Source of the DNA: a virus
Virus record (IMG/VR): IMGVR_UViG_3300028706_000260
Location: 1-51,938 of that record
Direction: 5' to 3' (one strand)
Length of the DNA stretch: 51,938 bases
Part shown: positions 1 through 51,938 of the stretch, piece by piece
How the letters are laid out: the number at the start of each line of letters is the position of its first letter
Position numbering within the stretch: position 1 is the first letter of the stretch
Notes under the pieces: model-generated
What the model was told of the DNA's origin: nothing
Databases searched by the model: none
What the model saw: only the letters and a program-made list of their open reading frames with translations
Translations under genes and position numbers: made by a program

Positions 1-573
1 ACAGGGGCATCAACAGGCGATACGCTGCAGATTGTGGCTTATGGTGTGCTTGTGAGTGCTGGTGGGGGCGGGGGTGCGTGGGAGGAAATAGAGAATATTG
101 CAATATCCAGTGGAACAGCATCAATAGAGATGGGCTTAACGGGGTATACCGTATATAAATTGATTTACAATATGAACGGTCTTGGGGGGTATACTAACAT
201 CCATCTAACAGGCTCCGAAGACAACGGCTCTACATATATTTCATCATATTTTGAGCATGAACGGACATACCGCCCCAGCACTACGAATGTAATAACTTCG
301 GCGTCGTCCCCGTCATATTTAACCATAGCGAAAACAGGGGCGGGTTCAACGTCATTGGGTGGAGAAATTAACCTTACGACTTTAAGTGAAGGTACTGCGC
401 TTAGAGGGGAAAGTTCATCTGCAAATGCGTCTCTAAATTACGAAAATCGACCTACATTGTTTTTCTCAACAATACCTTTGGCATCATCGTCGGTGAATAA
501 AATAAAGATATCACCGAACAGTGGAACCATTGGTGGCGGCTTTATAACACTCTACGGCATCAAAAATTCATAG
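1..573 (+). CDS. Tail fibre protein, C-terminal part (5' end outside window)
   Basis: The reading frame is open from the first base of the window to the stop at 571-573, so this is the C-terminal end of a longer gene. A GTG at 34 is only an internal codon. The residues encoded just before it (SGDTLQIVAYG) are the repeat-type sequence seen at the end of N-terminal fibre domains in many phages. A glycine patch (SAGGGGGAW) then acts as a hinge before a roughly 165-residue beta-rich domain with features such as 'SEDNGSTYISSYF' and 'GGFITLYGIK', typical of receptor-binding tips. It lies 9 bp upstream of a second fibre gene. The receptor is unknown, and the exact domain family needs structure prediction. 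Confidence 0.75.
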   Translation, partial: TGASTGDTLQIVAYGVLVSAGGGGGAWEEIENIAISSGTASIEMGLTGYTVYKLIYNMNGLGGYTNIHLTGSEDNGSTYISSYFEHERTYRPSTTNVITSASSPSYLTIAKTGAGSTSLGGEINLTTLSEGTALRGESSSANASLNYENRPTLFFSTIPLASSSVNKIKISPNSGTIGGGFITLYGIKNS

Positions 574-582
574 GAGAACAAC

Positions 583-1890
583 ATGAGCACAGCAAGAAAT
601 TTAGCAGCACTCTTAGACTCGTCAGGTGATGTTGTAGCAGGGGCTTTGGACAACGCTGGAGGCGGTGGTGTAGGTGAGTTTAAAGGTGATTCAATTGCCA
701 TTTCGTCGGACGATACAGCGCTTACTTCGCAAACGGCAACAACGGCAGCAAATATTGCCATAGGCGATAGAGCCTTTGAATATGCCGTTAATATTATAGA
801 TAGCGTGGCTATCGGTGAAAACGCCGCAAAGAAGGTGACTACTGGACAATATTCAGTAGCTTTAGGTTCTAATGCTGCCAGTAACACAACTACTTTAAAT
901 TCTACCGTAGCTATAGGCTCTTACGCTGCAAGAAGTTACTCGAACAGTACGGGCAATAGCGTTTATATCGGCTTAGAAAGTGGCTACAACGGCGGTGGTT
1001 CAAATAACACGGCGGTAGGTGCTAACACCCTACATAGTAGCAGCCACACTAATAAAAATACCGCAATTGGAGATTATGCGGGTAATGCGATTTCAGGCGA
1101 AGAGAACACAGTCATTGGCAGACGAGCGGGTATGACGGGCGGTGGCCTTAATGTGTGCGTTGGAGCGTCCACTGGCGAAAAGATGTATGGGTCAACCAAG
1201 CACACGTATGTTGGTAGTCTTGCTGGAAATTATGTAAATAGTGGCACACAAAATACTGCTTTAGGCTCTTACGCTCTATGGGGGATTAGTTCTGTATCGG
1301 GTGCTATCACACAGAACACTGCGATTGGTGCTGATGCACTTAAATATATGCAGGATGGCACAGGTGCTACAAGTATAACTAACTCGGCGGGTCTTGGTTA
1401 TAACAGCCGCGTATCTGGCAGCAACCAAGTTCAGCTAGGTAACTCGTCTACAACGACATACGCATACGGTTCTATCCAAAACCGATCAGATGAACGGGAT
1501 AAAGCTGACATAGCCGACACTTCATTAGGTCTTGATTTTATATCAAAGCTAAGGCCAGTTGAGTACCGTTGGGATTATAGAGAGGACTATTTCACCGATT
1601 CAGAAATAACGACAGAAAATACTGATGGCGAGCAAAGACAGGAAACCGTTTTAAGCCCCACTGTTAAAGATGGCTCACAAAAGCGTAATCGCTTACATCA
1701 AGGATTAATAGCTCAAGAAGTAAAAGCGGTCATGGACGATCTTGGTGTTGAGTTTGGTGGATACCAAGACCACTCATTAAACGGCGGCACTGATGTTAAA
1801 TCCATAGGCTATCAAGAGTTAATCGCGCCGATGATAAAAGCGATTCAAGAACTATCCGAAAAAATCAAAGTATTAGAAGAGGCCCAATAA
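583..1890 (+). CDS. Tail fibre/spike protein with C-terminal S74 intramolecular chaperone
   Basis: 435 aa, preceded by AGGAGAACAAC. The N-terminus resembles the neighbouring fibre and contains a Gly-rich hinge (NAGGGGVGEF). Residues about 60-290 are repeats of the form 'n-t-A-I-G-x-x-A-g/a', such as VAIGENAA, VALGSNAA, NTAVGANTL and NTAIGDYAG, as in trimeric beta-helical heads (YadA-like/fibre shafts). The C-terminus is a peptidase S74 chaperone: S302-D303 in 'RSDERDKAD' is the predicted self-cleavage site, followed by 'LRPVEYRWDY', 'GLIAQEVKAVMDDLG' and a C-terminal coiled coil (PMIKAIQELSEKIKVLEE). S74 domains drive trimerisation and are then cut off. Host-range determinant by inference. 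Confidence 0.9.
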   Translation: MSTARNLAALLDSSGDVVAGALDNAGGGGVGEFKGDSIAISSDDTALTSQTATTAANIAIGDRAFEYAVNIIDSVAIGENAAKKVTTGQYSVALGSNAASNTTTLNSTVAIGSYAARSYSNSTGNSVYIGLESGYNGGGSNNTAVGANTLHSSSHTNKNTAIGDYAGNAISGEENTVIGRRAGMTGGGLNVCVGASTGEKMYGSTKHTYVGSLAGNYVNSGTQNTALGSYALWGISSVSGAITQNTAIGADALKYMQDGTGATSITNSAGLGYNSRVSGSNQVQLGNSSTTTYAYGSIQNRSDERDKADIADTSLGLDFISKLRPVEYRWDYREDYFTDSEITTENTDGEQRQETVLSPTVKDGSQKRNRLHQGLIAQEVKAVMDDLGVEFGGYQDHSLNGGTDVKSIGYQELIAPMIKAIQELSEKIKVLEEAQ

Positions 1891-1891
1891 C

Positions 1892-2137
1892 ATGAGCACA
1901 AACGTATTTAAACTAGTAAATGGTGAGCGCATCGAGCTTACCACAGCAGAAAACAACCAACGTCTAGCAGACGGTGCAGCAGCACAAGCCGAGCAAGATG
2001 CTAGAGCATGGCTTGACGGTCGTCTATCTGAATATCCAGCACTAGCCGAGCAGTTAGATAATATCTACCACAATGGCCTAGACGCTTGGAAAGCTGACAT
2101 TAAAGTCATCAAAGATAAATACCCTAAGCCTGGTTAA
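1892..2137 (+). CDS. Small tail-associated protein (fibre-linked, YPKP C-terminus)
   Basis: 81 aa, starting one base after the fibre stop, so it is translationally coupled. The C-terminal half (YPALAEQLDNIYHNG, DAWKADIKVIKDKYPKP) is a short helical domain repeatedly found beside or fused to tail-fibre genes in marine myo- and siphoviruses. Its role is not established; fibre assembly or a minor virion component is plausible. The N-terminal 'VFKLVNGERIELT' is also a common opening for such proteins. Its base composition matches the fibre genes rather than the replication genes. Confidence 0.7.
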   Translation: MSTNVFKLVNGERIELTTAENNQRLADGAAAQAEQDARAWLDGRLSEYPALAEQLDNIYHNGLDAWKADIKVIKDKYPKPG

Positions 2138-2168
2138 ATACAAGTTACCAAGCTTTAATTGATACGAG

Positions 2169-2176
2169 TATAAATA
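2169..2176 (+). promoter_or_regulatory. Late promoter TATAAATA (sulfotransferase)
   Basis: Exact T4 late-promoter octamer in an AT-rich intergenic gap, 29 bp upstream of the sulfotransferase ATG. A late sigma (gp55) is encoded in this window. Confidence 0.75.
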
Positions 2177-2205
2177 TATATGATTAATTAAACAGGCATT
2201 ATATA

Positions 2206-3015
2206 ATGAAAGAAATATTTTATCAAGCATCACTCCCTAGAGCTGGGTCTACGTTATTACAAAATATCTTAGGACAGCATCCGGATTTTTACGTTACACC
2301 TACATCAGGTGTACTAGAGTTGGTGTTCGGTGCGAGAGCTAATTTCGATACCTCCCCGGAGTTTAAAGCTCAAGATTCTGCAGAGATGGAAGCTGGCTTT
2401 AAAGCTTTTTGTGGGGCAGGTGTTAAAGGATTCTTTAATGCTATTACTGATAAATCTTATGTTGTTGATAAGAGCCGAGGTTGGGGAGTCTATTATGACT
2501 TCATTAATTTCTATCAGGAAAATCCTAAAGTGATTTGTATGGTACGAGACCTACGAGATGTGTTCAGTTCAATGGAAAAACAACATCGTAAGTCACAAAA
2601 GACTTCTACCGGTATCATCAATGACGGTGCCATGGAGGGTACTACTACAGAAAAACGTGTAGGTATTTGGGCTCGCTCTCAACCAGTTGGATTAGCCCTC
2701 GATCGTTTGTATGAGGTGATCTTACAGAAGAAGCCTATATTGTTTGTGCGATATGAAGATCTCACATCTAATCCACAAGAAGAAATGAATAGGGTCTATG
2801 CATTTCTCAATGTGCCTACACATAATCATAACTTTGAAGATGTAGCACAAATCACAAAGGAGGATGATAGTGTGTATGGAGCTTTTGGTGACCATACAAT
2901 AAGGAATAAAGTAAGTGCTCTGCCATCTGATTATGAAGAGATATTGGGTAAAGAAACTTCAGATAAGATCAAAGGATCATATCCATGGTTTTATGAATCC
3001 TTTGGATACAACTAG
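2206..3015 (+). CDS. Sulfotransferase family protein
   Basis: 269 aa. The N-terminal 5'-phosphosulfate-binding loop of PAPS-dependent sulfotransferases is visible as 'LPRAGSTLLQNIL' (residues 10-22). A '(V)RDLRDVFSSM' block near residue 108 corresponds to the 3'-phosphate-binding element, and 'FVRYEDLTSNPQEEM' near residue 180 is the usual downstream family motif. Such enzymes transfer sulfate from PAPS to a hydroxyl or amine of a carbohydrate, protein or small molecule. The substrate cannot be deduced. It lies between tail-fibre genes and the PrkA operon behind its own late promoter, so modification of virion or cell-surface components late in infection is possible (inference). Confidence 0.85.
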   Translation: MKEIFYQASLPRAGSTLLQNILGQHPDFYVTPTSGVLELVFGARANFDTSPEFKAQDSAEMEAGFKAFCGAGVKGFFNAITDKSYVVDKSRGWGVYYDFINFYQENPKVICMVRDLRDVFSSMEKQHRKSQKTSTGIINDGAMEGTTTEKRVGIWARSQPVGLALDRLYEVILQKKPILFVRYEDLTSNPQEEMNRVYAFLNVPTHNHNFEDVAQITKEDDSVYGAFGDHTIRNKVSALPSDYEEILGKETSDKIKGSYPWFYESFGYN

Positions 3016-3033
3016 TAGTAAGTATGCGGCAGA

Positions 3034-3041
3034 TATAAATA
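3034..3041 (+). promoter_or_regulatory. Late promoter TATAAATA
   Basis: Exact late octamer in the 200-bp gap after the sulfotransferase gene. Its last A is the first A of an AGGAG (3041-3045), so a transcript starting a few bases downstream would lack this Shine-Dalgarno, whereas read-through transcripts would keep it. Confidence 0.7.
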
Positions 3042-3054
3042 GGAGAAACACAAA

Positions 3055-3225
3055 ATAATTACCACCGAGCTATACCCCATTCATACAGCGCCTTCGACAG
3101 CGCCACTGGGTATGGTTCATGTAGTCGAGCCAAAGTCTATACGCGATCATGACTATATACCTGTACAGCCACCAAAAGCTCCATATGAAACCCTAAGTTA
3201 CTCAAAGAGGTTATGGATATGTTAG
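3055..3225 (+). CDS. Candidate short ORF with ATA/ATT start (uncertain)
   Basis: An uninterrupted frame of about 56 codons runs from an in-frame TAG at 3040 to a TAG at 3223. It has no ATG/GTG/TTG near its 5' end; the codons after the AGGAG at 3041 are ATA (3055) and ATT (3058). The predicted peptide is protein-like and Pro-rich (ELYPIHTAPSTAPLGM, DYIPVQPPKAPYET) and ends by overlapping the next gene's ATG at 3219, the compact packing used by real phage genes. An internal ATG at 3112 would give 37 aa. No function is recognised. It could instead be a decayed gene or a chance open frame. Confidence 0.35.
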   Translation: MITTELYPIHTAPSTAPLGMVHVVEPKSIRDHDYIPVQPPKAPYETLSYSKRLWIC

Positions 3226-3653
3226 TTGAACTAGCAGCTGCCAACGCAGCATTTTCAGTGATTAAGAAGACGCTGTTGAACGGCAAGTCTATGTTAGATG
3301 CTGGTGATGCAGTTTATAAGTACTTCAAAGCTGAGAATGATATAGCTAAAGAAGTCGCGGCAAAGGGTAAAAACTCTGCATTAGAAGCTTGGCAAGCTCA
3401 GCAGCAATTACGTAGGCAGGAAGGAGAATTAAAAGAATTACTTAATAGCCAGCAATTGATGGGTTATCACGATTTTATACAATTTCGTGCCGAGTACGCC
3501 AGAGAGCAGAAAGAAGCTGCTAAGCAACTCGCTAAGAAAAAATATATTCGCCAACAAGAGATAGAAGATTCCATGGTGCTGGGTATTAAGGTCATGAGCG
3601 GACTATTGGTCACTGTAGGCATAATCTCAGGTGTTGCTATATATCTAAGATAA
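3219..3653 (+). CDS. Small conserved phage protein with C-terminal TM anchor
   Basis: About 144 aa. The ATG at 3219 is preferred over 3213 because the AGAGG at 3206-3210 is 8 nt from it. The N-terminus (ELAAANAAFSVIKK) is a short amphipathic or hydrophobic helix. The middle is a long charged helix rich in Lys/Glu/Gln, probably coiled coil (EAWQAQQQLRRQEGELKELL, AREQKEAAKQLAKKK). The C-terminus is one membrane span (VMSGLLVTVGIISGVAIYL) followed by Arg. I recall similar proteins beside tail-fibre genes in marine T4-like phages, but no function is established. A role at the envelope or as a minor virion protein is inference. Confidence 0.7.
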   Translation: MLVELAAANAAFSVIKKTLLNGKSMLDAGDAVYKYFKAENDIAKEVAAKGKNSALEAWQAQQQLRRQEGELKELLNSQQLMGYHDFIQFRAEYAREQKEAAKQLAKKKYIRQQEIEDSMVLGIKVMSGLLVTVGIISGVAIYLR

Positions 3654-3656
3654 AGG

Positions 3657-3685
3657 TGTACATATAACCTAAAGTGTGGTATAAT
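3657..3685 (+). promoter_or_regulatory. Sigma70-like promoter upstream of prkA operon
   Basis: TGTACA (3657-3662), 17-bp spacer, perfect TATAAT (3680-3685), in the gap before the PrkA gene. An AT-rich stretch follows. The -35 has two mismatches to consensus. Confidence 0.5.
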
Positions 3686-3735
3686 TAAGATGTATATATA
3701 ATTATACTATTAGTAATCCACCAAGGTACAATATT

Positions 3736-5682
3736 ATGTCTATATTTGACGATTTTACAACTGACAGGAAGTCGAGCGAAACGGAATTTATGTCGTTTGA
3801 GGATTATCTCAAACTTTGTAAAAAGGACCCGTTAACTTATGCCACCGCGGCAGAACGAATGATTGCGGCAATCGGCGAACCTGAAATGGTCGACACATCT
3901 ACGGATCGACGACTATCACGAATCTTTCTCAACCGAACACTTAAAGTATATCCAGCATTTAAAGACTTCTATGGCATGGAAGACGCCGTGGAACGTATTG
4001 TGGGATTCTTTAAACATGCAGCTCAGGGTCTAGAAGAACGTAAGCAGATTCTATATCTATTGGGTCCTGTGGGTGGTGGTAAGTCATCTATCGCAGAGAC
4101 TCTCAAGTCTCTTATGGAAGCGCATCCAATCTATACACTGGTTGCCGAAGGTGATCATAAAGACAATATCTCTCCGGTATTTGAATCTCCTCTTGGTCTA
4201 TTTGACCCCACTAAGTTCGGTGCAAAATTAGAGAAAGATTATGGTATCAACAGACGATACGTGTCTGGGTTAATGTCACCATGGGCACTTAAACGTCTTG
4301 AAGAGTTCGGTGGAGATATCTCAAAGTTTAAGATTGCTAAGATTTGGCCATCTAAACTAACTCAGACCAGTATTACTAAAACTGAACCTGGTGACGAAAA
4401 CAACCAAGACATTTCCAGCTTAGTGGGTAAGACTGATATCCGCATGCTAGAGTACTTCTCTCAGAATGATGCAGACTCTTATGCATACTCAGGTGCTTTA
4501 TGTCGAGGCAACCAAGGTATCATGGAATTTGTAGAGATGTTTAAAGCACCTATTAAGGTTCTCCATCCATTACTTACTGCTACCCAAGAAGGTAACTACA
4601 TTGGTACAGAGGGAATCTCTGCCATACCATTCAATGGTGTAGTTCTTGCCCACTCTAACGAATCAGAGTGGCAGACATTCAAATCTAACAAGAATAATGA
4701 AGCGTTCATTGACCGTATTTGTGTCATTAAGGTTCCATACTGCCTACGGGTAGATGATGAAGTTAAAATCTATGATAAGATGTTAGCTGATTCAGGCCTT
4801 GATATTGATACTTGTGCACCAGAAACGCTTAATATGCTAGCACGATTTACAGTACTTACACGTTTACATGAGCATGAAAACTCTAATAAGATGTCTAAGC
4901 TACGTGTATACAATGGTGACAATGTTAAGGATACAGACCCTAAAGCTAAGTCTATCCAAGAGTATCGCGATATGGCTGGTGTCGATGAAGGCATGGATGG
5001 CATATCAACACGATTTGCATTCAAGATCCTTTCTAAGACATTCAACTTTGATGCTGAAGAAGTATCCGCAGATCCTATTCATTTAATGTATGTATTAGAA
5101 GATTCAATTCGAAGAGAGCAATACTCTGAAGATGTTGAAAGCACCTTAATGGAATACATTAAAGAATACCTTGCGCCTAAGTACGCTGAGTTCATCGGCA
5201 ATGAAATCCAAAAGGCTTACTTGGAATCATACTCTGATTATGGTCAGAACTTATTCGATCGTTATGTTGAGTATGCAGATTCATGGATTCAAGATATTGA
5301 CTTCAAAGATCCTGATACTGGTAACCTATTTAACCGTAAGATTCTAAATGAAGAGCTTGAGAAGATTGAGAAGCCAGCTGGCATTTCTAATCCTAAGGAC
5401 TTCCGTAATGAAGTGGTTAACTTTGTTATCCGAGCTCGAGCTAAGAATAAAGGTGATAACCCTAAGTGGAACTCATACGAGAAGCTTCGTGAGATCATTG
5501 AGAAGAAGATGTTTGCTTCTACCGAAGAACTACTTCCTATCATTTCATTCAGTGCAAAGGGTTCTGAAGATGATCAGAAGAAGCATAATGATTTTGTACA
5601 AAGGCTCGTGAAGAAGGGATATTCTAATCGCCAAGTTCGTAGATTAGTTGAATGGTATATGCGTGTACAGAAGAGCTCATAA
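3736..5682 (+). CDS. prkA: PrkA-type AAA+ serine protein kinase (YeaG family)
   Basis: 648 aa, full length for the PrkA/YeaG family. The N-terminal 'SFEDYLKLCKKDP' motif is typical. An AAA+ module follows, with Walker A GPVGGGKSS at residues 110-118, 'GNQGIMEFVEMFKAP' and 'GVVLAHSNESEW' (sensor region). The C-terminal half is the PrkA kinase-like domain ending in 'VRRLVEWYMRVQKSS'. In enterobacteria YeaG works with YeaH and YcgB in nitrogen-starvation and stationary-phase responses. Bacillus PrkA has also been described as an ATP-dependent protease. The next two genes here are exactly those partners. The start ATG follows AAGGTAC. All motifs look intact, so an active enzyme is expected. Function in a phage is unknown; reprogramming host stress physiology is inference. 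Confidence 0.93.
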   Translation: MSIFDDFTTDRKSSETEFMSFEDYLKLCKKDPLTYATAAERMIAAIGEPEMVDTSTDRRLSRIFLNRTLKVYPAFKDFYGMEDAVERIVGFFKHAAQGLEERKQILYLLGPVGGGKSSIAETLKSLMEAHPIYTLVAEGDHKDNISPVFESPLGLFDPTKFGAKLEKDYGINRRYVSGLMSPWALKRLEEFGGDISKFKIAKIWPSKLTQTSITKTEPGDENNQDISSLVGKTDIRMLEYFSQNDADSYAYSGALCRGNQGIMEFVEMFKAPIKVLHPLLTATQEGNYIGTEGISAIPFNGVVLAHSNESEWQTFKSNKNNEAFIDRICVIKVPYCLRVDDEVKIYDKMLADSGLDIDTCAPETLNMLARFTVLTRLHEHENSNKMSKLRVYNGDNVKDTDPKAKSIQEYRDMAGVDEGMDGISTRFAFKILSKTFNFDAEEVSADPIHLMYVLEDSIRREQYSEDVESTLMEYIKEYLAPKYAEFIGNEIQKAYLESYSDYGQNLFDRYVEYADSWIQDIDFKDPDTGNLFNRKILNEELEKIEKPAGISNPKDFRNEVVNFVIRARAKNKGDNPKWNSYEKLREIIEKKMFASTEELLPIISFSAKGSEDDQKKHNDFVQRLVKKGYSNRQVRRLVEWYMRVQKSS

Positions 5683-5697
5683 AAGGAGGTACTCGTT

Positions 5698-7002
5698 ATG
5701 GGCAAGTATATCATTGACCGACGGAAGAATCCGAAGGGTAAGAATCTAAGTAATCGCCAACGATTTATTAGACGAGCTAAGAGGTCTATAGAGAGGCAAA
5801 TTAAAGAGAATATCATAGACAGGTCAATCTCTGATCAGTCTGATGAAGATGTTCGAATCCCTATTGATGGTGTGCAAGAGCCAAAGTTTGGCCATGACCC
5901 ATCTTCAGGGGATTATGATTTCGTTCTTCCTGGAAATAAAGACTTCGTTCCTGGTGATCTAATACCAAAACCAGAAGGTGGTGCAGGAGGTCCGGGTGGT
6001 TCCGGATCTTCAGACTCAGGTGAAGGTGAGGATGATTTTGCATTCTCATTGACGCGAGAAGAATATCTATCTATAGTATTCGACGGCCTTGAATTACCAA
6101 ACCTAGATGATCAGAAAGGTCAACCTGATCTAACCGTTTTTGAACACGCACGTGCAGGCTTTACCACAGTGGGTAATCCAGCAAACATGAACCTCGAGCA
6201 GTCGATGATAAATTCCTTGGGTCGTCGTATTGCACTGAAGTTCCCAAAAAATAAAAAGATAAGGGAACTTGAGGCAGAACTTGTGGAGTTGGATGCTTTT
6301 TTTAGCACATTGCCGGTGGGTAAGAAGGAAAGAACTTCCCAGTGGTGTCGTTATCAGGAAATTGAGTCTGAGATCAGATCTCTCAAAATCAAAGCACGTG
6401 CTGTTTCTTTTATTGACCCTATTGACCTTAGATATAATAACTTCTCTAAGACCCCCAAACCTATAACTGCTGCCGTTATGGTATGCGTCATGGATGTATC
6501 TGCATCTATGGGTACTAGGGAGAAAGAACTAGCTAAGAGGTTCTATCTATTATTGTACCTGTTCCTTGAACGTAAGTATGAGAGGATTGATATAGTCTTT
6601 ATTAGACATCATACCAGAGCAAAAGAATGTACTGAGCATGAGTTCTTCTATGATAAGGAGACTGGTGGTACTATGGCATCGACTGGTCTTAACTTAGCTG
6701 ATGATATTATATCAGAAAGGTATCCAGAGAATGAGTGGAATATATACATGACCCAAGCATCTGATGGTGATAACTTTGCCTCCGATATGCATAATTATAG
6801 GTTATATTTAAGTAAACTCATTAGAAGATGTAACCTATATTCATATATTGAAATAGATAATGAGTTTCATACATCATCTGACCTGTGGGGTACTATGGTA
6901 AGTGCATCAAGAGATAATAATAATCTCATAGCCAAGAAGATTATGAGTGCTAGGGATATAGTACCTATATTCAGGGAAATCTTTTCTACGGAGAATATAT
7001 AA
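5698..7002 (+). CDS. yeaH: YeaH/YhbH family (DUF444) protein with VWA domain
   Basis: 434 aa, 15 bp after prkA, with a strong AAGGAGGT Shine-Dalgarno. Layout: basic N-terminus (YIIDRRKNPKGKNLSNRQRF) typical of YeaH, a Gly/Ser linker (about residues 98-115) followed by an acidic stretch, then a von Willebrand A-like domain. The metal-site motif 'MDVSASMG' (about residues 263-270) has the full DxSxS, and 'GGTMASTGL' supplies the later Thr/Ser positions. YeaH proteins are partners of PrkA/YeaG, presumably as metal-dependent adaptors. The gene overlaps the SpoVR gene as TAATG, showing translational coupling. Confidence 0.9.
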   Translation: MGKYIIDRRKNPKGKNLSNRQRFIRRAKRSIERQIKENIIDRSISDQSDEDVRIPIDGVQEPKFGHDPSSGDYDFVLPGNKDFVPGDLIPKPEGGAGGPGGSGSSDSGEGEDDFAFSLTREEYLSIVFDGLELPNLDDQKGQPDLTVFEHARAGFTTVGNPANMNLEQSMINSLGRRIALKFPKNKKIRELEAELVELDAFFSTLPVGKKERTSQWCRYQEIESEIRSLKIKARAVSFIDPIDLRYNNFSKTPKPITAAVMVCVMDVSASMGTREKELAKRFYLLLYLFLERKYERIDIVFIRHHTRAKECTEHEFFYDKETGGTMASTGLNLADDIISERYPENEWNIYMTQASDGDNFASDMHNYRLYLSKLIRRCNLYSYIEIDNEFHTSSDLWGTMVSASRDNNNLIAKKIMSARDIVPIFREIFSTENI

Positions 7003-8549
7003 TGACTCTACTTTACGAATCAAATGAATGGGATTTTGAAACATTAGACCGTGTATACGAAGCCTGTGCTAAGATAGCAAAGGATGAATTGAAGCTTGAT
7101 ACCTATACCAATCAGTTAGAGATTATATCCTCTGATCAGATGTTAGATGCTTATGCTACTGTGGGTCTTCCCATATATTATAAACATTGGTCATTCGGTA
7201 AACAATTTGTAAGGGAATCTCATGATTATAAGAAGGGTAAATCTGGATTAGCTTATGAGATTGTAATCAATTCAGATCCTTGCATTAATTATCTTATGGA
7301 AGAAAACTCCATAACAACACAGACTACTGTTATTGCCCATGCAGCATTCGGTCATAATCACTTCTTTAAGAATAACTATCTGTTTAAGGAGTGGACTCAG
7401 GCAGACCATATCGTAGACTACCTAATCTTTGCTAGGGATTATATCACTAAATGTGAAGAGCAATATGGTATAGAGTCTGTAGAGACTGTACTTGATGCTG
7501 CACACGCTCTGTCTCAGAATGGTGTATTCAAATATAAACATAATAAATTGAATGCGAAGGATGAGAAAGAAAAACAGAAACAACGTGAAGAGTATATCGA
7601 ATCTCACTTCAATGACCTGTGGCGAACAGTCCCAGTAATGAAATCTGATGAAGATCGAACTCTTGAGGATATGCTTACCGAAGAAGAACTTGAGGTGATG
7701 GAAAACTTCGGGTATAATATAACTGATCCTGAAGAGAATCTATTATATTTTATCGAGAAGAACTCACCTATATTGAAACCTTGGCAACGAGAGATTGTGC
7801 GTATAGTCCGTAAGGTTGCACAATATTTCTATCCTCAGTACCAGACTAAAGTGATGAATGAAGGCTGGGCAACGTTCTCACATTACTATATCATGAATCG
7901 GTTATATGAGACTAATCAGATCACTGAAGGTTCATATTTAGAATTTATCCATACTCACACATCAGTGTTAAGAATGGATGACTTTGACTCTCAGTACTTT
8001 AATGGATGGAATCCCTACACATTAGGATTTGCTATGTTCATGGATATTAAGAGGATTTGTGAAGATCCTACTGAAGAAGATCGTGAGTGGTTCCCAGATT
8101 GGGCAGGTGGTGATTGGCTAGAAGTATGCCATGATGCTGTTGATAATTATAGGGATGAATCGTTTATTAGGCAGTTCTTGAGCCCGAAGTTAATGCGCGA
8201 CTTTAAGATGTTCACCCTCGATAACCAAGAAAGAGCTAAGGACTATGAAGTGTCTGCTATCCATGATACTAGAGGATATAAACATATTCGTGATACGTTA
8301 GCATCTCAATATGAAATCATTAACTTCATTCCTGACATAACAGTCGTGGGTGCAAACTTCAAGACAGATAGGGTGTTAACATTATTACATCAGATCCATT
8401 CTGGTAAGTTATTGCATACTAACACTGCATCAGTTCTAGAGCATATGAAGCATTTATGGGGTTATCAGATAGTTATGGATTGTGTTGATGAAGATGGTGA
8501 ATATGAGGATTCTCATGAATCTTCTAAGATGCCAATATATGAGATCTAG
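7002..8549 (+). CDS. SpoVR/YcgB family protein
   Basis: 515 aa, close to the usual length of YcgB (about 510). Family features include the N-terminal 'NEWDFETLDRVYEAC' block, 'QLEIISSDQMLDAYATVGLPIYYKHWSFGK', a His-rich 'HAAFGHNHFFKNN', and 'NEGWATFSHYYIMNRLYE', which are the most conserved stretches I know for SpoVR. Its biochemical activity is unknown: SpoVR acts in Bacillus spore-cortex formation, and YcgB belongs to the RpoS/starvation regulon with YeaG/YeaH. Third gene of a coupled operon (start overlaps the yeaH stop). Runs up to the late promoter of the neck genes. Confidence 0.92.
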   Translation: MTLLYESNEWDFETLDRVYEACAKIAKDELKLDTYTNQLEIISSDQMLDAYATVGLPIYYKHWSFGKQFVRESHDYKKGKSGLAYEIVINSDPCINYLMEENSITTQTTVIAHAAFGHNHFFKNNYLFKEWTQADHIVDYLIFARDYITKCEEQYGIESVETVLDAAHALSQNGVFKYKHNKLNAKDEKEKQKQREEYIESHFNDLWRTVPVMKSDEDRTLEDMLTEEELEVMENFGYNITDPEENLLYFIEKNSPILKPWQREIVRIVRKVAQYFYPQYQTKVMNEGWATFSHYYIMNRLYETNQITEGSYLEFIHTHTSVLRMDDFDSQYFNGWNPYTLGFAMFMDIKRICEDPTEEDREWFPDWAGGDWLEVCHDAVDNYRDESFIRQFLSPKLMRDFKMFTLDNQERAKDYEVSAIHDTRGYKHIRDTLASQYEIINFIPDITVVGANFKTDRVLTLLHQIHSGKLLHTNTASVLEHMKHLWGYQIVMDCVDEDGEYEDSHESSKMPIYEI

Positions 8550-8554
8550 CTTTA

Positions 8555-8562
8555 TATAAATA
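8555..8562 (+). promoter_or_regulatory. Late promoter TATAAATA (neck/terminase operon)
   Basis: Exact late octamer 31 bp upstream of the gp13 ATG, at the boundary between the PrkA-SpoVR operon and the structural block. Confidence 0.8.
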
Positions 8563-8593
8563 TACATAAGAATAACAAATATGAGAGATATTT

Positions 8594-9340
8594 ATGGCTG
8601 CTCCAACAACTCGTGCTACACTTATTGATTATTGTCTAAGAAGACTGGGTGCTCCCGTAATCGAAATAAACGTTGATGACGATCAGGTTTCTGATCGCAT
8701 TGACGAGGCCCTTCAATACTACCAGGAATATCATTCAGATGCTATAGAACATACTTACATAAAGTATCAGTTAACTGCAGCCGATATTACTAATGAGTAT
8801 GTCACTGTGGGCAATGATATCACAGCTGTAGTTAAAATACTACCAATCGGTATGAACTCATCAGCATGGCATTCAGATAACTGGCAGTATATGCTAGGTA
8901 CTATGAATAGCCTAATGAGGAATTCAACTGGTTCTATTGCACAGTATGAGATGTCTCAACAGAATCTCTCGCTGTTGAGACATCGTGTTGGGTCTGCTGA
9001 AGGCATTAGGTATAATAGACATACAAATAAGCTATCCATTGATGTTCAATGGGGTACTGAGTTAAAGGAAAATGACTACATAGTAATGGAATGTTATCGC
9101 ATTGTTGATGCATCTTCTTATTCAGATGTATATAACGATATGTTCCTAAAGCAATATTCAACAGCTCTTATCAAACAACAATGGGGTGCTAATCTCATCA
9201 AGTTTGAGGGTATGCAACTTCCTGGTGGGGTTACAATGAATGGTCGTCAGTTATATGACGATGCTACAGAAGAGATTAGATTAATTCGAGAGATGATGCA
9301 AGTGAATTATGAAGAACCTGTTGATTTTATGGTAGGATAG
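8594..9340 (+). CDS. gp13: Neck protein gp13-like
   Basis: 248 aa, first of an ordered run 13-14-15-16-17. The sequence 'TRATLIDYCLRRLGAPVIEINVDDDQVSDRIDEALQYYQEYH' is the characteristic gp13 N-terminus in T4-like phages of marine type. 'MFLKQYSTALIKQQWGANLIKFEGMQLPGGV' is also typical. In T4, gp13 and gp14 complete the head-tail connector after packaging. Length is somewhat below T4 gp13 (about 309 aa), as in environmental relatives. 4 bp before gp14. Confidence 0.88.
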   Translation: MAAPTTRATLIDYCLRRLGAPVIEINVDDDQVSDRIDEALQYYQEYHSDAIEHTYIKYQLTAADITNEYVTVGNDITAVVKILPIGMNSSAWHSDNWQYMLGTMNSLMRNSTGSIAQYEMSQQNLSLLRHRVGSAEGIRYNRHTNKLSIDVQWGTELKENDYIVMECYRIVDASSYSDVYNDMFLKQYSTALIKQQWGANLIKFEGMQLPGGVTMNGRQLYDDATEEIRLIREMMQVNYEEPVDFMVG

Positions 9341-9344
9341 TTAT

Positions 9345-10220
9345 ATGGCTACTAACGTTTTTTTCAGTCCTAAAGTTAGATCGGAGCAGATGTTATATGA
9401 AGATCTGCTAATTGAATCATTAAAGATGTATGGTCAGGATGTTACATACATTCCACGGACATTAGTTAATCGTGATGAGATTATGGGTGAAGCCATAGCC
9501 TCTACATTTGATGCTGCATATAATATAGAAATGTATATTGAAAATCCTGAAGGGTTTGATGGTGAAGGTGATCTATTTGCCAAATTCGGTGTTGAGATCA
9601 GAGACCAAGCCACATTAGTAGTATCACGTTATCGCTGGGAGCAATTGATAGGCATTCAGAATAACATGATTAATAATAGCAGGCCTTCTGAGGGTGATCT
9701 TATATACCTTCCACTATCAAATAGTTTGTTTGAGATTGCACATGTTGAGCATGAACAACCATTCTACCAATTAAGCCAATGGCCTACATATAAGTTAAGA
9801 ATTGAGAAGTTTGAATATTCAAATGAAACTATGGATACTGGTATTAGTGCAGTAGATGTGATTGATGATACATATTCGTATGGTTTGAAGTTGGTTATCG
9901 ATAATTCAAATGGAATAGACTTCAAAGTCGGTGAGACTGTCACTCAGACATTATCAGACGGCACTATCATTACTAGTGAATGCATATACTTCAATAGTCT
10001 TAATGCCGAAATGACACTATCACACATTAGAGCTTCTGATAATAAGCAACATAGTATAGCGACTGGTATTAATATTACCGGTGGTACAACTGGTGCTATT
10101 TGGAATGTGGTATCAACAGTAGATTCATTTGGTGACTCATTTAATAAGAATGCAGAGTTTGATACAGAAAGAAATGATATCTTAGACTTTGCAGAATCAA
10201 ATCCATTCGGTGAACTATAA
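9345..10220 (+). CDS. gp14: Neck protein gp14-like
   Basis: 291 aa. The opening 'MATNVFFSPKVRSEQMLYEDLLIESLKMYGQDVTYIPR' is highly characteristic of gp14 of T4-like phages. The 'ENPEGFDGEGDLFAKFGVEIRDQATL' block follows. With gp13 it forms the neck that seals the filled head and receives the tail. The stop overlaps the gp15 ATG by one base, so the two are coupled. Confidence 0.9.
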   Translation: MATNVFFSPKVRSEQMLYEDLLIESLKMYGQDVTYIPRTLVNRDEIMGEAIASTFDAAYNIEMYIENPEGFDGEGDLFAKFGVEIRDQATLVVSRYRWEQLIGIQNNMINNSRPSEGDLIYLPLSNSLFEIAHVEHEQPFYQLSQWPTYKLRIEKFEYSNETMDTGISAVDVIDDTYSYGLKLVIDNSNGIDFKVGETVTQTLSDGTIITSECIYFNSLNAEMTLSHIRASDNKQHSIATGINITGGTTGAIWNVVSTVDSFGDSFNKNAEFDTERNDILDFAESNPFGEL

Positions 10221-10987
10221 TGTTAAATAATAATCATTTCTACCACCAAACCATACGAAGACTGGTATCGGTATTCGGCACGATGTTTAATGATATTCAT
10301 GTTATCCGTAAGGACTCGGCAGGTAATGTCAAAGATCAGATGAAGGTGCCTCTGGCGTATGGCCCTAAGCAGAAATTCCTAGCGAGGCTTGATGAGTCTC
10401 CTGATCTCAGAAACACACCTTTGGCCATTAAGTTGCCGAGAATGAGTTTTGAAATAGCGTCAATGTCATATGATAGTACTAGGCAGTTACCTAAAACTAC
10501 TGCCTTTGATATATCAGGTTCTGACGCCAACAAAAGGAAGAAGGTATACACTGCAGTGCCTTATACAATAGGCGTTCAATTAAGCGTCATGTCTAAGACA
10601 CAGGATGATGGTCTGCAGATAATTGAACAGATTATACCATACTTCCAACCAAGTTACACTGTATCTGTTAAGAATATTCCTGGTCTAACCGATATTAAAT
10701 CTGATGTACCTATCACGCTAACATCAGTTGGGTTATCTGATGAATATGAAGGCGATTTTGTATCTAGAAGAGCTATCATATATACTTTAGATTTTGATAT
10801 TAAAGTCAATTTCTTCGGGCCTGTGGATGTAGAACATGCCACAATACGTACTACTAAAACTAGTATAAGTGAGACCGGTAAATCATCACCAGCAGTTACG
10901 ATAACCACAACAACTAATCCGGCGGATGCTGGGATAGGCGATAATTATGGATATACAGAAACCATTGATTTCTTCGACGAAGACTGA
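10220..10987 (+). CDS. gp15: Tail sheath terminator / tail completion protein gp15-like
   Basis: 255 aa, similar in length to T4 gp15 (272). Family features: 'NNHFYHQTIRRLVSVFGTMFNDIHVIRKD' at the N-terminus, 'VPLAYGPKQKFLARL' and 'LPRMSFEIASMSYDSTRQLPK'. gp15 forms the hexamer capping the top of sheath and tube and joining tail to neck. Its 3' end overlaps the gp16 start by 41 bp. Confidence 0.9.
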   Translation: MLNNNHFYHQTIRRLVSVFGTMFNDIHVIRKDSAGNVKDQMKVPLAYGPKQKFLARLDESPDLRNTPLAIKLPRMSFEIASMSYDSTRQLPKTTAFDISGSDANKRKKVYTAVPYTIGVQLSVMSKTQDDGLQIIEQIIPYFQPSYTVSVKNIPGLTDIKSDVPITLTSVGLSDEYEGDFVSRRAIIYTLDFDIKVNFFGPVDVEHATIRTTKTSISETGKSSPAVTITTTTNPADAGIGDNYGYTETIDFFDED

Positions 10988-11336
10988 TAAGGCCACCAAA
11001 GATATAAATGCAGATTATGAATATTCTAGATCTAATTATTATGATCTAATTGATTCAGGAAAAGAGGCCATAGAAGAGATGCTCGAGTTAGCTAAAGAAA
11101 CTCAGCATCCTCGTGCTTTTGAAGTGCTCGGTAAAATGATCAAAGATATATCTGATGTTAATGATAGGCTTATTAAACTGCAAAAAACCAAGAAAGAAAT
11201 CACGGCTACAGATACCAATACATCAAAGGATGGTGTGACCAATAACAATCTATTCATAGGTTCAACAACTGATCTGCAGAGATTGCTTGCAGATGCTTCT
11301 AATGAAAAAGAGGTAGTTAATGAACCAGAGAGCTGA
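10947..11336 (+). CDS. gp16: Terminase small subunit gp16-like
   Basis: 129 aa. Position between genes 15 and 17 and the block 'DINADYEYSRSNYYDLIDSGKEAIEEMLELAKE' with 'HPRAFEVLGKMIKDISDVNDRLI' match gp16 of T4-like phages: two helices of the oligomerising central domain. It recognises DNA and regulates the large subunit during packaging. It overlaps gp15 by 41 bp and gp17 by 17 bp; a start inside gp15 is normal in this compact cluster, although a later start cannot be excluded. Confidence 0.85.
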   Translation: MDIQKPLISSTKTDKATKDINADYEYSRSNYYDLIDSGKEAIEEMLELAKETQHPRAFEVLGKMIKDISDVNDRLIKLQKTKKEITATDTNTSKDGVTNNNLFIGSTTDLQRLLADASNEKEVVNEPES

Positions 11337-12900
11337 CACATACTTAGGTAATCCATTAATTAAAAGAGATGGTATTCAGCAACAATGGACAGAGAGTGAT
11401 ATAAAGGAATATGCCAAATGCATGCAAAGTCCTATATATTTTGCTAAAACCTACCTTAAAGTAATTAACCTTGATAATGGTCTGGTCCCCTTCCAGCTAT
11501 ACGACTACCAAGAAAATATGTTTACCCACTTCAATAGCAATAGGTTCTCTATTGTGCTTGCATGTAGACAATCAGGTAAGTCGATATCATCAGTTGCTTA
11601 TATATTATGGTATGCTGTATTTCACCCAGAGCAGACTATAGCCATCCTTGCGAACAAAGGCGCTACTGCAAGGGAAATGCTATCGCGTATCACATTGATG
11701 TTAGAGAATTTACCATTCTTCCTACAGCCAGGTTGTAAGGCATTAAATAAAGGATCTGTTGAGTTTTCAAACAATTCCCGTATAATAGCCTCTGCCACAT
11801 CAGGTTCTTCTATTCGTGGTATGTCTATTAATCTTCTATTCTTAGATGAGTTTGCATTCGTTGAAAATGATGCAGAGTTCTATACATCGACATATCCAGT
11901 AATATCATCAGGTAAGAATACTAAGGTTATCATAACATCCACACGCAATGGTATAGCTAATGTATTCCATAAACTGTGGGAAGGTGCAGTGCAAGGTACT
12001 AATAATTTCACACCCTTCAGGGTTGACTGGTGGGATGTGCCTGGAAGAGACGAGGCATGGAAAGCAGAGACTATAGCAAACACTTCACAAATACAATTCG
12101 ATCAAGAGTTTGGAAACAAGGTAATAACTTCCGGATCTACACTCATAGATGCAGATAAGCTACTTGCACTACAGTCCATTAACCCCATATACACACAAAA
12201 TAATGTATCTGTGTATGCTAAACCTAAGGAAAATCATAGATATTTAATGTTTGTCGATGTTGCTAAGGGTAGGGGCCAAGATTATTCTACATTTAATATC
12301 ATTGATATAACACAAGAACCATTCACCCAAGTTGCGGTTTATCGTGATAATATGATATCACCTCTATTATTCCCAGACATTATATTCAAGTATGCAAAGA
12401 CTTTTAATGAAGCATATACTATTATAGAGAACAATGATGCTGGAGCTGTGGTGTGTAATGGACTATATTATGATTTAGAGTATGAGAACGTGCATGTAGA
12501 ATCTGCAATCAAGTTAGGTGGCGTTGGTGTGACGATGACAAAGAAGGTCAAGCGCATAGGTTGCTCGAATATAAAAGATCTTATAGAACAAGGCAAATTG
12601 CATATTAATGATGCTGAAACTATTATAGAACTATCCGCATTCTCGGCGAGAGGTCAGTCATATGAAGCTCTGCCAGGAATGCATGATGATTTAGTTATGA
12701 ATTTAGTACTGTTTGGGTGGTATACATCAACTCCATTCTTTCTCGAGATGACTGATATTGATATTAAAAATATGTTATATAGGGAAAGAGTTGCTGAGCT
12801 TGAAAGTGATATGATACCTTTTGGTATCGTATCGGTTGATGAGGATATGGATGTGATAGATACAGAATTTACCGGTGATTTGTGGACCATATCATCATAA
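11320..12900 (+). CDS. gp17: Terminase large subunit gp17-like (packaging ATPase/nuclease)
   Basis: 526 aa (T4 gp17: 610). ATPase: Walker A-type 'ACRQSGKSIS' at residues 81-90, Walker B 'LLFLDEFAF' at 172-180, and coupling 'TSTRNG' near 206-211. RNase H-fold nuclease: 'MFVDVAKGRGQDYSTF' with Asp313, 'ENNDAGAVV', and the C-terminal 'HDDLVMNLVLF'. It translocates DNA into the prohead and cuts the concatemer. Shine-Dalgarno AGAGGT lies 8 nt before the ATG. All catalytic motifs look intact. Confidence 0.96.
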   Translation: MNQRADTYLGNPLIKRDGIQQQWTESDIKEYAKCMQSPIYFAKTYLKVINLDNGLVPFQLYDYQENMFTHFNSNRFSIVLACRQSGKSISSVAYILWYAVFHPEQTIAILANKGATAREMLSRITLMLENLPFFLQPGCKALNKGSVEFSNNSRIIASATSGSSIRGMSINLLFLDEFAFVENDAEFYTSTYPVISSGKNTKVIITSTRNGIANVFHKLWEGAVQGTNNFTPFRVDWWDVPGRDEAWKAETIANTSQIQFDQEFGNKVITSGSTLIDADKLLALQSINPIYTQNNVSVYAKPKENHRYLMFVDVAKGRGQDYSTFNIIDITQEPFTQVAVYRDNMISPLLFPDIIFKYAKTFNEAYTIIENNDAGAVVCNGLYYDLEYENVHVESAIKLGGVGVTMTKKVKRIGCSNIKDLIEQGKLHINDAETIIELSAFSARGQSYEALPGMHDDLVMNLVLFGWYTSTPFFLEMTDIDIKNMLYRERVAELESDMIPFGIVSVDEDMDVIDTEFTGDLWTISS

Positions 12901-12907
12901 AATCGGC

Positions 12908-12920
12908 TATAATATAAATA
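12908..12920 (+). promoter_or_regulatory. Overlapping TATAAT / TATAAATA promoter (gp18)
   Basis: The 13-mer TATAATATAAATA contains a perfect sigma70 -10 (12908-12913) sharing one T with a perfect late octamer (12913-12920), just after gene 17. No good -35 was seen at 17 bp, so the late box is the better supported part. Confidence 0.6.
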
Positions 12921-12954
12921 ATATCGAATTGAGAATAATCCTTATCATGTATCA

Positions 12955-12962
12955 TATAAATA
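12955..12962 (+). promoter_or_regulatory. Late promoter TATAAATA (gp18, proximal)
   Basis: Second exact late octamer, 19 bp upstream of the tail sheath ATG. Two late boxes 42 bp apart fit a highly expressed structural gene. Confidence 0.78.
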
Positions 12963-12981
12963 ACTTTTTGAGGAAAAAGGT

Positions 12982-14640
12982 ATGGCATTTCTAGTTTCGC
13001 CTGGAGTACAGGCACGAGAAATCGATTCTCCAAATTCTGTTGCTGGCGTATCAACGTCAACTGGCGCATTTGCCGGTCCATTTACATGGGGTCCAGTTGA
13101 AGAGATCGTAAATATTGGTTCAGAAGCTGAACTATTATCAACATTTGGTTCTCCGGATATTACTACTAACAAATCATTTTTGGTTGCAGCTAACTATCTA
13201 ATGTATTCAAATGCATTACGCGTAGTGCGAGCTGCAGCTGGGCATTTAAATGCCGATGACGCTGGCGCCTCTGTCGCTAACGATGTCATCAAAAACAAAG
13301 ACAATTATGAAACTATTGTTTCATTCCCTACAGGTTCTACATGGGCCGCTAAATATCCGGGTACGACTGGTAATGCACTTAAAGTGGAAGTGTGTAGTGC
13401 TGGTGGTGGATATACGGGATGGGCGCATGAGAAGCTATTCTCTGCTGCTCCAGGAACATCTAGTTTCGCAGCAGGTGTTGCAATAACTGACGATGAGCTC
13501 CATGTTGTTGTTTCAGATGCAACCGGTGCGATATCAGGCGTTGCTGGTACTGTACTTGAAATCTTCGCAAACGTATCCCAGTTAGCTGATGCTAAGAAGA
13601 CCAACGGCGAGAATAACTATTATAAAGATGTTCTTAATGCACAATCTGCATGGGTATGGTGGACAGGTCATAGTTCAGGTGACTTAACAGAAGCTGGTGC
13701 ATTATCTACTGCTGTTACTGGTGCAATGGATGCCCATTCTGCAGTAATCTCTACTTCATTGACTGGTGGTACAGACGATCATTCAGTAACTGATGGTGAA
13801 TTAGAAACAGCATACAATGTATTCTCTAATAAAGAATTAGTCGATATTGATTTAATTATCGGTGGTTCTGTTTCAACTACATTAGCTAACACGCTAGTTA
13901 CACTTGCTGAGTTACGTAAAGACGCTGTTGTATGTTTATCACCGGTTTCAACTGCAATAAATTCTACTGATGTGTTGGCATGGGGTAATGCAATCACTAA
14001 GTCTACGTATGCGGTATTAGATTCTACTCTTATTAAAGTGTATGATAAATACAATGATGTATATGTTAATATTGGTGCTGCTGGTGCAGTTGCTGGTTGT
14101 ATGGCTGCTACAGACGATGTTGCTGATCCATGGTTCTCACCTGCTGGTGTGTCGCGTGGTCAAATCCGTGGTGTAACTAAGCTAGTATGGAATCCCACTC
14201 AGCTAGAGAGAGATGATCTTTATAAAGCTAGTATCAACCCGATCGTCGCAATTCCTGGTCAAGGAACTATGCTTTTCGGTGATAAGACTAACTCGGGTAA
14301 GCCATCAGCATTTGATCGAATTAACGTTCGTAGATTGTTTATCACATTGGAGAAGGCTATTAGCACAGCTGCTCGTTCAATGTTGTTTGAATTCAATGAT
14401 GAATTTACTAGAGCTCAGTTTAAGAATATGGTTGAACCTTTCTTGAGAGATGTTAAAGGACGACGTGGTGTTACAGACTTTAGGGTCGTATGTGATGCTA
14501 CTAACAATGATGGTGGAATCGTAGATTCTAACCAATTCGTTGCTGGTATATATGTTAAGCCTTCACGTTCTATTAACTTTATCACATTGAACTTTGTAGT
14601 TACACGTACTGGTGTAGAGTTCACTGAGATCGCTGGTTAA
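12982..14640 (+). CDS. gp18: Tail sheath protein gp18-like
   Basis: 552 aa (T4: 659). Opening 'FLVSPGVQAREIDSPNSVAGVSTSTGAFAG' is the sheath N-terminus. 'GPFTWGPVEE' follows, then the protruding variable domain, and a well conserved C-terminal core ('NVRRLFITLEKAISTAARSMLFEFND', 'VEPFLRDVKGRRGVTDFRVVCD', 'GIYVKPSRSINFITLNFVVTRTG'). It forms the contractile sheath. Preceded by two late promoters. Shorter than T4 because of a smaller variable region. Confidence 0.95.
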   Translation: MAFLVSPGVQAREIDSPNSVAGVSTSTGAFAGPFTWGPVEEIVNIGSEAELLSTFGSPDITTNKSFLVAANYLMYSNALRVVRAAAGHLNADDAGASVANDVIKNKDNYETIVSFPTGSTWAAKYPGTTGNALKVEVCSAGGGYTGWAHEKLFSAAPGTSSFAAGVAITDDELHVVVSDATGAISGVAGTVLEIFANVSQLADAKKTNGENNYYKDVLNAQSAWVWWTGHSSGDLTEAGALSTAVTGAMDAHSAVISTSLTGGTDDHSVTDGELETAYNVFSNKELVDIDLIIGGSVSTTLANTLVTLAELRKDAVVCLSPVSTAINSTDVLAWGNAITKSTYAVLDSTLIKVYDKYNDVYVNIGAAGAVAGCMAATDDVADPWFSPAGVSRGQIRGVTKLVWNPTQLERDDLYKASINPIVAIPGQGTMLFGDKTNSGKPSAFDRINVRRLFITLEKAISTAARSMLFEFNDEFTRAQFKNMVEPFLRDVKGRRGVTDFRVVCDATNNDGGIVDSNQFVAGIYVKPSRSINFITLNFVVTRTGVEFTEIAG

Positions 14641-14654
14641 TAAGGAGAATAGAT

Positions 14655-15185
14655 ATGAGTATTTTAGGCGTAGATGACTTTAAGTCAAAACTAACAGGTG
14701 GTGGCGCAAGAGCTAACCTGTTCAAAGCAACATTAAACTTCCCTAATGGCATTAGTGTAGATAACGAAAAAGCATCTTTTATGTGTAAAGCGGCTTCGTT
14801 ACCATCTTCGGTGATTGCACCGATCATGGTACCATTTCGTGGTCGGCAGTTACAGATTGCTGGTGATAGAACGTTCGAACCTTGGACTGTTACTATTATC
14901 AATGATACTGATATGTCGGTAAGGAATGCTTTTGAAAAATGGATGAACGATATCAACAACCATACTACTGGAGGTGGTGCTACTGACCCATCAACATATA
15001 TGGCTGATATGGGTATTGATCAGCTTGATAAGGCTGGTAATTCATTGAAGCATTATGATATCGTGGGTGTTTGGCCAACTAACGTTTCTGCAATTGAGCT
15101 GTCATATGACACCACAGACACAATTGAAGAGTTTACAGTTGAGCTTCAGGTGACTTATTGGGAGTCATCAGGAATCACTTCATAG
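14655..15185 (+). CDS. gp19: Tail tube protein gp19-like
   Basis: 176 aa (T4: 163). 'GGARANLFKATLNFPNG', 'FMCKAASLPSSVIAPIMVPFRGRQLQIAGDRTFEPWTVTIIND' and 'RNAFEKWMNDINNH' are canonical gp19 motifs. It polymerises into the inner tube through which DNA passes. Shine-Dalgarno AAGGAG precedes the ATG. A hairpin and a late promoter follow the gene. Confidence 0.95.
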   Translation: MSILGVDDFKSKLTGGGARANLFKATLNFPNGISVDNEKASFMCKAASLPSSVIAPIMVPFRGRQLQIAGDRTFEPWTVTIINDTDMSVRNAFEKWMNDINNHTTGGGATDPSTYMADMGIDQLDKAGNSLKHYDIVGVWPTNVSAIELSYDTTDTIEEFTVELQVTYWESSGITS

Positions 15186-15191
15186 TATCAT

Positions 15192-15199
15192 TATAAATA
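15192..15199 (+). promoter_or_regulatory. Late promoter TATAAATA (portal)
   Basis: Exact late octamer 7 bp after the gp19 stop and 64 bp before the portal ATG. A strong hairpin lies in the resulting leader. Confidence 0.75.
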
Positions 15200-15209
15200 A
15201 TGTATTATA

Positions 15210-15228
15210 GGGGAGGGCAATCCTCCCC
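15210..15228 (+). terminator. GC-rich hairpin in gp19-gp20 gap
   Basis: GGGGAGG (15210-15216) pairs perfectly with CCTCCCC (15222-15228) across a GCAAT loop. There is no following T-run, so it may be an mRNA-stabilising or attenuating hairpin rather than a strong intrinsic terminator. Confidence 0.55.
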
Positions 15229-15263
15229 ATTAACTGATATTGTCGTAGAAATAGGTATAAGTA

Positions 15264-16850
15264 ATGGCTGAAATATTTGGATTCACAATTAATCGCAATA
15301 AGTCGGAAGTCGAGGATGCCAAGAAGAAATCATTCGTGGCTCCTGAGGATGACGAGGGTGCTCATTATATTGCATCGGCTGGCAATCACTATGGCCAGTA
15401 TATTGATATTGATGGTGATAAAGCCAAAGACACTAAAGACCTTATTTTAAAATATAGATCAGCTGCTCAGATTACTGAGTGTGATGCTGCTATAGAAGAT
15501 ATCATTAATGAATCGTTAGTTTCAGATTCATTGAAAGGGCCTGTATCATTGTCATTAGACGAGCTTGAGGTATCTAAGACGATCTCTAATAAGATAAGAG
15601 ATGAATTTGATACTATTATTAAGCTGACTAAGATTAACACTAAAGGTCATGATTTGTTCCGTAAATGGTATGTTGATGGTAGATTATATCATCATATTAT
15701 AGTTGACGAGAAACAATCTGCTAAGGGTATTCTGGAAGTTAGGTATATTGACCCTACCAGAATACGCAAGGTAAAGGAACTAATAAGAGAGAAAGATCCT
15801 AAGTCTCAGAAAGAGATTATAAGGGGTGTTAAAGAATATTATTTGTATCAGACTAATAATATGTTGAATAAGGAGGAGGCACTACAGATCTCCCCAGATG
15901 CAATATCTTACGTAACGTCTGGTATGATGGACCCTGAGAGAAAGCGTGTAATTTCTCATATCCACAAAGCATTAAAGCCAGCAAATCAGCTTAGGCTTCT
16001 AGAAGATTCCGTTGTGATTTACCGGGTATCACGAGCACCCGAACGTCGTATATTTTATATCGATGTTGGTAACTTACCCAAATCAAAGGCTGAATCTTAC
16101 CTTCAAGGTATTATGAACAAGTATCGTAATAAGATGGTATACGATGCATCTACCGGTGACATAAAGGATGCTAAGAATCATGTATCAGCACTTGAAGACT
16201 TTTGGTTACCTCGTAGAGAAGGTGGCCGCGGTACTGAGATTTCTTCATTGCCTGCTGGTCAGAACTTGGGTGAGATTGAAGATATTGTATATTTCCAAAG
16301 GAAATTATATAAATCTTTGAATGTACCTATAGGAAGATTAGAGCAAGAGAATCAATTCTCATTAGGTAGATCTACAGAGATTTCCAGAGATGAAGTTAAG
16401 TTTGCAAAATTCATTGGAAGATTACGACTAAAGTTCTCGGAGCTGTTCCTTGGATTATTAAGAACTCAGCTTCTATTGAAGAAAATTATATCATCAGAAG
16501 ATTGGGAAGAGATGAAGGATGGCATTAAAGTTGCCTTTGAAACTAATGCCCATTTCTCTGAACTTAAAGCTGCAGAAGTATTACGTGAAAGGGTTGATAC
16601 TCTTACTAATATGGAACAACATATAGGTATTTACTACTCTAGGGAATGGGTGCGTAAAAACGTACTGATGCAGACGGAAGAAGATATTGAGGAACTGGAT
16701 AAGCAGATCGAAGATGAGAAGGAGTCTGGTGATATAGATGTCTTGGATGCAGATGGTGATGGTGACTTCGATGTTGATGATATCGCATCTGGAGGTGAGG
16801 AACAGAAGCCTCTGGTTGTGGAGCCCGATGAAGAATCTGCTAAAGATTAA
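15264..16850 (+). CDS. gp20: Portal vertex protein gp20-like
   Basis: 528 aa (T4: 524). Recognised by 'YRSAAQITECDAAIEDIINESLV', 'GRLYHHIIVDE', 'GILEVRYIDPTRIRKVKE', 'SRAPERRIFYIDVGNLPKSKAESYLQGIMNKYRNKMVYDASTG' (conserved in all T4-like portals, shown only as an identifying stretch here in part), 'MLEDFWLPRREGGRGTEI'-like block and 'LGEIEDIVYFQRKLYKSLNVP'. It forms the dodecameric portal that starts prohead assembly and through which DNA is packaged. The acidic tail (DADGDGDFDVDD) is common in relatives. Confidence 0.96.
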   Translation: MAEIFGFTINRNKSEVEDAKKKSFVAPEDDEGAHYIASAGNHYGQYIDIDGDKAKDTKDLILKYRSAAQITECDAAIEDIINESLVSDSLKGPVSLSLDELEVSKTISNKIRDEFDTIIKLTKINTKGHDLFRKWYVDGRLYHHIIVDEKQSAKGILEVRYIDPTRIRKVKELIREKDPKSQKEIIRGVKEYYLYQTNNMLNKEEALQISPDAISYVTSGMMDPERKRVISHIHKALKPANQLRLLEDSVVIYRVSRAPERRIFYIDVGNLPKSKAESYLQGIMNKYRNKMVYDASTGDIKDAKNHVSALEDFWLPRREGGRGTEISSLPAGQNLGEIEDIVYFQRKLYKSLNVPIGRLEQENQFSLGRSTEISRDEVKFAKFIGRLRLKFSELFLGLLRTQLLLKKIISSEDWEEMKDGIKVAFETNAHFSELKAAEVLRERVDTLTNMEQHIGIYYSREWVRKNVLMQTEEDIEELDKQIEDEKESGDIDVLDADGDGDFDVDDIASGGEEQKPLVVEPDEESAKD

Positions 16851-16855
16851 AAATA

Positions 16856-16863
16856 TATAAATA
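16856..16863 (+). promoter_or_regulatory. Late promoter TATAAATA (prohead core genes)
   Basis: Exact late octamer 17 bp upstream of the gp67-like ATG. Drives the 67-68-21-22-23 group by position. Confidence 0.75.
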
Positions 16864-16880
16864 ATGAATAGGTAATAAAT

Positions 16881-17102
16881 ATGAATGATGTCAATGATAT
16901 GATCGGTTTAATCGGTCAGGATGATAAAGCAGGCTCTCAAAGTATGTTTGATGATATACTTAAAGCCAAAGTTTCGGCTGCGTTGGATGCAAAACGCATC
17001 GAAGTTGCCTCTAAATTATACGGTGGTGATTCTGCCGAAACCGAAGAAGAACTAGAGGATATCGAAATTGAAGACATTCAAGATGATGACACAGACTCTT
17101 AA
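16881..17102 (+). CDS. gp67: Prohead core protein gp67-like
   Basis: 73 aa, directly after the portal gene as in other T4-like genomes. 'MFDDILKAKVSAALDAKRIEVASKLYG' is the conserved helix of this prohead-core family, and the C-terminus is strongly acidic (EEELEDIEIEDIQDDDTD). In T4, gp67 is an internal core component cleaved by gp21 during maturation. The assignment relies on position plus this motif. The 3' end overlaps the next gene. Confidence 0.75.
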   Translation: MNDVNDMIGLIGQDDKAGSQSMFDDILKAKVSAALDAKRIEVASKLYGGDSAETEEELEDIEIEDIQDDDTDS

Positions 17103-17307
17103 TGAGCTTAAAAATTCATTTAAATTACCAAAGGGTGAGACTGCAGTAACGTCATTTGATATAGGTAAGAAGCCTAATACACATGATGTGCACATAACCC
17201 AGAAAGGCCCCAATTTTATAGTGTATGTAGGCAATGAGAAATTAGACACATACAACTCAGAAAAAGCAGCTGTTAAGGCTGCTAAAGATTTCGGCAAATT
17301 AATCTAG
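17083..17307 (+). CDS. gp68: Prohead core protein gp68-like
   Basis: About 74 aa from the ATG at 17083 (a second ATG at 17086; a TTG at 17068 is possible). It lies in the gp68 position between gp67 and the protease. The sequence ends in 'NSEKAAVKAAKDFGKLI', a pattern shared by the small protein at this position in marine T4-like phages. A beta-rich middle (HDVHITQKGPNFIVYVGNEKL) is visible. Overlaps gp67 by 20 bp. Assignment is mainly from synteny. Confidence 0.65.
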   Translation: MMTQTLNELKNSFKLPKGETAVTSFDIGKKPNTHDVHITQKGPNFIVYVGNEKLDTYNSEKAAVKAAKDFGKLI

Positions 17308-17319
17308 TAGGGAATACTA

Positions 17320-17967
17320 ATGAAGTTAATTACAGAATATACTGAAAACAATTTGCAAACTATCACCGAGAATGTTGATGGTGAACGGAACGTATATATA
17401 GAAGGTATATTCATGCAGGCCGAGAAGAAAAATCGGAATGGTCGAATATACGAAAGAAAAATTTTAATGCCTGCTGTTCAGAGATATGTGAATGAGCAAG
17501 TAAATACAGGTAGAGCTGTTGGTGAGTTAAATCATCCAGATGGTCCAACAGTAAACCTGGATAAAGTTTCTCACAGAATTACCGAACTTAATTGGGATGG
17601 TAATAACTGTATAGGAAAGGCACTTATCCTTAATACACCTATGGGTCAGATCGTAAAAGGTTTGGTTGAAGGTGGAGTTAGATTGGGTGTTTCAAGTCGT
17701 GGTATGGGTAGTCTTGTATCAAAGGGTGGGCATAATTATGTCGCTGAGGATTTTATCCTTAACACCGTTGATATCGTTCAAGATCCTTCTGCACATGATG
17801 CCTTTGTAAATGGTATTATGGAAGGAGCTGAATGGTGCTGGAACAATGGAGTTTTAGTACAAGAAGTTGAGAAAATAGAGACTGAAGTTAGGCAAGCGTC
17901 TGCGTCTGATTTAAAATCAGGTAATGTGCAAATGAAAGCCTTTAAAGACTTCCTCTCAAAACTTTAA
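17320..17967 (+). CDS. gp21: Prohead protease gp21-like
   Basis: 215 aa (T4: 212). Conserved features: 'YIEGIFMQAEKKNRNGRIYERKIL', 'GELNHPDGPTVNLDKVSHRI' with the likely catalytic His, 'GVRLGVSSRGMGSL' with the serine nucleophile region, and 'DIVQDPSAHDAFV'. It cleaves scaffold and capsid precursors after Glu during head maturation. Placed between core protein and scaffold genes, as in T4. Confidence 0.93.
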   Translation: MKLITEYTENNLQTITENVDGERNVYIEGIFMQAEKKNRNGRIYERKILMPAVQRYVNEQVNTGRAVGELNHPDGPTVNLDKVSHRITELNWDGNNCIGKALILNTPMGQIVKGLVEGGVRLGVSSRGMGSLVSKGGHNYVAEDFILNTVDIVQDPSAHDAFVNGIMEGAEWCWNNGVLVQEVEKIETEVRQASASDLKSGNVQMKAFKDFLSKL

Positions 17968-17988
17968 CAATATAGGGGTATAATAATT

Positions 17989-18903
17989 ATGTCTAAGAAA
18001 GATCTAATTGAAGATCAAGAAGTTGATCAGATCGAAGACATCACTGTTGCAGAACTCCAAAATGATGAAGAGCTCGTTGAAGACGTTGAAGTAGACGAGG
18101 AAACTTTGGCTGAAGATTTGGAAGATGAATTAGAAGACGAAGTGGTAACTGAAGAAGAATTAGATGCAGAGGTCGCTAATTACGATTTCTCAGAAGATTT
18201 AGATGCACTTACTGCCGAAGAAGCTACATTGTCAGAAGGATTCAAGGGCAAAGCTCAGATCATTTTTGAAGCTGCTATCAAATCGAAGATGGTTGGTGAA
18301 ATTGATCGTTTAGAAGAAACTTATGCTGAGAAATTGGCAGAAGAAACAGATTCTTTACGTGAAGATCTTACCACTAAGGTTGATGGTTATCTATCATACG
18401 TTGTCGAGAAATGGATGGAAGAGAATGAGTTGGCAATTGAAAAAGGTATTCGTACTGAAATTGCTGAAAACTTTATGGCTTCTCTACAAACATGTTTCAA
18501 AGAAAATTATATCGAAGTGCCTGAAGGCAAAGAAGATATGTTCGATGAAATGGCAACTAAGGTTGAAAATCTCGAAGAGCAGCTTTCAACAGCTGTGGAC
18601 GCTAACATCGAAATGAAGAAGGTTACTGCTGAGTTGCAAAGGGATGCTAAATTCCTTGATATCGCAGAAGGGCTTACTGACATTGATGTTGAGAAGTTAC
18701 GAGACTTAACTAAAGACATTAGCTTTGACAGTGTTGAACAATTCGAAGAAAAGGTTTCTACTATTAAGGAATCATATTTCAAAGAAGCAACATTAGAAGT
18801 TATGCAAGATGTGGTTATCGAAGATGAGACTGATGCTGAAGAAGCTGAAGTATCACCAATGATGGCTCGTTACCTTGCAGCAATGAAACAGACACAACAA
18901 TAA
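17989..18903 (+). CDS. gp22: Prohead scaffold protein gp22-like
   Basis: 304 aa, extremely acidic in the first 80 residues (runs such as EDVEVDEETLAEDLEDELED), then long coiled-coil helices ('EAAIKSKMVGEIDRLEETYAEKLAEET'-like region) and the conserved C-terminal 'SPMMARYLAAMKQT' shared by gp22 of T4-like phages. Main scaffold of the prohead, digested by gp21. The N-terminal acidic extension is longer than in T4 gp22 (269 aa). Confidence 0.9.
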   Translation: MSKKDLIEDQEVDQIEDITVAELQNDEELVEDVEVDEETLAEDLEDELEDEVVTEEELDAEVANYDFSEDLDALTAEEATLSEGFKGKAQIIFEAAIKSKMVGEIDRLEETYAEKLAEETDSLREDLTTKVDGYLSYVVEKWMEENELAIEKGIRTEIAENFMASLQTCFKENYIEVPEGKEDMFDEMATKVENLEEQLSTAVDANIEMKKVTAELQRDAKFLDIAEGLTDIDVEKLRDLTKDISFDSVEQFEEKVSTIKESYFKEATLEVMQDVVIEDETDAEEAEVSPMMARYLAAMKQTQQ

Positions 18904-18926
18904 CAATTCATAAGGAATACTAAAAA

Positions 18927-20114
18927 ATGTCTATCTTACAAGAAAAATGGGCCCCGGTCCTAAACAGTGACGATGCTGGCGCAATCCAAGATTCGCACCG
19001 CAAAGCAGTTACTGCACAAATCCTAGAAAACCAAGAGAAGGCGATGGCTGAAGAGCGCGCTGCATCTGGTTTCGGTGGAATCTCTGAAGCCGCTCCTGCT
19101 AACGCTACTGGCGCTTCTGTTGACAATTGGGATCCAGTATTGATCTCTCTAGTTCGTCGTGCAATGCCTAACCTAATGGCCTTTGATGTTGCTGGCGTAC
19201 AGCCAATGACTGGTCCTACTGGTTTGATCTTTGCAATGAAGTCTCACTACACTAGCCAAACCGGTACAGAAGCTGGTTTCAATGTAGCTGACAACGCCTT
19301 CTCTGGTGCTGGTACTGCTCCTGCAGGTACTGTAATGAGCACTACTGTTGGTGAAGGTGTTACACCTGCTGAAATGGCTTTCTCCATCGATAAGACTTCC
19401 GTAACTGCCGGTACTCGTGCACTTGCAGCTTCTTACTCAATGGAATTGGCACAAGATCTTAAAGCTATCCATGGTTTGGATGCTGAATCAGAACTTGCTT
19501 CTATTCTTACAACTGAGATCCTTGCAGAAATCAACCGTGAACTAGTTCACACAATCAACACTGCTGCTAAGCCTGGTACTACTGGTGGTACTGCTGGTAC
19601 AATCGACGCTACTGCTACTTCTGGTGACCTAGATGGTCGTTGGAATGTTGAGCGTTTCAAAGCACTTCATCACTTGATCGAGAAAGAAGCTAACGGCATC
19701 GCTCTTGATACTAGACGTGGTAAGGGTAACTTCCTAATCTGTTCTGCTGACGTTGCATCTACTCTTGCAGCTGCTTCAATCCTAGATTATACTCCTGCAT
19801 TGAATGCTAACCTTAACGTTGACGTTACTGGTAATACATTTGCTGGTGTAATCGGTGGTAAGATGAAGGTTTATGTTGATCCATATGCTACTGCAGACTA
19901 CATGACTGTTGGTTATAAGGGTTCTAACGCTTATGATGCTGGTTTGTTCTATTGCCCATACGTGCCATTAACCATGATGCGTGCACAAGATCAGAACACG
20001 TTCCAGCCTAAGATCGGCTTCAAGACTCGTTACGGAATGGTTTCAAATCCATTCACTAGCTTGTCAGCTGACAGCAACGTGTACTACCGTCACAACTTGA
20101 TTACTAACCTGTAA
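18927..20114 (+). CDS. gp23: Major capsid protein gp23-like
   Basis: 395 aa, clearly shorter than T4 gp23 (521). Identified by 'KWAPVLNSDDAGAI', 'SLVRRAMPNLMAFDVAGVQPMTGPTGLIFAMKSHY', 'FSIDKTSVTAGTRALAASYSMELAQDLKAIHGLDAESEL' and the C-terminal 'PKIGFKTRYGMVSNPF'. A processing site for gp21 is likely near 'ISE54-A55', by analogy with the Glu65-Ala66 cleavage of T4. Preferred codons and a clean AAGGAAT Shine-Dalgarno fit very high expression. Followed by a hairpin and a strong terminator. Confidence 0.96.
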   Translation: MSILQEKWAPVLNSDDAGAIQDSHRKAVTAQILENQEKAMAEERAASGFGGISEAAPANATGASVDNWDPVLISLVRRAMPNLMAFDVAGVQPMTGPTGLIFAMKSHYTSQTGTEAGFNVADNAFSGAGTAPAGTVMSTTVGEGVTPAEMAFSIDKTSVTAGTRALAASYSMELAQDLKAIHGLDAESELASILTTEILAEINRELVHTINTAAKPGTTGGTAGTIDATATSGDLDGRWNVERFKALHHLIEKEANGIALDTRRGKGNFLICSADVASTLAAASILDYTPALNANLNVDVTGNTFAGVIGGKMKVYVDPYATADYMTVGYKGSNAYDAGLFYCPYVPLTMMRAQDQNTFQPKIGFKTRYGMVSNPFTSLSADSNVYYRHNLITNL

Positions 20115-20130
20115 TCATTAACACGGTTTT

Positions 20131-20162
20131 AATATTGCGATAATAATAATTAAAGCAATATT
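20131..20162 (+). other. Inverted repeat after gp23
   Basis: AATATTGC (20131-20138) and GCAATATT (20155-20162) are perfect inverted repeats around a 16-base AT-rich loop. It lies just upstream of the gp23 terminator and may stabilise the 3' end of the capsid mRNA. Confidence 0.5.
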
Positions 20163-20167
20163 CTTAG

Positions 20168-20190
20168 GGAGTCTTCGGACTCCTTTTTTT
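20168..20190 (+). terminator. Intrinsic terminator after gp23 (UUCG loop)
   Basis: GGAGTC-TTCG-GACTCC followed by seven Ts. A stable cUUCGg-type tetraloop hairpin plus U-tract, the textbook form used in T4-like phages. Confidence 0.92.
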
Positions 20191-20195
20191 ATGCT

Positions 20196-20203
20196 TATAA
20201 ATA
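20196..20203 (+). promoter_or_regulatory. Late promoter TATAAATA after the gp23 terminator
   Basis: Exact late octamer 5 bp after the terminator and 26 bp before the next ATG; it restarts late transcription for the tail-tube-like gene. Confidence 0.78.
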
Positions 20204-20229
20204 GAGGTATAACATGAGGAAATATTACC

Positions 20230-20688
20230 ATGGCAACTCTAACAGACAATAAGAATTATCTAGCTTCAGACTCATTCAAAGTAGTTATATCTAGGAAGGA
20301 CTATCCCAACCTAGAATATTTCTGTACGTCAGTTATGCATGCAGATGTTAATGTTGGCGAGGCTCCATCACCAGTGCCGCGTCTTGAACATTATGTACCT
20401 GGTGATCGTATGGCATTAGGTACTATCACGTGCAGTGTTATATTAGATGAAAATATGAATAGTTATAAGGAGATATACGGCTGGTGTGAGAGCCTTATCA
20501 ATGGAGGTGCTGAAGATACTGCAGATATAACATTGCAGATATTATCATCAAAGAATAACATAACCACATCAATACACTACAGAGACGCATTCCCCACAAG
20601 CGTGTCTAACTTACAATTTACAACCAGTACAAATGAATATATAACATTCGATGTTACATTTAGAATGAGTTACTTTGATATAGAATAG
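20230..20688 (+). CDS. Second tail-tube-fold protein (gp19-like)
   Basis: 152 aa. The pattern 'FKVVISRKDYPNLEYFCTSVMHADVNVGEAPSPVPRLE...PGDRMALGTITCSVILDENMNSYKEIYGWCESLI' follows the gp19/Hcp-type tube fold: N-terminal strand, loop with 'P' motifs, the 'ltitviiDenm..y..i..W' segment, and a C-terminal strand ending 'FDVTFRMSYFDIE'. It has its own late promoter, so it is probably a virion protein. It could be a tube or baseplate-tube junction component or tail completion protein. Genes at this position in other T4-like phages vary. Fold assignment is from pattern only. Confidence 0.6.
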   Translation: MATLTDNKNYLASDSFKVVISRKDYPNLEYFCTSVMHADVNVGEAPSPVPRLEHYVPGDRMALGTITCSVILDENMNSYKEIYGWCESLINGGAEDTADITLQILSSKNNITTSIHYRDAFPTSVSNLQFTTSTNEYITFDVTFRMSYFDIE

Positions 20689-20695
20689 GATTATT

Positions 20696-21139
20696 ATGAA
20701 TTTAGATGATGTGTTAAGTGAATGGAAAATTGATTCGGAAATTAATGAGATGGCTTTAGATGAAGCGTCTCGTGACAGTGCTAAGCTACACTCTAAGTAT
20801 TTGGAGATGTTCATGACCTGCAAATTACACCTGAAACGTAAAGAGCTTCAGTTACAGTCCCTTCTCAAATTAAAATGGTTATATTACAATGGTAAGCTTA
20901 CTGCTTCTGAAATTGAAAATGAGGGCTGGGACTATGATCCATTCAATGGTATGAAAGTGCTGAAAGGTGATATGAACTATTACTATGATGCTGATGAGGA
21001 TATTCAGAAAGTAGTTATGCAAATAGAGTATCGCAAAGCATTGGTGGATGCATTAAAGGAGATCATGTCTAATATTCAATGGAGACATCAGAATATTGGT
21101 AATATGATTAAATGGAGACAATTTGTTAGCGGAGCCTAA
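20696..21139 (+). CDS. uvsY: Recombination mediator UvsY
   Basis: 147 aa (T4: 137). Resembles UvsY in layout: 'LDDVLSEWKIDSEINEMALDEASRDSAKLHSKYLEMFM', 'KRKELQLQSLLKLKWLYYNGKL', 'MKVLKGDMNYYYDADEDIQKVVMQIEYRKALVDALKEIM', ending 'IKWRQFVSG' (T4 has a similar 'IQDMRAFEAG'). It loads UvsX on gp32-coated ssDNA. 2 bp before uvsW, as in the T4 uvsY-uvsW arrangement. Confidence 0.92.
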   Translation: MNLDDVLSEWKIDSEINEMALDEASRDSAKLHSKYLEMFMTCKLHLKRKELQLQSLLKLKWLYYNGKLTASEIENEGWDYDPFNGMKVLKGDMNYYYDADEDIQKVVMQIEYRKALVDALKEIMSNIQWRHQNIGNMIKWRQFVSGA

Positions 21140-21141
21140 TT

Positions 21142-22632
21142 ATGTCTGATATAGTTATTAATAATAAAAATTACGTATATATTCACATTGAGTGTGACTA
21201 CAGTATAGCAAATGAATTAGTGGATCATTTCACATTTTTCGTTCCCGGATATAAATTCATGCCCTCATATAAGAACAAAATGTGGGATGGTAAAATCAGA
21301 CTATTTAACTCAAGAACAAAGGAATTATATGCCGGATTATATCAGTACGTAGTTGAATTTGCTAATGTGAGAGAATATTCAATCGAGTGCACTGATTCTG
21401 ATTACTATGGTAGACCTGATACATTTAATGACATTAGTATCGAAGAATGCGAGGCGTACTCAAAGGCATTGAATCTTCGAGCGGGTGTTAATGAAATCAC
21501 AGCAAGGGATTATCAAATATCTGCATTCCAACATGCATTAGAGAGAAAGAATGCATTACTACTATCTCCCACTGCCTCTGGAAAATCATTAATTATATAT
21601 AATTTAATAAGGTGGTATTTAGAGCATAAAGACAAGAACATCCTTATCATTGTGCCCACAACATCATTAGTGGAACAATTAGCTTCAGACTTTTCAGATT
21701 ATTATGGTGATTATTTTAAAACCCATAAGATATATTCAGGTAAGGAAAAGGCTAATTTCGAATCACGAGTTGTGATATCAACATGGCAGTCAATATATAA
21801 ACTAAAGGCTCCATGGTTCAAAGATTTTGGTATGGTAGTTGGAGACGAGGCCCATCAATTTAAAGCTAAGTCTCTTACTGATATTATGACAAAGCTGTAT
21901 AATGCAGAGTATAGAATTGGTACTACAGGCACATTAGATGGTGCTGAGACTAATGCACTTACACTTCAAGGTTTATTTGGTCCGATAAAGCAAGTAACGA
22001 CTACTAAGAACCTAATGGATGATGATGATATCGCTACTCTCGATATTCAAATGCTAATAATGAAATACCCCACAGAAGAATGTAAGGAGTTTGGGAAGAA
22101 GACTTATGTAGAGGAAATGGATTATATTGTCCGTCATACTAGACGTAATAATTTTATTAAGAATCTTGCTATAGATCAGGACGGAAACACTTTAGTATTA
22201 TTTCAATATGTGGCGAAGCATGGTAAGGTACTCTTTGACTTAATCCAGAAGGCTGCACACGAGAAGCGAATGATATTCTTTGTATCCGGAGCTACAGGAG
22301 TTGATGATCGTGAAAGAGTTAGAGAAATCACAGAAACCCAGAAGAATGCTATTATTGTGGCGTCGTATGGTGTCTTTTCCACTGGCATTAATATTCGTAA
22401 TATTCATAATATTATTTTTTCTTCTCCCAGTAAGAGCCAAGTCAGAGTCCTCCAATCGGTCGGAAGAGGATTAAGGAAATCAGATGATAACACTGATACA
22501 TTCTTATTTGATATTACAGATGATCTTCATCATAAGAAACGTAAGAACTATACTTTAAACCATGGGGCTGAACGTGTTAAGATGTATGCTAAAGAGAAGT
22601 TCAAGTATCAAATATATGAGGTGAATATATAG
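21142..22632 (+). CDS. uvsW: DNA/RNA helicase UvsW
   Basis: 496 aa (T4: 503). Superfamily 2 motifs: Walker A region 'SPTASGKSL' at residues 142-150, 'LIIVPTTSLVEQL', DEAH box starting at about residue 235 ('VVGDEAHQFKA'), 'RIGTTGTLDG', and the motif V/VI area 'GVFSTGINIRNIHNIIF' and 'QSVGRGLRKS'. UvsW unwinds branched DNA and R-loops and switches replication from origin to recombination mode. Ends the uvsY-uvsW unit; a promoter gap follows. Confidence 0.96.
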   Translation: MSDIVINNKNYVYIHIECDYSIANELVDHFTFFVPGYKFMPSYKNKMWDGKIRLFNSRTKELYAGLYQYVVEFANVREYSIECTDSDYYGRPDTFNDISIEECEAYSKALNLRAGVNEITARDYQISAFQHALERKNALLLSPTASGKSLIIYNLIRWYLEHKDKNILIIVPTTSLVEQLASDFSDYYGDYFKTHKIYSGKEKANFESRVVISTWQSIYKLKAPWFKDFGMVVGDEAHQFKAKSLTDIMTKLYNAEYRIGTTGTLDGAETNALTLQGLFGPIKQVTTTKNLMDDDDIATLDIQMLIMKYPTEECKEFGKKTYVEEMDYIVRHTRRNNFIKNLAIDQDGNTLVLFQYVAKHGKVLFDLIQKAAHEKRMIFFVSGATGVDDRERVREITETQKNAIIVASYGVFSTGINIRNIHNIIFSSPSKSQVRVLQSVGRGLRKSDDNTDTFLFDITDDLHHKKRKNYTLNHGAERVKMYAKEKFKYQIYEVNI

Positions 22633-22724
22633 TCTTCTCCCCTCGCCTGACTACATCTTTATTATAACATAGATCAACCAAAAGGTCACGGTTTATTTTA
22701 ATTATTTTTAAATTAAATAAATAC

Positions 22725-22753
22725 GTGCCATCATATGGGATCTGTGTTATAAT
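22725..22753 (+). promoter_or_regulatory. Sigma70-like promoter (gp55 operon)
   Basis: GTGCCA (22725-22730), 17 bp, TATAAT (22748-22753), 31 bp before the gene 55 ATG, in a 150-bp AT-rich gap that otherwise shows no feature. The rest of that gap (22633-22724) holds nothing I can name. Confidence 0.65.
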
Positions 22754-22784
22754 ATATTATATTAAAAAGAATGGATAGGCTCAT

Positions 22785-23366
22785 ATGAAACCAAAAGAGA
22801 GAATACATTACGTCAACAACAGAGACTTCTCTAATGCAGTTATGGATTATGTCAAATCTGTAAATGATGCGGAAGAAGCCGGTGAAGATACACCGGTGGT
22901 AACTGACTATATTGCAACTTCGTTTATGAAGATATCCGAAGGTTTGTCTCACAGTTACAATTTCTTGCCGTACCCATATCGGGATGAAATGGTGATGGAT
23001 GCTGTGGAGAATTGCCTACGTGCTATTCGTAACTATAATATTGAAGCAGCGACACGCACAGGCAGACCTAATGCATTCGCATACTTCACACAAATTGCCT
23101 GGTTCGCGTTCCTGCGAAGAATTGCCAAAGAAAAACGTCAAAGTGATATTAAGTTCAAGTATATTGAGATGTCTGGATTTGAGGAATTTATTACATCTGA
23201 CAGTGATGGTGAATATGATACAGCATTTATCGAAGAGCTTAGACAGAAGCTTGATATCGTTCGTTCGGAGAAGCCCGTAGATAAGAAACTATTCGTCCAG
23301 CATAAGATATTAAGCCAAGAGAATAAAAAGCAAACAGCCACTCTGGTTGAAGTTGATGCAGAGTAG
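22785..23366 (+). CDS. gp55: Late sigma factor gp55
   Basis: 193 aa (T4: 185). 'YIATSFMKISEGLSHSYNFLPYPYRDEMVMDAVENCLRAIRNYN' and 'NAFAYFTQIAWFAFLRRIAKEKRQSDIKFKYI' are the conserved region-2-like core of gp55. It replaces sigma70 on host RNA polymerase and recognises TATAAATA; nine or more such boxes lie upstream of structural genes in this window, matching its job. Partner coactivator gp33 was not recognised here. Confidence 0.94.
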   Translation: MKPKERIHYVNNRDFSNAVMDYVKSVNDAEEAGEDTPVVTDYIATSFMKISEGLSHSYNFLPYPYRDEMVMDAVENCLRAIRNYNIEAATRTGRPNAFAYFTQIAWFAFLRRIAKEKRQSDIKFKYIEMSGFEEFITSDSDGEYDTAFIEELRQKLDIVRSEKPVDKKLFVQHKILSQENKKQTATLVEVDAE

Positions 23367-23574
23367 ATCAGCATCCTTATTTGAAGGGTTGTTGAATGTC
23401 CTCAGCGGATTTGTATTTTCATTTATCATCTGGATATTAATAGTATCCCCCTTATTTGATATAGAAACTACCATGTCTGATAATTTTGGTATCACAGCTA
23501 TCTTCACCATATTCTCATTGATCCGGTCATATGCTTGGCGCCGGTTATTTAATTATTTCAGCATGAGGTCTTAA
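23356..23574 (+). CDS. Small membrane protein (DUF7220-like)
   Basis: 72 aa from the ATG at 23356 (upstream TTG at 23347 possible), overlapping the gp55 stop by 11 bp. 'SRSASLFEGLLNVLSGFVFSFIIWILIVSPLF' forms the first span and 'FGITAIFTIFSLIRSYAWRRLFNYF' the second. The combination 'SLxEaxxNVxxGf...SxxRSYxxRRxFN' is a widespread small phage/bacterial membrane family of unknown function. It sits between gp55 and gp47. Confidence 0.75.
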   Translation: MQSRSASLFEGLLNVLSGFVFSFIIWILIVSPLFDIETTMSDNFGITAIFTIFSLIRSYAWRRLFNYFSMRS

Positions 23575-23576
23575 TA

Positions 23577-24626
23577 ATGAAGCTTGCTATACTCAATGAT
23601 ACTCATTGTGGTATTCGAAATTCTTCTGATATTTTTTTAGATTATCAGGAGAGTTTCTATTCCGAAGTATTCTTCCCGTATTGTATTGAACATGATATCA
23701 AGACTGTATTGCATCTTGGTGATTATTATGATCATCGTAAGTTTGTTAACTTTAAAGCACTGAATCACAACCGAGCAATATTCCTAGAACCTCTCAAGAA
23801 GAATGGTATGATAATGGATATTATTCCAGGCAACCATGATGTGTTCTATAAGAATACTAATGAGTTGAATTCACTCAAAGAGTTACTGGGTTATTATATC
23901 AATAATGTCAATATCATTATGAAACCTACTGTCATGAAGTATGGGTCATTAGATATGGCATTGGTGCCATGGATAAATTCATCTAACTATTCTGAGTATG
24001 TTAGTTGGATTAAGTCATGCAAGGCTAGTGTTCTTGGTGCTCATCTTGAGTTGAGTAATTTTGAAATGATGAGAGGTGTTGAGAATCATTCTGGAATGTC
24101 TGCAGATCTATTCTCACATTTCGACACTGTATTATCTGGCCATTATCATACTAAGTCATCCAAAAATAATATCCATTACTTGGGATCACAGATGGAGTTT
24201 TATTGGAATGATGCAGACGACCCTAAGTATTTCCATGTACTTGATACAGAAACGCTTGAGCTCACAGCAGTAAGAAATCCGAAACGCATGTTCTATAAGC
24301 TTAATTGGGATGATGGTTGTGATGATGATATCTCAGATATTGCAGATAAGTATGTAAAGATCGTTGTGAACACCAAGACTGATCCTTATCTATTCGATAA
24401 GTTTGTTGATGAAGTATCTGCATATTCACCGCACGAACTTAAAATTGCTGAATCGTTTGATGAGTTCTTAGGATCTAATGTAGATGATACTAGTATATCT
24501 GTAGATGATACTCCAACTCTACTTAATGATTATGTCGATGCTGTTGATACTGAATTGAATAAAGATCGCATTAAGGGTGTTATTAAGTCCTTGTATGTAG
24601 AAGCTTCTAATATGGAAATTGTATGA
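23577..24626 (+). CDS. gp47: Recombination nuclease subunit gp47 (Mre11/SbcD-like)
   Basis: 349 aa (T4: 339). Calcineurin-like metal ligands: 'LNDTHCG' (Asp8, His10), 'LHLGDYYDHRK', 'IPGNHDVFY' and 'LSGHYHTKS'. Forms a complex with gp46 that resects DNA ends for recombination-dependent replication. Stop overlaps the gp46 start (ATGA). Confidence 0.95.
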   Translation: MKLAILNDTHCGIRNSSDIFLDYQESFYSEVFFPYCIEHDIKTVLHLGDYYDHRKFVNFKALNHNRAIFLEPLKKNGMIMDIIPGNHDVFYKNTNELNSLKELLGYYINNVNIIMKPTVMKYGSLDMALVPWINSSNYSEYVSWIKSCKASVLGAHLELSNFEMMRGVENHSGMSADLFSHFDTVLSGHYHTKSSKNNIHYLGSQMEFYWNDADDPKYFHVLDTETLELTAVRNPKRMFYKLNWDDGCDDDISDIADKYVKIVVNTKTDPYLFDKFVDEVSAYSPHELKIAESFDEFLGSNVDDTSISVDDTPTLLNDYVDAVDTELNKDRIKGVIKSLYVEASNMEIV

Positions 24627-26341
24627 TAACGTTTAGAAAGATTACCTGGAAGAATTTCTTATCCACAGGTAACAATGAAACTGTCGTTCAGTTAGACCGT
24701 GCTCCAACGACTCTGATTATCGGTAGTAATGGATGCGGTAAGTCTACGTTGACTGATGCCATTTCATTCGCATTATTTGGAAAACCCCATCGAGATATTA
24801 ATAAACCTGCATTATTGAACTCTATCAATAAACGTGATTGTTTAGTCTCAGTGACGTTTGATATAGGTAAGCATAATTTTATTATCAATCGCGGCATAAA
24901 ACCTAATGTGTTTGAGATTTGGCAGAATGGTCATATGATCAACCAAAGCTCTAATACACGAGATTATCAGAAGTATCTGGAACAGAATGTTCTTAAACTA
25001 AATCATAAATCATTTCATCAAATTGTGGTTTTGGGTTCATCTTCATTCGTACCATTCATGCAGTTGAAGTCATCACATCGCCGCGAGGTTATTGAGGATC
25101 TCCTTGATATTAATATATTCTCAAAGATGAATCTTATATTGCGTGAGGAATCAGCACGTGGTAAAGAATCCCTGAAATTAATTGACCATGAACTTGATAT
25201 CAAAGTATCTAACATATCAATGCAGGAGAAGTATATCCGTGATATGGCTAAGATCAGTTCTGGTATTATATTGAATAAACGAAACGAACTCAATAAGCTC
25301 GAGGATATGACTCAAAGTATTACTGATGCTATAGTATTGCTTGATGCTGATGTAGATAAGTATGATACTGCAACAGATGATATTCTATCCAAGCTAATGG
25401 ATGATAGGAATGTACACACCACCGATTTGAATGTATTGAAGCTTCAATTAAAAGCACTTATGAAAGAATCTAAGTTCTATACAAACAACGACAATTGTCC
25501 GTCATGCACTCAGGCTATAGATACAACTTTACGTAAGGGTAAAATTAAATCTATCAATGTAACTGCTGCTGATGCCCTTGCGAACAAGGCTTTATTGGAA
25601 TCGAAATACGATGAAGCGTCTGGTGCAATCGAAGCTGTGACTAACCAACTAGCAAATAAACGCCAACTGAATGAACAGATACGCACCAAACATGCTGAGC
25701 TCAAGCATATAAATGCTAGTATTAAATCATTACGAGATGATTTGGATCACGCTCAAACTGATAGTGTGGATCTAGACTCAGCTAAGGGTGAACTTGATGT
25801 TCTACAGACAGACAAGAATGCATTATCAGAGCGTAGATATAATATGCTTGACGATGCTGCATATCGTGTAGTAATTGCCGAGATGTTAAAAGATACTGGA
25901 ATTAAGACTAAAGTCATTAAGGAATATCTACCTATAATGAATAGCCTGATCAACAGTTATCTACAGACATTAGACTTCTTTGTGTCGTTCAACTTAGATG
26001 AAAATTTCGATGAATCTATCAGATCACGACATAGGGATAACTTTTCATATGCATCGTTCTCAGAGGGGGAGAAAGCACGTATTGACCTGGCATTGCTATT
26101 CACTTGGCGTCAGATAGCACGCATGAAGAATTCTACAAACACCAACTTACTGATATTGGATGAAACATTTGATTCATCTATGGATGAAGATGGTATGGAG
26201 AATCTTATGAAAATTTTAAACACCTTAGATAGCGATTCCAATGTATTTGTGATATCACACAAAGGTGAGATCTTAGATAGTAAATTCAGACATAAGATTG
26301 AATTCATCAAAGAGCATAACTTTTCTAAAATAAAGGCGTGA
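24623..26341 (+). CDS. gp46: Recombination nuclease subunit gp46 (Rad50/SbcC-like)
   Basis: 572 aa (T4: 560). Walker A GSNGCGKST at residues 34-42, central coiled coils with a zinc hook CPSC (Cys292, Cys295), ABC signature 'SFSEGEKARIDLALLFTWRQIAR', Walker B 'LLILDETFDSSMDEDG' and switch 'VFVISHKGE'. ATPase and DNA-tethering partner of gp47. Confidence 0.96.
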   Translation: MITFRKITWKNFLSTGNNETVVQLDRAPTTLIIGSNGCGKSTLTDAISFALFGKPHRDINKPALLNSINKRDCLVSVTFDIGKHNFIINRGIKPNVFEIWQNGHMINQSSNTRDYQKYLEQNVLKLNHKSFHQIVVLGSSSFVPFMQLKSSHRREVIEDLLDINIFSKMNLILREESARGKESLKLIDHELDIKVSNISMQEKYIRDMAKISSGIILNKRNELNKLEDMTQSITDAIVLLDADVDKYDTATDDILSKLMDDRNVHTTDLNVLKLQLKALMKESKFYTNNDNCPSCTQAIDTTLRKGKIKSINVTAADALANKALLESKYDEASGAIEAVTNQLANKRQLNEQIRTKHAELKHINASIKSLRDDLDHAQTDSVDLDSAKGELDVLQTDKNALSERRYNMLDDAAYRVVIAEMLKDTGIKTKVIKEYLPIMNSLINSYLQTLDFFVSFNLDENFDESIRSRHRDNFSYASFSEGEKARIDLALLFTWRQIARMKNSTNTNLLILDETFDSSMDEDGMENLMKILNTLDSDSNVFVISHKGEILDSKFRHKIEFIKEHNFSKIKA

Positions 26342-26366
26342 TATAACATCAAATCTATGTTATAAT
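26338..26366 (+). promoter_or_regulatory. Putative promoter upstream of gp45
   Basis: Perfect TATAAT (26361-26366) with a weak GTGATA at the 17-bp position, 35 bp before the clamp ATG. A middle-type activator site may replace the -35. Confidence 0.5.
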
Positions 26367-26401
26367 ATATGTACATATTATGAAAATACAGCGGAGAAAT
26401 A

Positions 26402-27073
26402 ATGAAATTATCAAACGACACAATATCAATCCTAAAGAACTTTGCATCGATTAATTCGAACTTAGTGTTCCGGGAAGGCAATTGTATTAAGACTATATCA
26501 GAGGCTAAGAACATTATGGCATCTGCTAGTATCGAAGAACTCATTCCTATGGATTTTGGTATCTATGATATGGGCGAATTCCTATCTGTATTAGATATGA
26601 TGGATGATCCTGAAATTGCTATCGAAAAGGATCGCATTAACATTTCATCATCCAACCAACGAGTACAGTACTTCACAGCTCCTGAGAATATATTGACATC
26701 TCCTAGTAAAGATATCAATATGCCAACACCAGAGGTTGCATTTAATCTCAGCAATTCTGTAATAAGTTCACTAAAACGTGCAGCATCTACATTTGGCGTC
26801 GATGATGTTGTTATTCGATCTGATGGAGGTCCTATCCATATTGATGTCACATCCAACGATAATCCAACATCTAATGTATATACTGTCTGTATCGATCAAA
26901 GCTCAGATGACCCTTTCCGTGCTGTGTTCAATATCAACAACTTTAGGTTCATGCCTGGAGATTATGTAGTTAATGTATCTTCTCGTTTAATCTCAACATT
27001 CCAGTGTAAGGAAGAACGCCATGGTATCCTATATCACGTCGCATTAGAGAAGAATTCGACGTTTGGAGAGTAG
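26402..27073 (+). CDS. gp45: Sliding clamp gp45
   Basis: 223 aa (T4: 228). 'MKLSNDTISILKNFASINSNLVFREGNCIKTISEAKNIMASA' (quoted for its recognisable opening, 'SxxTxxxLKNFAxINxN') and 'IYDMGEFLSVLDMMDDPEI' are diagnostic, with the C-terminal 'VSSRLISTFQCKEERHGILYHVALEKNS'. Trimeric processivity clamp for gp43 and, in T4, the mobile enhancer of late transcription. Preceded by CGGAGAAATA. Confidence 0.94.
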   Translation: MKLSNDTISILKNFASINSNLVFREGNCIKTISEAKNIMASASIEELIPMDFGIYDMGEFLSVLDMMDDPEIAIEKDRINISSSNQRVQYFTAPENILTSPSKDINMPTPEVAFNLSNSVISSLKRAASTFGVDDVVIRSDGGPIHIDVTSNDNPTSNVYTVCIDQSSDDPFRAVFNINNFRFMPGDYVVNVSSRLISTFQCKEERHGILYHVALEKNSTFGE

Positions 27074-27080
27074 AATTATC

Positions 27081-27109
27081 GTGACATTTTCGTCACAATA
27101 TATTATAAT
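27081..27109 (+). promoter_or_regulatory. Sigma70-like promoter, GTGACA-17-TATAAT
   Basis: GTGACA (27081-27086), 17-bp spacer, TATAAT (27104-27109), 41 bp before the DsbA-like ATG. Its -10 and downstream leader are duplicated at 27473. Confidence 0.75.
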
Positions 27110-27173
27110 ATATGTGTAGTTTAAAATTAATTAAAGTGAGTAATACATTATGAGCACCAATCTGATCATCCCA
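27104..27173 (+). repeat. Direct repeat A, copy 1 (promoter -10, leader, first codons)
   Basis: 70 bp from the TATAAT through the Shine-Dalgarno into the coding sequence (MSTNLIIP). Identical to 27473-27542 except for T27120 versus A27489. Confidence 0.95.
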
Positions 27174-27413
27174 TCTTCACCTGCAGACCGTAAGAAAATC
27201 CGTGACGCTATGAATGAAATTTCACATTCATATACCCGCATCGCCGCTGAGAAGGACTTCATCAAAGAAGCGATTGACGTTCTAGAAGATGATCATGATT
27301 TACCGAAGAAGTACCTACGTAAAGTTGCTACTGCATATCACAAGCAGAACATCACCGAGACTACAGAGGTGGTCTCAGATGTAGAATCGTTATATGACGC
27401 ATTGTTCTCGTAA
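27150..27413 (+). CDS. dsbA: DsbA-like late-promoter DNA-binding protein
   Basis: 87 aa (T4 DsbA: 89). The C-terminal half, 'KYLRKVATAYHKQNITETTEVVSDVESLYDALFS', parallels T4 DsbA's ending as I remember it ('...LALYHKDNRDVFEAETEEVVELYDTVFSK'), including the 'YHK.N...' and 'LYD..FS' positions; the N-terminal half is helical and charged. T4 DsbA binds dsDNA at late promoters. The first eight residues, MSTNLIIP, are shared with the unrelated next gene through a DNA repeat. Position between clamp and clamp-loader genes differs from T4. Confidence 0.7.
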   Translation: MSTNLIIPSSPADRKKIRDAMNEISHSYTRIAAEKDFIKEAIDVLEDDHDLPKKYLRKVATAYHKQNITETTEVVSDVESLYDALFS

Positions 27414-27449
27414 GATATAACTTTATACTTAGATAGTCTAGGAAATGTG

Positions 27450-27478
27450 TTGACTTCTCTTGCGATATTTGATATAAT
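27450..27478 (+). promoter_or_regulatory. Strong sigma70 promoter, TTGACT-17-TATAAT
   Basis: TTGACT (27450-27455), 17 bp, TATAAT (27473-27478). Near-consensus early promoter; the -35 and spacer differ from the upstream copy, whereas everything from the -10 onward is duplicated. Confidence 0.85.
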
Positions 27479-27542
27479 ATATGTGTAGATTAAAATTAAT
27501 TAAAGTGAGTAATACATTATGAGCACCAATCTGATCATCCCA
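27473..27542 (+). repeat. Direct repeat A, copy 2
   Basis: Second copy of the 70-bp promoter/leader/start-codon element at 27104-27173 (one mismatch), fused to a different gene. Confidence 0.95.
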
Positions 27543-27749
27543 ACTGAGTACCACGTATCTAGATTTTCTTCTGTAATGGTGATTAAGGACAATGCAAAAG
27601 ATATTGCTTATCAGGTTTACAATAAAGTTTCTGGCTTAATGCTTTGCAGCGATGCCGATCATGTAGAGCCTATTAACTTTAAATCCTACAACGCTGCTAA
27701 AGAGCAAGCGTTATTCCTTAGGAATCACTACCTAGCACTAGGCGGCTAG
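27519..27749 (+). CDS. Unknown small protein sharing a duplicated 5' end
   Basis: 76 aa. Starts MSTNLIIP, exactly as the preceding gene, because the first 24 coding bases belong to a duplicated DNA segment; the remainder (YHVSRFSSVMVIKDNAKDIAYQVYNKVSG...) is unrelated. Ends 'EQALFLRNHYLALGG'; its final codons and downstream sequence are duplicated again after the next gene. No function recognised. Driven by its own strong promoter, suggesting early expression. Confidence 0.75.
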   Translation: MSTNLIIPTEYHVSRFSSVMVIKDNAKDIAYQVYNKVSGLMLCSDADHVEPINFKSYNAAKEQALFLRNHYLALGG

Positions 27750-27780
27750 CGGGTTAAGAATGTACTTATAACTTTATTAT
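27718..27780 (+). repeat. Direct repeat B, copy 1
   Basis: 63 bp covering the last codons, stop and leader after the 76-aa gene. Matches 28001-28063 with one mismatch (A27724 versus C28007). Confidence 0.95.
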
Positions 27781-27797
27781 TTATTATGGAGCATCAC

Positions 27798-28004
27798 ATG
27801 ACATACTCAGACGTTAAAAAAGCATGGTATAACGAATCATTTGACCTAGTACTAGCCACTCAAGCACAGATTAGCAAGCTAGAGGCGGAGATGGAAAAGA
27901 ATGGAGACTGGCATGGTGTGGATTGGTTACAGTCTCGCTACGATGACTTTAAGGAAGAGATGATGGAGATTACCAACGCATGTATCACTGGGTTTCAATC
28001 TTAG
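27798..28004 (+). CDS. Unknown small protein flanked by direct repeats
   Basis: 68 aa from the ATG at 27798, chosen because TGGAG lies 6 nt upstream; an in-frame ATG at 27786 overlaps that Shine-Dalgarno. Charged and helical (TYSDVKKAWYNESFDLVLATQAQISKLEAEMEKNG...). No family recognised. It lies exactly between two copies of repeat B, so it looks like an inserted cassette. Confidence 0.72.
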   Translation: MTYSDVKKAWYNESFDLVLATQAQISKLEAEMEKNGDWHGVDWLQSRYDDFKEEMMEITNACITGFQS

Positions 28005-28063
28005 GACTCACTACCTAGCACTAGGCGGCTAGCGGGTTAAGAATGTACTTATAACTTTATTAT
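28001..28063 (+). repeat. Direct repeat B, copy 2
   Basis: Second copy of the 63-bp segment at 27718-27780. Here the first TTAG supplies the stop of the 68-aa gene, and the rest, formerly coding, is now non-coding leader of gene 44. Confidence 0.95.
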
Positions 28064-28074
28064 GGAGTATTTGA

Positions 28075-29010
28075 ATGAATGATTTTCTCTGGGTTGAAAA
28101 ATATAGACCCAAGTTAATAGAAGATTGCATCTTAGAGAATGATCTTGGTAAGACGTTTGAAGATATAGTAAGTTCGGGTAATGTACCTAATATGATCTTA
28201 TCAGGCACTGCTGGTGTGGGTAAAACTACAATAGCGCGTGCCATCTGTAATACATTGAAGCTCGACTATATTATAATTAACGCATCTGAATCTGGTAATA
28301 TCGAAACATTGCGTACCACCATTAAACAGTTTGCTTCAACAGTATCATTGCAAGGTGGCCTTAAAGTGGTTATCCTAGACGAGGCTGACTATCTAAATGC
28401 TCAAAGCACCCAGCCAGCATTACGTGGATTCATTGAAGAGTTCTCGAGTAATTGTAGGTTTATATTAACATGTAATTTTAAGAATCGTATCATCGAACCA
28501 TTACATTCAAGATGTTCAGTATTTGAATTCAATACATCTAAGAAAGTTATGGCCACTCTTGCATCCAGGTTCATGAAGCGATTACAATTCATCTTAGATC
28601 AAGAAGGTGTAACTTATGATAAAAAAGTTATTGCTAATCTTATTATTGCTCATGCTCCAGATTGGCGTAGGGTCATTAATGAGTGCCAGCGGTATGGTGC
28701 CAGCGGAACTATTGACACCGGTATCTTGGTTGATATTGGTTCTGATGCTTATAGTAATCTTATCAAAATTCTGAAGTCTAAAGATTTCACTAAGATGCGT
28801 AAGTGGGTCGGTGAGCATTCTGATACAGAACCTCATGTATTATTTCGTAGGTTATATGATACCATGTCTGATTATCTCACTCCTAATAGTATACCTCAAA
28901 TTGTATTACTTCTGGCGGAGTATCAATATAAAAATGCATTCGTGGCTGATCATGAACTGAATACTGCTGCATGCTTAACTGAAATAATGGCTAGTGGAGA
29001 GTGGAAATGA
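28075..29010 (+). CDS. gp44: Clamp loader large subunit gp44
   Basis: 311 aa (T4: 319). 'WVEKYRPKLIEDCIL', Walker A GTAGVGKTT at residues 44-52, DEAD at 102-105 ('VVILDEADYLNAQ'), SRC motif 'LHSRCSVFEF', and the sensor-2 region 'PDWRRVINECQRYG'. AAA+ ATPase that, with gp62, opens and loads the gp45 clamp. The leader region is the second copy of repeat B. Stop overlaps the next start (ATGA). Confidence 0.96.
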   Translation: MNDFLWVEKYRPKLIEDCILENDLGKTFEDIVSSGNVPNMILSGTAGVGKTTIARAICNTLKLDYIIINASESGNIETLRTTIKQFASTVSLQGGLKVVILDEADYLNAQSTQPALRGFIEEFSSNCRFILTCNFKNRIIEPLHSRCSVFEFNTSKKVMATLASRFMKRLQFILDQEGVTYDKKVIANLIIAHAPDWRRVINECQRYGASGTIDTGILVDIGSDAYSNLIKILKSKDFTKMRKWVGEHSDTEPHVLFRRLYDTMSDYLTPNSIPQIVLLLAEYQYKNAFVADHELNTAACLTEIMASGEWK

Positions 29011-29579
29011 CAAAGGCGATTATATATGACTACGAGACATTGGGTACTGATGGTAACACTGACGTTATATTATCACTAGCGGCCCTAGAGTTTAATATAA
29101 CACCTGATATGAATTATGATTATAATGACCTGGTTGCTAACGCAAAGCATATTAAATTTAATGTTGAAGACCAGGTAAAAAATTATGGCAGGACTATAAA
29201 TAAAGATACGGTCTTGTGGTGGTCAGAACAGGGCGAATCTGCAAAGAAGATATTGAAGCCATCAGCTGATGATCGACCGCTACATGATATTTTAGAATTC
29301 TTTGGGCAATTTGATTTTAATAAGACACGGTATATAATCACCCGAGGTGATATGGATCCATTATTCACTAAGAGCTTTTATGAACATTACCGCCTGCCTC
29401 TTCCTTATGCATATTATAAGTGGCGGGATTCTCGCAGTTTAATTGATGGTTTATCAGTATGGCAGATTGCAGATAACTTCAGTCCTAGGCTACCATCAAA
29501 TACACCTGTTATTGTACATGATGCTCGATATGACATAGCATTAGATGTTATCCGCATTCAACAGTGCTTTGCATTATAG
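29007..29579 (+). CDS. dexA: DexA-like 3'-5' exonuclease (DEDD fold)
   Basis: 190 aa from the ATG at 29007 (GTG at 29001 less likely; GGAG is well spaced for the ATG). Exonuclease motif 'IYDYETLG' (Asp8, Glu10), the T4 DexA-like blocks 'LVANAKHIKFNVEDQVKNYGRTINKDTVLWWSEQ' and 'RGDMDPLF', and the C-terminal 'IVHDARYDIALD' supplying the final acidic ligand and His. T4 DexA is a non-essential 3'-5' exonuclease. Inserted between genes 44 and 62. Confidence 0.85.
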   Translation: MTKAIIYDYETLGTDGNTDVILSLAALEFNITPDMNYDYNDLVANAKHIKFNVEDQVKNYGRTINKDTVLWWSEQGESAKKILKPSADDRPLHDILEFFGQFDFNKTRYIITRGDMDPLFTKSFYEHYRLPLPYAYYKWRDSRSLIDGLSVWQIADNFSPRLPSNTPVIVHDARYDIALDVIRIQQCFAL

Positions 29580-29587
29580 GGGGGTGT

Positions 29588-29803
29588 ATGAATACAATAC
29601 AAGATATTACAATTTCAGAACATGTACGTGGTGATTTATCAGCAACGGTGATGTTGTCGCGTATTGGTTTTTTCTATATTGAATATAAAGATACTGACGG
29701 CAATATTATCGATACTGTAGACTTTCCTGGTGCTACTAAAATGCATGTCCAAGAGATTGCTTCTGACTGGGCTGCTGATGGTAAGATATTACTATGCGAG
29801 TAG
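29588..29803 (+). CDS. Conserved small phage protein of unknown function
   Basis: 71 aa from the ATG at 29588 after a GGGGGGT Shine-Dalgarno. The pattern 'ISEHVRGDLSATVMLSRIGFFYIEYKDTDGNIIDTVDFPG...VQEIASDWAAG' (abbreviated) is a small alpha/beta protein I recognise as common in marine phages near replication genes; no role is known. Overlaps the nucleotidyltransferase start by 10 bp. Confidence 0.7.
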   Translation: MNTIQDITISEHVRGDLSATVMLSRIGFFYIEYKDTDGNIIDTVDFPGATKMHVQEIASDWAADGKILLCE

Positions 29804-30204
29804 GATTCACTGCTAGTGCATTTGATATGCTCCATGCCGGACATATCATGATGCTACGGGAAGCGAAGGAACAATGTGATCATCTCATTGTGGGATTACA
29901 GATTGATCCTTCGCTAGATCGTCTTGAGAAACATAGTCCTATACAATCTGTTGTGGAGCGCTATATTCAATTATCTGCGGTATCTTATATCGATGAGATT
30001 ATTCCTTATGAAGATGAAGAGCAATTAAAAGATATACTCGAAACATTCAAGATTCATGTACGAGTGTTAGGTGAAGAATATAAGCATATTGAATTCACTG
30101 GTAAGGATCTCTGTATGGAATTAGGAATCGAGTTGTATTATAATAGTAGGCAACATAAGTTCTCTTCTTCCGATCTACGTCACAGATTAATGAAAACAGA
30201 TTAA
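29794..30204 (+). CDS. Cytidylyltransferase-like nucleotidyltransferase (TagD/RfaE-C type)
   Basis: 136 aa. 'VGFTASAFDMLHAGHIMML' carries the HxGH nucleotide-binding motif (His14, His17). 'LIVGLQIDPS' and the C-terminal 'SSSDLRHRL' (counterpart of ISSTxIR) complete the glycerol-3-phosphate/ADP-heptose-type cytidylyltransferase fold. It joins an alcohol phosphate to CMP or AMP from a nucleotide triphosphate. The substrate cannot be read; it may work with the epimerase and dehydrogenase at 35.2-36.9 kb in making an activated sugar or polyol. Sits between clamp-loader genes 44 and 62. Confidence 0.85.
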   Translation: MRVGFTASAFDMLHAGHIMMLREAKEQCDHLIVGLQIDPSLDRLEKHSPIQSVVERYIQLSAVSYIDEIIPYEDEEQLKDILETFKIHVRVLGEEYKHIEFTGKDLCMELGIELYYNSRQHKFSSSDLRHRLMKTD

Positions 30205-30212
30205 GGTATATG

Positions 30213-30590
30213 ATGAATCCATTTGATTATGTTAAGGCTGTAAGTTATAGTAAGAAAGACATTATGGTTGATGATATTGCTGAGAAAGCATATACACCTT
30301 ATATTGTTAATAGAGCATTATCATATCATTTGGATACTATATTATTATCCAATGAGATGAACATTAACCACAACATCGACAATCGTCTTCAATTTGATTT
30401 TTATATAAATAGCATTAAGAAGAGAAATCGCTTTTCTAAATGGCATAAGGTGATCGATAATACCGATATTGATATTATTATGAAATCCTTTGATTATAAT
30501 AAAAAACGTGCTGAAGAGGTATTATCTTTATTAGATAAATCTCAGATCAAAGCATTGAAAGATAGGATGTATACTGGTGGAAAACAATAA
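30213..30590 (+). CDS. gp62: Clamp loader small subunit gp62
   Basis: 125 aa; the ATG at 30213 has AAGG 6 nt upstream (ATG at 30210 is too close). 'PFDYVKAVSYSKKDIM', 'EKAYTPYIVNRALSYHLDTILLSNEMNINHNIDNRLQFDFY' and 'KKRNRFSKWHK' match the compact gp62 of environmental T4-like phages (T4's is 187 aa). Non-ATPase member of the gp44/gp62 clamp loader. Unusually separated from gene 44 by three genes. Confidence 0.9.
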   Translation: MNPFDYVKAVSYSKKDIMVDDIAEKAYTPYIVNRALSYHLDTILLSNEMNINHNIDNRLQFDFYINSIKKRNRFSKWHKVIDNTDIDIIMKSFDYNKKRAEEVLSLLDKSQIKALKDRMYTGGKQ

Positions 30591-30621
30591 TGTGGAATAC
30601 GTAGAATGGACTCCAGCACAT

Positions 30622-30993
30622 ATGCTAGAGGTAGTACTAAGCGAACCAGATGACTTTTTGAAGATAAAAGAAACACTCACTAGAATTGGCGTAGCCTCGT
30701 CTGTGGATAGGAAACTATTCCAGTCATGCCATATTCTACACAAACAGGGAAGGTACTTCATTGTACACTTCAAAGAATTATTTTTATTAGATGGTAAAGG
30801 GTCTAACCTAAGTAAAAATGATATGCAGAGGCGTAATTCAATTACAATCCTGCTTAGTGATTGGGGTCTACTAGATATAGTAGATACTAGTCAATCTCTA
30901 GACACAGCACCTCTCAAACAGATAAAAATAATTGCTCATAGAGAGAAGTCTGAATGGGAACTGTGTCCCAAATACAATATAGGGAGTAGTTAG
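30622..30993 (+). CDS. regA: Translational repressor RegA
   Basis: 123 aa from the ATG at 30622 (T4: 122). This start aligns residue-for-residue with T4 RegA ('MLEVVLSEPDDFLKIKETLTRIG' against T4 'MIEITLKKPEDFLKVKETLTRMG'-type opening, partly quoted). In-frame GTGs at 30577 and 30592 would add an N-terminal extension. Other shared blocks are 'FQSCHILHKQGRYFIVHFKE', 'RRNSITILLSDWGL' and 'EWELCPKYNIG'. Binds initiation regions of early mRNAs. Confidence 0.93.
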   Translation: MLEVVLSEPDDFLKIKETLTRIGVASSVDRKLFQSCHILHKQGRYFIVHFKELFLLDGKGSNLSKNDMQRRNSITILLSDWGLLDIVDTSQSLDTAPLKQIKIIAHREKSEWELCPKYNIGSS

Positions 30994-31004
30994 CTCTATA
31001 TTGT
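30974..31004 (+). other. Hairpin at the 3' end of regA
   Basis: ACAATATAG (30974-30982) and CTATATTGT (30996-31004) form a perfect 9-bp stem with a 13-base loop overlapping the regA stop. No T-run, so more likely an mRNA 3'-end or attenuating structure than a strong terminator. Confidence 0.5.
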
Positions 31005-31059
31005 TAATAGGTGCCTAATACTGGGCCTAAAATAACCTTGCTTAATTGGAGGCAACAAT

Positions 31060-31530
31060 ATGACTAATACGAAATTTATACACACATATCCCCGAGCGGC
31101 ATTTTTAGGGTTCGATCATCTTTTTGATCAACTTGAAAAGGTGCACTCTAAAGCTAATAACTCTGGATACCCACCACATAATGTAATCAAAGAATCTGAT
31201 ACAAAATTTATCATTGAAGTTGCAGTTGCTGGTTTCAATGAACAGGATCTTGCCGTTGAGTTGAAAGATGGTTTTTTACATATCACTGGAGACATGGGCA
31301 TGAAAGATGCCGAGGACATTGCTGAATATATTCATAAGGGTATTAGTTCCAGGAAATTTTCTCGAACAATCCGACTGTCGGAACACGTAGAGGTGAATGG
31401 AGCAGAACTTAAGAATGGCATTCTCGTAATTCAGTTAGAGAACGTTATTCCTGAAGAATTGCGTCCCGTTAAAATACCAATTAACGGAGGACATAATAAT
31501 GCGCAGACTCTTAATGAAGGCCGCATCTGA
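31060..31530 (+). CDS. hsp20: Hsp20/alpha-crystallin small heat-shock protein
   Basis: 156 aa. IbpA-like N-terminus 'FLGFDHLFDQLEKVH', alpha-crystallin domain 'YPPHNVIKESDTKFIIEVAVAGFNEQDLAVELKDGFLHITG', 'HKGISSRKFSRTIRLSEHVEVNGAELKNGILVIQLE' and a C-terminal IxI-type 'VKIPI'. ATP-independent holdase, a frequent accessory gene in marine T4-like phages, probably protecting phage or host proteins during late infection. Shine-Dalgarno TTGGAGG. The 3' end overlaps a small basic ORF. Confidence 0.93.
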   Translation: MTNTKFIHTYPRAAFLGFDHLFDQLEKVHSKANNSGYPPHNVIKESDTKFIIEVAVAGFNEQDLAVELKDGFLHITGDMGMKDAEDIAEYIHKGISSRKFSRTIRLSEHVEVNGAELKNGILVIQLENVIPEELRPVKIPINGGHNNAQTLNEGRI

Positions 31531-31660
31531 CCGCAAAGTGCGTAAAGCATCTGACCGAGAAGAAACTAGATTATTGCAACTTGCTGAGTTGCTGAGCCAT
31601 GAATATCCACAGGGTACTTCTAAGCACTACATAGCAATGCAGCTAAGACGTAATCGATAA
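31499..31660 (+). CDS. Small basic helical protein overlapping hsp20
   Basis: 53 aa (MRRLLMKAASDRKVRKASD..., ...LRRNR). The ATG at 31499 follows GGAGG by 8 nt and overlaps the 3' end of hsp20 in another frame. Strongly basic N- and C-termini with a predicted helical pair; no family recognised. It is followed by a strong terminator, which supports it as the last gene of the unit. Could bind nucleic acid (inference). Confidence 0.7.
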   Translation: MRRLLMKAASDRKVRKASDREETRLLQLAELLSHEYPQGTSKHYIAMQLRRNR

Positions 31661-31666
31661 TATAAT

Positions 31667-31690
31667 AGTCCACTTCGGTGGACTTTTTTT
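31667..31690 (+). terminator. Intrinsic terminator before gene 43 (UUCG loop)
   Basis: AGTCCAC-TTCG-GTGGACT followed by T6. Separates the 55-47-46-45-44-62-regA-hsp20 region from the polymerase gene. Confidence 0.93.
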
Positions 31691-31700
31691 GCTTATAGGG

Positions 31701-31729
31701 TTGCCATTATACTCGTTTTGATGTATAAT
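31701..31729 (+). promoter_or_regulatory. Sigma70-like promoter of DNA polymerase gene
   Basis: TTGCCA (31701-31706), 17 bp, TATAAT (31724-31729), just after the terminator and 28 bp before gene 43. Confidence 0.8.
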
Positions 31730-31757
31730 ACATAATAGATAATGAATTGGGGTGATG

Positions 31758-34268
31758 ATGGAATTTTATACATGCGTTAACAGGTACGGCAATCAGATAC
31801 TGTATCGCGGATATGAAAATGGTCGACGTGTCTCTAAACGGGTTAAATATCAACCAACATTATTCCTACCAGACCCTTCAGGTGAATATACTCTATTCGA
31901 ACCAGGTAATGGAGCTATATCACTCTCTCCCAAGAAGCTTCCTAGTATGGGTGAAGCCAAAGATTATATAGACGCCTTTGGTGGCGTGTCTGGCTTTGAA
32001 GTTCATGGTATGACTAACTATATAACCCAATTCATTTCAGATGAATTTCCTGACAATATTGAATTTGATATCGATCGTGTTAATGTATGTTCGTTGGATA
32101 TTGAGGTACATGCAACAGAAGGTTTCCCTAACCCAGATGATGCTGCATTCCCTATTAATGCAATCACAGTAAAGCACTCTACAAACGATCAGTTCTATAC
32201 TTGGGGATTGGGTGATTTTGATCCTGCTGAATCTGAATTTGATGTGGTGTATTTTAAATGTGCAGATGAACGTCAACTACTGAAGAGCTTCTTACTACAC
32301 TGGGAAAGTCCTATCAATGTTCCTGATATCATTACTGGATGGAACGTTAAATTATTTGATATGCCGTATATCATTAACCGTATAGAACATGTATTGGGTG
32401 AAGGGCAGGCTAGTCGATTATCGCCGTGGAAGCAGTTAAGGGAGAAGACCATTACATTTATGGGTCGCCCAAATAACTTCTACAACATTTTCGGTATTCA
32501 GATACTTGATTATATGGATCTATTTAAGAAGTTTGCTATGCAGTATGGTAACCAAGAATCATATAAACTTGACCACATAGCTCATGTTGTGTTGGGTGAG
32601 AATAAATTGGATTACTCTGAATATGGCAATCTTGTTAATCTTGCAAATGAGAATCATCAGAAGTTTATTGAATATAACATCAAAGATACATACTTACTAC
32701 CACGTATGGAAGAGAAGCTTGGCCTCATTTCAGTAGTTATGATGGTAGCCACTACTGGTGGTGTTAACTTCGAAGATGCATTTGGTACTGTTGGTATATG
32801 GGATGCTATCATATACCGGAGATTATTGGAATCCAAGCAAGTACCTCCTGCTAAGCGAAACAACTTCAAAGTCCCATATGTCGGTGGATATGTTAAAGAA
32901 CCCCAGACAGGTATGCATGATTGGGTAGCATCATTTGACGTTAACTCACTATATCCTAACATCATCATTCAATATAACATGTCTCATGAGACTATCCGAT
33001 CTGATATATCAGAACCATCATTCTCTACCGAGGCTCTATTGAATGAGGAAGTTGCACCTGAATATGACCTTCCTTGCGTTGCCAATGGAACATATTTTGA
33101 TAATAGTAAAACAGGACTTATCCCCCAGATCATTATCGACATCTATGCTGATCGTAAGAAAGCCAAAGCGCTTATGCTGCAGGGTGAGAGGGATCTGCAG
33201 CAGGTGGCTGATCCTGTAGAACGCATTAGGCTTGAGCAGTTAGTCAATACTAATAAATCCAAACAAATGTCACAGAAGATTTTATTGAACTCTTTATATG
33301 GTGCCATGGCAAACGAGTACTTTAGATACTTTGATATAAGAATCGCTGAAGGTATTACTACTACAGGACAGCTTATTATCAAATGGGCTGAACGTTCTAT
33401 GAATACTTTCATGAACAGGGTTGTGGGTAATAAAGAACCTAAAGATTATGTAATCGCCATTGATACTGACTCTGTATATCTATCCATGACTGATATCATA
33501 AATAAATTTAATCCCAAGAATCCGGTAGACTTCCTTGATACTATTTGTGGTGGAAAGTTCAAAGATACTTTATCTAAGGATCATGATAGGCTATATGATC
33601 TGACTAACGGTTATATGCATCGCATTGAGATGGATCGTGAAGTTATTGCAGACCGTGGAATATGGACAGCCAAGAAGCGTTACATATTAAATGTATTAGA
33701 TGACGAGGGAGTTCGATTAAAGGAACCTAAGATCAAGGTTATGGGTATCGAAGCTGTTAAGTCATCTACTCCTATGGTATGTCGCGACGCACTCAAAGCC
33801 ACCTTCAAGTTGATTATGAAGAACACGGAAGAAGATGTGCAACAGCATATTGCAGACTTCAAGAATAAATTCTGTAAGATGGCTGCTGAAGAGATTGCAT
33901 TTCCTCGTGGCTGTAATAAGATAGACGACTATAAAGACCCTGATACAATTTACCGTAAAGGCACACCAATCCAGGTTCGCGGTGCATTAGTATATAATGA
34001 TATGCTCAAACTGAAACGTCTATCTAAAAAGTATGAGCTCATTCATGCTGGTGATAAAGTTAAATTTGTTTATATGAAACTCCCCAATCCCATAAAGGAG
34101 AACGTTGTTTCATTCCCAAATATATTACCGAAAGAGCTTGACTTGTCATCGTATATAGATTATAATATACAATTCGAGAAGGCTTTCCTGAGTCCCATCG
34201 AAAATATTTTGAATATGATTGGATGGGATTCTGAACCTCGAGCCAGTCTAGAAGATTTTTTTATGTAG
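31758..34268 (+). CDS. gp43: DNA polymerase gp43 (family B)
   Basis: 836 aa from the ATG at 31758 (GGGG at 31749 is best spaced for it; ATG 31755 or GTG 31752 possible); T4's is 898. Exonuclease Exo I 'SLDIEVHA' (Asp114, Glu116), polymerase motif A 'FDVNSLYPNII' (Asp394), motif B 'KILLNSLYGAM' (about 507-517), motif C 'AIDTDSVYLS' (Asp569, Asp571), and 'TAKKRYILN'. All catalytic residues are present. Replicative polymerase working with gp45, gp44/62 and gp41. Confidence 0.97.
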   Translation: MEFYTCVNRYGNQILYRGYENGRRVSKRVKYQPTLFLPDPSGEYTLFEPGNGAISLSPKKLPSMGEAKDYIDAFGGVSGFEVHGMTNYITQFISDEFPDNIEFDIDRVNVCSLDIEVHATEGFPNPDDAAFPINAITVKHSTNDQFYTWGLGDFDPAESEFDVVYFKCADERQLLKSFLLHWESPINVPDIITGWNVKLFDMPYIINRIEHVLGEGQASRLSPWKQLREKTITFMGRPNNFYNIFGIQILDYMDLFKKFAMQYGNQESYKLDHIAHVVLGENKLDYSEYGNLVNLANENHQKFIEYNIKDTYLLPRMEEKLGLISVVMMVATTGGVNFEDAFGTVGIWDAIIYRRLLESKQVPPAKRNNFKVPYVGGYVKEPQTGMHDWVASFDVNSLYPNIIIQYNMSHETIRSDISEPSFSTEALLNEEVAPEYDLPCVANGTYFDNSKTGLIPQIIIDIYADRKKAKALMLQGERDLQQVADPVERIRLEQLVNTNKSKQMSQKILLNSLYGAMANEYFRYFDIRIAEGITTTGQLIIKWAERSMNTFMNRVVGNKEPKDYVIAIDTDSVYLSMTDIINKFNPKNPVDFLDTICGGKFKDTLSKDHDRLYDLTNGYMHRIEMDREVIADRGIWTAKKRYILNVLDDEGVRLKEPKIKVMGIEAVKSSTPMVCRDALKATFKLIMKNTEEDVQQHIADFKNKFCKMAAEEIAFPRGCNKIDDYKDPDTIYRKGTPIQVRGALVYNDMLKLKRLSKKYELIHAGDKVKFVYMKLPNPIKENVVSFPNILPKELDLSSYIDYNIQFEKAFLSPIENILNMIGWDSEPRASLEDFFM

Positions 34269-34274
34269 GTGAGT

Positions 34275-35219
34275 ATGTTTGAATTAACTATATTTGAATC
34301 TGCGTTTGACAACAAGACCCATCGACGCATGAGTACATTAGACTGGACTGGCTTCGTTAATATATTACAGCAACTTTCTGAGATGCCTGGATATAAACCC
34401 AAGACCGGTGAGTGGAAGAAAGGATCATCCTTAATTTCACCAGCAGTATATAAGGAAGGTTCTACCAGAAGCAATAAGAGTGTTGTTAAATGGGCCCGCT
34501 GGGCTGCATTAGATGTGGATGACTATGAAGGCACATTCGAAGAAGTTATGGATAAGTATAAAGACTATGTGTATATATGCTACTCCACAGCATCGTCAAC
34601 ACCCGAGCATCCTAAATTCAGGGTCGTCTTTCCGTTAACTGCTGACATACCTCATGATAATATAAAGCATTTCTGGTATGCCATCAATAAACATTTCGGT
34701 GAGATTGGAGATCCCCAGACTAAAGATATGAGCCGTATGTACTATGTACCTGCAGTATATCCTGATGCTCATAACTTCTTTATTAATCATGATACCGGAT
34801 CTGTGATAAACCCAGAAGCTTTGATGGTTAAGTATCCATGGGAAGATAATACTAAATTATCATTCTTTGATAGGTTACCTGAATCAATGCAGAAGTCATT
34901 GATTGCACGGCAGAAAGAGCAGATGACTAATAATCTGATTCGATGGAATAATTACAGGGATTGTCCATTTGTTAATAAGAAGCTCGTTGCTCAGTATGCT
35001 AATATATCTGCGGCTGGGTGGTATCATACCATGTATAAGATAATGGTGTCTATAGCAACTTCTGCGTTGTATCGTAAATATCCAATAACATCCAATGAAA
35101 TTGCTACTCTATGTAGGGAGATTGATAGAGATAACGGAGACTGGTATGGGTCAAGACCTTTTGAAATTGAAGCCGATCGGGCAATTGAATATGCATATAA
35201 AACTATAGGTATAGTATGA
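34275..35219 (+). CDS. Primase-polymerase (AEP)-like replication protein
   Basis: 314 aa (ATG 34275 after AGGTGAG; GTG 34269 possible), adjacent to gene 43. The N-terminal half has 'WARWAALDVDDYEG' (Asp-x-Asp at about residues 80-82), 'YVYICYSTASSTPEHPKFRVVFPLT' and 'SRMYYVPAVYPDAHNFF', the order of motifs in archaeo-eukaryotic-type Prim-Pol domains of phage and plasmid replication proteins. The C-terminal half (WYHTMYKIMVSIATSALYRKYP, EIEADRAIEYAYKTIG) resembles a helical PriCT-type region. It may prime DNA synthesis. No T4 gp61 primase is visible in the window. The final bases overlap the epimerase start. Confidence 0.65.
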   Translation: MFELTIFESAFDNKTHRRMSTLDWTGFVNILQQLSEMPGYKPKTGEWKKGSSLISPAVYKEGSTRSNKSVVKWARWAALDVDDYEGTFEEVMDKYKDYVYICYSTASSTPEHPKFRVVFPLTADIPHDNIKHFWYAINKHFGEIGDPQTKDMSRMYYVPAVYPDAHNFFINHDTGSVINPEALMVKYPWEDNTKLSFFDRLPESMQKSLIARQKEQMTNNLIRWNNYRDCPFVNKKLVAQYANISAAGWYHTMYKIMVSIATSALYRKYPITSNEIATLCREIDRDNGDWYGSRPFEIEADRAIEYAYKTIGIV

Positions 35220-36133
35220 GAATATTAGTAACAGGTGCGGCCGGATTCATTGGGTTCAATCTCTGCATGGAATTATCAAAACATCATGAGGTCTCTGGTA
35301 TAGATTTTTATGAATCAGATCCATTAAAGATCACCAGGACAAATCTACTCATAGGTAAGTGTGATATTCAACAAGTTGATATTATGCACGATGAATTACC
35401 AAACTTACATAATATCGATCTGGTAATACATCTTGCTGCTATTGCAGATGTTATGAGATCCATATCACACCCAACCGATTATTATAACGTGAATGTTATA
35501 GGCACTCAGCGAATTATTGATGCTGTATCTGTTTATAATATTCCTGTAATTTATGCATCGTCATCATCTGTATATTCAGGCAATGAGTGTTCATATGAAT
35601 CGCCATATAAAGAATCTGATATGTTGGGCATGCCCACCAATCCGTATGCGATGTCCAAGTATGTAAACGAAAGCCAATTCAAACAGGCGTCCATACAGAG
35701 TTGGGGTTTGAGATTCTTCACTGTATATGGTGATTGGGGACGCCCAGAGCAGGCGTTATGGAAATTCACAGAAAGTGTTATCAATGATACAGGATTAGTA
35801 TTAAGAGGTGATGGTGAGTATCTTAGAGACTTTACCCATATTGATGACCTGGTTCAGGCCATTGTATGTGTAATCGATAATAAGCCGACAGAAGATATTA
35901 TTAATGTGGGGTCTGGTGTCGCAACATCAACATCTGATATGGTTCGGTATATCTCTGATCATCTAGAAACCAGCACTGATATATCATTGGAGGGGTATAA
36001 TGAATATGAAAGTATCATGACACTATCTGATAACTCTATATTGGAATCGTATGGGTGGCGCGCCCACATTGATATTAATGATGGAATATGTAAATTTATT
36101 GACTGGTATCAGGAGAGTGGGTATGGATCCTAA
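35216..36133 (+). CDS. NAD-dependent nucleotide-sugar epimerase/dehydratase (SDR)
   Basis: 305 aa, complete extended SDR. Rossmann motif 'VTGAAGFIGFNL' (GxxGxxG, residues 7-13), 'VIHLAAIADV', Ser triplet 116-118, catalytic 'YAMSK' (Tyr144, Lys148), 'FFTVYGDWGRPEQALWKF' and 'RDFTHIDDLVQAIV'. Most like UDP-glucose 4-epimerase / UDP-glucuronate epimerase-type enzymes; exact substrate uncertain. ATGA overlap with the gene before and an 11-bp overlap with the dehydrogenase after suggest a coupled sugar-nucleotide unit. Confidence 0.9.
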   Translation: MRILVTGAAGFIGFNLCMELSKHHEVSGIDFYESDPLKITRTNLLIGKCDIQQVDIMHDELPNLHNIDLVIHLAAIADVMRSISHPTDYYNVNVIGTQRIIDAVSVYNIPVIYASSSSVYSGNECSYESPYKESDMLGMPTNPYAMSKYVNESQFKQASIQSWGLRFFTVYGDWGRPEQALWKFTESVINDTGLVLRGDGEYLRDFTHIDDLVQAIVCVIDNKPTEDIINVGSGVATSTSDMVRYISDHLETSTDISLEGYNEYESIMTLSDNSILESYGWRAHIDINDGICKFIDWYQESGYGS

Positions 36134-36929
36134 GATTGCAATTATAGGTAATGGTTTTGTAGGTGCTGCATGCAGTAGAGGGTTTAAGTCCCTATCACAG
36201 TATATCATCGACCCAATAACACACCCGGACAATACTTATAAAGGCCTGTATGATTTCAACCCCCAATTCATATTTGTATGTGTTCCTACACCAATGGCTG
36301 TGGGTGGTGGTATTGATGTCTCAGGACTAGTAGAGTCAGTAGGTAGCATTGATTGTCCCAATGCAGTCATTGTTATTAAGTCTACAGTTATTGCTGATAT
36401 TATCAACGATATTTATGAGGATTATGACAACGTTGTATATAACCCAGAGTTTCTAAGAGAACAGTATGCTGATTATGATTTCGAGAACCCTACAATCCGA
36501 GTTATGGGTGGTGATATTCATAATACAGTAGCTCTCAGGAATCTATATAACGATCATACATCCTCACAAATCGTTTCATGTCACCTCACTGACGTCCGTA
36601 CCGCATCATGGATTAAATACTCTGCTAATGCATTCCTTGCGATGAAGGTGACATTCTTTAATCAGATGCAGGATGCGTTCACTGGAGATGATTGGCCCAC
36701 TTTCACTCGTGCTATGTCTGCAGATCCTAGGATTGGTGTGACACATACTCAAGTGCCTGGCCCTGACGGGCGACGTGGTTATGGCGGTGCATGTTTCACT
36801 AAAGATATCAATGCACTTAATCATCACTACGACATACCACTCTTAGAAGAAGTTTCAAATATCAATCGAGAATATCGCAGTTGTTATGATCCAAGTGAAA
36901 GGGAAATATCACAGAAAGTTGTGTACTAA
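36123..36929 (+). CDS. UDP-sugar (UDP-glucose/GDP-mannose-type) dehydrogenase, short form
   Basis: 268 aa from the ATG at 36123 (GGAG upstream). 'IAIIGNGFVGAACSRG' NAD-binding loop, 'FVCVPTPMAVGGGIDVS', 'VIKSTV', 'VVYNPEFLREQYADYDFENP', 'ASWIKYSANAFLAMKVTFFNQM' (Lys165, Asn169) and 'GYGGACFTKDINAL' with the catalytic Cys224 are all present. The usual C-terminal UDP-binding domain of these roughly 400-aa enzymes is missing, so it is either a naturally minimal form or altered in activity. Oxidises a nucleotide sugar to a uronate in full-length relatives. Confidence 0.88.
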   Translation: MDPKIAIIGNGFVGAACSRGFKSLSQYIIDPITHPDNTYKGLYDFNPQFIFVCVPTPMAVGGGIDVSGLVESVGSIDCPNAVIVIKSTVIADIINDIYEDYDNVVYNPEFLREQYADYDFENPTIRVMGGDIHNTVALRNLYNDHTSSQIVSCHLTDVRTASWIKYSANAFLAMKVTFFNQMQDAFTGDDWPTFTRAMSADPRIGVTHTQVPGPDGRRGYGGACFTKDINALNHHYDIPLLEEVSNINREYRSCYDPSEREISQKVVY

Positions 36930-36957
36930 TTGGCGAAAGTATGTTATAATATAAATA
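36922..36957 (+). promoter_or_regulatory. Composite early/late promoter upstream of uvsX
   Basis: TGTACT (36922-36927), 17 bp, TATAAT (36945-36950) overlapping by one base a TATAAATA late box (36950-36957). Same fused 13-mer as upstream of gp18. Confidence 0.65.
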
Positions 36958-36983
36958 TCAAACAAACATGAGGTATACATCAC

Positions 36984-38027
36984 ATGTCCATAATGGATAA
37001 ACTAAAAAAGAATTCGAAAATCAAGGCAACTGATGTCTTATCAGATTCTAAGATTTTTAAAAATACAGCCATAGTACAGACACCGGTACCTATGATTAAC
37101 GTGGCATTATCTGGTAATATTGATGGTGGTCTTACGGCGGGTCTTACTGTATTAGCAGGGCCTTCTAAGCATTTTAAGACCTCTTTTGCATTGCTAATGG
37201 CGGCAGCTTATTTAGATGCGGATCCAGAGGCTATTGTGTTATTTTATGATTCTGAATTCGGATCCCCCCAATCGTACTTTGAATCGTTTGGCATTGATGC
37301 TTCTCGGGTCTTACATACACCTATCGCGAACGTAGAGGAATTGAAATTTGACATCGTTGCTCAGTTAGAAGAGGTTGAGCGTAAGGATAAGATCATTATC
37401 ATAATCGATTCCATCGGTAATTTGGCGTCTAAGAAAGAATTGGAAGATGCTAAATCTGAAAAATCAGTAGCAGATATGTCAAGAGCAAAGGCCCTGAAGG
37501 GATTGTTCCGTATGGTGACCCCATACCTTACTATGAAAGATATTCCTATGTTGGCTATCAACCACACATATCAAGAGATTGGATTATTTCCAAAAGCGAT
37601 TGTTTCTGGTGGTACTGGTATCTACTATTCTGCAGATAATATTTGGATCATCGGACGCCGCCAGGAGAAAGTTGGTACAGATATCAGGGGATATCATTTT
37701 ATTATCAATGTGGAGAAATCACGATTCGTTAAAGAGAAATCCAAAATTCCTATCTCAGTTACATGGGATGGTGGCATTGAAAAGTACTCGGGACTATTGC
37801 AGGTTGCATTAGGTGGTAACTATGTAGCTAAACCATCTAATGGGTGGTATCAATTGGTTGATAAGGATACTGGTGAGCTTGTTGGTGCTAAATATCGCGA
37901 GAAAGATACTCTTAGTGGCTCTTTCTGGGATCCTATTTTCAACGGCACCGACTTTAAAGAATTTATTAAGAGTTATTATACTATCGCATGTAAGCCGATG
38001 CTAGATGGAGATATCGATTTTGAGTAA
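36984..38027 (+). CDS. uvsX: RecA-like recombinase UvsX
   Basis: 347 aa (T4: 391). 'TPVPMINVALSGNIDGGLTAGLTVLAGPSKHFKTSFAL' with Walker A GPSKHFKTS at residues 59-67, 'VLFYDSEFGSPQSYFESFGID', Walker B 'IIIIIDSIGNLASKKE', and 'LAINHTYQEIG'. ssDNA-binding strand-exchange ATPase. Fused early/late promoter upstream. Confidence 0.96.
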   Translation: MSIMDKLKKNSKIKATDVLSDSKIFKNTAIVQTPVPMINVALSGNIDGGLTAGLTVLAGPSKHFKTSFALLMAAAYLDADPEAIVLFYDSEFGSPQSYFESFGIDASRVLHTPIANVEELKFDIVAQLEEVERKDKIIIIIDSIGNLASKKELEDAKSEKSVADMSRAKALKGLFRMVTPYLTMKDIPMLAINHTYQEIGLFPKAIVSGGTGIYYSADNIWIIGRRQEKVGTDIRGYHFIINVEKSRFVKEKSKIPISVTWDGGIEKYSGLLQVALGGNYVAKPSNGWYQLVDKDTGELVGAKYREKDTLSGSFWDPIFNGTDFKEFIKSYYTIACKPMLDGDIDFE

Positions 38028-38319
38028 ATTTTATGATATAGTATCTATTGAGGATAATGATGAACATTGGGCTATTGAGATTACAGATACTGATAGTGAT
38101 TATTTCGGCGTACAGGCGATCATAGGTAAAGTATCAGCTGAAGTTATAGACGAGGATCAAGCCAAGCTTTCCTACGTATTTGATGTCGTGAATAATCCTC
38201 GTGGTATTGACGTTAATGGCATAGGCCTTTATAATATACTAGGTGAGGCCTTGGAAGACATTTTATATGATGCATTAGATAGTGGTGAATATCGACTAGG
38301 AGATAAAGTTGAATCTTGA
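38005..38319 (+). CDS. Unknown acidic protein between uvsX and gene 41
   Basis: 104 aa from the ATG at 38005, or 99 aa from a TTG at 38020 that has a GGAG about 9 nt upstream. Acidic alpha/beta sequence (YDIVSIEDNDEHWAIEITDTDSDYFG..., ...NGIGLYNILGEALEDILYDAL). A hypothetical gene at this position is common in environmental T4-like phages. Overlaps uvsX by 23 bp and gp41 by 11 bp, supporting co-translation with recombination/replication genes. No function recognised. Confidence 0.78.
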   Translation: MEISILSKFYDIVSIEDNDEHWAIEITDTDSDYFGVQAIIGKVSAEVIDEDQAKLSYVFDVVNNPRGIDVNGIGLYNILGEALEDILYDALDSGEYRLGDKVES

Positions 38320-39649
38320 GCAACTGATAATCAGAAACCTCTGCATGAATGATGAATATACCCGTATGGTAATTCCATTCATTAAGAGTGAATATTTCGA
38401 AGGCGTTGCACGTAATGTGTTTGATGATATTGTCAATTTTGTGAATAAGTATAATAAGTTACCCACAGCAGAGACTCTTCTAATAGAGCTTGATGGCGGT
38501 GATTATAGTTCAGCTGTTGAGTTATTAAAGGCAGACGTTGAACCTGTTGAGAAGGATTGGCTGGTTGATTGCACCGAGAAGTGGTGCCAGGACAGGGCAC
38601 TTCACCTTGCTGTACTTGAATCAATTGAAATCATCAACGGCGCTCACGATGATCTAAGTAAGGATGCTATGCCTGATCTACTTCAAAAGGCATTATCGGT
38701 GACGTTTGATACCTCGGTTGGTCATGATTATATTGACAATGCTGAAGATCGTTTTGAATTCTATAATGCTGAAGAGACAAGAGTTCCGTTTGATTTGGAA
38801 TACTTTAATCAGATTACTAAGGGTGGGTTGCCTAATAAATCACTAAGTGTTATCCTTGCTGGTACTGGTGCTGGTAAATCCTTATTCATGTGCCACAACG
38901 CAGCATCTTGTCTGTCTATGGGTAAGAACGTTTTATATATTACTATGGAGATGGCAGAAGAGAGGATAGCAGAACGTATAGATGCTAATTTGATGAATGT
39001 TGATATCGGCCGGCTATCTACGTTGGATCATGATATATTCATTAATAAGGTGTCTAAGATTTCTGCGAAGACTAATGGGCATTTGATCGTTAAGGAGTAT
39101 CCTACAGGTTCGGCACACACTGGGCATTTCAGAGCATTGTTATCTGAGATTAAATTGAAACGTAATATCGTCCCTGATATTATCTTCATCGATTATCTTA
39201 ATATATGTTCATCTGCGCGCATGAAGGGAATGGGTGGGTCCATTAACTCTTATACATATATTAAAGCTATAGCTGAAGAGATTCGTGGATTGGCCGTAGA
39301 GTTCAACGTTCCTATCATGACTGCGACTCAGGTTAACCGAGAAGGATTTGATTCTTCTGATGTCGATCTTACTAATACATCTGAGAGTTTCGGATTACCA
39401 GCAACAGCAGATTTAATGTTTGCATTGATCACCAATGAAGAGTTGGAAGGCCTCAATCAGATTATGGTTAAGCAGTTAAAGAATCGATATAATGATCCTG
39501 GTATCAATAAGCGGTTTGTTATCGGTGTTGATAAATCGAAGATGAAGTTGTATGATGTTGAATCGTCTGCACAAACATTAGTGGGTCAGCCCCAACAGAA
39601 TGTCACACCACAGGCTCTAATGGAAAATAAGTTCAATGGATTCAAGTAA
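38309..39649 (+). CDS. gp41: Replicative helicase gp41 (DnaB-like)
   Basis: 446 aa, TTG start with AGGAGAT 4-5 nt upstream. N-terminal 'PFIKSEYFEGVARNVFDDIVNFV' as in gp41, RecA-like core with 'GLPNKSLSVILAGTGAGKSLFM' (Walker A GTGAGKS at 185-191), 'VLYITMEMAEERIAERI', 'IIFIDYLNICSS', 'MTATQVNREG' and 'LKNRYNDPG'. Hexameric 5'-3' helicase. T4 gp41 partners with primase gp61, not seen here. Confidence 0.96.
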   Translation: MNLEQLIIRNLCMNDEYTRMVIPFIKSEYFEGVARNVFDDIVNFVNKYNKLPTAETLLIELDGGDYSSAVELLKADVEPVEKDWLVDCTEKWCQDRALHLAVLESIEIINGAHDDLSKDAMPDLLQKALSVTFDTSVGHDYIDNAEDRFEFYNAEETRVPFDLEYFNQITKGGLPNKSLSVILAGTGAGKSLFMCHNAASCLSMGKNVLYITMEMAEERIAERIDANLMNVDIGRLSTLDHDIFINKVSKISAKTNGHLIVKEYPTGSAHTGHFRALLSEIKLKRNIVPDIIFIDYLNICSSARMKGMGGSINSYTYIKAIAEEIRGLAVEFNVPIMTATQVNREGFDSSDVDLTNTSESFGLPATADLMFALITNEELEGLNQIMVKQLKNRYNDPGINKRFVIGVDKSKMKLYDVESSAQTLVGQPQQNVTPQALMENKFNGFK

Positions 39650-39896
39650 TATGATCTGGTTCGATTTACTTCTGATTGCGATTACTGCTATATACTTCTA
39701 TAGGATAGGTCTTAGCACTGATATTGAAGTTGAGATTGAAGTTGAGAGTTACAATGCGGGTGTCGCAGAAGGTGTTGCTGGGACACTTAAAATCATGGAA
39801 GAGCAGAATGTTATAAGACGTAATAAGGACAATACCGATTATGAAATGCCATTGAAAGTGTGGTATGAAGATGATAGTCCAGAGATGGATAATTAA
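39636..39896 (+). CDS. Small N-terminally anchored membrane protein
   Basis: 86 aa (or 81 from the ATG at 39651). One N-terminal span 'MIWFDLLLIAITAIYFYRIGL' then an acidic cytoplasmic or periplasmic tail (DIEVEIEVESYNAGVAEGVAGTL...). Overlaps the gp41 stop by 14 bp. First gene of the membrane cluster that follows; whether it belongs to that system functionally is unknown. Confidence 0.75.
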   Translation: MDSSNMIWFDLLLIAITAIYFYRIGLSTDIEVEIEVESYNAGVAEGVAGTLKIMEEQNVIRRNKDNTDYEMPLKVWYEDDSPEMDN

Positions 39897-39916
39897 TTAA
39901 ATGAATGGTGGATAAT

Positions 39917-40741
39917 ATGTTCAGGTCCTTTTTTAGAGAGACTGGGTTTTTCTTAATAATATTAATTATAGTTTCCGCTAGCCTTGGTGGCTATGCATAC
40001 TATACTTATATCGACACTCAAAAAATATCACACGGGGATAGCGTCACTTGGTTTGATGAAGAGGTTGAAGAAAAACACCTAACACTAAAGAAGATATCAG
40101 ATACATTATATTCACTGACTGGTTCCGTCGGGATCGATGATTGTAAAGACATTGTACCACAACTCCCAACAAATACACCATTTGCCCTTATCCTAGAGAG
40201 TCCGGGTGGAGTCCTCGCAGAGGGTGCATGTCTGGCTTCTCACATCAAATTGCGTAATGTTATCACCATTGTAAGAGATACTCCTGTATTGGACGAAAAT
40301 GGTGATATTATGTACACGCCTGGATTGGTATATGAAAAATCACAGGAAGCTCTTGGTAAGGAAGTTGATGATCCCAGAATAGTCTGTGCATCCGCTTGCT
40401 CACTTATGTTTATTGCTGGTGACGTTAGATACCTAATAGGTGATGTGTGGTTGGGTATCCACGGACCAAGAACACCAGAAGAATCCTTAGGGATGATAGG
40501 TAAGCGTGCACTAGAAGCTTCTGCATATAGAACAGCTGGATCGCTTCTGAAACTATTAGACCATCTTGGTGTAACAAATAAAGAAGTTCAGAGAGCCTTT
40601 ATAATTATTCCCGGCACGAGTATGTATTGGCTTAACCCTCTTGATTGGAAAGCTACGCCTGCTCTACGTGAACTAGCTACCCACTATAGAGATTTTTGGG
40701 ACTATACAGGTGAAAATGTAATGTCTGGATTGGAGAGGTAG
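39917..40741 (+). CDS. Membrane-anchored periplasmic ClpP/SppA-fold protease
   Basis: 274 aa from the ATG at 39917 (GGTGG 5 nt upstream; ATG 39905 also possible). N-terminal span 'GFFLIILIIVSASLGGYAYY' (about 10-29) with positively charged N-tip, so the catalytic part is predicted periplasmic. Crotonase/ClpP-fold signatures: 'FALILESPGGVLAEGACLA' (95-98 SPGG), nucleophile motif 'CASACSLMFIAG' (Ser159) and 'WLGIHGP' (His182), as in extracytoplasmic ClpP-like proteins (COG3904 type). A catalytic Ser-His pair appears intact. Immediately precedes the SbmA-like transporter, so it may generate or trim peptides (inference). Confidence 0.82.
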   Translation: MFRSFFRETGFFLIILIIVSASLGGYAYYTYIDTQKISHGDSVTWFDEEVEEKHLTLKKISDTLYSLTGSVGIDDCKDIVPQLPTNTPFALILESPGGVLAEGACLASHIKLRNVITIVRDTPVLDENGDIMYTPGLVYEKSQEALGKEVDDPRIVCASACSLMFIAGDVRYLIGDVWLGIHGPRTPEESLGMIGKRALEASAYRTAGSLLKLLDHLGVTNKEVQRAFIIIPGTSMYWLNPLDWKATPALRELATHYRDFWDYTGENVMSGLER

Positions 40742-40744
40742 ATT

Positions 40745-41782
40745 ATGTTAAAGTCTTTTTTTGGAACTATGAATCGGGCATTTTATGCATGGGCCATGTT
40801 AGCTGTCTTGATGGCAATCTCATGGTATACGGTTCAAATATTAGTATTTTATAATGCATGGAATCGAGAGATTTATGATATTATCCAATCATTACAAGAA
40901 GAGAGGTTTTGGACTCAGTTCATATCATTTGATGCTGCTAGATTCACAGACCTATTATTATTGGTTGAGGATACCAAACCATCATTTGTTGAGATTATAG
41001 TACTATATACGCCTATAGCCACGTATGCAGTATGGCAGACCCAACGATATTGCTTCGCATGGCGAGAGGCAAATACCCACCACTATCTTACGCGATGGGA
41101 ACGATGCCCAGCTAAAATTGAAGGTGGTTCGCAGCGGATTCAAGAAGATTTAATGATCTTTGGTAAGACATTGCAAGGACTGTTTACTGGATTCTTCTCT
41201 GCAGTATTAGTATTATTTGCATTCCTTCCTATACTATGGGAACTATCAGAAGGCCTCCCTGTATGGAACGGTGAGATTATTCCTGGATTCTTAGTATGGG
41301 TGGCATTGGGTGTATCCCTCGGCGGAACACTGATATCAGTAATTCTTGGTTGGAAATTACCTAAGCTGGAATACAATAACCAGGTAGTTGAGGCTAAGTT
41401 TCGTAAGCAATTAGTATTCTCGGAAGATGATTTTGCATATAGATCGACAGCCATGCTGTTCCCTATGTTCACATCAATCAAGAGAAACTACTATAGGTTA
41501 TTTAATTGGTATATGGGATTTGGTGTATGGCAAACTGCATTCGGTTTATGTGTAGGTAATATAGCATTAATCGTCTTAGCACCCTCATACTTCCAACAGT
41601 TAATTACGTTGGGTGTATTATTCCAAGTACTTAATGCATTTGGTAGAGTGGAAAGTTCAATGGGATTTTTCATAGACCGCTGGACAACAATCGTAGACTT
41701 CATGAGTGTTATTAGACGTATACGTGAGTTCAATAGAGCCCTAGATGAAGCTGAAGAGGAGCAGAGTAATGGCCAATACTAA
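40745..41782 (+). CDS. SbmA/BacA-like inner-membrane peptide transporter
   Basis: 345 aa, slightly shorter than E. coli SbmA (406). Matches SbmA along the diagnostic parts as I recall them: 'YNAWNREIYDIIQ', 'FAWREANTHHYLTRWER' (SbmA 'FRWRTAMNEYYMANWQ'), 'EGGSQRIQEDLMIFGKTLQGL' (SbmA 'EGAAQRVQEDTMRFASTLENM'), 'LPKLEYNNQVVEAKFRKQLVFSEDD', 'KRNYYRLFNWYM', and 'VESSMGFFIDRWTTIVDFMSVIRRIREF'. About six or seven spans. SbmA imports antimicrobial peptides and microcins using the proton gradient. Flanked by protease and channel genes, with a 14-bp overlap to the latter. Confidence 0.9.
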   Translation: MLKSFFGTMNRAFYAWAMLAVLMAISWYTVQILVFYNAWNREIYDIIQSLQEERFWTQFISFDAARFTDLLLLVEDTKPSFVEIIVLYTPIATYAVWQTQRYCFAWREANTHHYLTRWERCPAKIEGGSQRIQEDLMIFGKTLQGLFTGFFSAVLVLFAFLPILWELSEGLPVWNGEIIPGFLVWVALGVSLGGTLISVILGWKLPKLEYNNQVVEAKFRKQLVFSEDDFAYRSTAMLFPMFTSIKRNYYRLFNWYMGFGVWQTAFGLCVGNIALIVLAPSYFQQLITLGVLFQVLNAFGRVESSMGFFIDRWTTIVDFMSVIRRIREFNRALDEAEEEQSNGQY

Positions 41783-42260
41783 AAAGACATTTTTAAGATA
41801 CTGGGCGTTTGTATCTGTACTCTTATGCGGTGGCATTGCATTGCATTGGAATGATATATTCAATGACATATATGAAGCTGATGTTACTGGTATTAGTAAT
41901 GGAATATACGTTGTATTTGGCCTTGCTATAATTCTTACTGGTTTTGCATCTATGCGTGTGGCTAACGCAAATAATCAGTTTGGGTATGCTAGTAGAACAG
42001 ATAAGTATGTCGACATTTCGTGGTTCCTCTCCGAGGCCATGATGACATTAGGGCTTATTGGTACAGTAGCTGGTATGATATACTTATTCGGCCAGATCTT
42101 CCACGATATCGATCCATCCGACCCCGATGATCTAAAGGCAGCATTGTCCCATATGGCTTCAGGATTATCTACTGCAATGTATACCACCATCGTTGGAATG
42201 GTTGGGGCATTATGTACTAAAGTGCTTCTGATGAATATAGAATTTGATCAGGGGAAGTAA
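41769..42260 (+). CDS. TolQ/ExbB/MotA-like proton-channel subunit
   Basis: 163 aa from the ATG at 41769 (AGGAG upstream). Four predicted spans at about 11-26, 43-63, 91-111 and 131-156. The last two carry the family hallmarks: 'MTLGLIGTVAGMIYLF' (GLIGTVAGM 95-103) and 'GLSTAMYTTIVGMVGAL' with consecutive Thr, equivalent to the 'ALxTTxxGl' pore helix of TolQ/ExbB/MotA. It lacks the long cytoplasmic loop of TolQ. The next gene supplies the expected partner with an Asp in its TM. Homologous pairs use proton flow to do mechanical work across the envelope. Confidence 0.82.
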   Translation: MANTKKTFLRYWAFVSVLLCGGIALHWNDIFNDIYEADVTGISNGIYVVFGLAIILTGFASMRVANANNQFGYASRTDKYVDISWFLSEAMMTLGLIGTVAGMIYLFGQIFHDIDPSDPDDLKAALSHMASGLSTAMYTTIVGMVGALCTKVLLMNIEFDQGK

Positions 42261-42265
42261 TCGCC

Positions 42266-42925
42266 ATGGACAGATCTAAGTTTAAGAGTATGATAGCGTT
42301 CCTCGACATGCTTTGGATCCTCTTGGCGGGTTTCGGTGCAATGTTTATAATAGCATATCTATTGATTCAACCACCAGCAAAAAATGCAGACATAATCAAA
42401 AAGGCCGAGTATATTATCAACCTCGTATGGGATGAAAATGTAGGTCATGATATCGATCTGTGGGTCATGGATCCTAACGGTAATGTTGTTAGCTTTAGAG
42501 GTAAGACCGCAGGCTTTATGAACCTTGAGAAGGATGATGTCGGTAACCAAAATGATACGATAACTGATGAATATGGCAATGCCACCACATTAAGGATCAA
42601 TGAAGAAACTGTAACATTACGAGGCACTATTCCCGGAGAGTATCAAGTTATGATACATGTATATTCAAGAGGTGTTGGAACTAATGCAGACCCGAAAGAC
42701 TTTTATGTGGAAGTTATAAAGGTCAATCCTTATAAGAACGTATACAGACATTCTGGTGTATATAGGGCTAGGGGTCAGCAAATATCTATAGTAAGATTTA
42801 CAGTAGGTCCTGATGATAAATTTATTGGCTTCAATAATCATCCATCTAATATTATAAAATTCTCCCAAATAAGTGCCTCATTAGCTGGTATCACATCATC
42901 GATAACTGAGGAGATACCATTATGA
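42266..42925 (+). CDS. MotB/ExbD/TolR-like subunit with YfaP-like periplasmic domain
   Basis: 219 aa. Short N-terminus then one span 'MIAFLDMLWILLAGFGAMFIIAYLLI' with Asp14, the position of the proton-accepting Asp in MotB/ExbD/TolR ('..D....LL..F'). The periplasmic part starts 'LVWDENVGHDIDLWVMDPNGNVVSF' (about 53-77) and continues with 'GEYQVMIHVYS', the 'W-x-x-x-x-D-x-D-L-x-V-x-D-P-x-G' pattern of YfaP/DUF2135-type beta-sandwich domains. No OmpA-type peptidoglycan-binding motif is seen. Overlaps the next gene by ATGA. Likely forms a complex with the preceding channel gene. Confidence 0.8.
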   Translation: MDRSKFKSMIAFLDMLWILLAGFGAMFIIAYLLIQPPAKNADIIKKAEYIINLVWDENVGHDIDLWVMDPNGNVVSFRGKTAGFMNLEKDDVGNQNDTITDEYGNATTLRINEETVTLRGTIPGEYQVMIHVYSRGVGTNADPKDFYVEVIKVNPYKNVYRHSGVYRARGQQISIVRFTVGPDDKFIGFNNHPSNIIKFSQISASLAGITSSITEEIPL

Positions 42926-43401
42926 TTGATTTTGACATGATCCGAATAATTGCAACGTTAAGTTTTTTTCTGATTGCAGCATTCTCTATTTTTATTATGA
43001 TAAAGTATGGCAATCATAACCCACTCATGTATCTCATCATTCCGATCGTATTGGTGTTATCTACATACACATATAAGATATCAGAGTCTCTTATGGGATA
43101 CCCCGTATCGATATCTAGCCAAGGTATGGAGCAAATGTATGTGCATCATTATACTGGTCCAAACAGAGAGTGGATATACATCTGGGCTATAGATCTGAAG
43201 TTATCTAAAATACCTCGTGCATATAAAATTCCTTTCTCTGAGGAGAATGAAAAGAAGATGATGGAGGCCAAGAAAAAGCAAGATCAGGGGTATCCCCAAA
43301 TCATGAAGTCGGAAAAGATTGATAATCCCAATAAAGGTAGCAGGACAGAATTATCCATCCAATTTTATAAATTTTCAGGTGCTGCAGCTTCAGATAAATG
43401 A
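42922..43401 (+). CDS. Two-TM protein, last gene of the membrane cluster
   Basis: 159 aa. Two closely spaced spans: 'IRIIATLSFFLIAAFSIFIMI' (about 7-27) and 'PLMYLIIPIVLVLSTYTYKI' (34-53), followed by a soluble domain (SISSQGMEQMYVHHYTGPNREWIYIWAIDLKLSKIPRAYKIP...) and a Lys-rich tail (EENEKKMMEAKKKQDQ). Function unrecognised. ATGA overlap with the MotB-like gene shows co-translation. A new promoter follows, closing the unit. Confidence 0.78.
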   Translation: MIDFDMIRIIATLSFFLIAAFSIFIMIKYGNHNPLMYLIIPIVLVLSTYTYKISESLMGYPVSISSQGMEQMYVHHYTGPNREWIYIWAIDLKLSKIPRAYKIPFSEENEKKMMEAKKKQDQGYPQIMKSEKIDNPNKGSRTELSIQFYKFSGAAASDK

Positions 43402-43434
43402 TTAAGCTTAGTCTATAATAGTCTAATAACGGTG

Positions 43435-43463
43435 TTGCCCATTTCTCGTAAATGTGATATAAT
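43435..43463 (+). promoter_or_regulatory. Early promoter, TTGCCC-17-TATAAT
   Basis: TTGCCC (43435-43440), 17 bp, TATAAT (43458-43463), followed by a leader similar to that at 46202 (AACTATATTGAATTGA). Confidence 0.8.
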
Positions 43464-43495
43464 AACTATATTGAATTGAAAGAGAGAACTATATT

Positions 43496-43768
43496 ATGAA
43501 CACATCAAACACATCATTCAAAGCTCAAATCGGCCAAATCATCATGGCAAAGGATTTTGGTAATTTAGAATCTGATTACATCGTAGGTGAAGTTACTTAC
43601 GTTAATTCAACAGGTGTAGTTGAAGGAATCATCCTTGAACGTGTAGTGGATTTCGAAGACGTTACTGGTGAGTATGATGATGGCTTCTTCTCTACATTTC
43701 AGAACGGTTCATTGTTAACTGATAACACCTTCGGTGATCGTCTATCTCAAATGCATTTATGGGCATAA
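43496..43768 (+). CDS. Unknown small protein, first gene of an early unit
   Basis: 90 aa. Beta-rich (AQIGQIIMAKDFGNLESDYIVGEVTYVNSTGVVEGIILERVVDF...). No cysteine motifs, TM or signal peptide. Behind a strong early promoter with AAAGAGAG as Shine-Dalgarno. No family recognised. Confidence 0.78.
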   Translation: MNTSNTSFKAQIGQIIMAKDFGNLESDYIVGEVTYVNSTGVVEGIILERVVDFEDVTGEYDDGFFSTFQNGSLLTDNTFGDRLSQMHLWA

Positions 43769-43770
43769 TC

Positions 43771-44028
43771 ATGGACAAGAAAATGATCCAATTGGATGTT
43801 GAGGTATTGAAGTCGTATCGCAATGCTATTTTATCATATATCGAACAGATCGATAAATGGGAAAAGTCCGCATTTAATAGGGAACGACTTGGTCAAAACT
43901 ACCACTACCTTGCTATCGCTGACCATGTTATTGGTCGGGAAGGTTTAGTTGAATATGATTGGTATCTCACTAAAGGCAACTTTGATGGGATGACTTTGTC
44001 CGCTGCTCATGGTACTGAAATATTCTAG
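43771..44028 (+). CDS. Unknown small helical protein
   Basis: 85 aa from the ATG at 43771, two bases after the previous stop; an in-frame ATG at 43759 overlaps the upstream gene. Mostly helical and charged (EVLKSYRNAILSYIEQIDKWEKSAFNRERLGQNYHYLAIADHVIG). No family recognised. Confidence 0.75.
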   Translation: MDKKMIQLDVEVLKSYRNAILSYIEQIDKWEKSAFNRERLGQNYHYLAIADHVIGREGLVEYDWYLTKGNFDGMTLSAAHGTEIF

Positions 44029-44037
44029 GAGATTGTT

Positions 44038-44337
44038 ATGAACATGTACCCTTACGAAGATGATTATGACACCTGTGTTGGTGAAGATCATAAATTCAAA
44101 GATCGTGTTAAACTTGGCGTATCCCCATCCACGTCTGTGGAAAACTGGGATGCTACTAAGAAGAAAAAAATGGAAGTTATGTTCAATTGCCATAACATTA
44201 AGTCTGGTACTGGATTGGTTACAGTTTGGCAATTTTGGGTGGGCTATGGGTTTGCCTGGGCTGAGTACTCTTTAGAAGAGGCATTCATTAGATATCCCCT
44301 AGATAAATGGGAATGGATAATGATCGAGGATGAGTGA
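44038..44337 (+). CDS. Unknown small protein
   Basis: 99 aa behind AGGAG-N6-ATG. Acidic N-terminus (MNMYPYEDDYDTCVGEDHK), aromatic middle (TVWQFWVGYGFAWAEYSLEEAFIRYP). Overlaps the phosphoesterase start by 8 bp. No family recognised. Confidence 0.75.
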   Translation: MNMYPYEDDYDTCVGEDHKFKDRVKLGVSPSTSVENWDATKKKKMEVMFNCHNIKSGTGLVTVWQFWVGYGFAWAEYSLEEAFIRYPLDKWEWIMIEDE

Positions 44338-44836
44338 TGTATACGTAATATCCGATCTACACTTCGGTCATAAGAATATCCTTAATTATCGTACAGGCTT
44401 TTCTTCTATTGAAGAGCATGATACCATTATAATGGATAATATATTATCTACAGTTGGTGAACGTGATACTCTCTGGATGCTTGGGGACTGTTTCTTTAAT
44501 GAGGAATCGCTGGAGTATCTCCGTAGAATATCATCAAAATGTCTTCAGGTTAACTTGGTGTTAGGTAACCACGATACAGATAATGCTGTACGGCAACGAA
44601 ACATCCGAACGATTCTTAATGAAGGCCTAGTTAATAAGATTGGATCTACATTTAAACGTCATGGTGCTTGGTTGACACATACGCCAATTCATCCCGACGA
44701 ATTGCGTGGTTGTACTAACATCCATGGTCATGTGCATACAGCTACCATACAAGATAGTAGATATTTTAACGCATGTGTAGAGAACATTAACTACACTCCC
44801 CGTTTATTTACAGAGTGTATATATGAAAATGATTGA
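44330..44836 (+). CDS. Calcineurin-like metallophosphoesterase (YmdB-like size)
   Basis: 168 aa. Full metal-ligand set: 'VISDLHFGHKN' (Asp9, His11), 'WMLGDCFF', 'LVLGNHDTD', 'THTPIHPDEL' and 'NIHGHVHT'. Single-domain phosphatases of this class act on nucleotides or phosphoproteins; the substrate is unknown. Overlaps the ligase start by 14 bp. A second, different member lies at 48.8 kb. Confidence 0.9.
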   Translation: MSDVYVISDLHFGHKNILNYRTGFSSIEEHDTIIMDNILSTVGERDTLWMLGDCFFNEESLEYLRRISSKCLQVNLVLGNHDTDNAVRQRNIRTILNEGLVNKIGSTFKRHGAWLTHTPIHPDELRGCTNIHGHVHTATIQDSRYFNACVENINYTPRLFTECIYEND

Positions 44837-45947
44837 ATCTTTAAATACATTATATAAGAGAGACACTACAGGCAAGATCCGATCATGGACTGCTCAAGTA
44901 TCCAAGAACGGTTCACAAGGTTCTTGGCGTGTCATTACAGGTATACTTGATGGAAAAATGGTAGTATCTGAATGGCGTTTGTCTGAACCCAAGAACGTTG
45001 GTAAGAAAAATGAAACAACAGGATACATCCAGGCACTTGCGGAATCATATGCTGAACTCAAGAAAAAGACAGAAACTGGCTATTTTCTCGACATTGATGA
45101 TATTGATAACTTCGCTAAGTTTAAACCTATGCTTGCTAATGATTATGCTAAGCTAAAGAAGCCGGTAGAGTTTCCGGTCATATCACAACCCAAGTTGGAT
45201 GGGATCCGGTGTATCGCTCGTGTAGATGGTCTATGGACTCGTACTGGTAAACCTATTACTTCAGTCCCCCATGTCTGGGAATATTTGGAAGACAATTTCT
45301 TTCGGCAGTATCCAGATATAATTCTCGATGGTGAGTTATACAACCATGAGTTGAAGGACGACTTTAATACAATAACATCTATTGTTCGTAAAGCAAAACA
45401 TACTCCAGAGGATATTGCGAAGTCTAAGGCATTAGTACAATACCACATATATGACTGCTATGATCCATTCGTGCCTGAGTGGGGTTTGGGTAATCGTCGT
45501 AAATTCTTATATAGAAAAAGTGGTCTACGGATTGGATCTGAGTGTATTCAATTAGTACCTAATCATTTATGTGAAAGTGTAGAGGATCTTGATGATACTT
45601 ATTCTGGATATGTTAGTGTGGGTTACGAAGGTCAGATGGTTCGTATTGAAGATTCGGAATACCAGAACAAACGATCTAAGAATCTCCTGAAACGTAAAGA
45701 ATTTATCACAGAAGAATTTGATGTAGTTGCTGTTGAAGAAGGTCAAGGTAATTGGTCTGGTTGTGTTAAGAGATTTAAGTTTGATGGATTCGACGCTGGT
45801 GTTCGAGGAACTCAAGCTGAGATGGGAGATCTATTGAATGCCGATTGTCCTGCATGGGCAACGGTACGATATTTTGAATTGACACCAGATGGTGTGCCAC
45901 GTTTCCCAGTGGTGGTTGATTATGGATATGGAGAACGAAATGACTGA
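44823..45947 (+). CDS. ATP-dependent DNA ligase
   Basis: 374 aa (T4 gp30: 487; T7: 359). Adenylation motif I 'PKLDGIRC' with the nucleophile Lys124, motif 'WTRTGKPI', 'ILDGELY', 'YEGQMVRIEDSEY' and 'LLKRKEF', then the OB-fold part. The N-terminal 80 residues resemble a WGR-type small domain ('WTAQVSKNGSQGSWRVITG'), also seen in some phage ligases. Seals nicks in replication and repair. Confidence 0.92.
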   Translation: MKMIESLNTLYKRDTTGKIRSWTAQVSKNGSQGSWRVITGILDGKMVVSEWRLSEPKNVGKKNETTGYIQALAESYAELKKKTETGYFLDIDDIDNFAKFKPMLANDYAKLKKPVEFPVISQPKLDGIRCIARVDGLWTRTGKPITSVPHVWEYLEDNFFRQYPDIILDGELYNHELKDDFNTITSIVRKAKHTPEDIAKSKALVQYHIYDCYDPFVPEWGLGNRRKFLYRKSGLRIGSECIQLVPNHLCESVEDLDDTYSGYVSVGYEGQMVRIEDSEYQNKRSKNLLKRKEFITEEFDVVAVEEGQGNWSGCVKRFKFDGFDAGVRGTQAEMGDLLNADCPAWATVRYFELTPDGVPRFPVVVDYGYGERND

Positions 45948-46134
45948 TACTAGTTACATCGGCGCAGCACTATGGGCAATTACATTTGTTCAAGTTATTT
46001 GGTCATTGACTATAACCCATTCAATGATGACCAAGCCGTGGTCTAGAAAGTATGCGGCTAAGATGTTTTCTGTAATATTCATTATGGGTTGTGTGGGCAT
46101 TATACACTTCCAACAAATGATGGAGAGTAATTGA
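45940..46134 (+). CDS. Small two-TM membrane protein
   Basis: 64 aa from the ATG at 45940, overlapping the ligase stop (GGAG 7 nt upstream). Spans 'YIGAALWAITFVQVIWSL' and 'MFSVIFIMGCVGIIHF' joined by a basic loop (KPWSRKYAAK). Function unknown. Confidence 0.75.
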   Translation: MTDTSYIGAALWAITFVQVIWSLTITHSMMTKPWSRKYAAKMFSVIFIMGCVGIIHFQQMMESN

Positions 46135-46178
46135 TTATGAAGGATATATCCTTATAATAAAATAGTCTAAGGAAAGGG

Positions 46179-46207
46179 TTTACTTTTGGTGCGTTATAGG
46201 TTATAAT
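46179..46207 (+). promoter_or_regulatory. Early promoter, TTTACT-17-TATAAT
   Basis: TTTACT (46179-46184), 17 bp, TATAAT (46202-46207). A 14-bp palindrome AAGGATATATCCTT (46140-46153) lies just upstream and could end the preceding transcript weakly. Confidence 0.8.
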
Positions 46208-46239
46208 ATAACTATATTGAATTGAGAAGGAATTAGATT

Positions 46240-46521
46240 ATGACTGAAATGAGAATTGTTGGAACTATTGAAGTGACTGAGGTTTTGTTTGGCGAAGATG
46301 TTTATCAACGTCAGGTAGAGGTTGGTCGCTTTGGTGCAATTTGGCTTATATGCGATGCTACAGCATGGATGTTTGTTGGTGAGTCGAAGCAATCCCAACT
46401 TGAGTCTAGATGGCAGGAAATGGTTAATCCAGAGCCAGAGCCATGGACTGATGAAGAGCAACAAGAAGCTCTATGTGAGCAGATGGCGTCGGATGATTAT
46501 GAGAATACTTTTTATCTGTAG
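46240..46521 (+). CDS. Unknown small acidic protein
   Basis: 93 aa after GAAGGAATTAG. N-terminal beta-rich part (MRIVGTIEVTEVLFGEDVYQRQVEVGRFGAIWLICD) and an acidic tail (PEPEPWTDEEQQEALCEQM). No family recognised. Confidence 0.75.
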   Translation: MTEMRIVGTIEVTEVLFGEDVYQRQVEVGRFGAIWLICDATAWMFVGESKQSQLESRWQEMVNPEPEPWTDEEQQEALCEQMASDDYENTFYL

Positions 46522-46578
46522 TATGGTGAAAGGTATGAATCATAAAATGGATTGTAGTATACAATACGAGGATAATTA

Positions 46579-46881
46579 ATGAGCTATTCTAGATGGGCTG
46601 AATCAGACGTATATTCATTTGACGCAGGTGACTGTGGTATCTGTATGTGGTGTAGTTTAGTCCCTCCAGTGAAACGACCGAATAATAAGCTCGGTATTGA
46701 TGCGCCATTACCTGACGATTTTACAACAGATTCTAGACTTGGTATGGTGGAGCATTTATCACGACATCGTGTATTGGGTGATGATGTCCCCGAAAGAGCA
46801 TTCACTCAGTTACAGAGTGATATAGAAGAATTTGGTGATAAGTATAGCATATTAAATGAGAAGGAATTATATTATGAATAA
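46579..46881 (+). CDS. Unknown small protein with CxxC and a leader-derived C-terminus
   Basis: 100 aa, Shine-Dalgarno GAGGATAATT. Contains 'DAGDCGICMWCSLVPP' (Cys-x2-Cys-x2-Cys), a possible metal site, and 'HLSRH'. The last ten residues (ILNEKELYYE) are encoded by a DNA segment nearly identical to the leader/Shine-Dalgarno element at 47554. Overlaps the next gene by 8 bp. Confidence 0.75.
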   Translation: MSYSRWAESDVYSFDAGDCGICMWCSLVPPVKRPNNKLGIDAPLPDDFTTDSRLGMVEHLSRHRVLGDDVPERAFTQLQSDIEEFGDKYSILNEKELYYE

Positions 46882-47098
46882 ACCAAGTGATTATCTAGCG
46901 ATTCGATTCTGGGGAGTTAGACTTGGATCTTTTAGTTATTATATCAAGCGTGAACAAGAACGTGCAGCAATTGATAATGCGCCGTTGAATGCTATCTATT
47001 ATCGTGAAGATGTTGGGTGGCGTACACTAGACGATGTTACTAATGAAAATGTAATTGCAGATGCTAAACGTGCCGGCATAATGGCGGGAGGTGAGTGA
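46874..47098 (+). CDS. Unknown small protein
   Basis: 74 aa from the ATG at 46874, 7 nt after AAGGAA (the upstream in-frame ATG at 46856 precedes that Shine-Dalgarno). 'DYLAIRFWGVRLGSFSYYIKREQERAAIDNAP...' and 'NVIADAKRAGIMAGGE'. No family recognised. Overlaps the next start by one base. Confidence 0.75.
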   Translation: MNKPSDYLAIRFWGVRLGSFSYYIKREQERAAIDNAPLNAIYYREDVGWRTLDDVTNENVIADAKRAGIMAGGE

Positions 47099-47307
47099 TG
47101 TTAAAGAAGCCACAAAACATAATTAAGTTTAGTTCCAGATCAGAAAATGGTGACTACACACAGATGGTATTTGATGGTGCAGGTATGTGTCAGACTAATA
47201 TGATGCTACGTTTCGAGAACTTCTTACGAGGTCTTGGGTATATGAAGGATGGGAGCCAGAGCAATTGCTCTGCAGAGCAAACACTAAACAAAGAGGATAA
47301 ATTATGA
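47098..47307 (+). CDS. Unknown small protein carrying internal palindromes
   Basis: 69 aa from the ATG at 47098 after GGGAGGTGAG (GTG at 47095 less likely). 'IIKFSSRSENGDYTQMVFDGAGMCQTNMMLRFENFLRGLGY' resembles a small alpha/beta fold in phage early regions; function unknown. Its 3' part (SQSNCSAEQ) is encoded by three alternating copies of an 8-bp inverted unit. Overlaps the next ATG by 4 bp. Confidence 0.72.
   Translation: MLKKPQNIIKFSSRSENGDYTQMVFDGAGMCQTNMMLRFENFLRGLGYMKDGSQSNCSAEQTLNKEDKL
47257..47280 (+). repeat. Alternating 8-bp inverted repeats (overlapping palindromes)
   Basis: CAGAGCAA, TTGCTCTG, CAGAGCAA in direct succession: two perfect 16-bp palindromes (47257-47272 and 47265-47280) share the middle unit, so two mutually exclusive hairpins are possible just upstream of the next gene's start at 47304. 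Confidence 0.85.
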
Positions 47308-47498
47308 TATTAAATGATGATAATATGACTATTGGTGAATTGAAAGATGAGATCACCAAACTAAACTTAATGGATTATTATATAAATGGCATCGGATTGC
47401 GCAGATCGGATTGCGCAGCCATTCTGACAGTGATTGAACATTTCTCCACAGAATCAGAATATGCTGCTTGGATTGTTGAGAATGATGTATCATTATAA
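47304..47498 (+). CDS. Unknown small protein with internal tandem duplication
   Basis: 64 aa after AGAGGATAA. 'MTIGELKDEITKLNLMDYYI', then residues encoded by a 14-bp tandem repeat (47391-47418), then 'AILTVIEHFSTESEYAAWIVEND'. Because 14 is not a multiple of 3, the duplication shifts the frame between its two halves; the present ORF reads through both. No family recognised. Confidence 0.68.
   Translation: MILNDDNMTIGELKDEITKLNLMDYYINGIGLRRSDCAAILTVIEHFSTESEYAAWIVENDVSL
47391..47418 (+). repeat. 14-bp perfect tandem repeat
   Basis: ATCGGATTGCGCAG occurs twice in direct succession (47391-47404, 47405-47418) inside a coding sequence. Confidence 0.9.
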
Positions 47499-47519
47499 CA
47501 ATTTAGTATAAGAAACCAG

Positions 47520-47548
47520 TGGACCTTCCTTAGGATCTATGCTATAAT
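47520..47548 (+). promoter_or_regulatory. Early promoter, TGGACC-17-TATAAT
   Basis: TGGACC (47520-47525), 17 bp, TATAAT (47543-47548); the downstream leader GTATATTAAATGAG is shared with the promoter at 50911. Confidence 0.75.
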
Positions 47549-47579
47549 ATAGTATATTAAATGAGGAAGGAATTATATT

Positions 47580-47717
47580 ATGAAAGATTTTTTAGAACAG
47601 GCTCTTATCAATTCACGCGCATTCGAAGCAACTGGTATATTTACTGATATCTTGGTTTGTTTGCTTGTAGTATGCGTTGTTAGTACTGTTATCCTTGTCA
47701 AGAAAGGTGCACTGTAA
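47580..47717 (+). CDS. Small single-TM protein
   Basis: 45 aa. ATG at 47580 after AGGAAGGAATTAT. Short amphipathic N-terminus (KDFLEQALINSRAFEATG) then one span 'IFTDILVCLLVVCVVSTVILV' and KKGAL. Stop overlaps the next start (TAATG). Function unknown. Confidence 0.75.
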   Translation: MKDFLEQALINSRAFEATGIFTDILVCLLVVCVVSTVILVKKGAL

Positions 47718-47911
47718 TGAGTAAATTTCAACCGATAGATTTAACTGATTTCGAAATCAGTTCGGTTATGCCTGATCAGTATAAAGACATATTTTGTGAT
47801 ATGGGATCTTTAAAATCATTTATGGTCTCCCGCATCCAGGATGAATGTCGCGCTCAAATACTCAAGCAAATTAATGCGGAGTTTAATGGGATTGATTACT
47901 ATGAAAGCTAG
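47717..47911 (+). CDS. Unknown small acidic protein
   Basis: 64 aa, start overlapping the preceding stop. 'FQPIDLTDFEISSVMPDQYKDIF', 'RIQDECRAQILKQINAEF'. Overlaps the next gene by 11 bp. No family recognised. Confidence 0.72.
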   Translation: MSKFQPIDLTDFEISSVMPDQYKDIFCDMGSLKSFMVSRIQDECRAQILKQINAEFNGIDYYES

Positions 47912-48098
47912 AGAATATGATTTAATGTCATCCACCGTCGAGGTTGGTTTGAAGAATGGCTTTGAACAAGCACATAGAAAATTATGCAGTCTCGCGGATG
48001 ATGACGATACTGCATTATTAAATGCTATGGTGGATATTTTACACACATCTCTTATGGATTCCATATCTGAGGTGTTTACATTTGATGGAGAACGATAA
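47901..48098 (+). CDS. Unknown small helical protein
   Basis: 65 aa from the ATG at 47901 (an in-frame upstream ATG at 47841 would overlap the previous gene heavily). 'SSTVEVGLKNGFEQAHRKLCSLADDDDTALLNAMVDILHTSLMDSI' suggests a helical bundle. Stop overlaps the next start (TAATG). Confidence 0.7.
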   Translation: MKAREYDLMSSTVEVGLKNGFEQAHRKLCSLADDDDTALLNAMVDILHTSLMDSISEVFTFDGER

Positions 48099-48268
48099 TG
48101 AATAGGTTGACATTTTATGATTGGGCCCTCATAGCTATTGTGACTATAGTTGCATTTTTGTTTATCGGGTTGTATGGATTCGTGGTCACCGCAGTACCGC
48201 TAGTATTAATAATCGGTGGTGTATGGGGAGCGTTGAGGATTATACGTGTTATCAAGGGAGATGACTAA
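48098..48268 (+). CDS. Small two-TM protein
   Basis: 56 aa, TGGAG 9 nt upstream. 'WALIAIVTIVAFLFIGLYGF' and 'AVPLVLIIGGVWGALRII' are two spans with a basic C-terminus (RVIKGDD). No family recognised; typical inner-membrane early gene. Confidence 0.75.
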   Translation: MNRLTFYDWALIAIVTIVAFLFIGLYGFVVTAVPLVLIIGGVWGALRIIRVIKGDD

Positions 48269-48292
48269 TGTTGTATGATATTGGTGGGTGTC

Positions 48293-48589
48293 ATGGAAAT
48301 GACGTGCGTCCAGTACATAGATAAGATTAGTGAGTATACTCCAATAGATATAAATCTATTACTTGACGAATGCCGGATAAAATTTGATTACACATCAGAT
48401 GACTATTTAAACGGCCGAGGTTTCAAATCACCCCATATGGAAATGTTGATTAAACGTAGATATCATAACACACGTACTACGGGCATAAATAATGCCAGAA
48501 GTGCAATGGAAAGGGCTAAGAATAATACCAGAACAGTCTTTTCCATTGCACTTGGTATTATATTAATAGTTATATTAATTGGAATTTAA
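48293..48589 (+). CDS. Unknown tail-anchored small protein
   Basis: 98 aa from the ATG at 48293 (GGTGGG upstream; ATGs at 48275 and 48299 possible). Soluble N-terminal part (YIDKISEYTPIDINLLLDECRIKFDYTSDDYLNG), basic middle (KRRYHNTRTTG), and a C-terminal span 'VFSIALGIILIVILIGI'. Ends directly before the next ATG. Confidence 0.7.
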   Translation: MEMTCVQYIDKISEYTPIDINLLLDECRIKFDYTSDDYLNGRGFKSPHMEMLIKRRYHNTRTTGINNARSAMERAKNNTRTVFSIALGIILIVILIGI

Positions 48590-48781
48590 ATGAAAACATT
48601 TACAGAAATGGTTAAGGGTCCTATCGTCCATGGTGATAAGGTCACTTATAAATTCAAAGGCAAGACCTTCACTGGTGTTGTTAAAGGCATTAATCCAAAA
48701 GACTTCAATGAAATCTTAGTTGATCCTGGAGATGGTGTATTAGACACTATCAAAATTAAAGATGTCATGAAGAGGTATTAA
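48590..48781 (+). CDS. Small SH3/KOW-like protein of unknown function
   Basis: 63 aa. 'VHGDKVTYKFKGKTFTGVVKGINPKDFNEILVDPGDGV' is a short beta-barrel-like pattern ('GDkV.y..kGk...GvV'), as in small regulatory adaptors; assignment is by pattern only. Stop overlaps the phosphoesterase start. Confidence 0.7.
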   Translation: MKTFTEMVKGPIVHGDKVTYKFKGKTFTGVVKGINPKDFNEILVDPGDGVLDTIKIKDVMKRY

Positions 48782-49506
48782 TGAAAATTAAGTATATGAG
48801 TGATCTCCATTTGGAGATCGGGGCTATGACTGAAGAACCTGCTGCTGATGTGGATGTACTCATTCTTGCTGGTGATATTAACGTTAAAGGACGAGTGGAG
48901 TGGATCAATGAACAAGCTGGAAGATTTGAGCACGTTATCTATGTTACTGGTAACCACGAATATTATAATTCTAATATTTCTCATCTCGACAATCAATTAA
49001 AAGAAGACTTAGATCCTCGTATTCATCTTTTACAGAATAGTTCTGTGAAGATTGAGGGCACTTGGTTCCACGGTACTACATTATGGACAGATTGTGGAAC
49101 CCCTTCAGATAAGTATTTCCTTAATATAGGTATGAATGATTTCCGTTGTATTCGTTATGGTGAATCGTACCGTAGGTTCCGTTCTGAGGATGCTGGATTG
49201 GTTCATCACAAATCTATGCAATATCTGAAGAGGAATGTGAAGGAAGGTGATGTTGTAATTACTCACCATGCCCCTTCATTTAAGTCTTCGCCTGATTGTT
49301 ATATTGGAACCTCATTGCAACCTGCATTCGCTACAGATCTATCTAGCTTTATGGTTGACTATAAGCCTAAATATTGGATCCATGGTCATATGCATAACAC
49401 CTCTGATTATAATATCGGTGGTACTAATGTTCTATGTAATCCACGTGGTTACTATGCAGTTGAGTTGAATCCCGAATTTGATGTTAATAAAACGTTCGAG
49501 GTATAG
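48781..49506 (+). CDS. Calcineurin-like metallophosphoesterase (second)
   Basis: 241 aa. 'MSDLHLEIG' (Asp8, His10), 'LILAGDIN', 'VTGNHEYY', 'VITHHAPSFKS', 'YWIHGHMHNTSDYNIGGTNVLCNPRGY' give a complete ligand set. This subtype is widespread in bacteria and phages and may hydrolyse nucleotides or phosphodiesters; the substrate is unknown. Not closely similar to the 168-aa enzyme at 44.3 kb. Confidence 0.9.
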   Translation: MKIKYMSDLHLEIGAMTEEPAADVDVLILAGDINVKGRVEWINEQAGRFEHVIYVTGNHEYYNSNISHLDNQLKEDLDPRIHLLQNSSVKIEGTWFHGTTLWTDCGTPSDKYFLNIGMNDFRCIRYGESYRRFRSEDAGLVHHKSMQYLKRNVKEGDVVITHHAPSFKSSPDCYIGTSLQPAFATDLSSFMVDYKPKYWIHGHMHNTSDYNIGGTNVLCNPRGYYAVELNPEFDVNKTFEV

Positions 49507-49509
49507 ATA

Positions 49510-49647
49510 ATGTTATGGGAGGTTAGGGATCGCTGTGGTGGCTACCCGGTAATAAAGAGATTCTGGACACGTAATGGTGCAATTGAATACATGAAGATTC
49601 GTGGTGTTGGTGACTTCGTGGTTAATAAAAGAAAATTTAGAGGATGA
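49510..49647 (+). CDS. Unknown small basic protein
   Basis: 45 aa, begins 3 bases after the previous stop. 'LWEVRDRCGGYPVIKRFWTRNGAIEYMKIRGVGDFVVNKRKFRG': a small beta-hairpin plus helix pattern with many aromatic and basic residues. No family recognised. Confidence 0.65.
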   Translation: MLWEVRDRCGGYPVIKRFWTRNGAIEYMKIRGVGDFVVNKRKFRG

Positions 49648-49650
49648 ATT

Positions 49651-49842
49651 ATGATTGATGAGTTATATGAAGTTAATAAAATGTTGCGTAAGGTCAAGAG
49701 CTGGTCTAAAGGCAAACGTGTCATGGTCAATGTTAATACATCATCGATGCCTAAAAATGCGCTAAATAATAAATACGAGGCAAAATCTATTTGGGGCAAG
49801 CCCGGCAACCCCCATTCAAGTGTGCGTCAAAAACCTACATAG
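49651..49842 (+). CDS. Unknown small basic protein
   Basis: 63 aa behind AGAGGATGA. Helical, basic N-terminus (LYEVNKMLRKVKSWSKGKRVMVNV), then a low-complexity tail (NNKYEAKSIWGKPGNPHSSV). No family recognised. Confidence 0.65.
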   Translation: MIDELYEVNKMLRKVKSWSKGKRVMVNVNTSSMPKNALNNKYEAKSIWGKPGNPHSSVRQKPT

Positions 49843-49852
49843 GAAGTTAATC

Positions 49853-50314
49853 ATGTCTGACGTTTTAGTACTCAATACAGACGGTCAACCATTGTCAATG
49901 TTGCCACTATCCAAGATATCATGGCAACATGCTATGAAGCTCTGGTGGCTTGATAAGATCTATGTAATTGAGTACTATGACGACTGGGAGATTCACACTA
50001 CTAGAGAATCGTTCAGGGTACCTTCGGTTGTATCGGTTAAGAATTATATTCGCCGTAAAACTAAGATAAATGTGTCCAGGAATAATGTGTTTTACCGTGA
50101 TGATTTTATATGCCAATATTGTGCTACTAAATTTTCACGCAAGGAGCTCACTATTGATCATGTAATACCGTCATCAAAAGGTGGACCATTTACATGGGAG
50201 AATCTAGTTGCTGCGTGCTATTCGTGTAATAATAAGAAGGGTGATAAGATTATTAAACCGATCAGTGCCCCATATGCACCGAACTATTATCAAATGATCA
50301 AGAATATTTTATGA
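49853..50314 (+). CDS. HNH endonuclease
   Basis: 153 aa from the ATG at 49853 (AGGAAG upstream). N-terminal 'VLVLNTDGQPLSMLPLSKISWQHAMKLWW' is the characteristic pre-domain of a stand-alone HNH family; the HNH core has zinc-type 'CQYC' (Cys87, Cys90), 'TIDHVIPSSKGG' (Asp102, His103), 'WENLVAACYSCNNKKGD' (Asn117, Cys122, Cys125). Possibly a homing or host-DNA nuclease. ATGA overlap with the deaminase suggests it is a resident operon gene rather than a recent intruder. Confidence 0.92.
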   Translation: MSDVLVLNTDGQPLSMLPLSKISWQHAMKLWWLDKIYVIEYYDDWEIHTTRESFRVPSVVSVKNYIRRKTKINVSRNNVFYRDDFICQYCATKFSRKELTIDHVIPSSKGGPFTWENLVAACYSCNNKKGDKIIKPISAPYAPNYYQMIKNIL

Positions 50315-50733
50315 AAGAACATGCAAAACAATCGTATATGTCGGTGGCTCGTATATTCGCCAAACATAGTTATGCTAAGAAGTTGCAGGTTGGGTCTGTC
50401 ATAGTGAAAGATGACCGCATCATATCTATCGGCTATAATGGCACCCCTGCTGGTTGGAGTAATGTGTGTGAAGATGTCGTTGATGGTATTCTTATCACAA
50501 GAGACGAGGTATTGCATGCAGAAGCTAATGCAATAGCAAAACTCGCGAGATCCAATGAAGCTGGTTTAGGGTCTTCTATATTCGTTACTCATGCACCATG
50601 CATGTCGTGTGCTAAGACTATATATCAGACAGGTATTGAATCTGTATACTATGATAAAGAATATCGAAATACTAAGGGTATTGATTTTCTAAAGAAGTGT
50701 GGGATATATGTGGAGAATTTAAATGGCAGCTAA
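50311..50733 (+). CDS. cd: dCMP deaminase
   Basis: 140 aa (T4 Cd: 193). Zinc motifs 'LHAEANAI' (His69, Glu71) and 'APCMSCAKTI' (Cys97, Cys100); 'LQVGSVIVKDDRIISIGYNGTPAGWSN' is typical of the dCMP deaminase subgroup. Converts dCMP to dUMP for dTTP synthesis. Overlaps the HNH gene by 4 bp and the next small gene by 11 bp. No thymidylate synthase is in the window. Confidence 0.95.
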   Translation: MKEHAKQSYMSVARIFAKHSYAKKLQVGSVIVKDDRIISIGYNGTPAGWSNVCEDVVDGILITRDEVLHAEANAIAKLARSNEAGLGSSIFVTHAPCMSCAKTIYQTGIESVYYDKEYRNTKGIDFLKKCGIYVENLNGS

Positions 50734-50881
50734 GAACGACATCACCGGCGATATTATCAAAACTAAAGCCAACTCAAAGAAGTTTGAGGATAATTGGGAT
50801 AGGATCTTCGGTAAAAAAACTCCGGTGAAAAATAAAAAAACTAAACAAAAGACTAAAGCCAATAAGGCAGAATCGGTATAA
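50723..50881 (+). CDS. Small basic protein (ITGD...DRIFGKK family)
   Basis: 52 aa, TGGAG 8 nt upstream. 'NDITGDIIKTKANSKKFEDNWDRIFGKK' is a short motif I recognise from many marine phage genomes, followed by a Lys-rich tail (NKKTKQKTKANK). Function unknown; nucleic-acid binding possible. Last gene before an early promoter. Confidence 0.78.
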   Translation: MAAKNDITGDIIKTKANSKKFEDNWDRIFGKKTPVKNKKTKQKTKANKAESV

Positions 50882-50910
50882 CTATATACTAAAAATATAT
50901 AAGAAATGAG

Positions 50911-50939
50911 TTGACCTTTCTTGTGATTTGTGATATAAT
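50911..50939 (+). promoter_or_regulatory. Strong early promoter, TTGACC-17-TATAAT
   Basis: TTGACC (50911-50916), 17 bp, TATAAT (50934-50939). Near-consensus; leader like that at 47543. Confidence 0.87.
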
Positions 50940-50967
50940 ATGGTATATTAAATGAGAAGAGGTTCCG

Positions 50968-51123
50968 ATGACTATATATGAAAGCAATGGTTACATTGAC
51001 CGCGACGATTATCTGGAGTATCTGGCATCTGAATATGATCCAGATGCTGTTTACGTTTTGGCTGAATTGTTAGGACCAGATGAAGATTTTGATGGACTCG
51101 TTACTGGATTGGAGGATTTATGA
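50968..51123 (+). CDS. Unknown small acidic protein
   Basis: 51 aa behind AGAAGAGGTTCC. Very acidic (GYIDRDDYLEYLASEYDPDAVYVLAELLGPDEDFDG). No family recognised; DNA-mimic or inhibitor roles are possible for such early proteins, but nothing supports a specific one. Confidence 0.72.
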   Translation: MTIYESNGYIDRDDYLEYLASEYDPDAVYVLAELLGPDEDFDGLVTGLEDL

Positions 51124-51326
51124 TGAAGAATTATGATGATCGTTTTGAATATGAGCAACAGATTATGAATTGCTGGGGTGTTACCGATGATATTAAACTC
51201 CTTGCTGAAATGCTAGAGTCTGGTAACCTCACGCCAGAAGTGGTGAATGGTATTGGGCAGTTATATGAACATAAGTTTAATGATTTGTGGCATTATTTTG
51301 AAGCTTCCATACCAGCTAGACAGTAG
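51123..51326 (+). CDS. Conserved small phage protein (EQQIMNCWGVTDDI type)
   Basis: 67 aa from the ATG at 51123 (GGAGG 7 nt upstream; ATG 51120 overlaps the prior stop). 'FEYEQQIMNCWGVTDDIKLLAEMLES' and 'LYEHKFNDLWHYFEA' match a small helical family seen repeatedly in phages, of unknown function. Confidence 0.78.
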   Translation: MKNYDDRFEYEQQIMNCWGVTDDIKLLAEMLESGNLTPEVVNGIGQLYEHKFNDLWHYFEASIPARQ

Positions 51327-51492
51327 ACTCCCAAGACATTCAGTATGGAAAGAAGATACTATATTTGAATGTGTTGCCTGTGGGAAGATGTATATTGAAT
51401 TGGTACTTTTTACTCACGCTGAAGTGTGTCCTAAGATGGATGAATTTCTAAAGAATCGAGAAGATTCAGGGGATGGCTCTTTTCCGCCATAA
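51298..51492 (+). CDS. Small putative zinc-ribbon protein (start uncertain)
   Basis: About 64 aa if a TTG at 51298 is used; there is no ATG in frame near the natural 5' end (the ATG at 51247 lies deep within the previous gene). 'TIFECVACGKMYIELVLFTHAEVCPKM' has Cys-x2-Cys ... His-x4-Cys, a plausible zinc site. Ends 'SGDGSFPP'. The coding signal is good, the start is not. Confidence 0.55.
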   Translation: MKLPYQLDSRLPRHSVWKEDTIFECVACGKMYIELVLFTHAEVCPKMDEFLKNREDSGDGSFPP

Positions 51493-51571
51493 CTTGTATG
51501 ATGGCCAGATACCTGCTAGTGGAACTGGATAAAACATTTAGGTTAGCTAGCATCTCTCATAGGAGGTTGTT

Positions 51572-51754
51572 TTGTTTATTGCACATATCATAGAAAACTG
51601 TCGTCATGCCAGGACTCGGGTGTTTAATACAGATCGACCTGTATCTGAAATTGCATTGGAATTGGCTAACTTTATTGGATCAAAATCCATTAACGTCGAT
51701 AAAGAAATCATCCTATGTGATGAAAATAACTACCCATTAGAGGATATCGAATGA
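51572..51754 (+). CDS. Unknown small protein (TTG start)
   Basis: 60 aa, TTG start with a perfect AGGAGG 5 nt upstream. 'FIAHIIENCRHARTRVFNTDRPVSEIALELANFIGSKSINVDKEIILCDENNYP'. No family recognised. Stop overlaps the peptidase start by 4 bp. The gap before it (51493-51571) holds only this Shine-Dalgarno. Confidence 0.7.
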   Translation: MFIAHIIENCRHARTRVFNTDRPVSEIALELANFIGSKSINVDKEIILCDENNYPLEDIE

Positions 51755-51938
51755 AATTAAGTAAGAATTTTAGTCTGGCAGAGTTTACCAGATCAGACAC
51801 AGCCAGAAGTCTGGGGATAGACAATGATCCATCTGGAGACCATTTACAGAACGCGATGGATCTATTTGAACATGTCATTCAACCCATTAGAGATCATTTC
51901 GGACCTACTCAGATATCATCTGGTTATCGTTCGGCTGC
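51751..51938 (+). CDS. M15-type peptidase, likely endolysin (3' end outside window)
   Basis: The first 62 residues are visible: 'KNFSLAEFTRSDTARSLGIDNDPSGDHLQNAMDLFEHVIQPIRDHFGPTQISSGYRSA'-type opening (shown only to identify it), the N-terminal part of peptidase M15A / D-Ala-D-Ala carboxypeptidase-like phage lysins, ending at the 'SSGYRS' motif just before the zinc-binding His. In phages these cut peptidoglycan peptides for lysis or entry. Truncated by the window edge. Confidence 0.85.
   Translation, partial: MKLSKNFSLAEFTRSDTARSLGIDNDPSGDHLQNAMDLFEHVIQPIRDHFGPTQISSGYRSA

Follow-up and report, generated by a model that had tools for sequence, protein, structure and literature searches.

Why does a T4-like phage carry a complete bacterial stress operon among its structural genes, and when and to what end might it use it? 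The YeaG/YeaH/SpoVR operon is very widely conserved in bacteria; in nitrogen-starved E. coli, YeaG and YeaH act jointly as a "metabolic brake" (PMC10954441). The three families lie side by side in a virus record from IMG/VR, 51,938 bases long (the whole stretch of DNA analysed here, referred to as the window), which is probably a 52-kb phage fragment. The features of the trio and its surroundings are the following:

3034..3041, + strand: late promoter motif TATAAATA upstream of the 146-aa ORF, with possible read-through into the trio
3213..3653, + strand: 146-aa ORF with no function assigned, at the cassette border; a homologue (46%) precedes gp13 in the trio-less contigs L086 and L087
3657..3685, + strand: candidate early/middle promoter TGGTATAAT (TGTACA, 17 nt, TATAAT preceded by TG), 51 bp before the PrkA ATG
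3736..5682, + strand: PrkA/YeaG-type AAA+ ATPase with PrkA C-terminal domain, 648 aa (PF08298 2e-174, PF06798 3e-68)
5698..7002, + strand: YeaH/DUF444 protein, 434 aa, with a C-terminal von Willebrand A domain and MIDAS (PF04285 3e-147)
7002..8549, + strand: SpoVR/YcgB protein, 515 aa, with a predicted gluzincin-like fold (PF04293 1e-159, PF24755 (SpoVR_C) 9e-15)
8555..8562, + strand: late promoter motif TATAAATA just past the cassette, belonging to gp13 and found before gp13 in most relatives as well
8594..9340, + strand: gp13-like head-tail adaptor Ad2, right border of the slot (PHROG 211, 5e-45)

The original prediction for this DNA described PrkA, YeaH and SpoVR as full length and in bacterial operon order, and the ORFs and Pfam matches confirm this. 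Whole models are covered in PrkA (PF08298, AAA_PrkA, 1-358 of 358; PF06798, PrkA C-terminal, 1-255 of 255), which thus belongs to the PrkA/YeaG family by both full-length domains. YeaH matches PF04285 (DUF444) over 1-418 of 418, and SpoVR belongs to the SpoVR/YcgB family by PF04293 (1-405 of 407) and PF24755 (1-55 of 55). With main-domain E-values of 1e-147 to 1e-174, chance matches are out of the question. The genes are adjacent, on one strand and ordered as in the bacterial operon, and translational coupling is plausible because YeaH and SpoVR overlap by 1 base and PrkA and YeaH are spaced by 15 bp.

The sites expected to matter for function are preserved. The Walker A motif GPVGGGKS is intact at PrkA residues 110-117, and PrkA K116, R236 and K430, which correspond to E. 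coli YeaG K116, R232 and K426 when mapped via the 644-aa Enterobacter YeaG, are all retained. By mutagenesis, each of these YeaG residues is required in vivo in E. coli, where the nitrogen-starvation role needs both AAA+ and C-terminal residues (PMC4664914). PrkA has a solved homologue in the PDB (9xip, E 3e-56). The biochemical activity of bacterial PrkA is disputed; the purified Bacillus protein had negligible activity as a kinase or protease (PMC13001217). YeaH joins its full-length DUF444 match to a vWA MIDAS of the form DxSxS-T-D, whose five residues (D266, S268, S270, T325 and D356) are invariant in 44 of 44 sequences; its C-terminal half is predicted to adopt a vWA fold (Z 14.6-16.8 across about 160-180 residues). 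The claim of intact Walker A and MIDAS motifs therefore stands, and where inactivated sites were looked for, the key residues were all found to be kept.

A PDB sequence search with SpoVR returned no relative. Its AlphaFold model (pLDDT 81, pTM 0.80) aligns in VIA-align mostly with M1 aminopeptidases, leukotriene A4 hydrolase, ACE-type enzymes and DPP III; the top 15 rows, mainly M1 enzymes, have Z 9.3-12.6 across 171-200 residues, and the top two are lipoproteins without an assigned function (Z 12.6 and 11.4). Foldseek with the same model found nothing significant in the PDB, and a BFVD search gave one significant match, an unnamed viral protein. Because Foldseek came back empty, and because Z values of about 10 can mislead for helical proteins, we take the gluzincin fold as supported rather than proven.

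Residues H113, H118, E287 and H294 of SpoVR are kept in 54-55 of 55 aligned rows, and E287, G288 and A290 are invariant (55/55), giving a candidate third-ligand glutamate of the NEG type. The motif HAAFGH resembles HExxGH of M49 enzymes, and NEGxA resembles the third-ligand motif of M1 enzymes. SpoVR is thus like the M1 and M49 gluzincin metallopeptidases in that its model aligns with them (Z about 5-11) and its HxxxGH and NEGxA motifs recall zinc sites. Unlike them, it has no known activity and does not have the HExxH or HExxxH motif with its catalytic glutamate, at whose position (Ala114) alanine stands in 52 of the 55 aligned rows. Judged by its model, SpoVR resembles a gluzincin-type metalloprotein that has no canonical catalytic glutamate. 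In the huge phage LR756504, direct alignment reveals an intein-like insert that splits SpoVR exactly after NEG. Inteins favour functionally critical sites, and the insert agrees with NEG as an active or binding site. A literature search yielded no paper linking SpoVR to a metallopeptidase fold. From its conserved residues, the trio is best read as a putatively complete and functional machine of AAA+, MIDAS and metalloprotein-like parts.

The window holds the T4-like markers TerL, sheath, tube, portal, gp23, gp55, gp45, UvsX and DNA polymerase; a search for tRNA genes found none in it. The closest named relative is Phage C48C1 (Kyanoviridae), with 68% TerL identity, and its order of gp13-gp15, TerL, sheath, tube, portal and gp23 is kept in the window. 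By these syntenic T4-type core genes and by its late promoters, the window phage is classed as T4-like and Kyanoviridae-related. Despite the shared gene order, the trio is absent from the corresponding slot of C48C1. To the left of the trio lie a fibre/tail-spike gene (583-1890), a sulfotransferase gene and the 146-aa ORF, and to the right gp13/Ad2 (from 8594), gp14/Hc2 and gp15, so that its location between fibre and neck genes had been described correctly.

L002 is the sole other T4-like contig found with the trio, and it has it in the same position, before gp13. Identity between L002 and the window is 91, 83 and 84% for PrkA, YeaH and SpoVR, 47-52% for gp13-gp15 and 71% for TerL, and their DNA homology spans 3731-8806, from 5 bases before the PrkA ATG to inside gp13. 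In L084, whose gp13-to-portal proteins are 75-90% identical to those of the window, DNA homology begins only at the gp13 ATG (8594), and the genes upstream differ. L086 and L087 retain the 146-aa border gene, followed by two small unrelated ORFs in place of the trio. A survey of T4-like phages had been proposed; among 139 loci that include gp13 plus over 1.5 kb of upstream sequence, some contigs being sampled twice, L002 alone holds any trio gene. We therefore reject the idea that the trio is common to nearly all relatives, among which it is rare. On this comparison of sequences, two divergent T4-like lineages carry the trio as a discrete cassette, in a slot of variable content that separates the fibre genes from gp13.

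Between the window and L002, PrkA has a dN of 0.057 and a dS of about 2.2, while dN is 0.13 for YeaH and 0.10 for SpoVR, with dS saturated for both. The range of 0.06-0.13 for the trio compares with 0.24-0.49 for TerL and the neck genes. Low dN across all three genes indicates long retention under strong constraint; the near saturation of synonymous sites precludes dating.

Trees of PrkA, YeaH and SpoVR, in which the bacterial sequences were drawn from the 80 best hits only, place the window, L002 and two further contigs, L003 and L004, in one clade (support 98, 98 and 97, respectively). This clade is nested within a wholly viral group, and the viral clade around the trio includes jumbo-sized phage contigs. 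These four copies form one clade in each tree, a point that the original prediction had proposed to check, and the congruence of the three trees rejects separate origins of the genes. The window PrkA is up to 91% identical to viral sequences and about 70% identical to the best bacterial match among the loci returned. With this identity and its nesting among viral sequences, direct capture of an enterobacterial module is rejected, and the trio appears instead to be a cassette that phages exchange laterally. Judged by their genes, which include ribonucleotide reductase, clamp loader, DNA ligase or ATP-dependent protease, and elongation factor G, and in L003 six tRNAs, L003 and L004 seem to be pieces of larger phages.

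Do the three genes form a unit? At least 5 kb of downstream sequence is available for 51 non-redundant viral PrkA loci, and in 50 of them the three genes are all present, with the same order and strand. The lone exception is the L081/LAU1 group, which the trees place among gammaproteobacterial sequences and which probably represents host DNA. Eleven loci carry inserts of more than 300 bp between trio genes and still keep the order, and no further gene family turns up within 7 kb in over 8 of 53 loci. Exactly three genes travel together and nothing else, and these results therefore suggest that PrkA-YeaH-SpoVR is a functional unit.

Whether the trio is new to phages can be answered in the negative, since Thermus phages, huge phages and dozens of IMG/VR contigs carry it. 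Many of the latter are jumbo-sized; about 20 also have a terminase match, several of these 20 being 100-578 kb long, and among the contigs that lack a terminase some may be mis-sorted bacterial DNA. A tblastn search with PrkA against 50,697 phage records gave 16 matches (11 Thermus, four uncultured huge phages, and Enterobacter phage LAU1), and a T4-type TerL query against the same records gave 2,573. The LAU1 record opens with yeaG and yeaH beside lambda-like tail genes, and we set it aside as a precedent because this is probably the host flank of a prophage. The Thermus phages phiYS40, TMA, phiLo and MN1 have a serine kinase, SpoVR and a vWA-domain protein in a cluster, but their PrkA identity is only about 26-28%, their order is vWA-SpoVR-PrkA, and they are clearly a separate lineage. 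The huge phages LR745206, LR756504 and LR756502 (634-642 kb) have the full trio with PrkA about 60% identical, yet on a distant branch, and in LR756502 SpoVR lies about 243 kb away from PrkA-YeaH. In the Ralstonia jumbo phage RsoM2USA (PMC8504454), known here from annotation rather than sequence, PrkA (ORF30) and SpoVR (ORF28) are annotated, and the gap of about 1.35 kb between them would fit YeaH; this is however a 344-kb jumbo phage, and its SpoVR was filed under replication, recombination and repair. For viruses, spoVR was reported as the most abundant sporulation-type gene in the Eastern Tropical North Pacific oxygen minimum zone and was interpreted as sporulation (PMC8940887); the module went unrecognised there, as PrkA, YeaH and DUF444 are absent from the main text.

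The trio or its parts were thus already known from Thermus phages, a Ralstonia jumbo phage, huge phages and, for spoVR, oxygen minimum zone viromes. What is new are the T4-like carriers, the cassette borders, the phage-clade origin, the unity of the three genes, the promoter class and the reading of SpoVR. Literature searches found no paper treating PrkA-YeaH-SpoVR jointly as a phage module, and no match for Thermus phage with SpoVR or for MoxR with PrkA. With E. coli yeaG-yeaH (and ycgB) and the bacterial operon in general, the trio shares the three families, the proteobacterial order, PrkA identity of up to about 70% and the essential residues; it differs in that the window proteins fall in a phage clade and the cassette, with a promoter of phage type, lies among phage structural genes.

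When is the cassette expressed? TATAAATA occurs 11 times in the window, always on the + strand, with nine copies intergenic and upstream of mostly late ORFs; the argument from this motif rests on placement, because its total count is not above chance. It precedes gp13 in L002 and in 8 of 11 other relatives checked. No copy lies within 3654-3735, and a late promoter of the trio's own is therefore rejected. TGNTATAAT is enriched in the window (19 copies observed vs 7.2 expected, a count reached by none of 100 shuffles), and eight of its nine coding-strand copies stand 29-51 bp before an ORF, including gp55, gp45 and uvsX. Ten more copies, for which no role is apparent, lie on the opposite strand. 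Shuffling, judged post hoc, puts at about 0.004 the probability that the 82-bp gap would by chance contain a match of the quality seen before PrkA. Given this promoter class and the lack of a late motif of its own, the trio probably consists of early or middle genes that lie within the late region and are expressed from the promoter-like sequence; the reading is tentative because an early-type promoter was not recognisable upstream of PrkA in L002. The "late region" of the original prediction accordingly holds as a position, whereas in terms of expression the promoter class suggests otherwise.

How might the three proteins work together? MoxR systems encode an AAA+ ATPase and a MIDAS protein together, and the trio likewise co-encodes such proteins, beside a candidate metalloprotein. 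On the model of MoxR-type AAA+/vWA pairs that activate metalloenzymes, PrkA, with YeaH as MIDAS adaptor, would act on SpoVR by remodelling or metal loading. Only the architecture is analogous, as Pfam puts PrkA in a separate AAA family (AAA_PrkA) and reports no MoxR-type family. The assembled machine, produced early in infection, would restrain or redirect host metabolism, and the infected and perhaps nutrient-limited cell would thereby stay productive long enough for phage replication. A metabolic brake seems paradoxical for a lytic phage. Such a brake could spare the host wasteful metabolism or let a starved cell survive until lysis. Control of host physiology, as originally proposed, fits the brake role of YeaG and YeaH; action during the infection of starved cells is conjecture.

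Several other explanations were weighed. SpoVR is tied to spore envelope formation in Firmicutes, and that of B. subtilis is named for the spore cortex. The trio might therefore alter the cell wall or time lysis, rather than act on metabolism; prkA affects spore integuments (PMC13001217), a gluzincin-like fold could suit a hydrolase, and late genes adjoin the trio. We consider such an envelope or lysis module unlikely, however, as Pfam reports no envelope or cell-wall domain in the trio, SpoVR is without the canonical catalytic glutamate, the promoter class is early/middle and the E. coli data indicate metabolism. The trio's own early/middle-type promoter-like sequence also argues against effectors that are produced late, packaged in the virion and delivered at the next infection. 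The position between fibre and neck genes would suit such effectors, transcription from the late promoter at 3034 could run on into the trio, and terminator-like sites are no commoner than in shuffles. Yet in L003 and L004 the trio lies beside ribonucleotide reductase, exonuclease and translation-factor genes and not beside virion genes, and we regard packaging as quite improbable.

Imposed quiescence might also block rival phages or blunt host defence: a metabolic brake could exclude competitors, and a hypervariable slot is typical of accessory phage genes. A PADLOC search with all three proteins, however, returned no family, so the trio is rejected as a known defence system, and many proteobacteria carry PrkA-YeaH-SpoVR as a chromosomal operon; superinfection exclusion or counter-defence thus seems distinctly unlikely. 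Hardly credible to us is passenger DNA or an assembly chimera without function. The window is a metagenomic contig, and the trio was found in just one other T4-like contig, but L002 independently has the same junction, the protein is conserved while synonymous sites are near-saturated, the GC content of the trio matches that of the phage backbone, and its genes overlap or abut; low dN in all three genes already largely refutes this explanation.

We thus lean, with slightly better than even confidence, to a joint reading in which the trio is a functional module, circulated among phages as a cassette and made early to restrain or redirect host physiology. That it is a widespread and unrecognised takeover module, in which the AAA+/MIDAS pair activates SpoVR and early deployment sets the metabolic state of the host, is possible but doubtful. 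If true, the phage forms would give a handle on the biochemical activity of the bacterial stress operon, and they offer a simple assay because the genes that viruses retain take rapid effect on the host. Should the promoter prove early and SpoVR a metalloprotein, there would be a testable mechanism, and viral spoVR would no longer be read as a sporulation gene. A hint of nitrogen stress, seen in one or two contigs and forming no pattern, comes from L003, where a glutamate-dehydrogenase-family gene directly follows SpoVR and a glutamine-synthetase-like gene lies upstream.

Two distinct classes of promoter-like sequence are present across the window (1-51938). One class, TATAAATA, precedes genes that are mostly late, and the other, TGNTATAAT, lies approximately 30-50 bp upstream of early/middle genes. 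A sulfotransferase-family gene (2206-3015), located between a fibre gene and the PrkA-YeaH-SpoVR trio, has a late promoter motif of its own. Genes for a nucleotide-sugar epimerase and a UDP-glucose dehydrogenase-like protein are found at 35216-36929.

Five ORFs in a row (window 39905-43401) resemble an inner-membrane cluster:

39905-43401, within: 278-aa protein, possibly with a protease-like motif
39905-43401, within: SbmA/BacA-family peptide transporter (PF05992, 1.5e-75)
39905-43401, within: MotA/TolQ/ExbB-like protein
39905-43401, within: two small membrane proteins

Matches to the SbmA-like protein were found in only 3 of 50,697 phage records.

The trio is split in the huge phage LR756502, where SpoVR is found about 243 kb away from PrkA-YeaH (parts at 273867-277124 and 519962-521395). 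The record of Enterobacter phage LAU1 (MN688132) begins with yeaG and yeaH (1-3308), adjoining lambda-like tail genes; these two genes are probably host flank DNA that remained in a prophage record.

Two genes neighbour the trio in L003, a viral contig of the same trio clade as the window:

L003 2804-3859: glutamine-synthetase-like gene, upstream
L003 11749-12774: glutamate-dehydrogenase-family gene, directly 3' of SpoVR

An ORF equal in length to the latter occupies the same position in L004 (14870-15895), another contig of this clade.

Two phage SpoVR genes carry an in-frame intein-like insert, directly 3' of the conserved NEG motif in the huge phage LR756504 (14516-16420) and following the conserved DAY in the phage sequence L077 (13251-15491).

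Follow-up and report, generated by a model that had tools for sequence, protein, structure and literature searches.

The closest known proteins to the putative protease of the locus described here are ClpP and the extracytoplasmic proteases of its class (COG3904). For the SbmA peptide importer, the excerpted text of one report describes a glutamate ladder made up of E193, E203, E269, E276, E287 and E378 (PMC13316013). For the ion-driven motors, the available portion of a study of Zorya indicates that this defence requires both the cytoplasmic extension of ZorA and the peptidoglycan-binding domain of ZorB (PMC11890865). A phage system that combines an SbmA-type importer with a periplasmic protease resembling ClpP and a channel of the MotA/ExbB type has no description among the literature matches listed, a set that lies mostly outside the subscription literature. 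The terms SbmA, MotA, ExbB and TolQ are absent from a paper on viral membrane transporters (PMC6163359), as are phage, virus and viral from one on SbmA/BacA distribution (PMC12003926); a third names one phage ExbB in another context (PMC11361711).

The locus lies within a stretch of viral DNA of 51,938 nucleotides, which we call the window, and comprises six uninterrupted reading frames on the plus strand, P1 to P6. With the starts of P2 and P4 set at 39917 and 41769, those common to their closest homologues, P1 overlaps the preceding gene by 14 bases and the following spacings are 20, 3, -14, 5 and -4 bases, as the original prediction had them. That prediction described a single cluster of membrane genes. 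The cluster is real, but it is divided into module A (P2 and P3) and, beside it, module B (P4, P5 and P6), with P1 outside both. P1 (39636..39896, 86 aa, one membrane helix) falls within the span first proposed and is not counted as a member, no relative of it occurring at the other loci compared. The early promoter said to close the cluster, at 43435, is not above chance: sites of this promoter-like kind number 33, against 36.1 +/- 5.7 in shuffled sequence. A nucleotide search of 50,697 phage records with the whole region gave no match, nor did tblastn searches of phage records with P2, P4 and P6. The proposed families stand: SbmA_BacA for P3, MotA_ExbB for P4, a channel-type helix for P5 and, as modelled, the ClpP fold for P2.

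P2 (39917..40741, 274 aa) is a putative serine protease of the ClpP fold, membrane-tethered and predicted to be periplasmic, as judged from an AF2 model and from homologues. Pfam, NCBIfam and PHROG hold no match to it that reaches E 0.01; Spo7 (E 0.099) is its sole Pfam row, and the score cut-off of CLP_protease is not reached. The model (pLDDT 77) matches ClpP with a Z of 14.2 over 158-161 residues and a Foldseek E of 2.6e-7, and hhalign comparison with 19 phage ClpP sequences gives 82% (E 1e-5) against 0.1% or less for two controls. An alternative ATG at 39905 would add four residues, giving a 278-aa numbering. In that numbering S163, H186 and four cysteines (C80, C109, C161 and C165) are invariant in 23 sequences; by eye, S163 and H186 are in register with ClpP, and hhalign sets a one-residue gap near the serine. 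The mean charge flanking the membrane helix is +2.7 before and -1.0 after it in 77 relatives, and the active site is predicted to face the periplasm. A PADLOC row for P2, PDC-S02 (E 0.021), was taken as a chance match; P3, P5 and P6 have no PADLOC rows.

P3 (40745..41782, 345 aa) is a putative proton-coupled peptide importer of the SbmA/BacA type. It matches PF05992 (SbmA_BacA) at E 1.5e-75, with 255 bits against a cut-off of 24, and the E. coli SbmA chain 7p34 at E 5.5e-50, in an alignment that begins at SbmA residue 84; the N-terminal TM0 domain is missing from the 345-aa protein. Some bacterial members of the family are equally short (322-331 aa). Against the SbmA equivalog NF008306 of NCBIfam, P3 reaches 221.8 bits where the cut-off is 492, and by its sequence it is thus a member of the SbmA family, not SbmA itself. 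Most of the glutamate ladder is kept in an alignment of 52 rows, one of them from an Acinetobacter record: E193 in 50/50, E269 in 49/50, E276 in 50/50 and E287 in 50/50, with aspartate at position 378 in 41/48 and glutamine at position 203 in 42/51. The bacterial relatives nearest to P3 among those sampled share 39-40% identity with it. Phage records gave four matches to P3, two in Acinetobacter 'phage' records and two in short unannotated ones; the neighbours in the one Acinetobacter record inspected look bacterial.

The two genes of module A form a pair whose order is conserved more than by chance. P2 lies directly upstream of P3 at 59 of the 65 loci found with P3, and P3 is next to P2 at 64 of the 68 found with P2. 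Beside 51 bacterial SbmA-family genes there was no such pair, the 52 bacterial SbmA loci spanning about 1.5 kb per side.

In module B, P4 (41769..42260, 163 aa) is a small channel subunit of the MotA/TolQ/ExbB type that matches PF01618 (MotA_ExbB) at E 1.7e-8, with 34.7 bits against a cut-off of 22.9. Hydropathy predicts four membrane helices, with a loop of about 25 residues between helices 2 and 3, and threonine is conserved in the third and fourth. Comparison of its profile with MotA, ZorA, ExbB and TolQ chains is weak (E 0.018 to 0.7, unrelated chains starting from 0.28). P5 (42266..42925, 219 aa) carries one N-terminal membrane helix of the MotB/TolR/ExbD/ZorB type, with a channel aspartate, D14, that is invariant in 25/25 and 33/33 aligned sequences, followed by a predicted periplasmic domain; the charge bias around the helix is weak (+1.3 before, +0.8 after, in 120 relatives). 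P5 has no Pfam match and one weak, unnamed PHROG match (E 0.008), and neither it nor the 16 families listed for 33 of its relatives includes an ExbD or OmpA-like C-terminal domain; PF02342 is likewise absent from those 16. The AF2 model of P5 (pLDDT 84) points instead to a TerD fold, matching TerD 3ibz with Z 11.3 (rmsd 4.6, 139 residues), SAV2460 2qng with Z 9.9 and 2qz7 (TerD) with Z 9.5; 9a6r and 7jtk, from other complexes, also match at Z 9.8-10.1, and the next row is at 7.0. Kinship with TerD found no support in profile comparison, hhalign against five TerD sequences giving 0.6%, like the controls (0.3 and 0.6%). Acidic residues D62, D64, D90, D91 and E114 are invariant in the 25-sequence alignment, as is D97 in a second one, and their presence at most hints at calcium binding. 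A viral structure library returned two matches under E 0.001, neither with a named function. P6 (42922..43401, 159 aa), the third subunit of the triad, has two membrane helices, and its family matches are all weak, none better than E 0.025; since the inter-helix loop carries a mean charge of +1.6 in 121 relatives, its C-terminal part is probably periplasmic.

The order of the triad, too, is kept more than by chance. In a set of 120 P5 loci, some of which overlap, P4 lies upstream and P6 downstream of P5 at 115. Among 72 distinct loci, including those of four Rhizobium phages and three bacterial ones, P4 is within 5 kb of P5 at 70 and P6 at all 72. Viral stretches with relatives of module B number 443, and such relatives are also present in Rhizobium phages, among them the cultured phage 16-3, and on bacterial chromosomes. 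Six-frame searches located P5 in 38/289 genomes of one bacterial class, Alphaproteobacteria by bin title; the class names of genomes G001 and G006 likewise come from bin titles. G001, which was chosen for having the triad, is counted among the 38, as are two rows whose E exceeds 1e-7. The same 289 genomes yielded no P2 in a search run without a positive control. All three genes were called together at 15/35 bacterial loci fetched, a low figure because picking the longest reading frame favours antisense frames in GC-rich DNA. In the phylum of a Harrisonbacteria genome the triad was found in 1/192 genomes, that genome alone. The neighbours of chromosomal triads look, by eye, like housekeeping genes in an order common to sister genomes. 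In Rhizobium phages 16-3 and RHph_N3_13, trypsin-family proteases lie near the triad; of six terms sought in an account of AP-16-3, 'protease' alone occurs, for the head gene p004 (PMC10460002).

A neighbourhood survey, named beforehand as the test that could refute the original prediction, came out in its favour: the genes co-occur in other genomes, and many environmental phages carry the two sets together. That they act as one phage system goes beyond this recurrence, and the two sets are separable: many P5 records lack P2, and triads sit on bacterial chromosomes. P2 was not found in 17/20 environmental P5 records, which may be fragments, or in 4/4 from Rhizobium phages. P5 was nearby or elsewhere on 18 of 27 P2-P3 contigs of 45 kb or more; the triad may adjoin the pair, lie on its other side or be placed at a distance on the contig. 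Terminase relatives, which would give the base rate among T4-like phages, lie on mostly short contigs. On the P5 tree, the rows linked to P2-P3 need five changes, at least three of them forced by well-supported branches, so that more than one triad lineage has accompanied the pair. The placement of long branches, such as that of 16-3, may be wrong, and some contigs scored as lacking P2 may be fragments. A gene for cytosolic ClpP lies within 5 kb at 18/25 distinct P5 loci with P2 against 1/47 without. Rhizobium phages are among these 47, as are three bacterial loci; the whole count, like that of 120 above, contains some overlapping loci. The association with ClpP may merely reflect kinship among these phages. 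No cytosolic ClpP gene was found in the window.

Taken together, we tentatively favour, at somewhat below an even chance, a reading in which two phage membrane modules cooperate, P2-P3 salvaging periplasmic peptides and P4-P6 serving as an ion-driven periplasmic motor. The reading draws on the P2-P3 adjacency, the modelled ClpP fold with its invariant residues, the SbmA glutamates, the conserved channel aspartate and threonines, the order of the triad, its presence on long P2-P3 contigs in more than one lineage, the ClpP genes nearby, and the trypsin-like proteases near the triad in 16-3 and RHph_N3_13. P2, anchored to the inner membrane and with a periplasmic active site, would cut periplasmic polypeptides, and P3 would carry the resulting peptides inward with protons. 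That they may be finished off in the cytoplasm by phage ClpP is suggested by the ClpP gene that adjoins in many relatives. The likely gain during infection would be amino-acid salvage together with removal of envelope debris. In module B, five copies of P4 around two of P5 would form an ion channel, using protons rather than sodium, in which ion flow moves the P5 helices. Because the cytoplasmic loop of P4 is short, its work would be done in the periplasm, by way of P6 and of the TerD-fold domain of P5, much as Tol or Exb systems do, and might assist module A. Against the salvage reading we count the glutamine that mostly replaces E203, the proposed first proton site of SbmA, the absence of TM0 from P3, and the nine long P2-P3 contigs, out of 27, that show no P5; one of these measures 246 kb, though they could be fragments. 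The usual lack of P2 from P5 records, the possible role of phage kinship in the ClpP association and the failure of profile comparison to support TerD kinship weigh the same way. A more far-reaching picture is an ATP-free periplasmic counterpart of ClpXP, in which P4-P5-P6 would pull or unfold proteins through a calcium-binding TerD-fold domain and feed them to P2, with P3 importing the products and the proton gradient powering all steps; we regard this as improbable.

The infected cell would also benefit from shutting out rival phages. The triad could be a ZorAB-like channel in stunted form, which would sense envelope disturbance by other phages, reset it or poison host Zorya complexes, while P2 would break down injection proteins arriving in the periplasm. 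The place of the locus after the helicase resembles the imm site of T4, and the P4 matches in a defence library are to ZorA profiles (best 8.9e-7; 4.9e-4 for ZorA of NCBIfam). These matches, however, cover the channel helices only, a short part of profiles 420-683 positions long; P4, at 163 aa, has no long ZorA tail, P5 shows no peptidoglycan-binding family match and has a TerD-like model domain, chromosomal triads sit among housekeeping-like genes, and the peptide importer is left unexplained. We consider such exclusion or counter-defence unlikely. Similarly doubtful is that food is not the point, P2-P3 clearing misfolded or antimicrobial peptides while P4-P6 stands in for a host Tol-like system or strengthens it as the phage shuts off host expression. 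The existence of a cellular triad, the trypsin-family proteases close to it in two Rhizobium phages and the excerpted account of SbmA as known for antimicrobial peptides (PMC13316013) all agree with such envelope upkeep, whereas the link to cytosolic ClpP fits salvage better and, among 28 neighbour clusters listed, most of them unnamed, no envelope-stress gene was recognised by eye.

That the modules are unrelated auxiliaries, brought close through a shared gene stock, would account for the occurrence of each without the other and for the varying side and distance of the triad. It sits less well with the presence of P5 on two-thirds of the long P2-P3 contigs and with the several triad lineages that accompany the pair, and we think it quite unlikely. 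Finally, Rv1819c, a mycobacterial transporter related to SbmA, takes up cobalamin, and P3 might import it for a phage B12-dependent ribonucleotide reductase. NrdJ (TIGR02504) was above its cut-off on 0/27 P2-P3 contigs, which may be fragments, and four weaker matches are reading frames of 766-774 aa, the size of class I enzymes. The survey thus lends B12 import no support, the link to a protease would go unexplained, and we judge this reading highly improbable.

P4-P6 has the appearance of a small, proton-driven and so far undescribed type of motor. This family of three-gene ion motors, its output domain predicted to have the TerD fold, would form a further branch of the MotAB/TolQR/ExbBD/ZorAB group, and two of its three proteins have no Pfam or NCBIfam match over cut-off. 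Its presence in phage 16-3 makes it testable in the laboratory. The fixed protease-importer pair, in turn, suggests a remodelling of the periplasm by phages that serves nutrition or quality control.

Comparison with known systems sets out what is shared and what differs. P2 resembles ClpP in its modelled fold and perhaps, judged by eye, in the positions of its serine and histidine, and departs from it in the N-terminal membrane anchor, the predicted periplasmic location, the four invariant cysteines, the want of a Pfam match and of an identified AAA partner. P3 shares with SbmA/BacA (SLiPT) the Pfam family, the absence of an ATPase domain and most proton-path glutamates; unlike them, it is phage-encoded beside a predicted periplasmic protease, lacks TM0 and in most members has Gln for E203. 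With TolQR, ExbBD, MotAB and ZorAB, P4-P5 has in common a MotA_ExbB-family subunit with conserved threonine and a one-helix partner with an invariant aspartate. In contrast to these systems, P4 is without a cytoplasmic domain of MotA size or a ZorA tail, a predicted TerD-fold end replaces the ExbD/TolR or peptidoglycan-binding domain in P5, and a third protein, P6, is added. P5, in its predicted fold and its set of conserved acidic residues, is like TerD; it differs in showing no profile similarity to the five TerD sequences and in being membrane-anchored and predicted to work outside the cytoplasm.

Within the window (a virus record of 51,938 bases, GC 38%), whose gene set is T4-like as judged by eye, six genes with intact reading frames, P1 to P6, span 39636 to 43401. 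The gene spacings of the original prediction are reproduced exactly with P2 starting at 39917 and P4 at 41769, starts that are common to the closest homologues. The early promoter at 43435, held to close the cluster, affords no evidence, since a scan of 9 kb gave 33 promoter-like sites, this one included, against a chance expectation of 36.1 +/- 5.7. P1, also counted as a member, is excluded, no relative having been found at the other loci compared. The remaining genes form two modules: P2 with P3, a putative protease and an SbmA-type importer, and P4-P5-P6, hereafter the triad.

P3 falls within the SbmA_BacA family (255 bits, cut-off 24) and below the SbmA equivalog cut-off (221.8 versus 492). 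Since its alignment with E. coli SbmA begins at SbmA residue 84, P3 lacks the N-terminal TM0 part. PMC13316013 describes an SbmA proton path of six glutamates, E193, E203, E269, E276, E287 and E378. In a 52-row alignment (gaps omitted, one row being an Acinetobacter record), E193 (50/50), E269 (49/50), E276 (50/50) and E287 (50/50) are retained, aspartate occupies the E378 position in 41 of 48 rows and glutamine the E203 position in 42 of 51. This pattern, together with the absence of TM0, makes the predicted transport activity of P3 likely but not certain. That Acinetobacter record, 254 kb long and labelled Acinetobacter phage MD-2021a, has its SbmA gene next to genes for patatin, threonine dehydratase and PepO and looks like bacterial chromosome.

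P2 matched no named family at E 0.01 or better in the family libraries and gave a single row (E 0.021) against a defence library. Its AlphaFold2 model, built on a 23-sequence alignment (pLDDT 77), resembles ClpP (Foldseek E 2.6e-7), and among the 50 matches listed by VIA all are ClpP (Z 13.9-14.2, 156-165 residues aligned). Compared with 19 phage cytosolic ClpP sequences, the P2 profile reached 82% (E 1e-5), against 0.05-0.1% for the controls P5 and P6. S163, H186 and cysteines C80, C109, C161 and C165 (278-aa numbering) are invariant across the 23 sequences. Charge flanking the single helix, taken over 77 relatives, puts the domain outside the membrane as a prediction; one relative (L419) has what looks by eye like a cleavable N-terminal signal peptide.

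Scanning for P3 returned 65 viral loci, with P2 directly upstream in 59; the remainder are five divergent loci (38-39% identity) without P2 and one contig starting inside P3. An independent P2 scan gave 68 loci with P3 next in 64, leaving two where the contig ends, one with an intervening 61-aa ORF and one without P3. For bacteria, 52 SbmA-family loci were sampled from 190 and 185 genomes of the classes of metagenome-bin genomes G001 and G006, Alpha- and Gammaproteobacteria respectively by bin title. P2 adjoins one of these, on a viral-looking contig in bin G006; of the other 51, about 19 score as true SbmA and the rest are longer ABC-type relatives. Because among these bacterial loci P2 lies beside an SbmA-family gene in that contig only, the pair is phage-specific within these samples. 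Of the 76 P2 loci (some overlapping) where an ORF precedes P2, 44 have a cysteine-containing protein of about 100 aa directly upstream (L017 5417-5710 and relatives); no Pfam match to it was found, and in the window P1 takes its place.

In the triad, P4 scores above the Pfam MotA_ExbB cut-off and is predicted to form four helices, the second and third of them joined by a loop of about 25 residues; its profile matches MotA, ZorA, ExbB and TolQ chains weakly (E 0.018-0.7, unrelated chains from 0.28 on). P5 carries a single N-terminal helix of weak charge bias, in which D14, invariant in 25/25 and 33/33 sequences, was placed by eye at the channel aspartate of MotB, TolR, ExbD and ZorB. The modelled C-terminal domain of P5 (pLDDT mostly >90) is predicted to have the TerD fold, with best structural matches to TerD (3ibz, Z 11.3; 2qz7, Z 9.5) and SAV2460 (2qng, 9.9), the one Foldseek match under E 0.001; 9a6r (Z 10.1) and 7jtk (Z 9.8), entries of other complexes, also match, and the next row scores 7.0. 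We make no claim of TerD kinship, which profile comparison with five TerD sequences did not support. A bacterial 923-aa ORF (L199) with a P5-like stretch (E 4.6e-6) possibly holds the domain in a different setting. P6 has two helices and a C-terminal part predicted periplasmic by charge (121 relatives).

The P5 profile confirmed 443 of 471 viral stretches, of which 80 loci were kept. P5 sits between P4 and P6 in 115 of 120 loci (some overlapping), and within 5 kb of P5, P4 occurs in 70/72 and P6 in 72/72 distinct loci. Rhizobium phages RL2RES, RHph_N3_13, RHph_I1_18 and 16-3 have the triad. The triad is also cellular and not limited to phages: P5 occurs in 38 of 289 genomes of G001's class (G001 counted) and in bins titled Harrisonbacteria, Yanofskybacteria and Rokuibacteriota. 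Chromosomal triads lie among ordinary-looking genes in an order common to sister genomes; the P4 ORFs called there are in many cases longer, at about 207-307 aa from unverified starts. Phage and bacterial rows largely separate in the P5 tree, and the 16-3 copy, on a long branch, joins one of the bacterial groups (100/99).

Chromosomal triads of several bacterial genomes lie near PQQ-dependent dehydrogenases (L082 607-7348; L181, L206-L211), and in L082 the triad adjoins an ABC transporter/TonB receptor/beta-propeller cluster with the look of lanthanide or PQQ metabolism (names by eye throughout); these proximities may be chance. Of the 35 bacterial loci, 8 have, by the ORFs called, a lipoprotein-like gene after P6 (L200, L202, L204, L205, L213-L215 and L203, where 11117-11827 has a weak DUF3108_like match). 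Five loci (L079, L080, L081, L086, L262), binned as Gammaproteobacteria, Legionellales, Methylophilaceae and Chloroflexi, have neighbour genes in common with viral loci and look like viral contigs inside metagenome bins.

P2-P3 mostly accompanies triad-bearing phages, yet is bound to no single triad, as contig counts, gene arrangements and changes on the P5 tree attest. P5 was found on 18 of 27 P2-P3 contigs of at least 45 kb and in neither of two further divergent P3 contigs without P2 from the same 29-record set; conversely, P2 was found in three of 24 P5 records, all previously known P2-P3 records, and in none of four Rhizobium phages with P5. Among 29 distinct P3 loci, 12 have P4 directly after P3 and 8 have the triad upstream; another seven, with P2-P3, show no triad in the stretch examined, and two lack P2. 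The tree needs five changes for P2-P3-linked rows, at least three of them forced. A cytosolic ClpP gene (PF00574) lies within 5 kb at 18/25 P5 loci with P2 versus 1/47 without (Fisher p 1.9e-10), a comparison confounded by kinship and contig ends, the 47 including four Rhizobium phages and three bacterial loci. None was found in the window; in many phages it adjoins the triad or P2 (e.g. L006 8176-8769). Trypsin-like proteases (Trypsin_2) lie near the triads of 16-3 and RHph_N3_13 (L004 2250-3149, L002 7591-8283), where P2 was not found.

With a predicted periplasmic protease fixed beside an importer and a cytosolic protease gene often nearby, the simplest reading is that P2 would cut periplasmic peptides and P3 would import them, the gain being either amino acids or a cleaner envelope; import of B12 by P3 is unlikely. 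The triad carries the conserved elements of an ion-driven 5:2 motor, and a P4 this small suggests that work is delivered outside. We infer the 5:2 stoichiometry, the use of protons rather than sodium and help from the triad for P2-P3. A Zorya-like defence is a rival reading of the triad, but the parts that Zorya needs according to PMC11890865 were not found in it.

Of interest are the wide occurrence, the unnamed proteins and the availability of a laboratory phage. A literature search returned, among the matches listed, no phage system with SbmA, a ClpP-like periplasmic protease and a MotA/ExbB-type channel. P3 is a member of a known transporter family in a new setting, and the triad, of putative function, is a new variant within the ion-motor kind.
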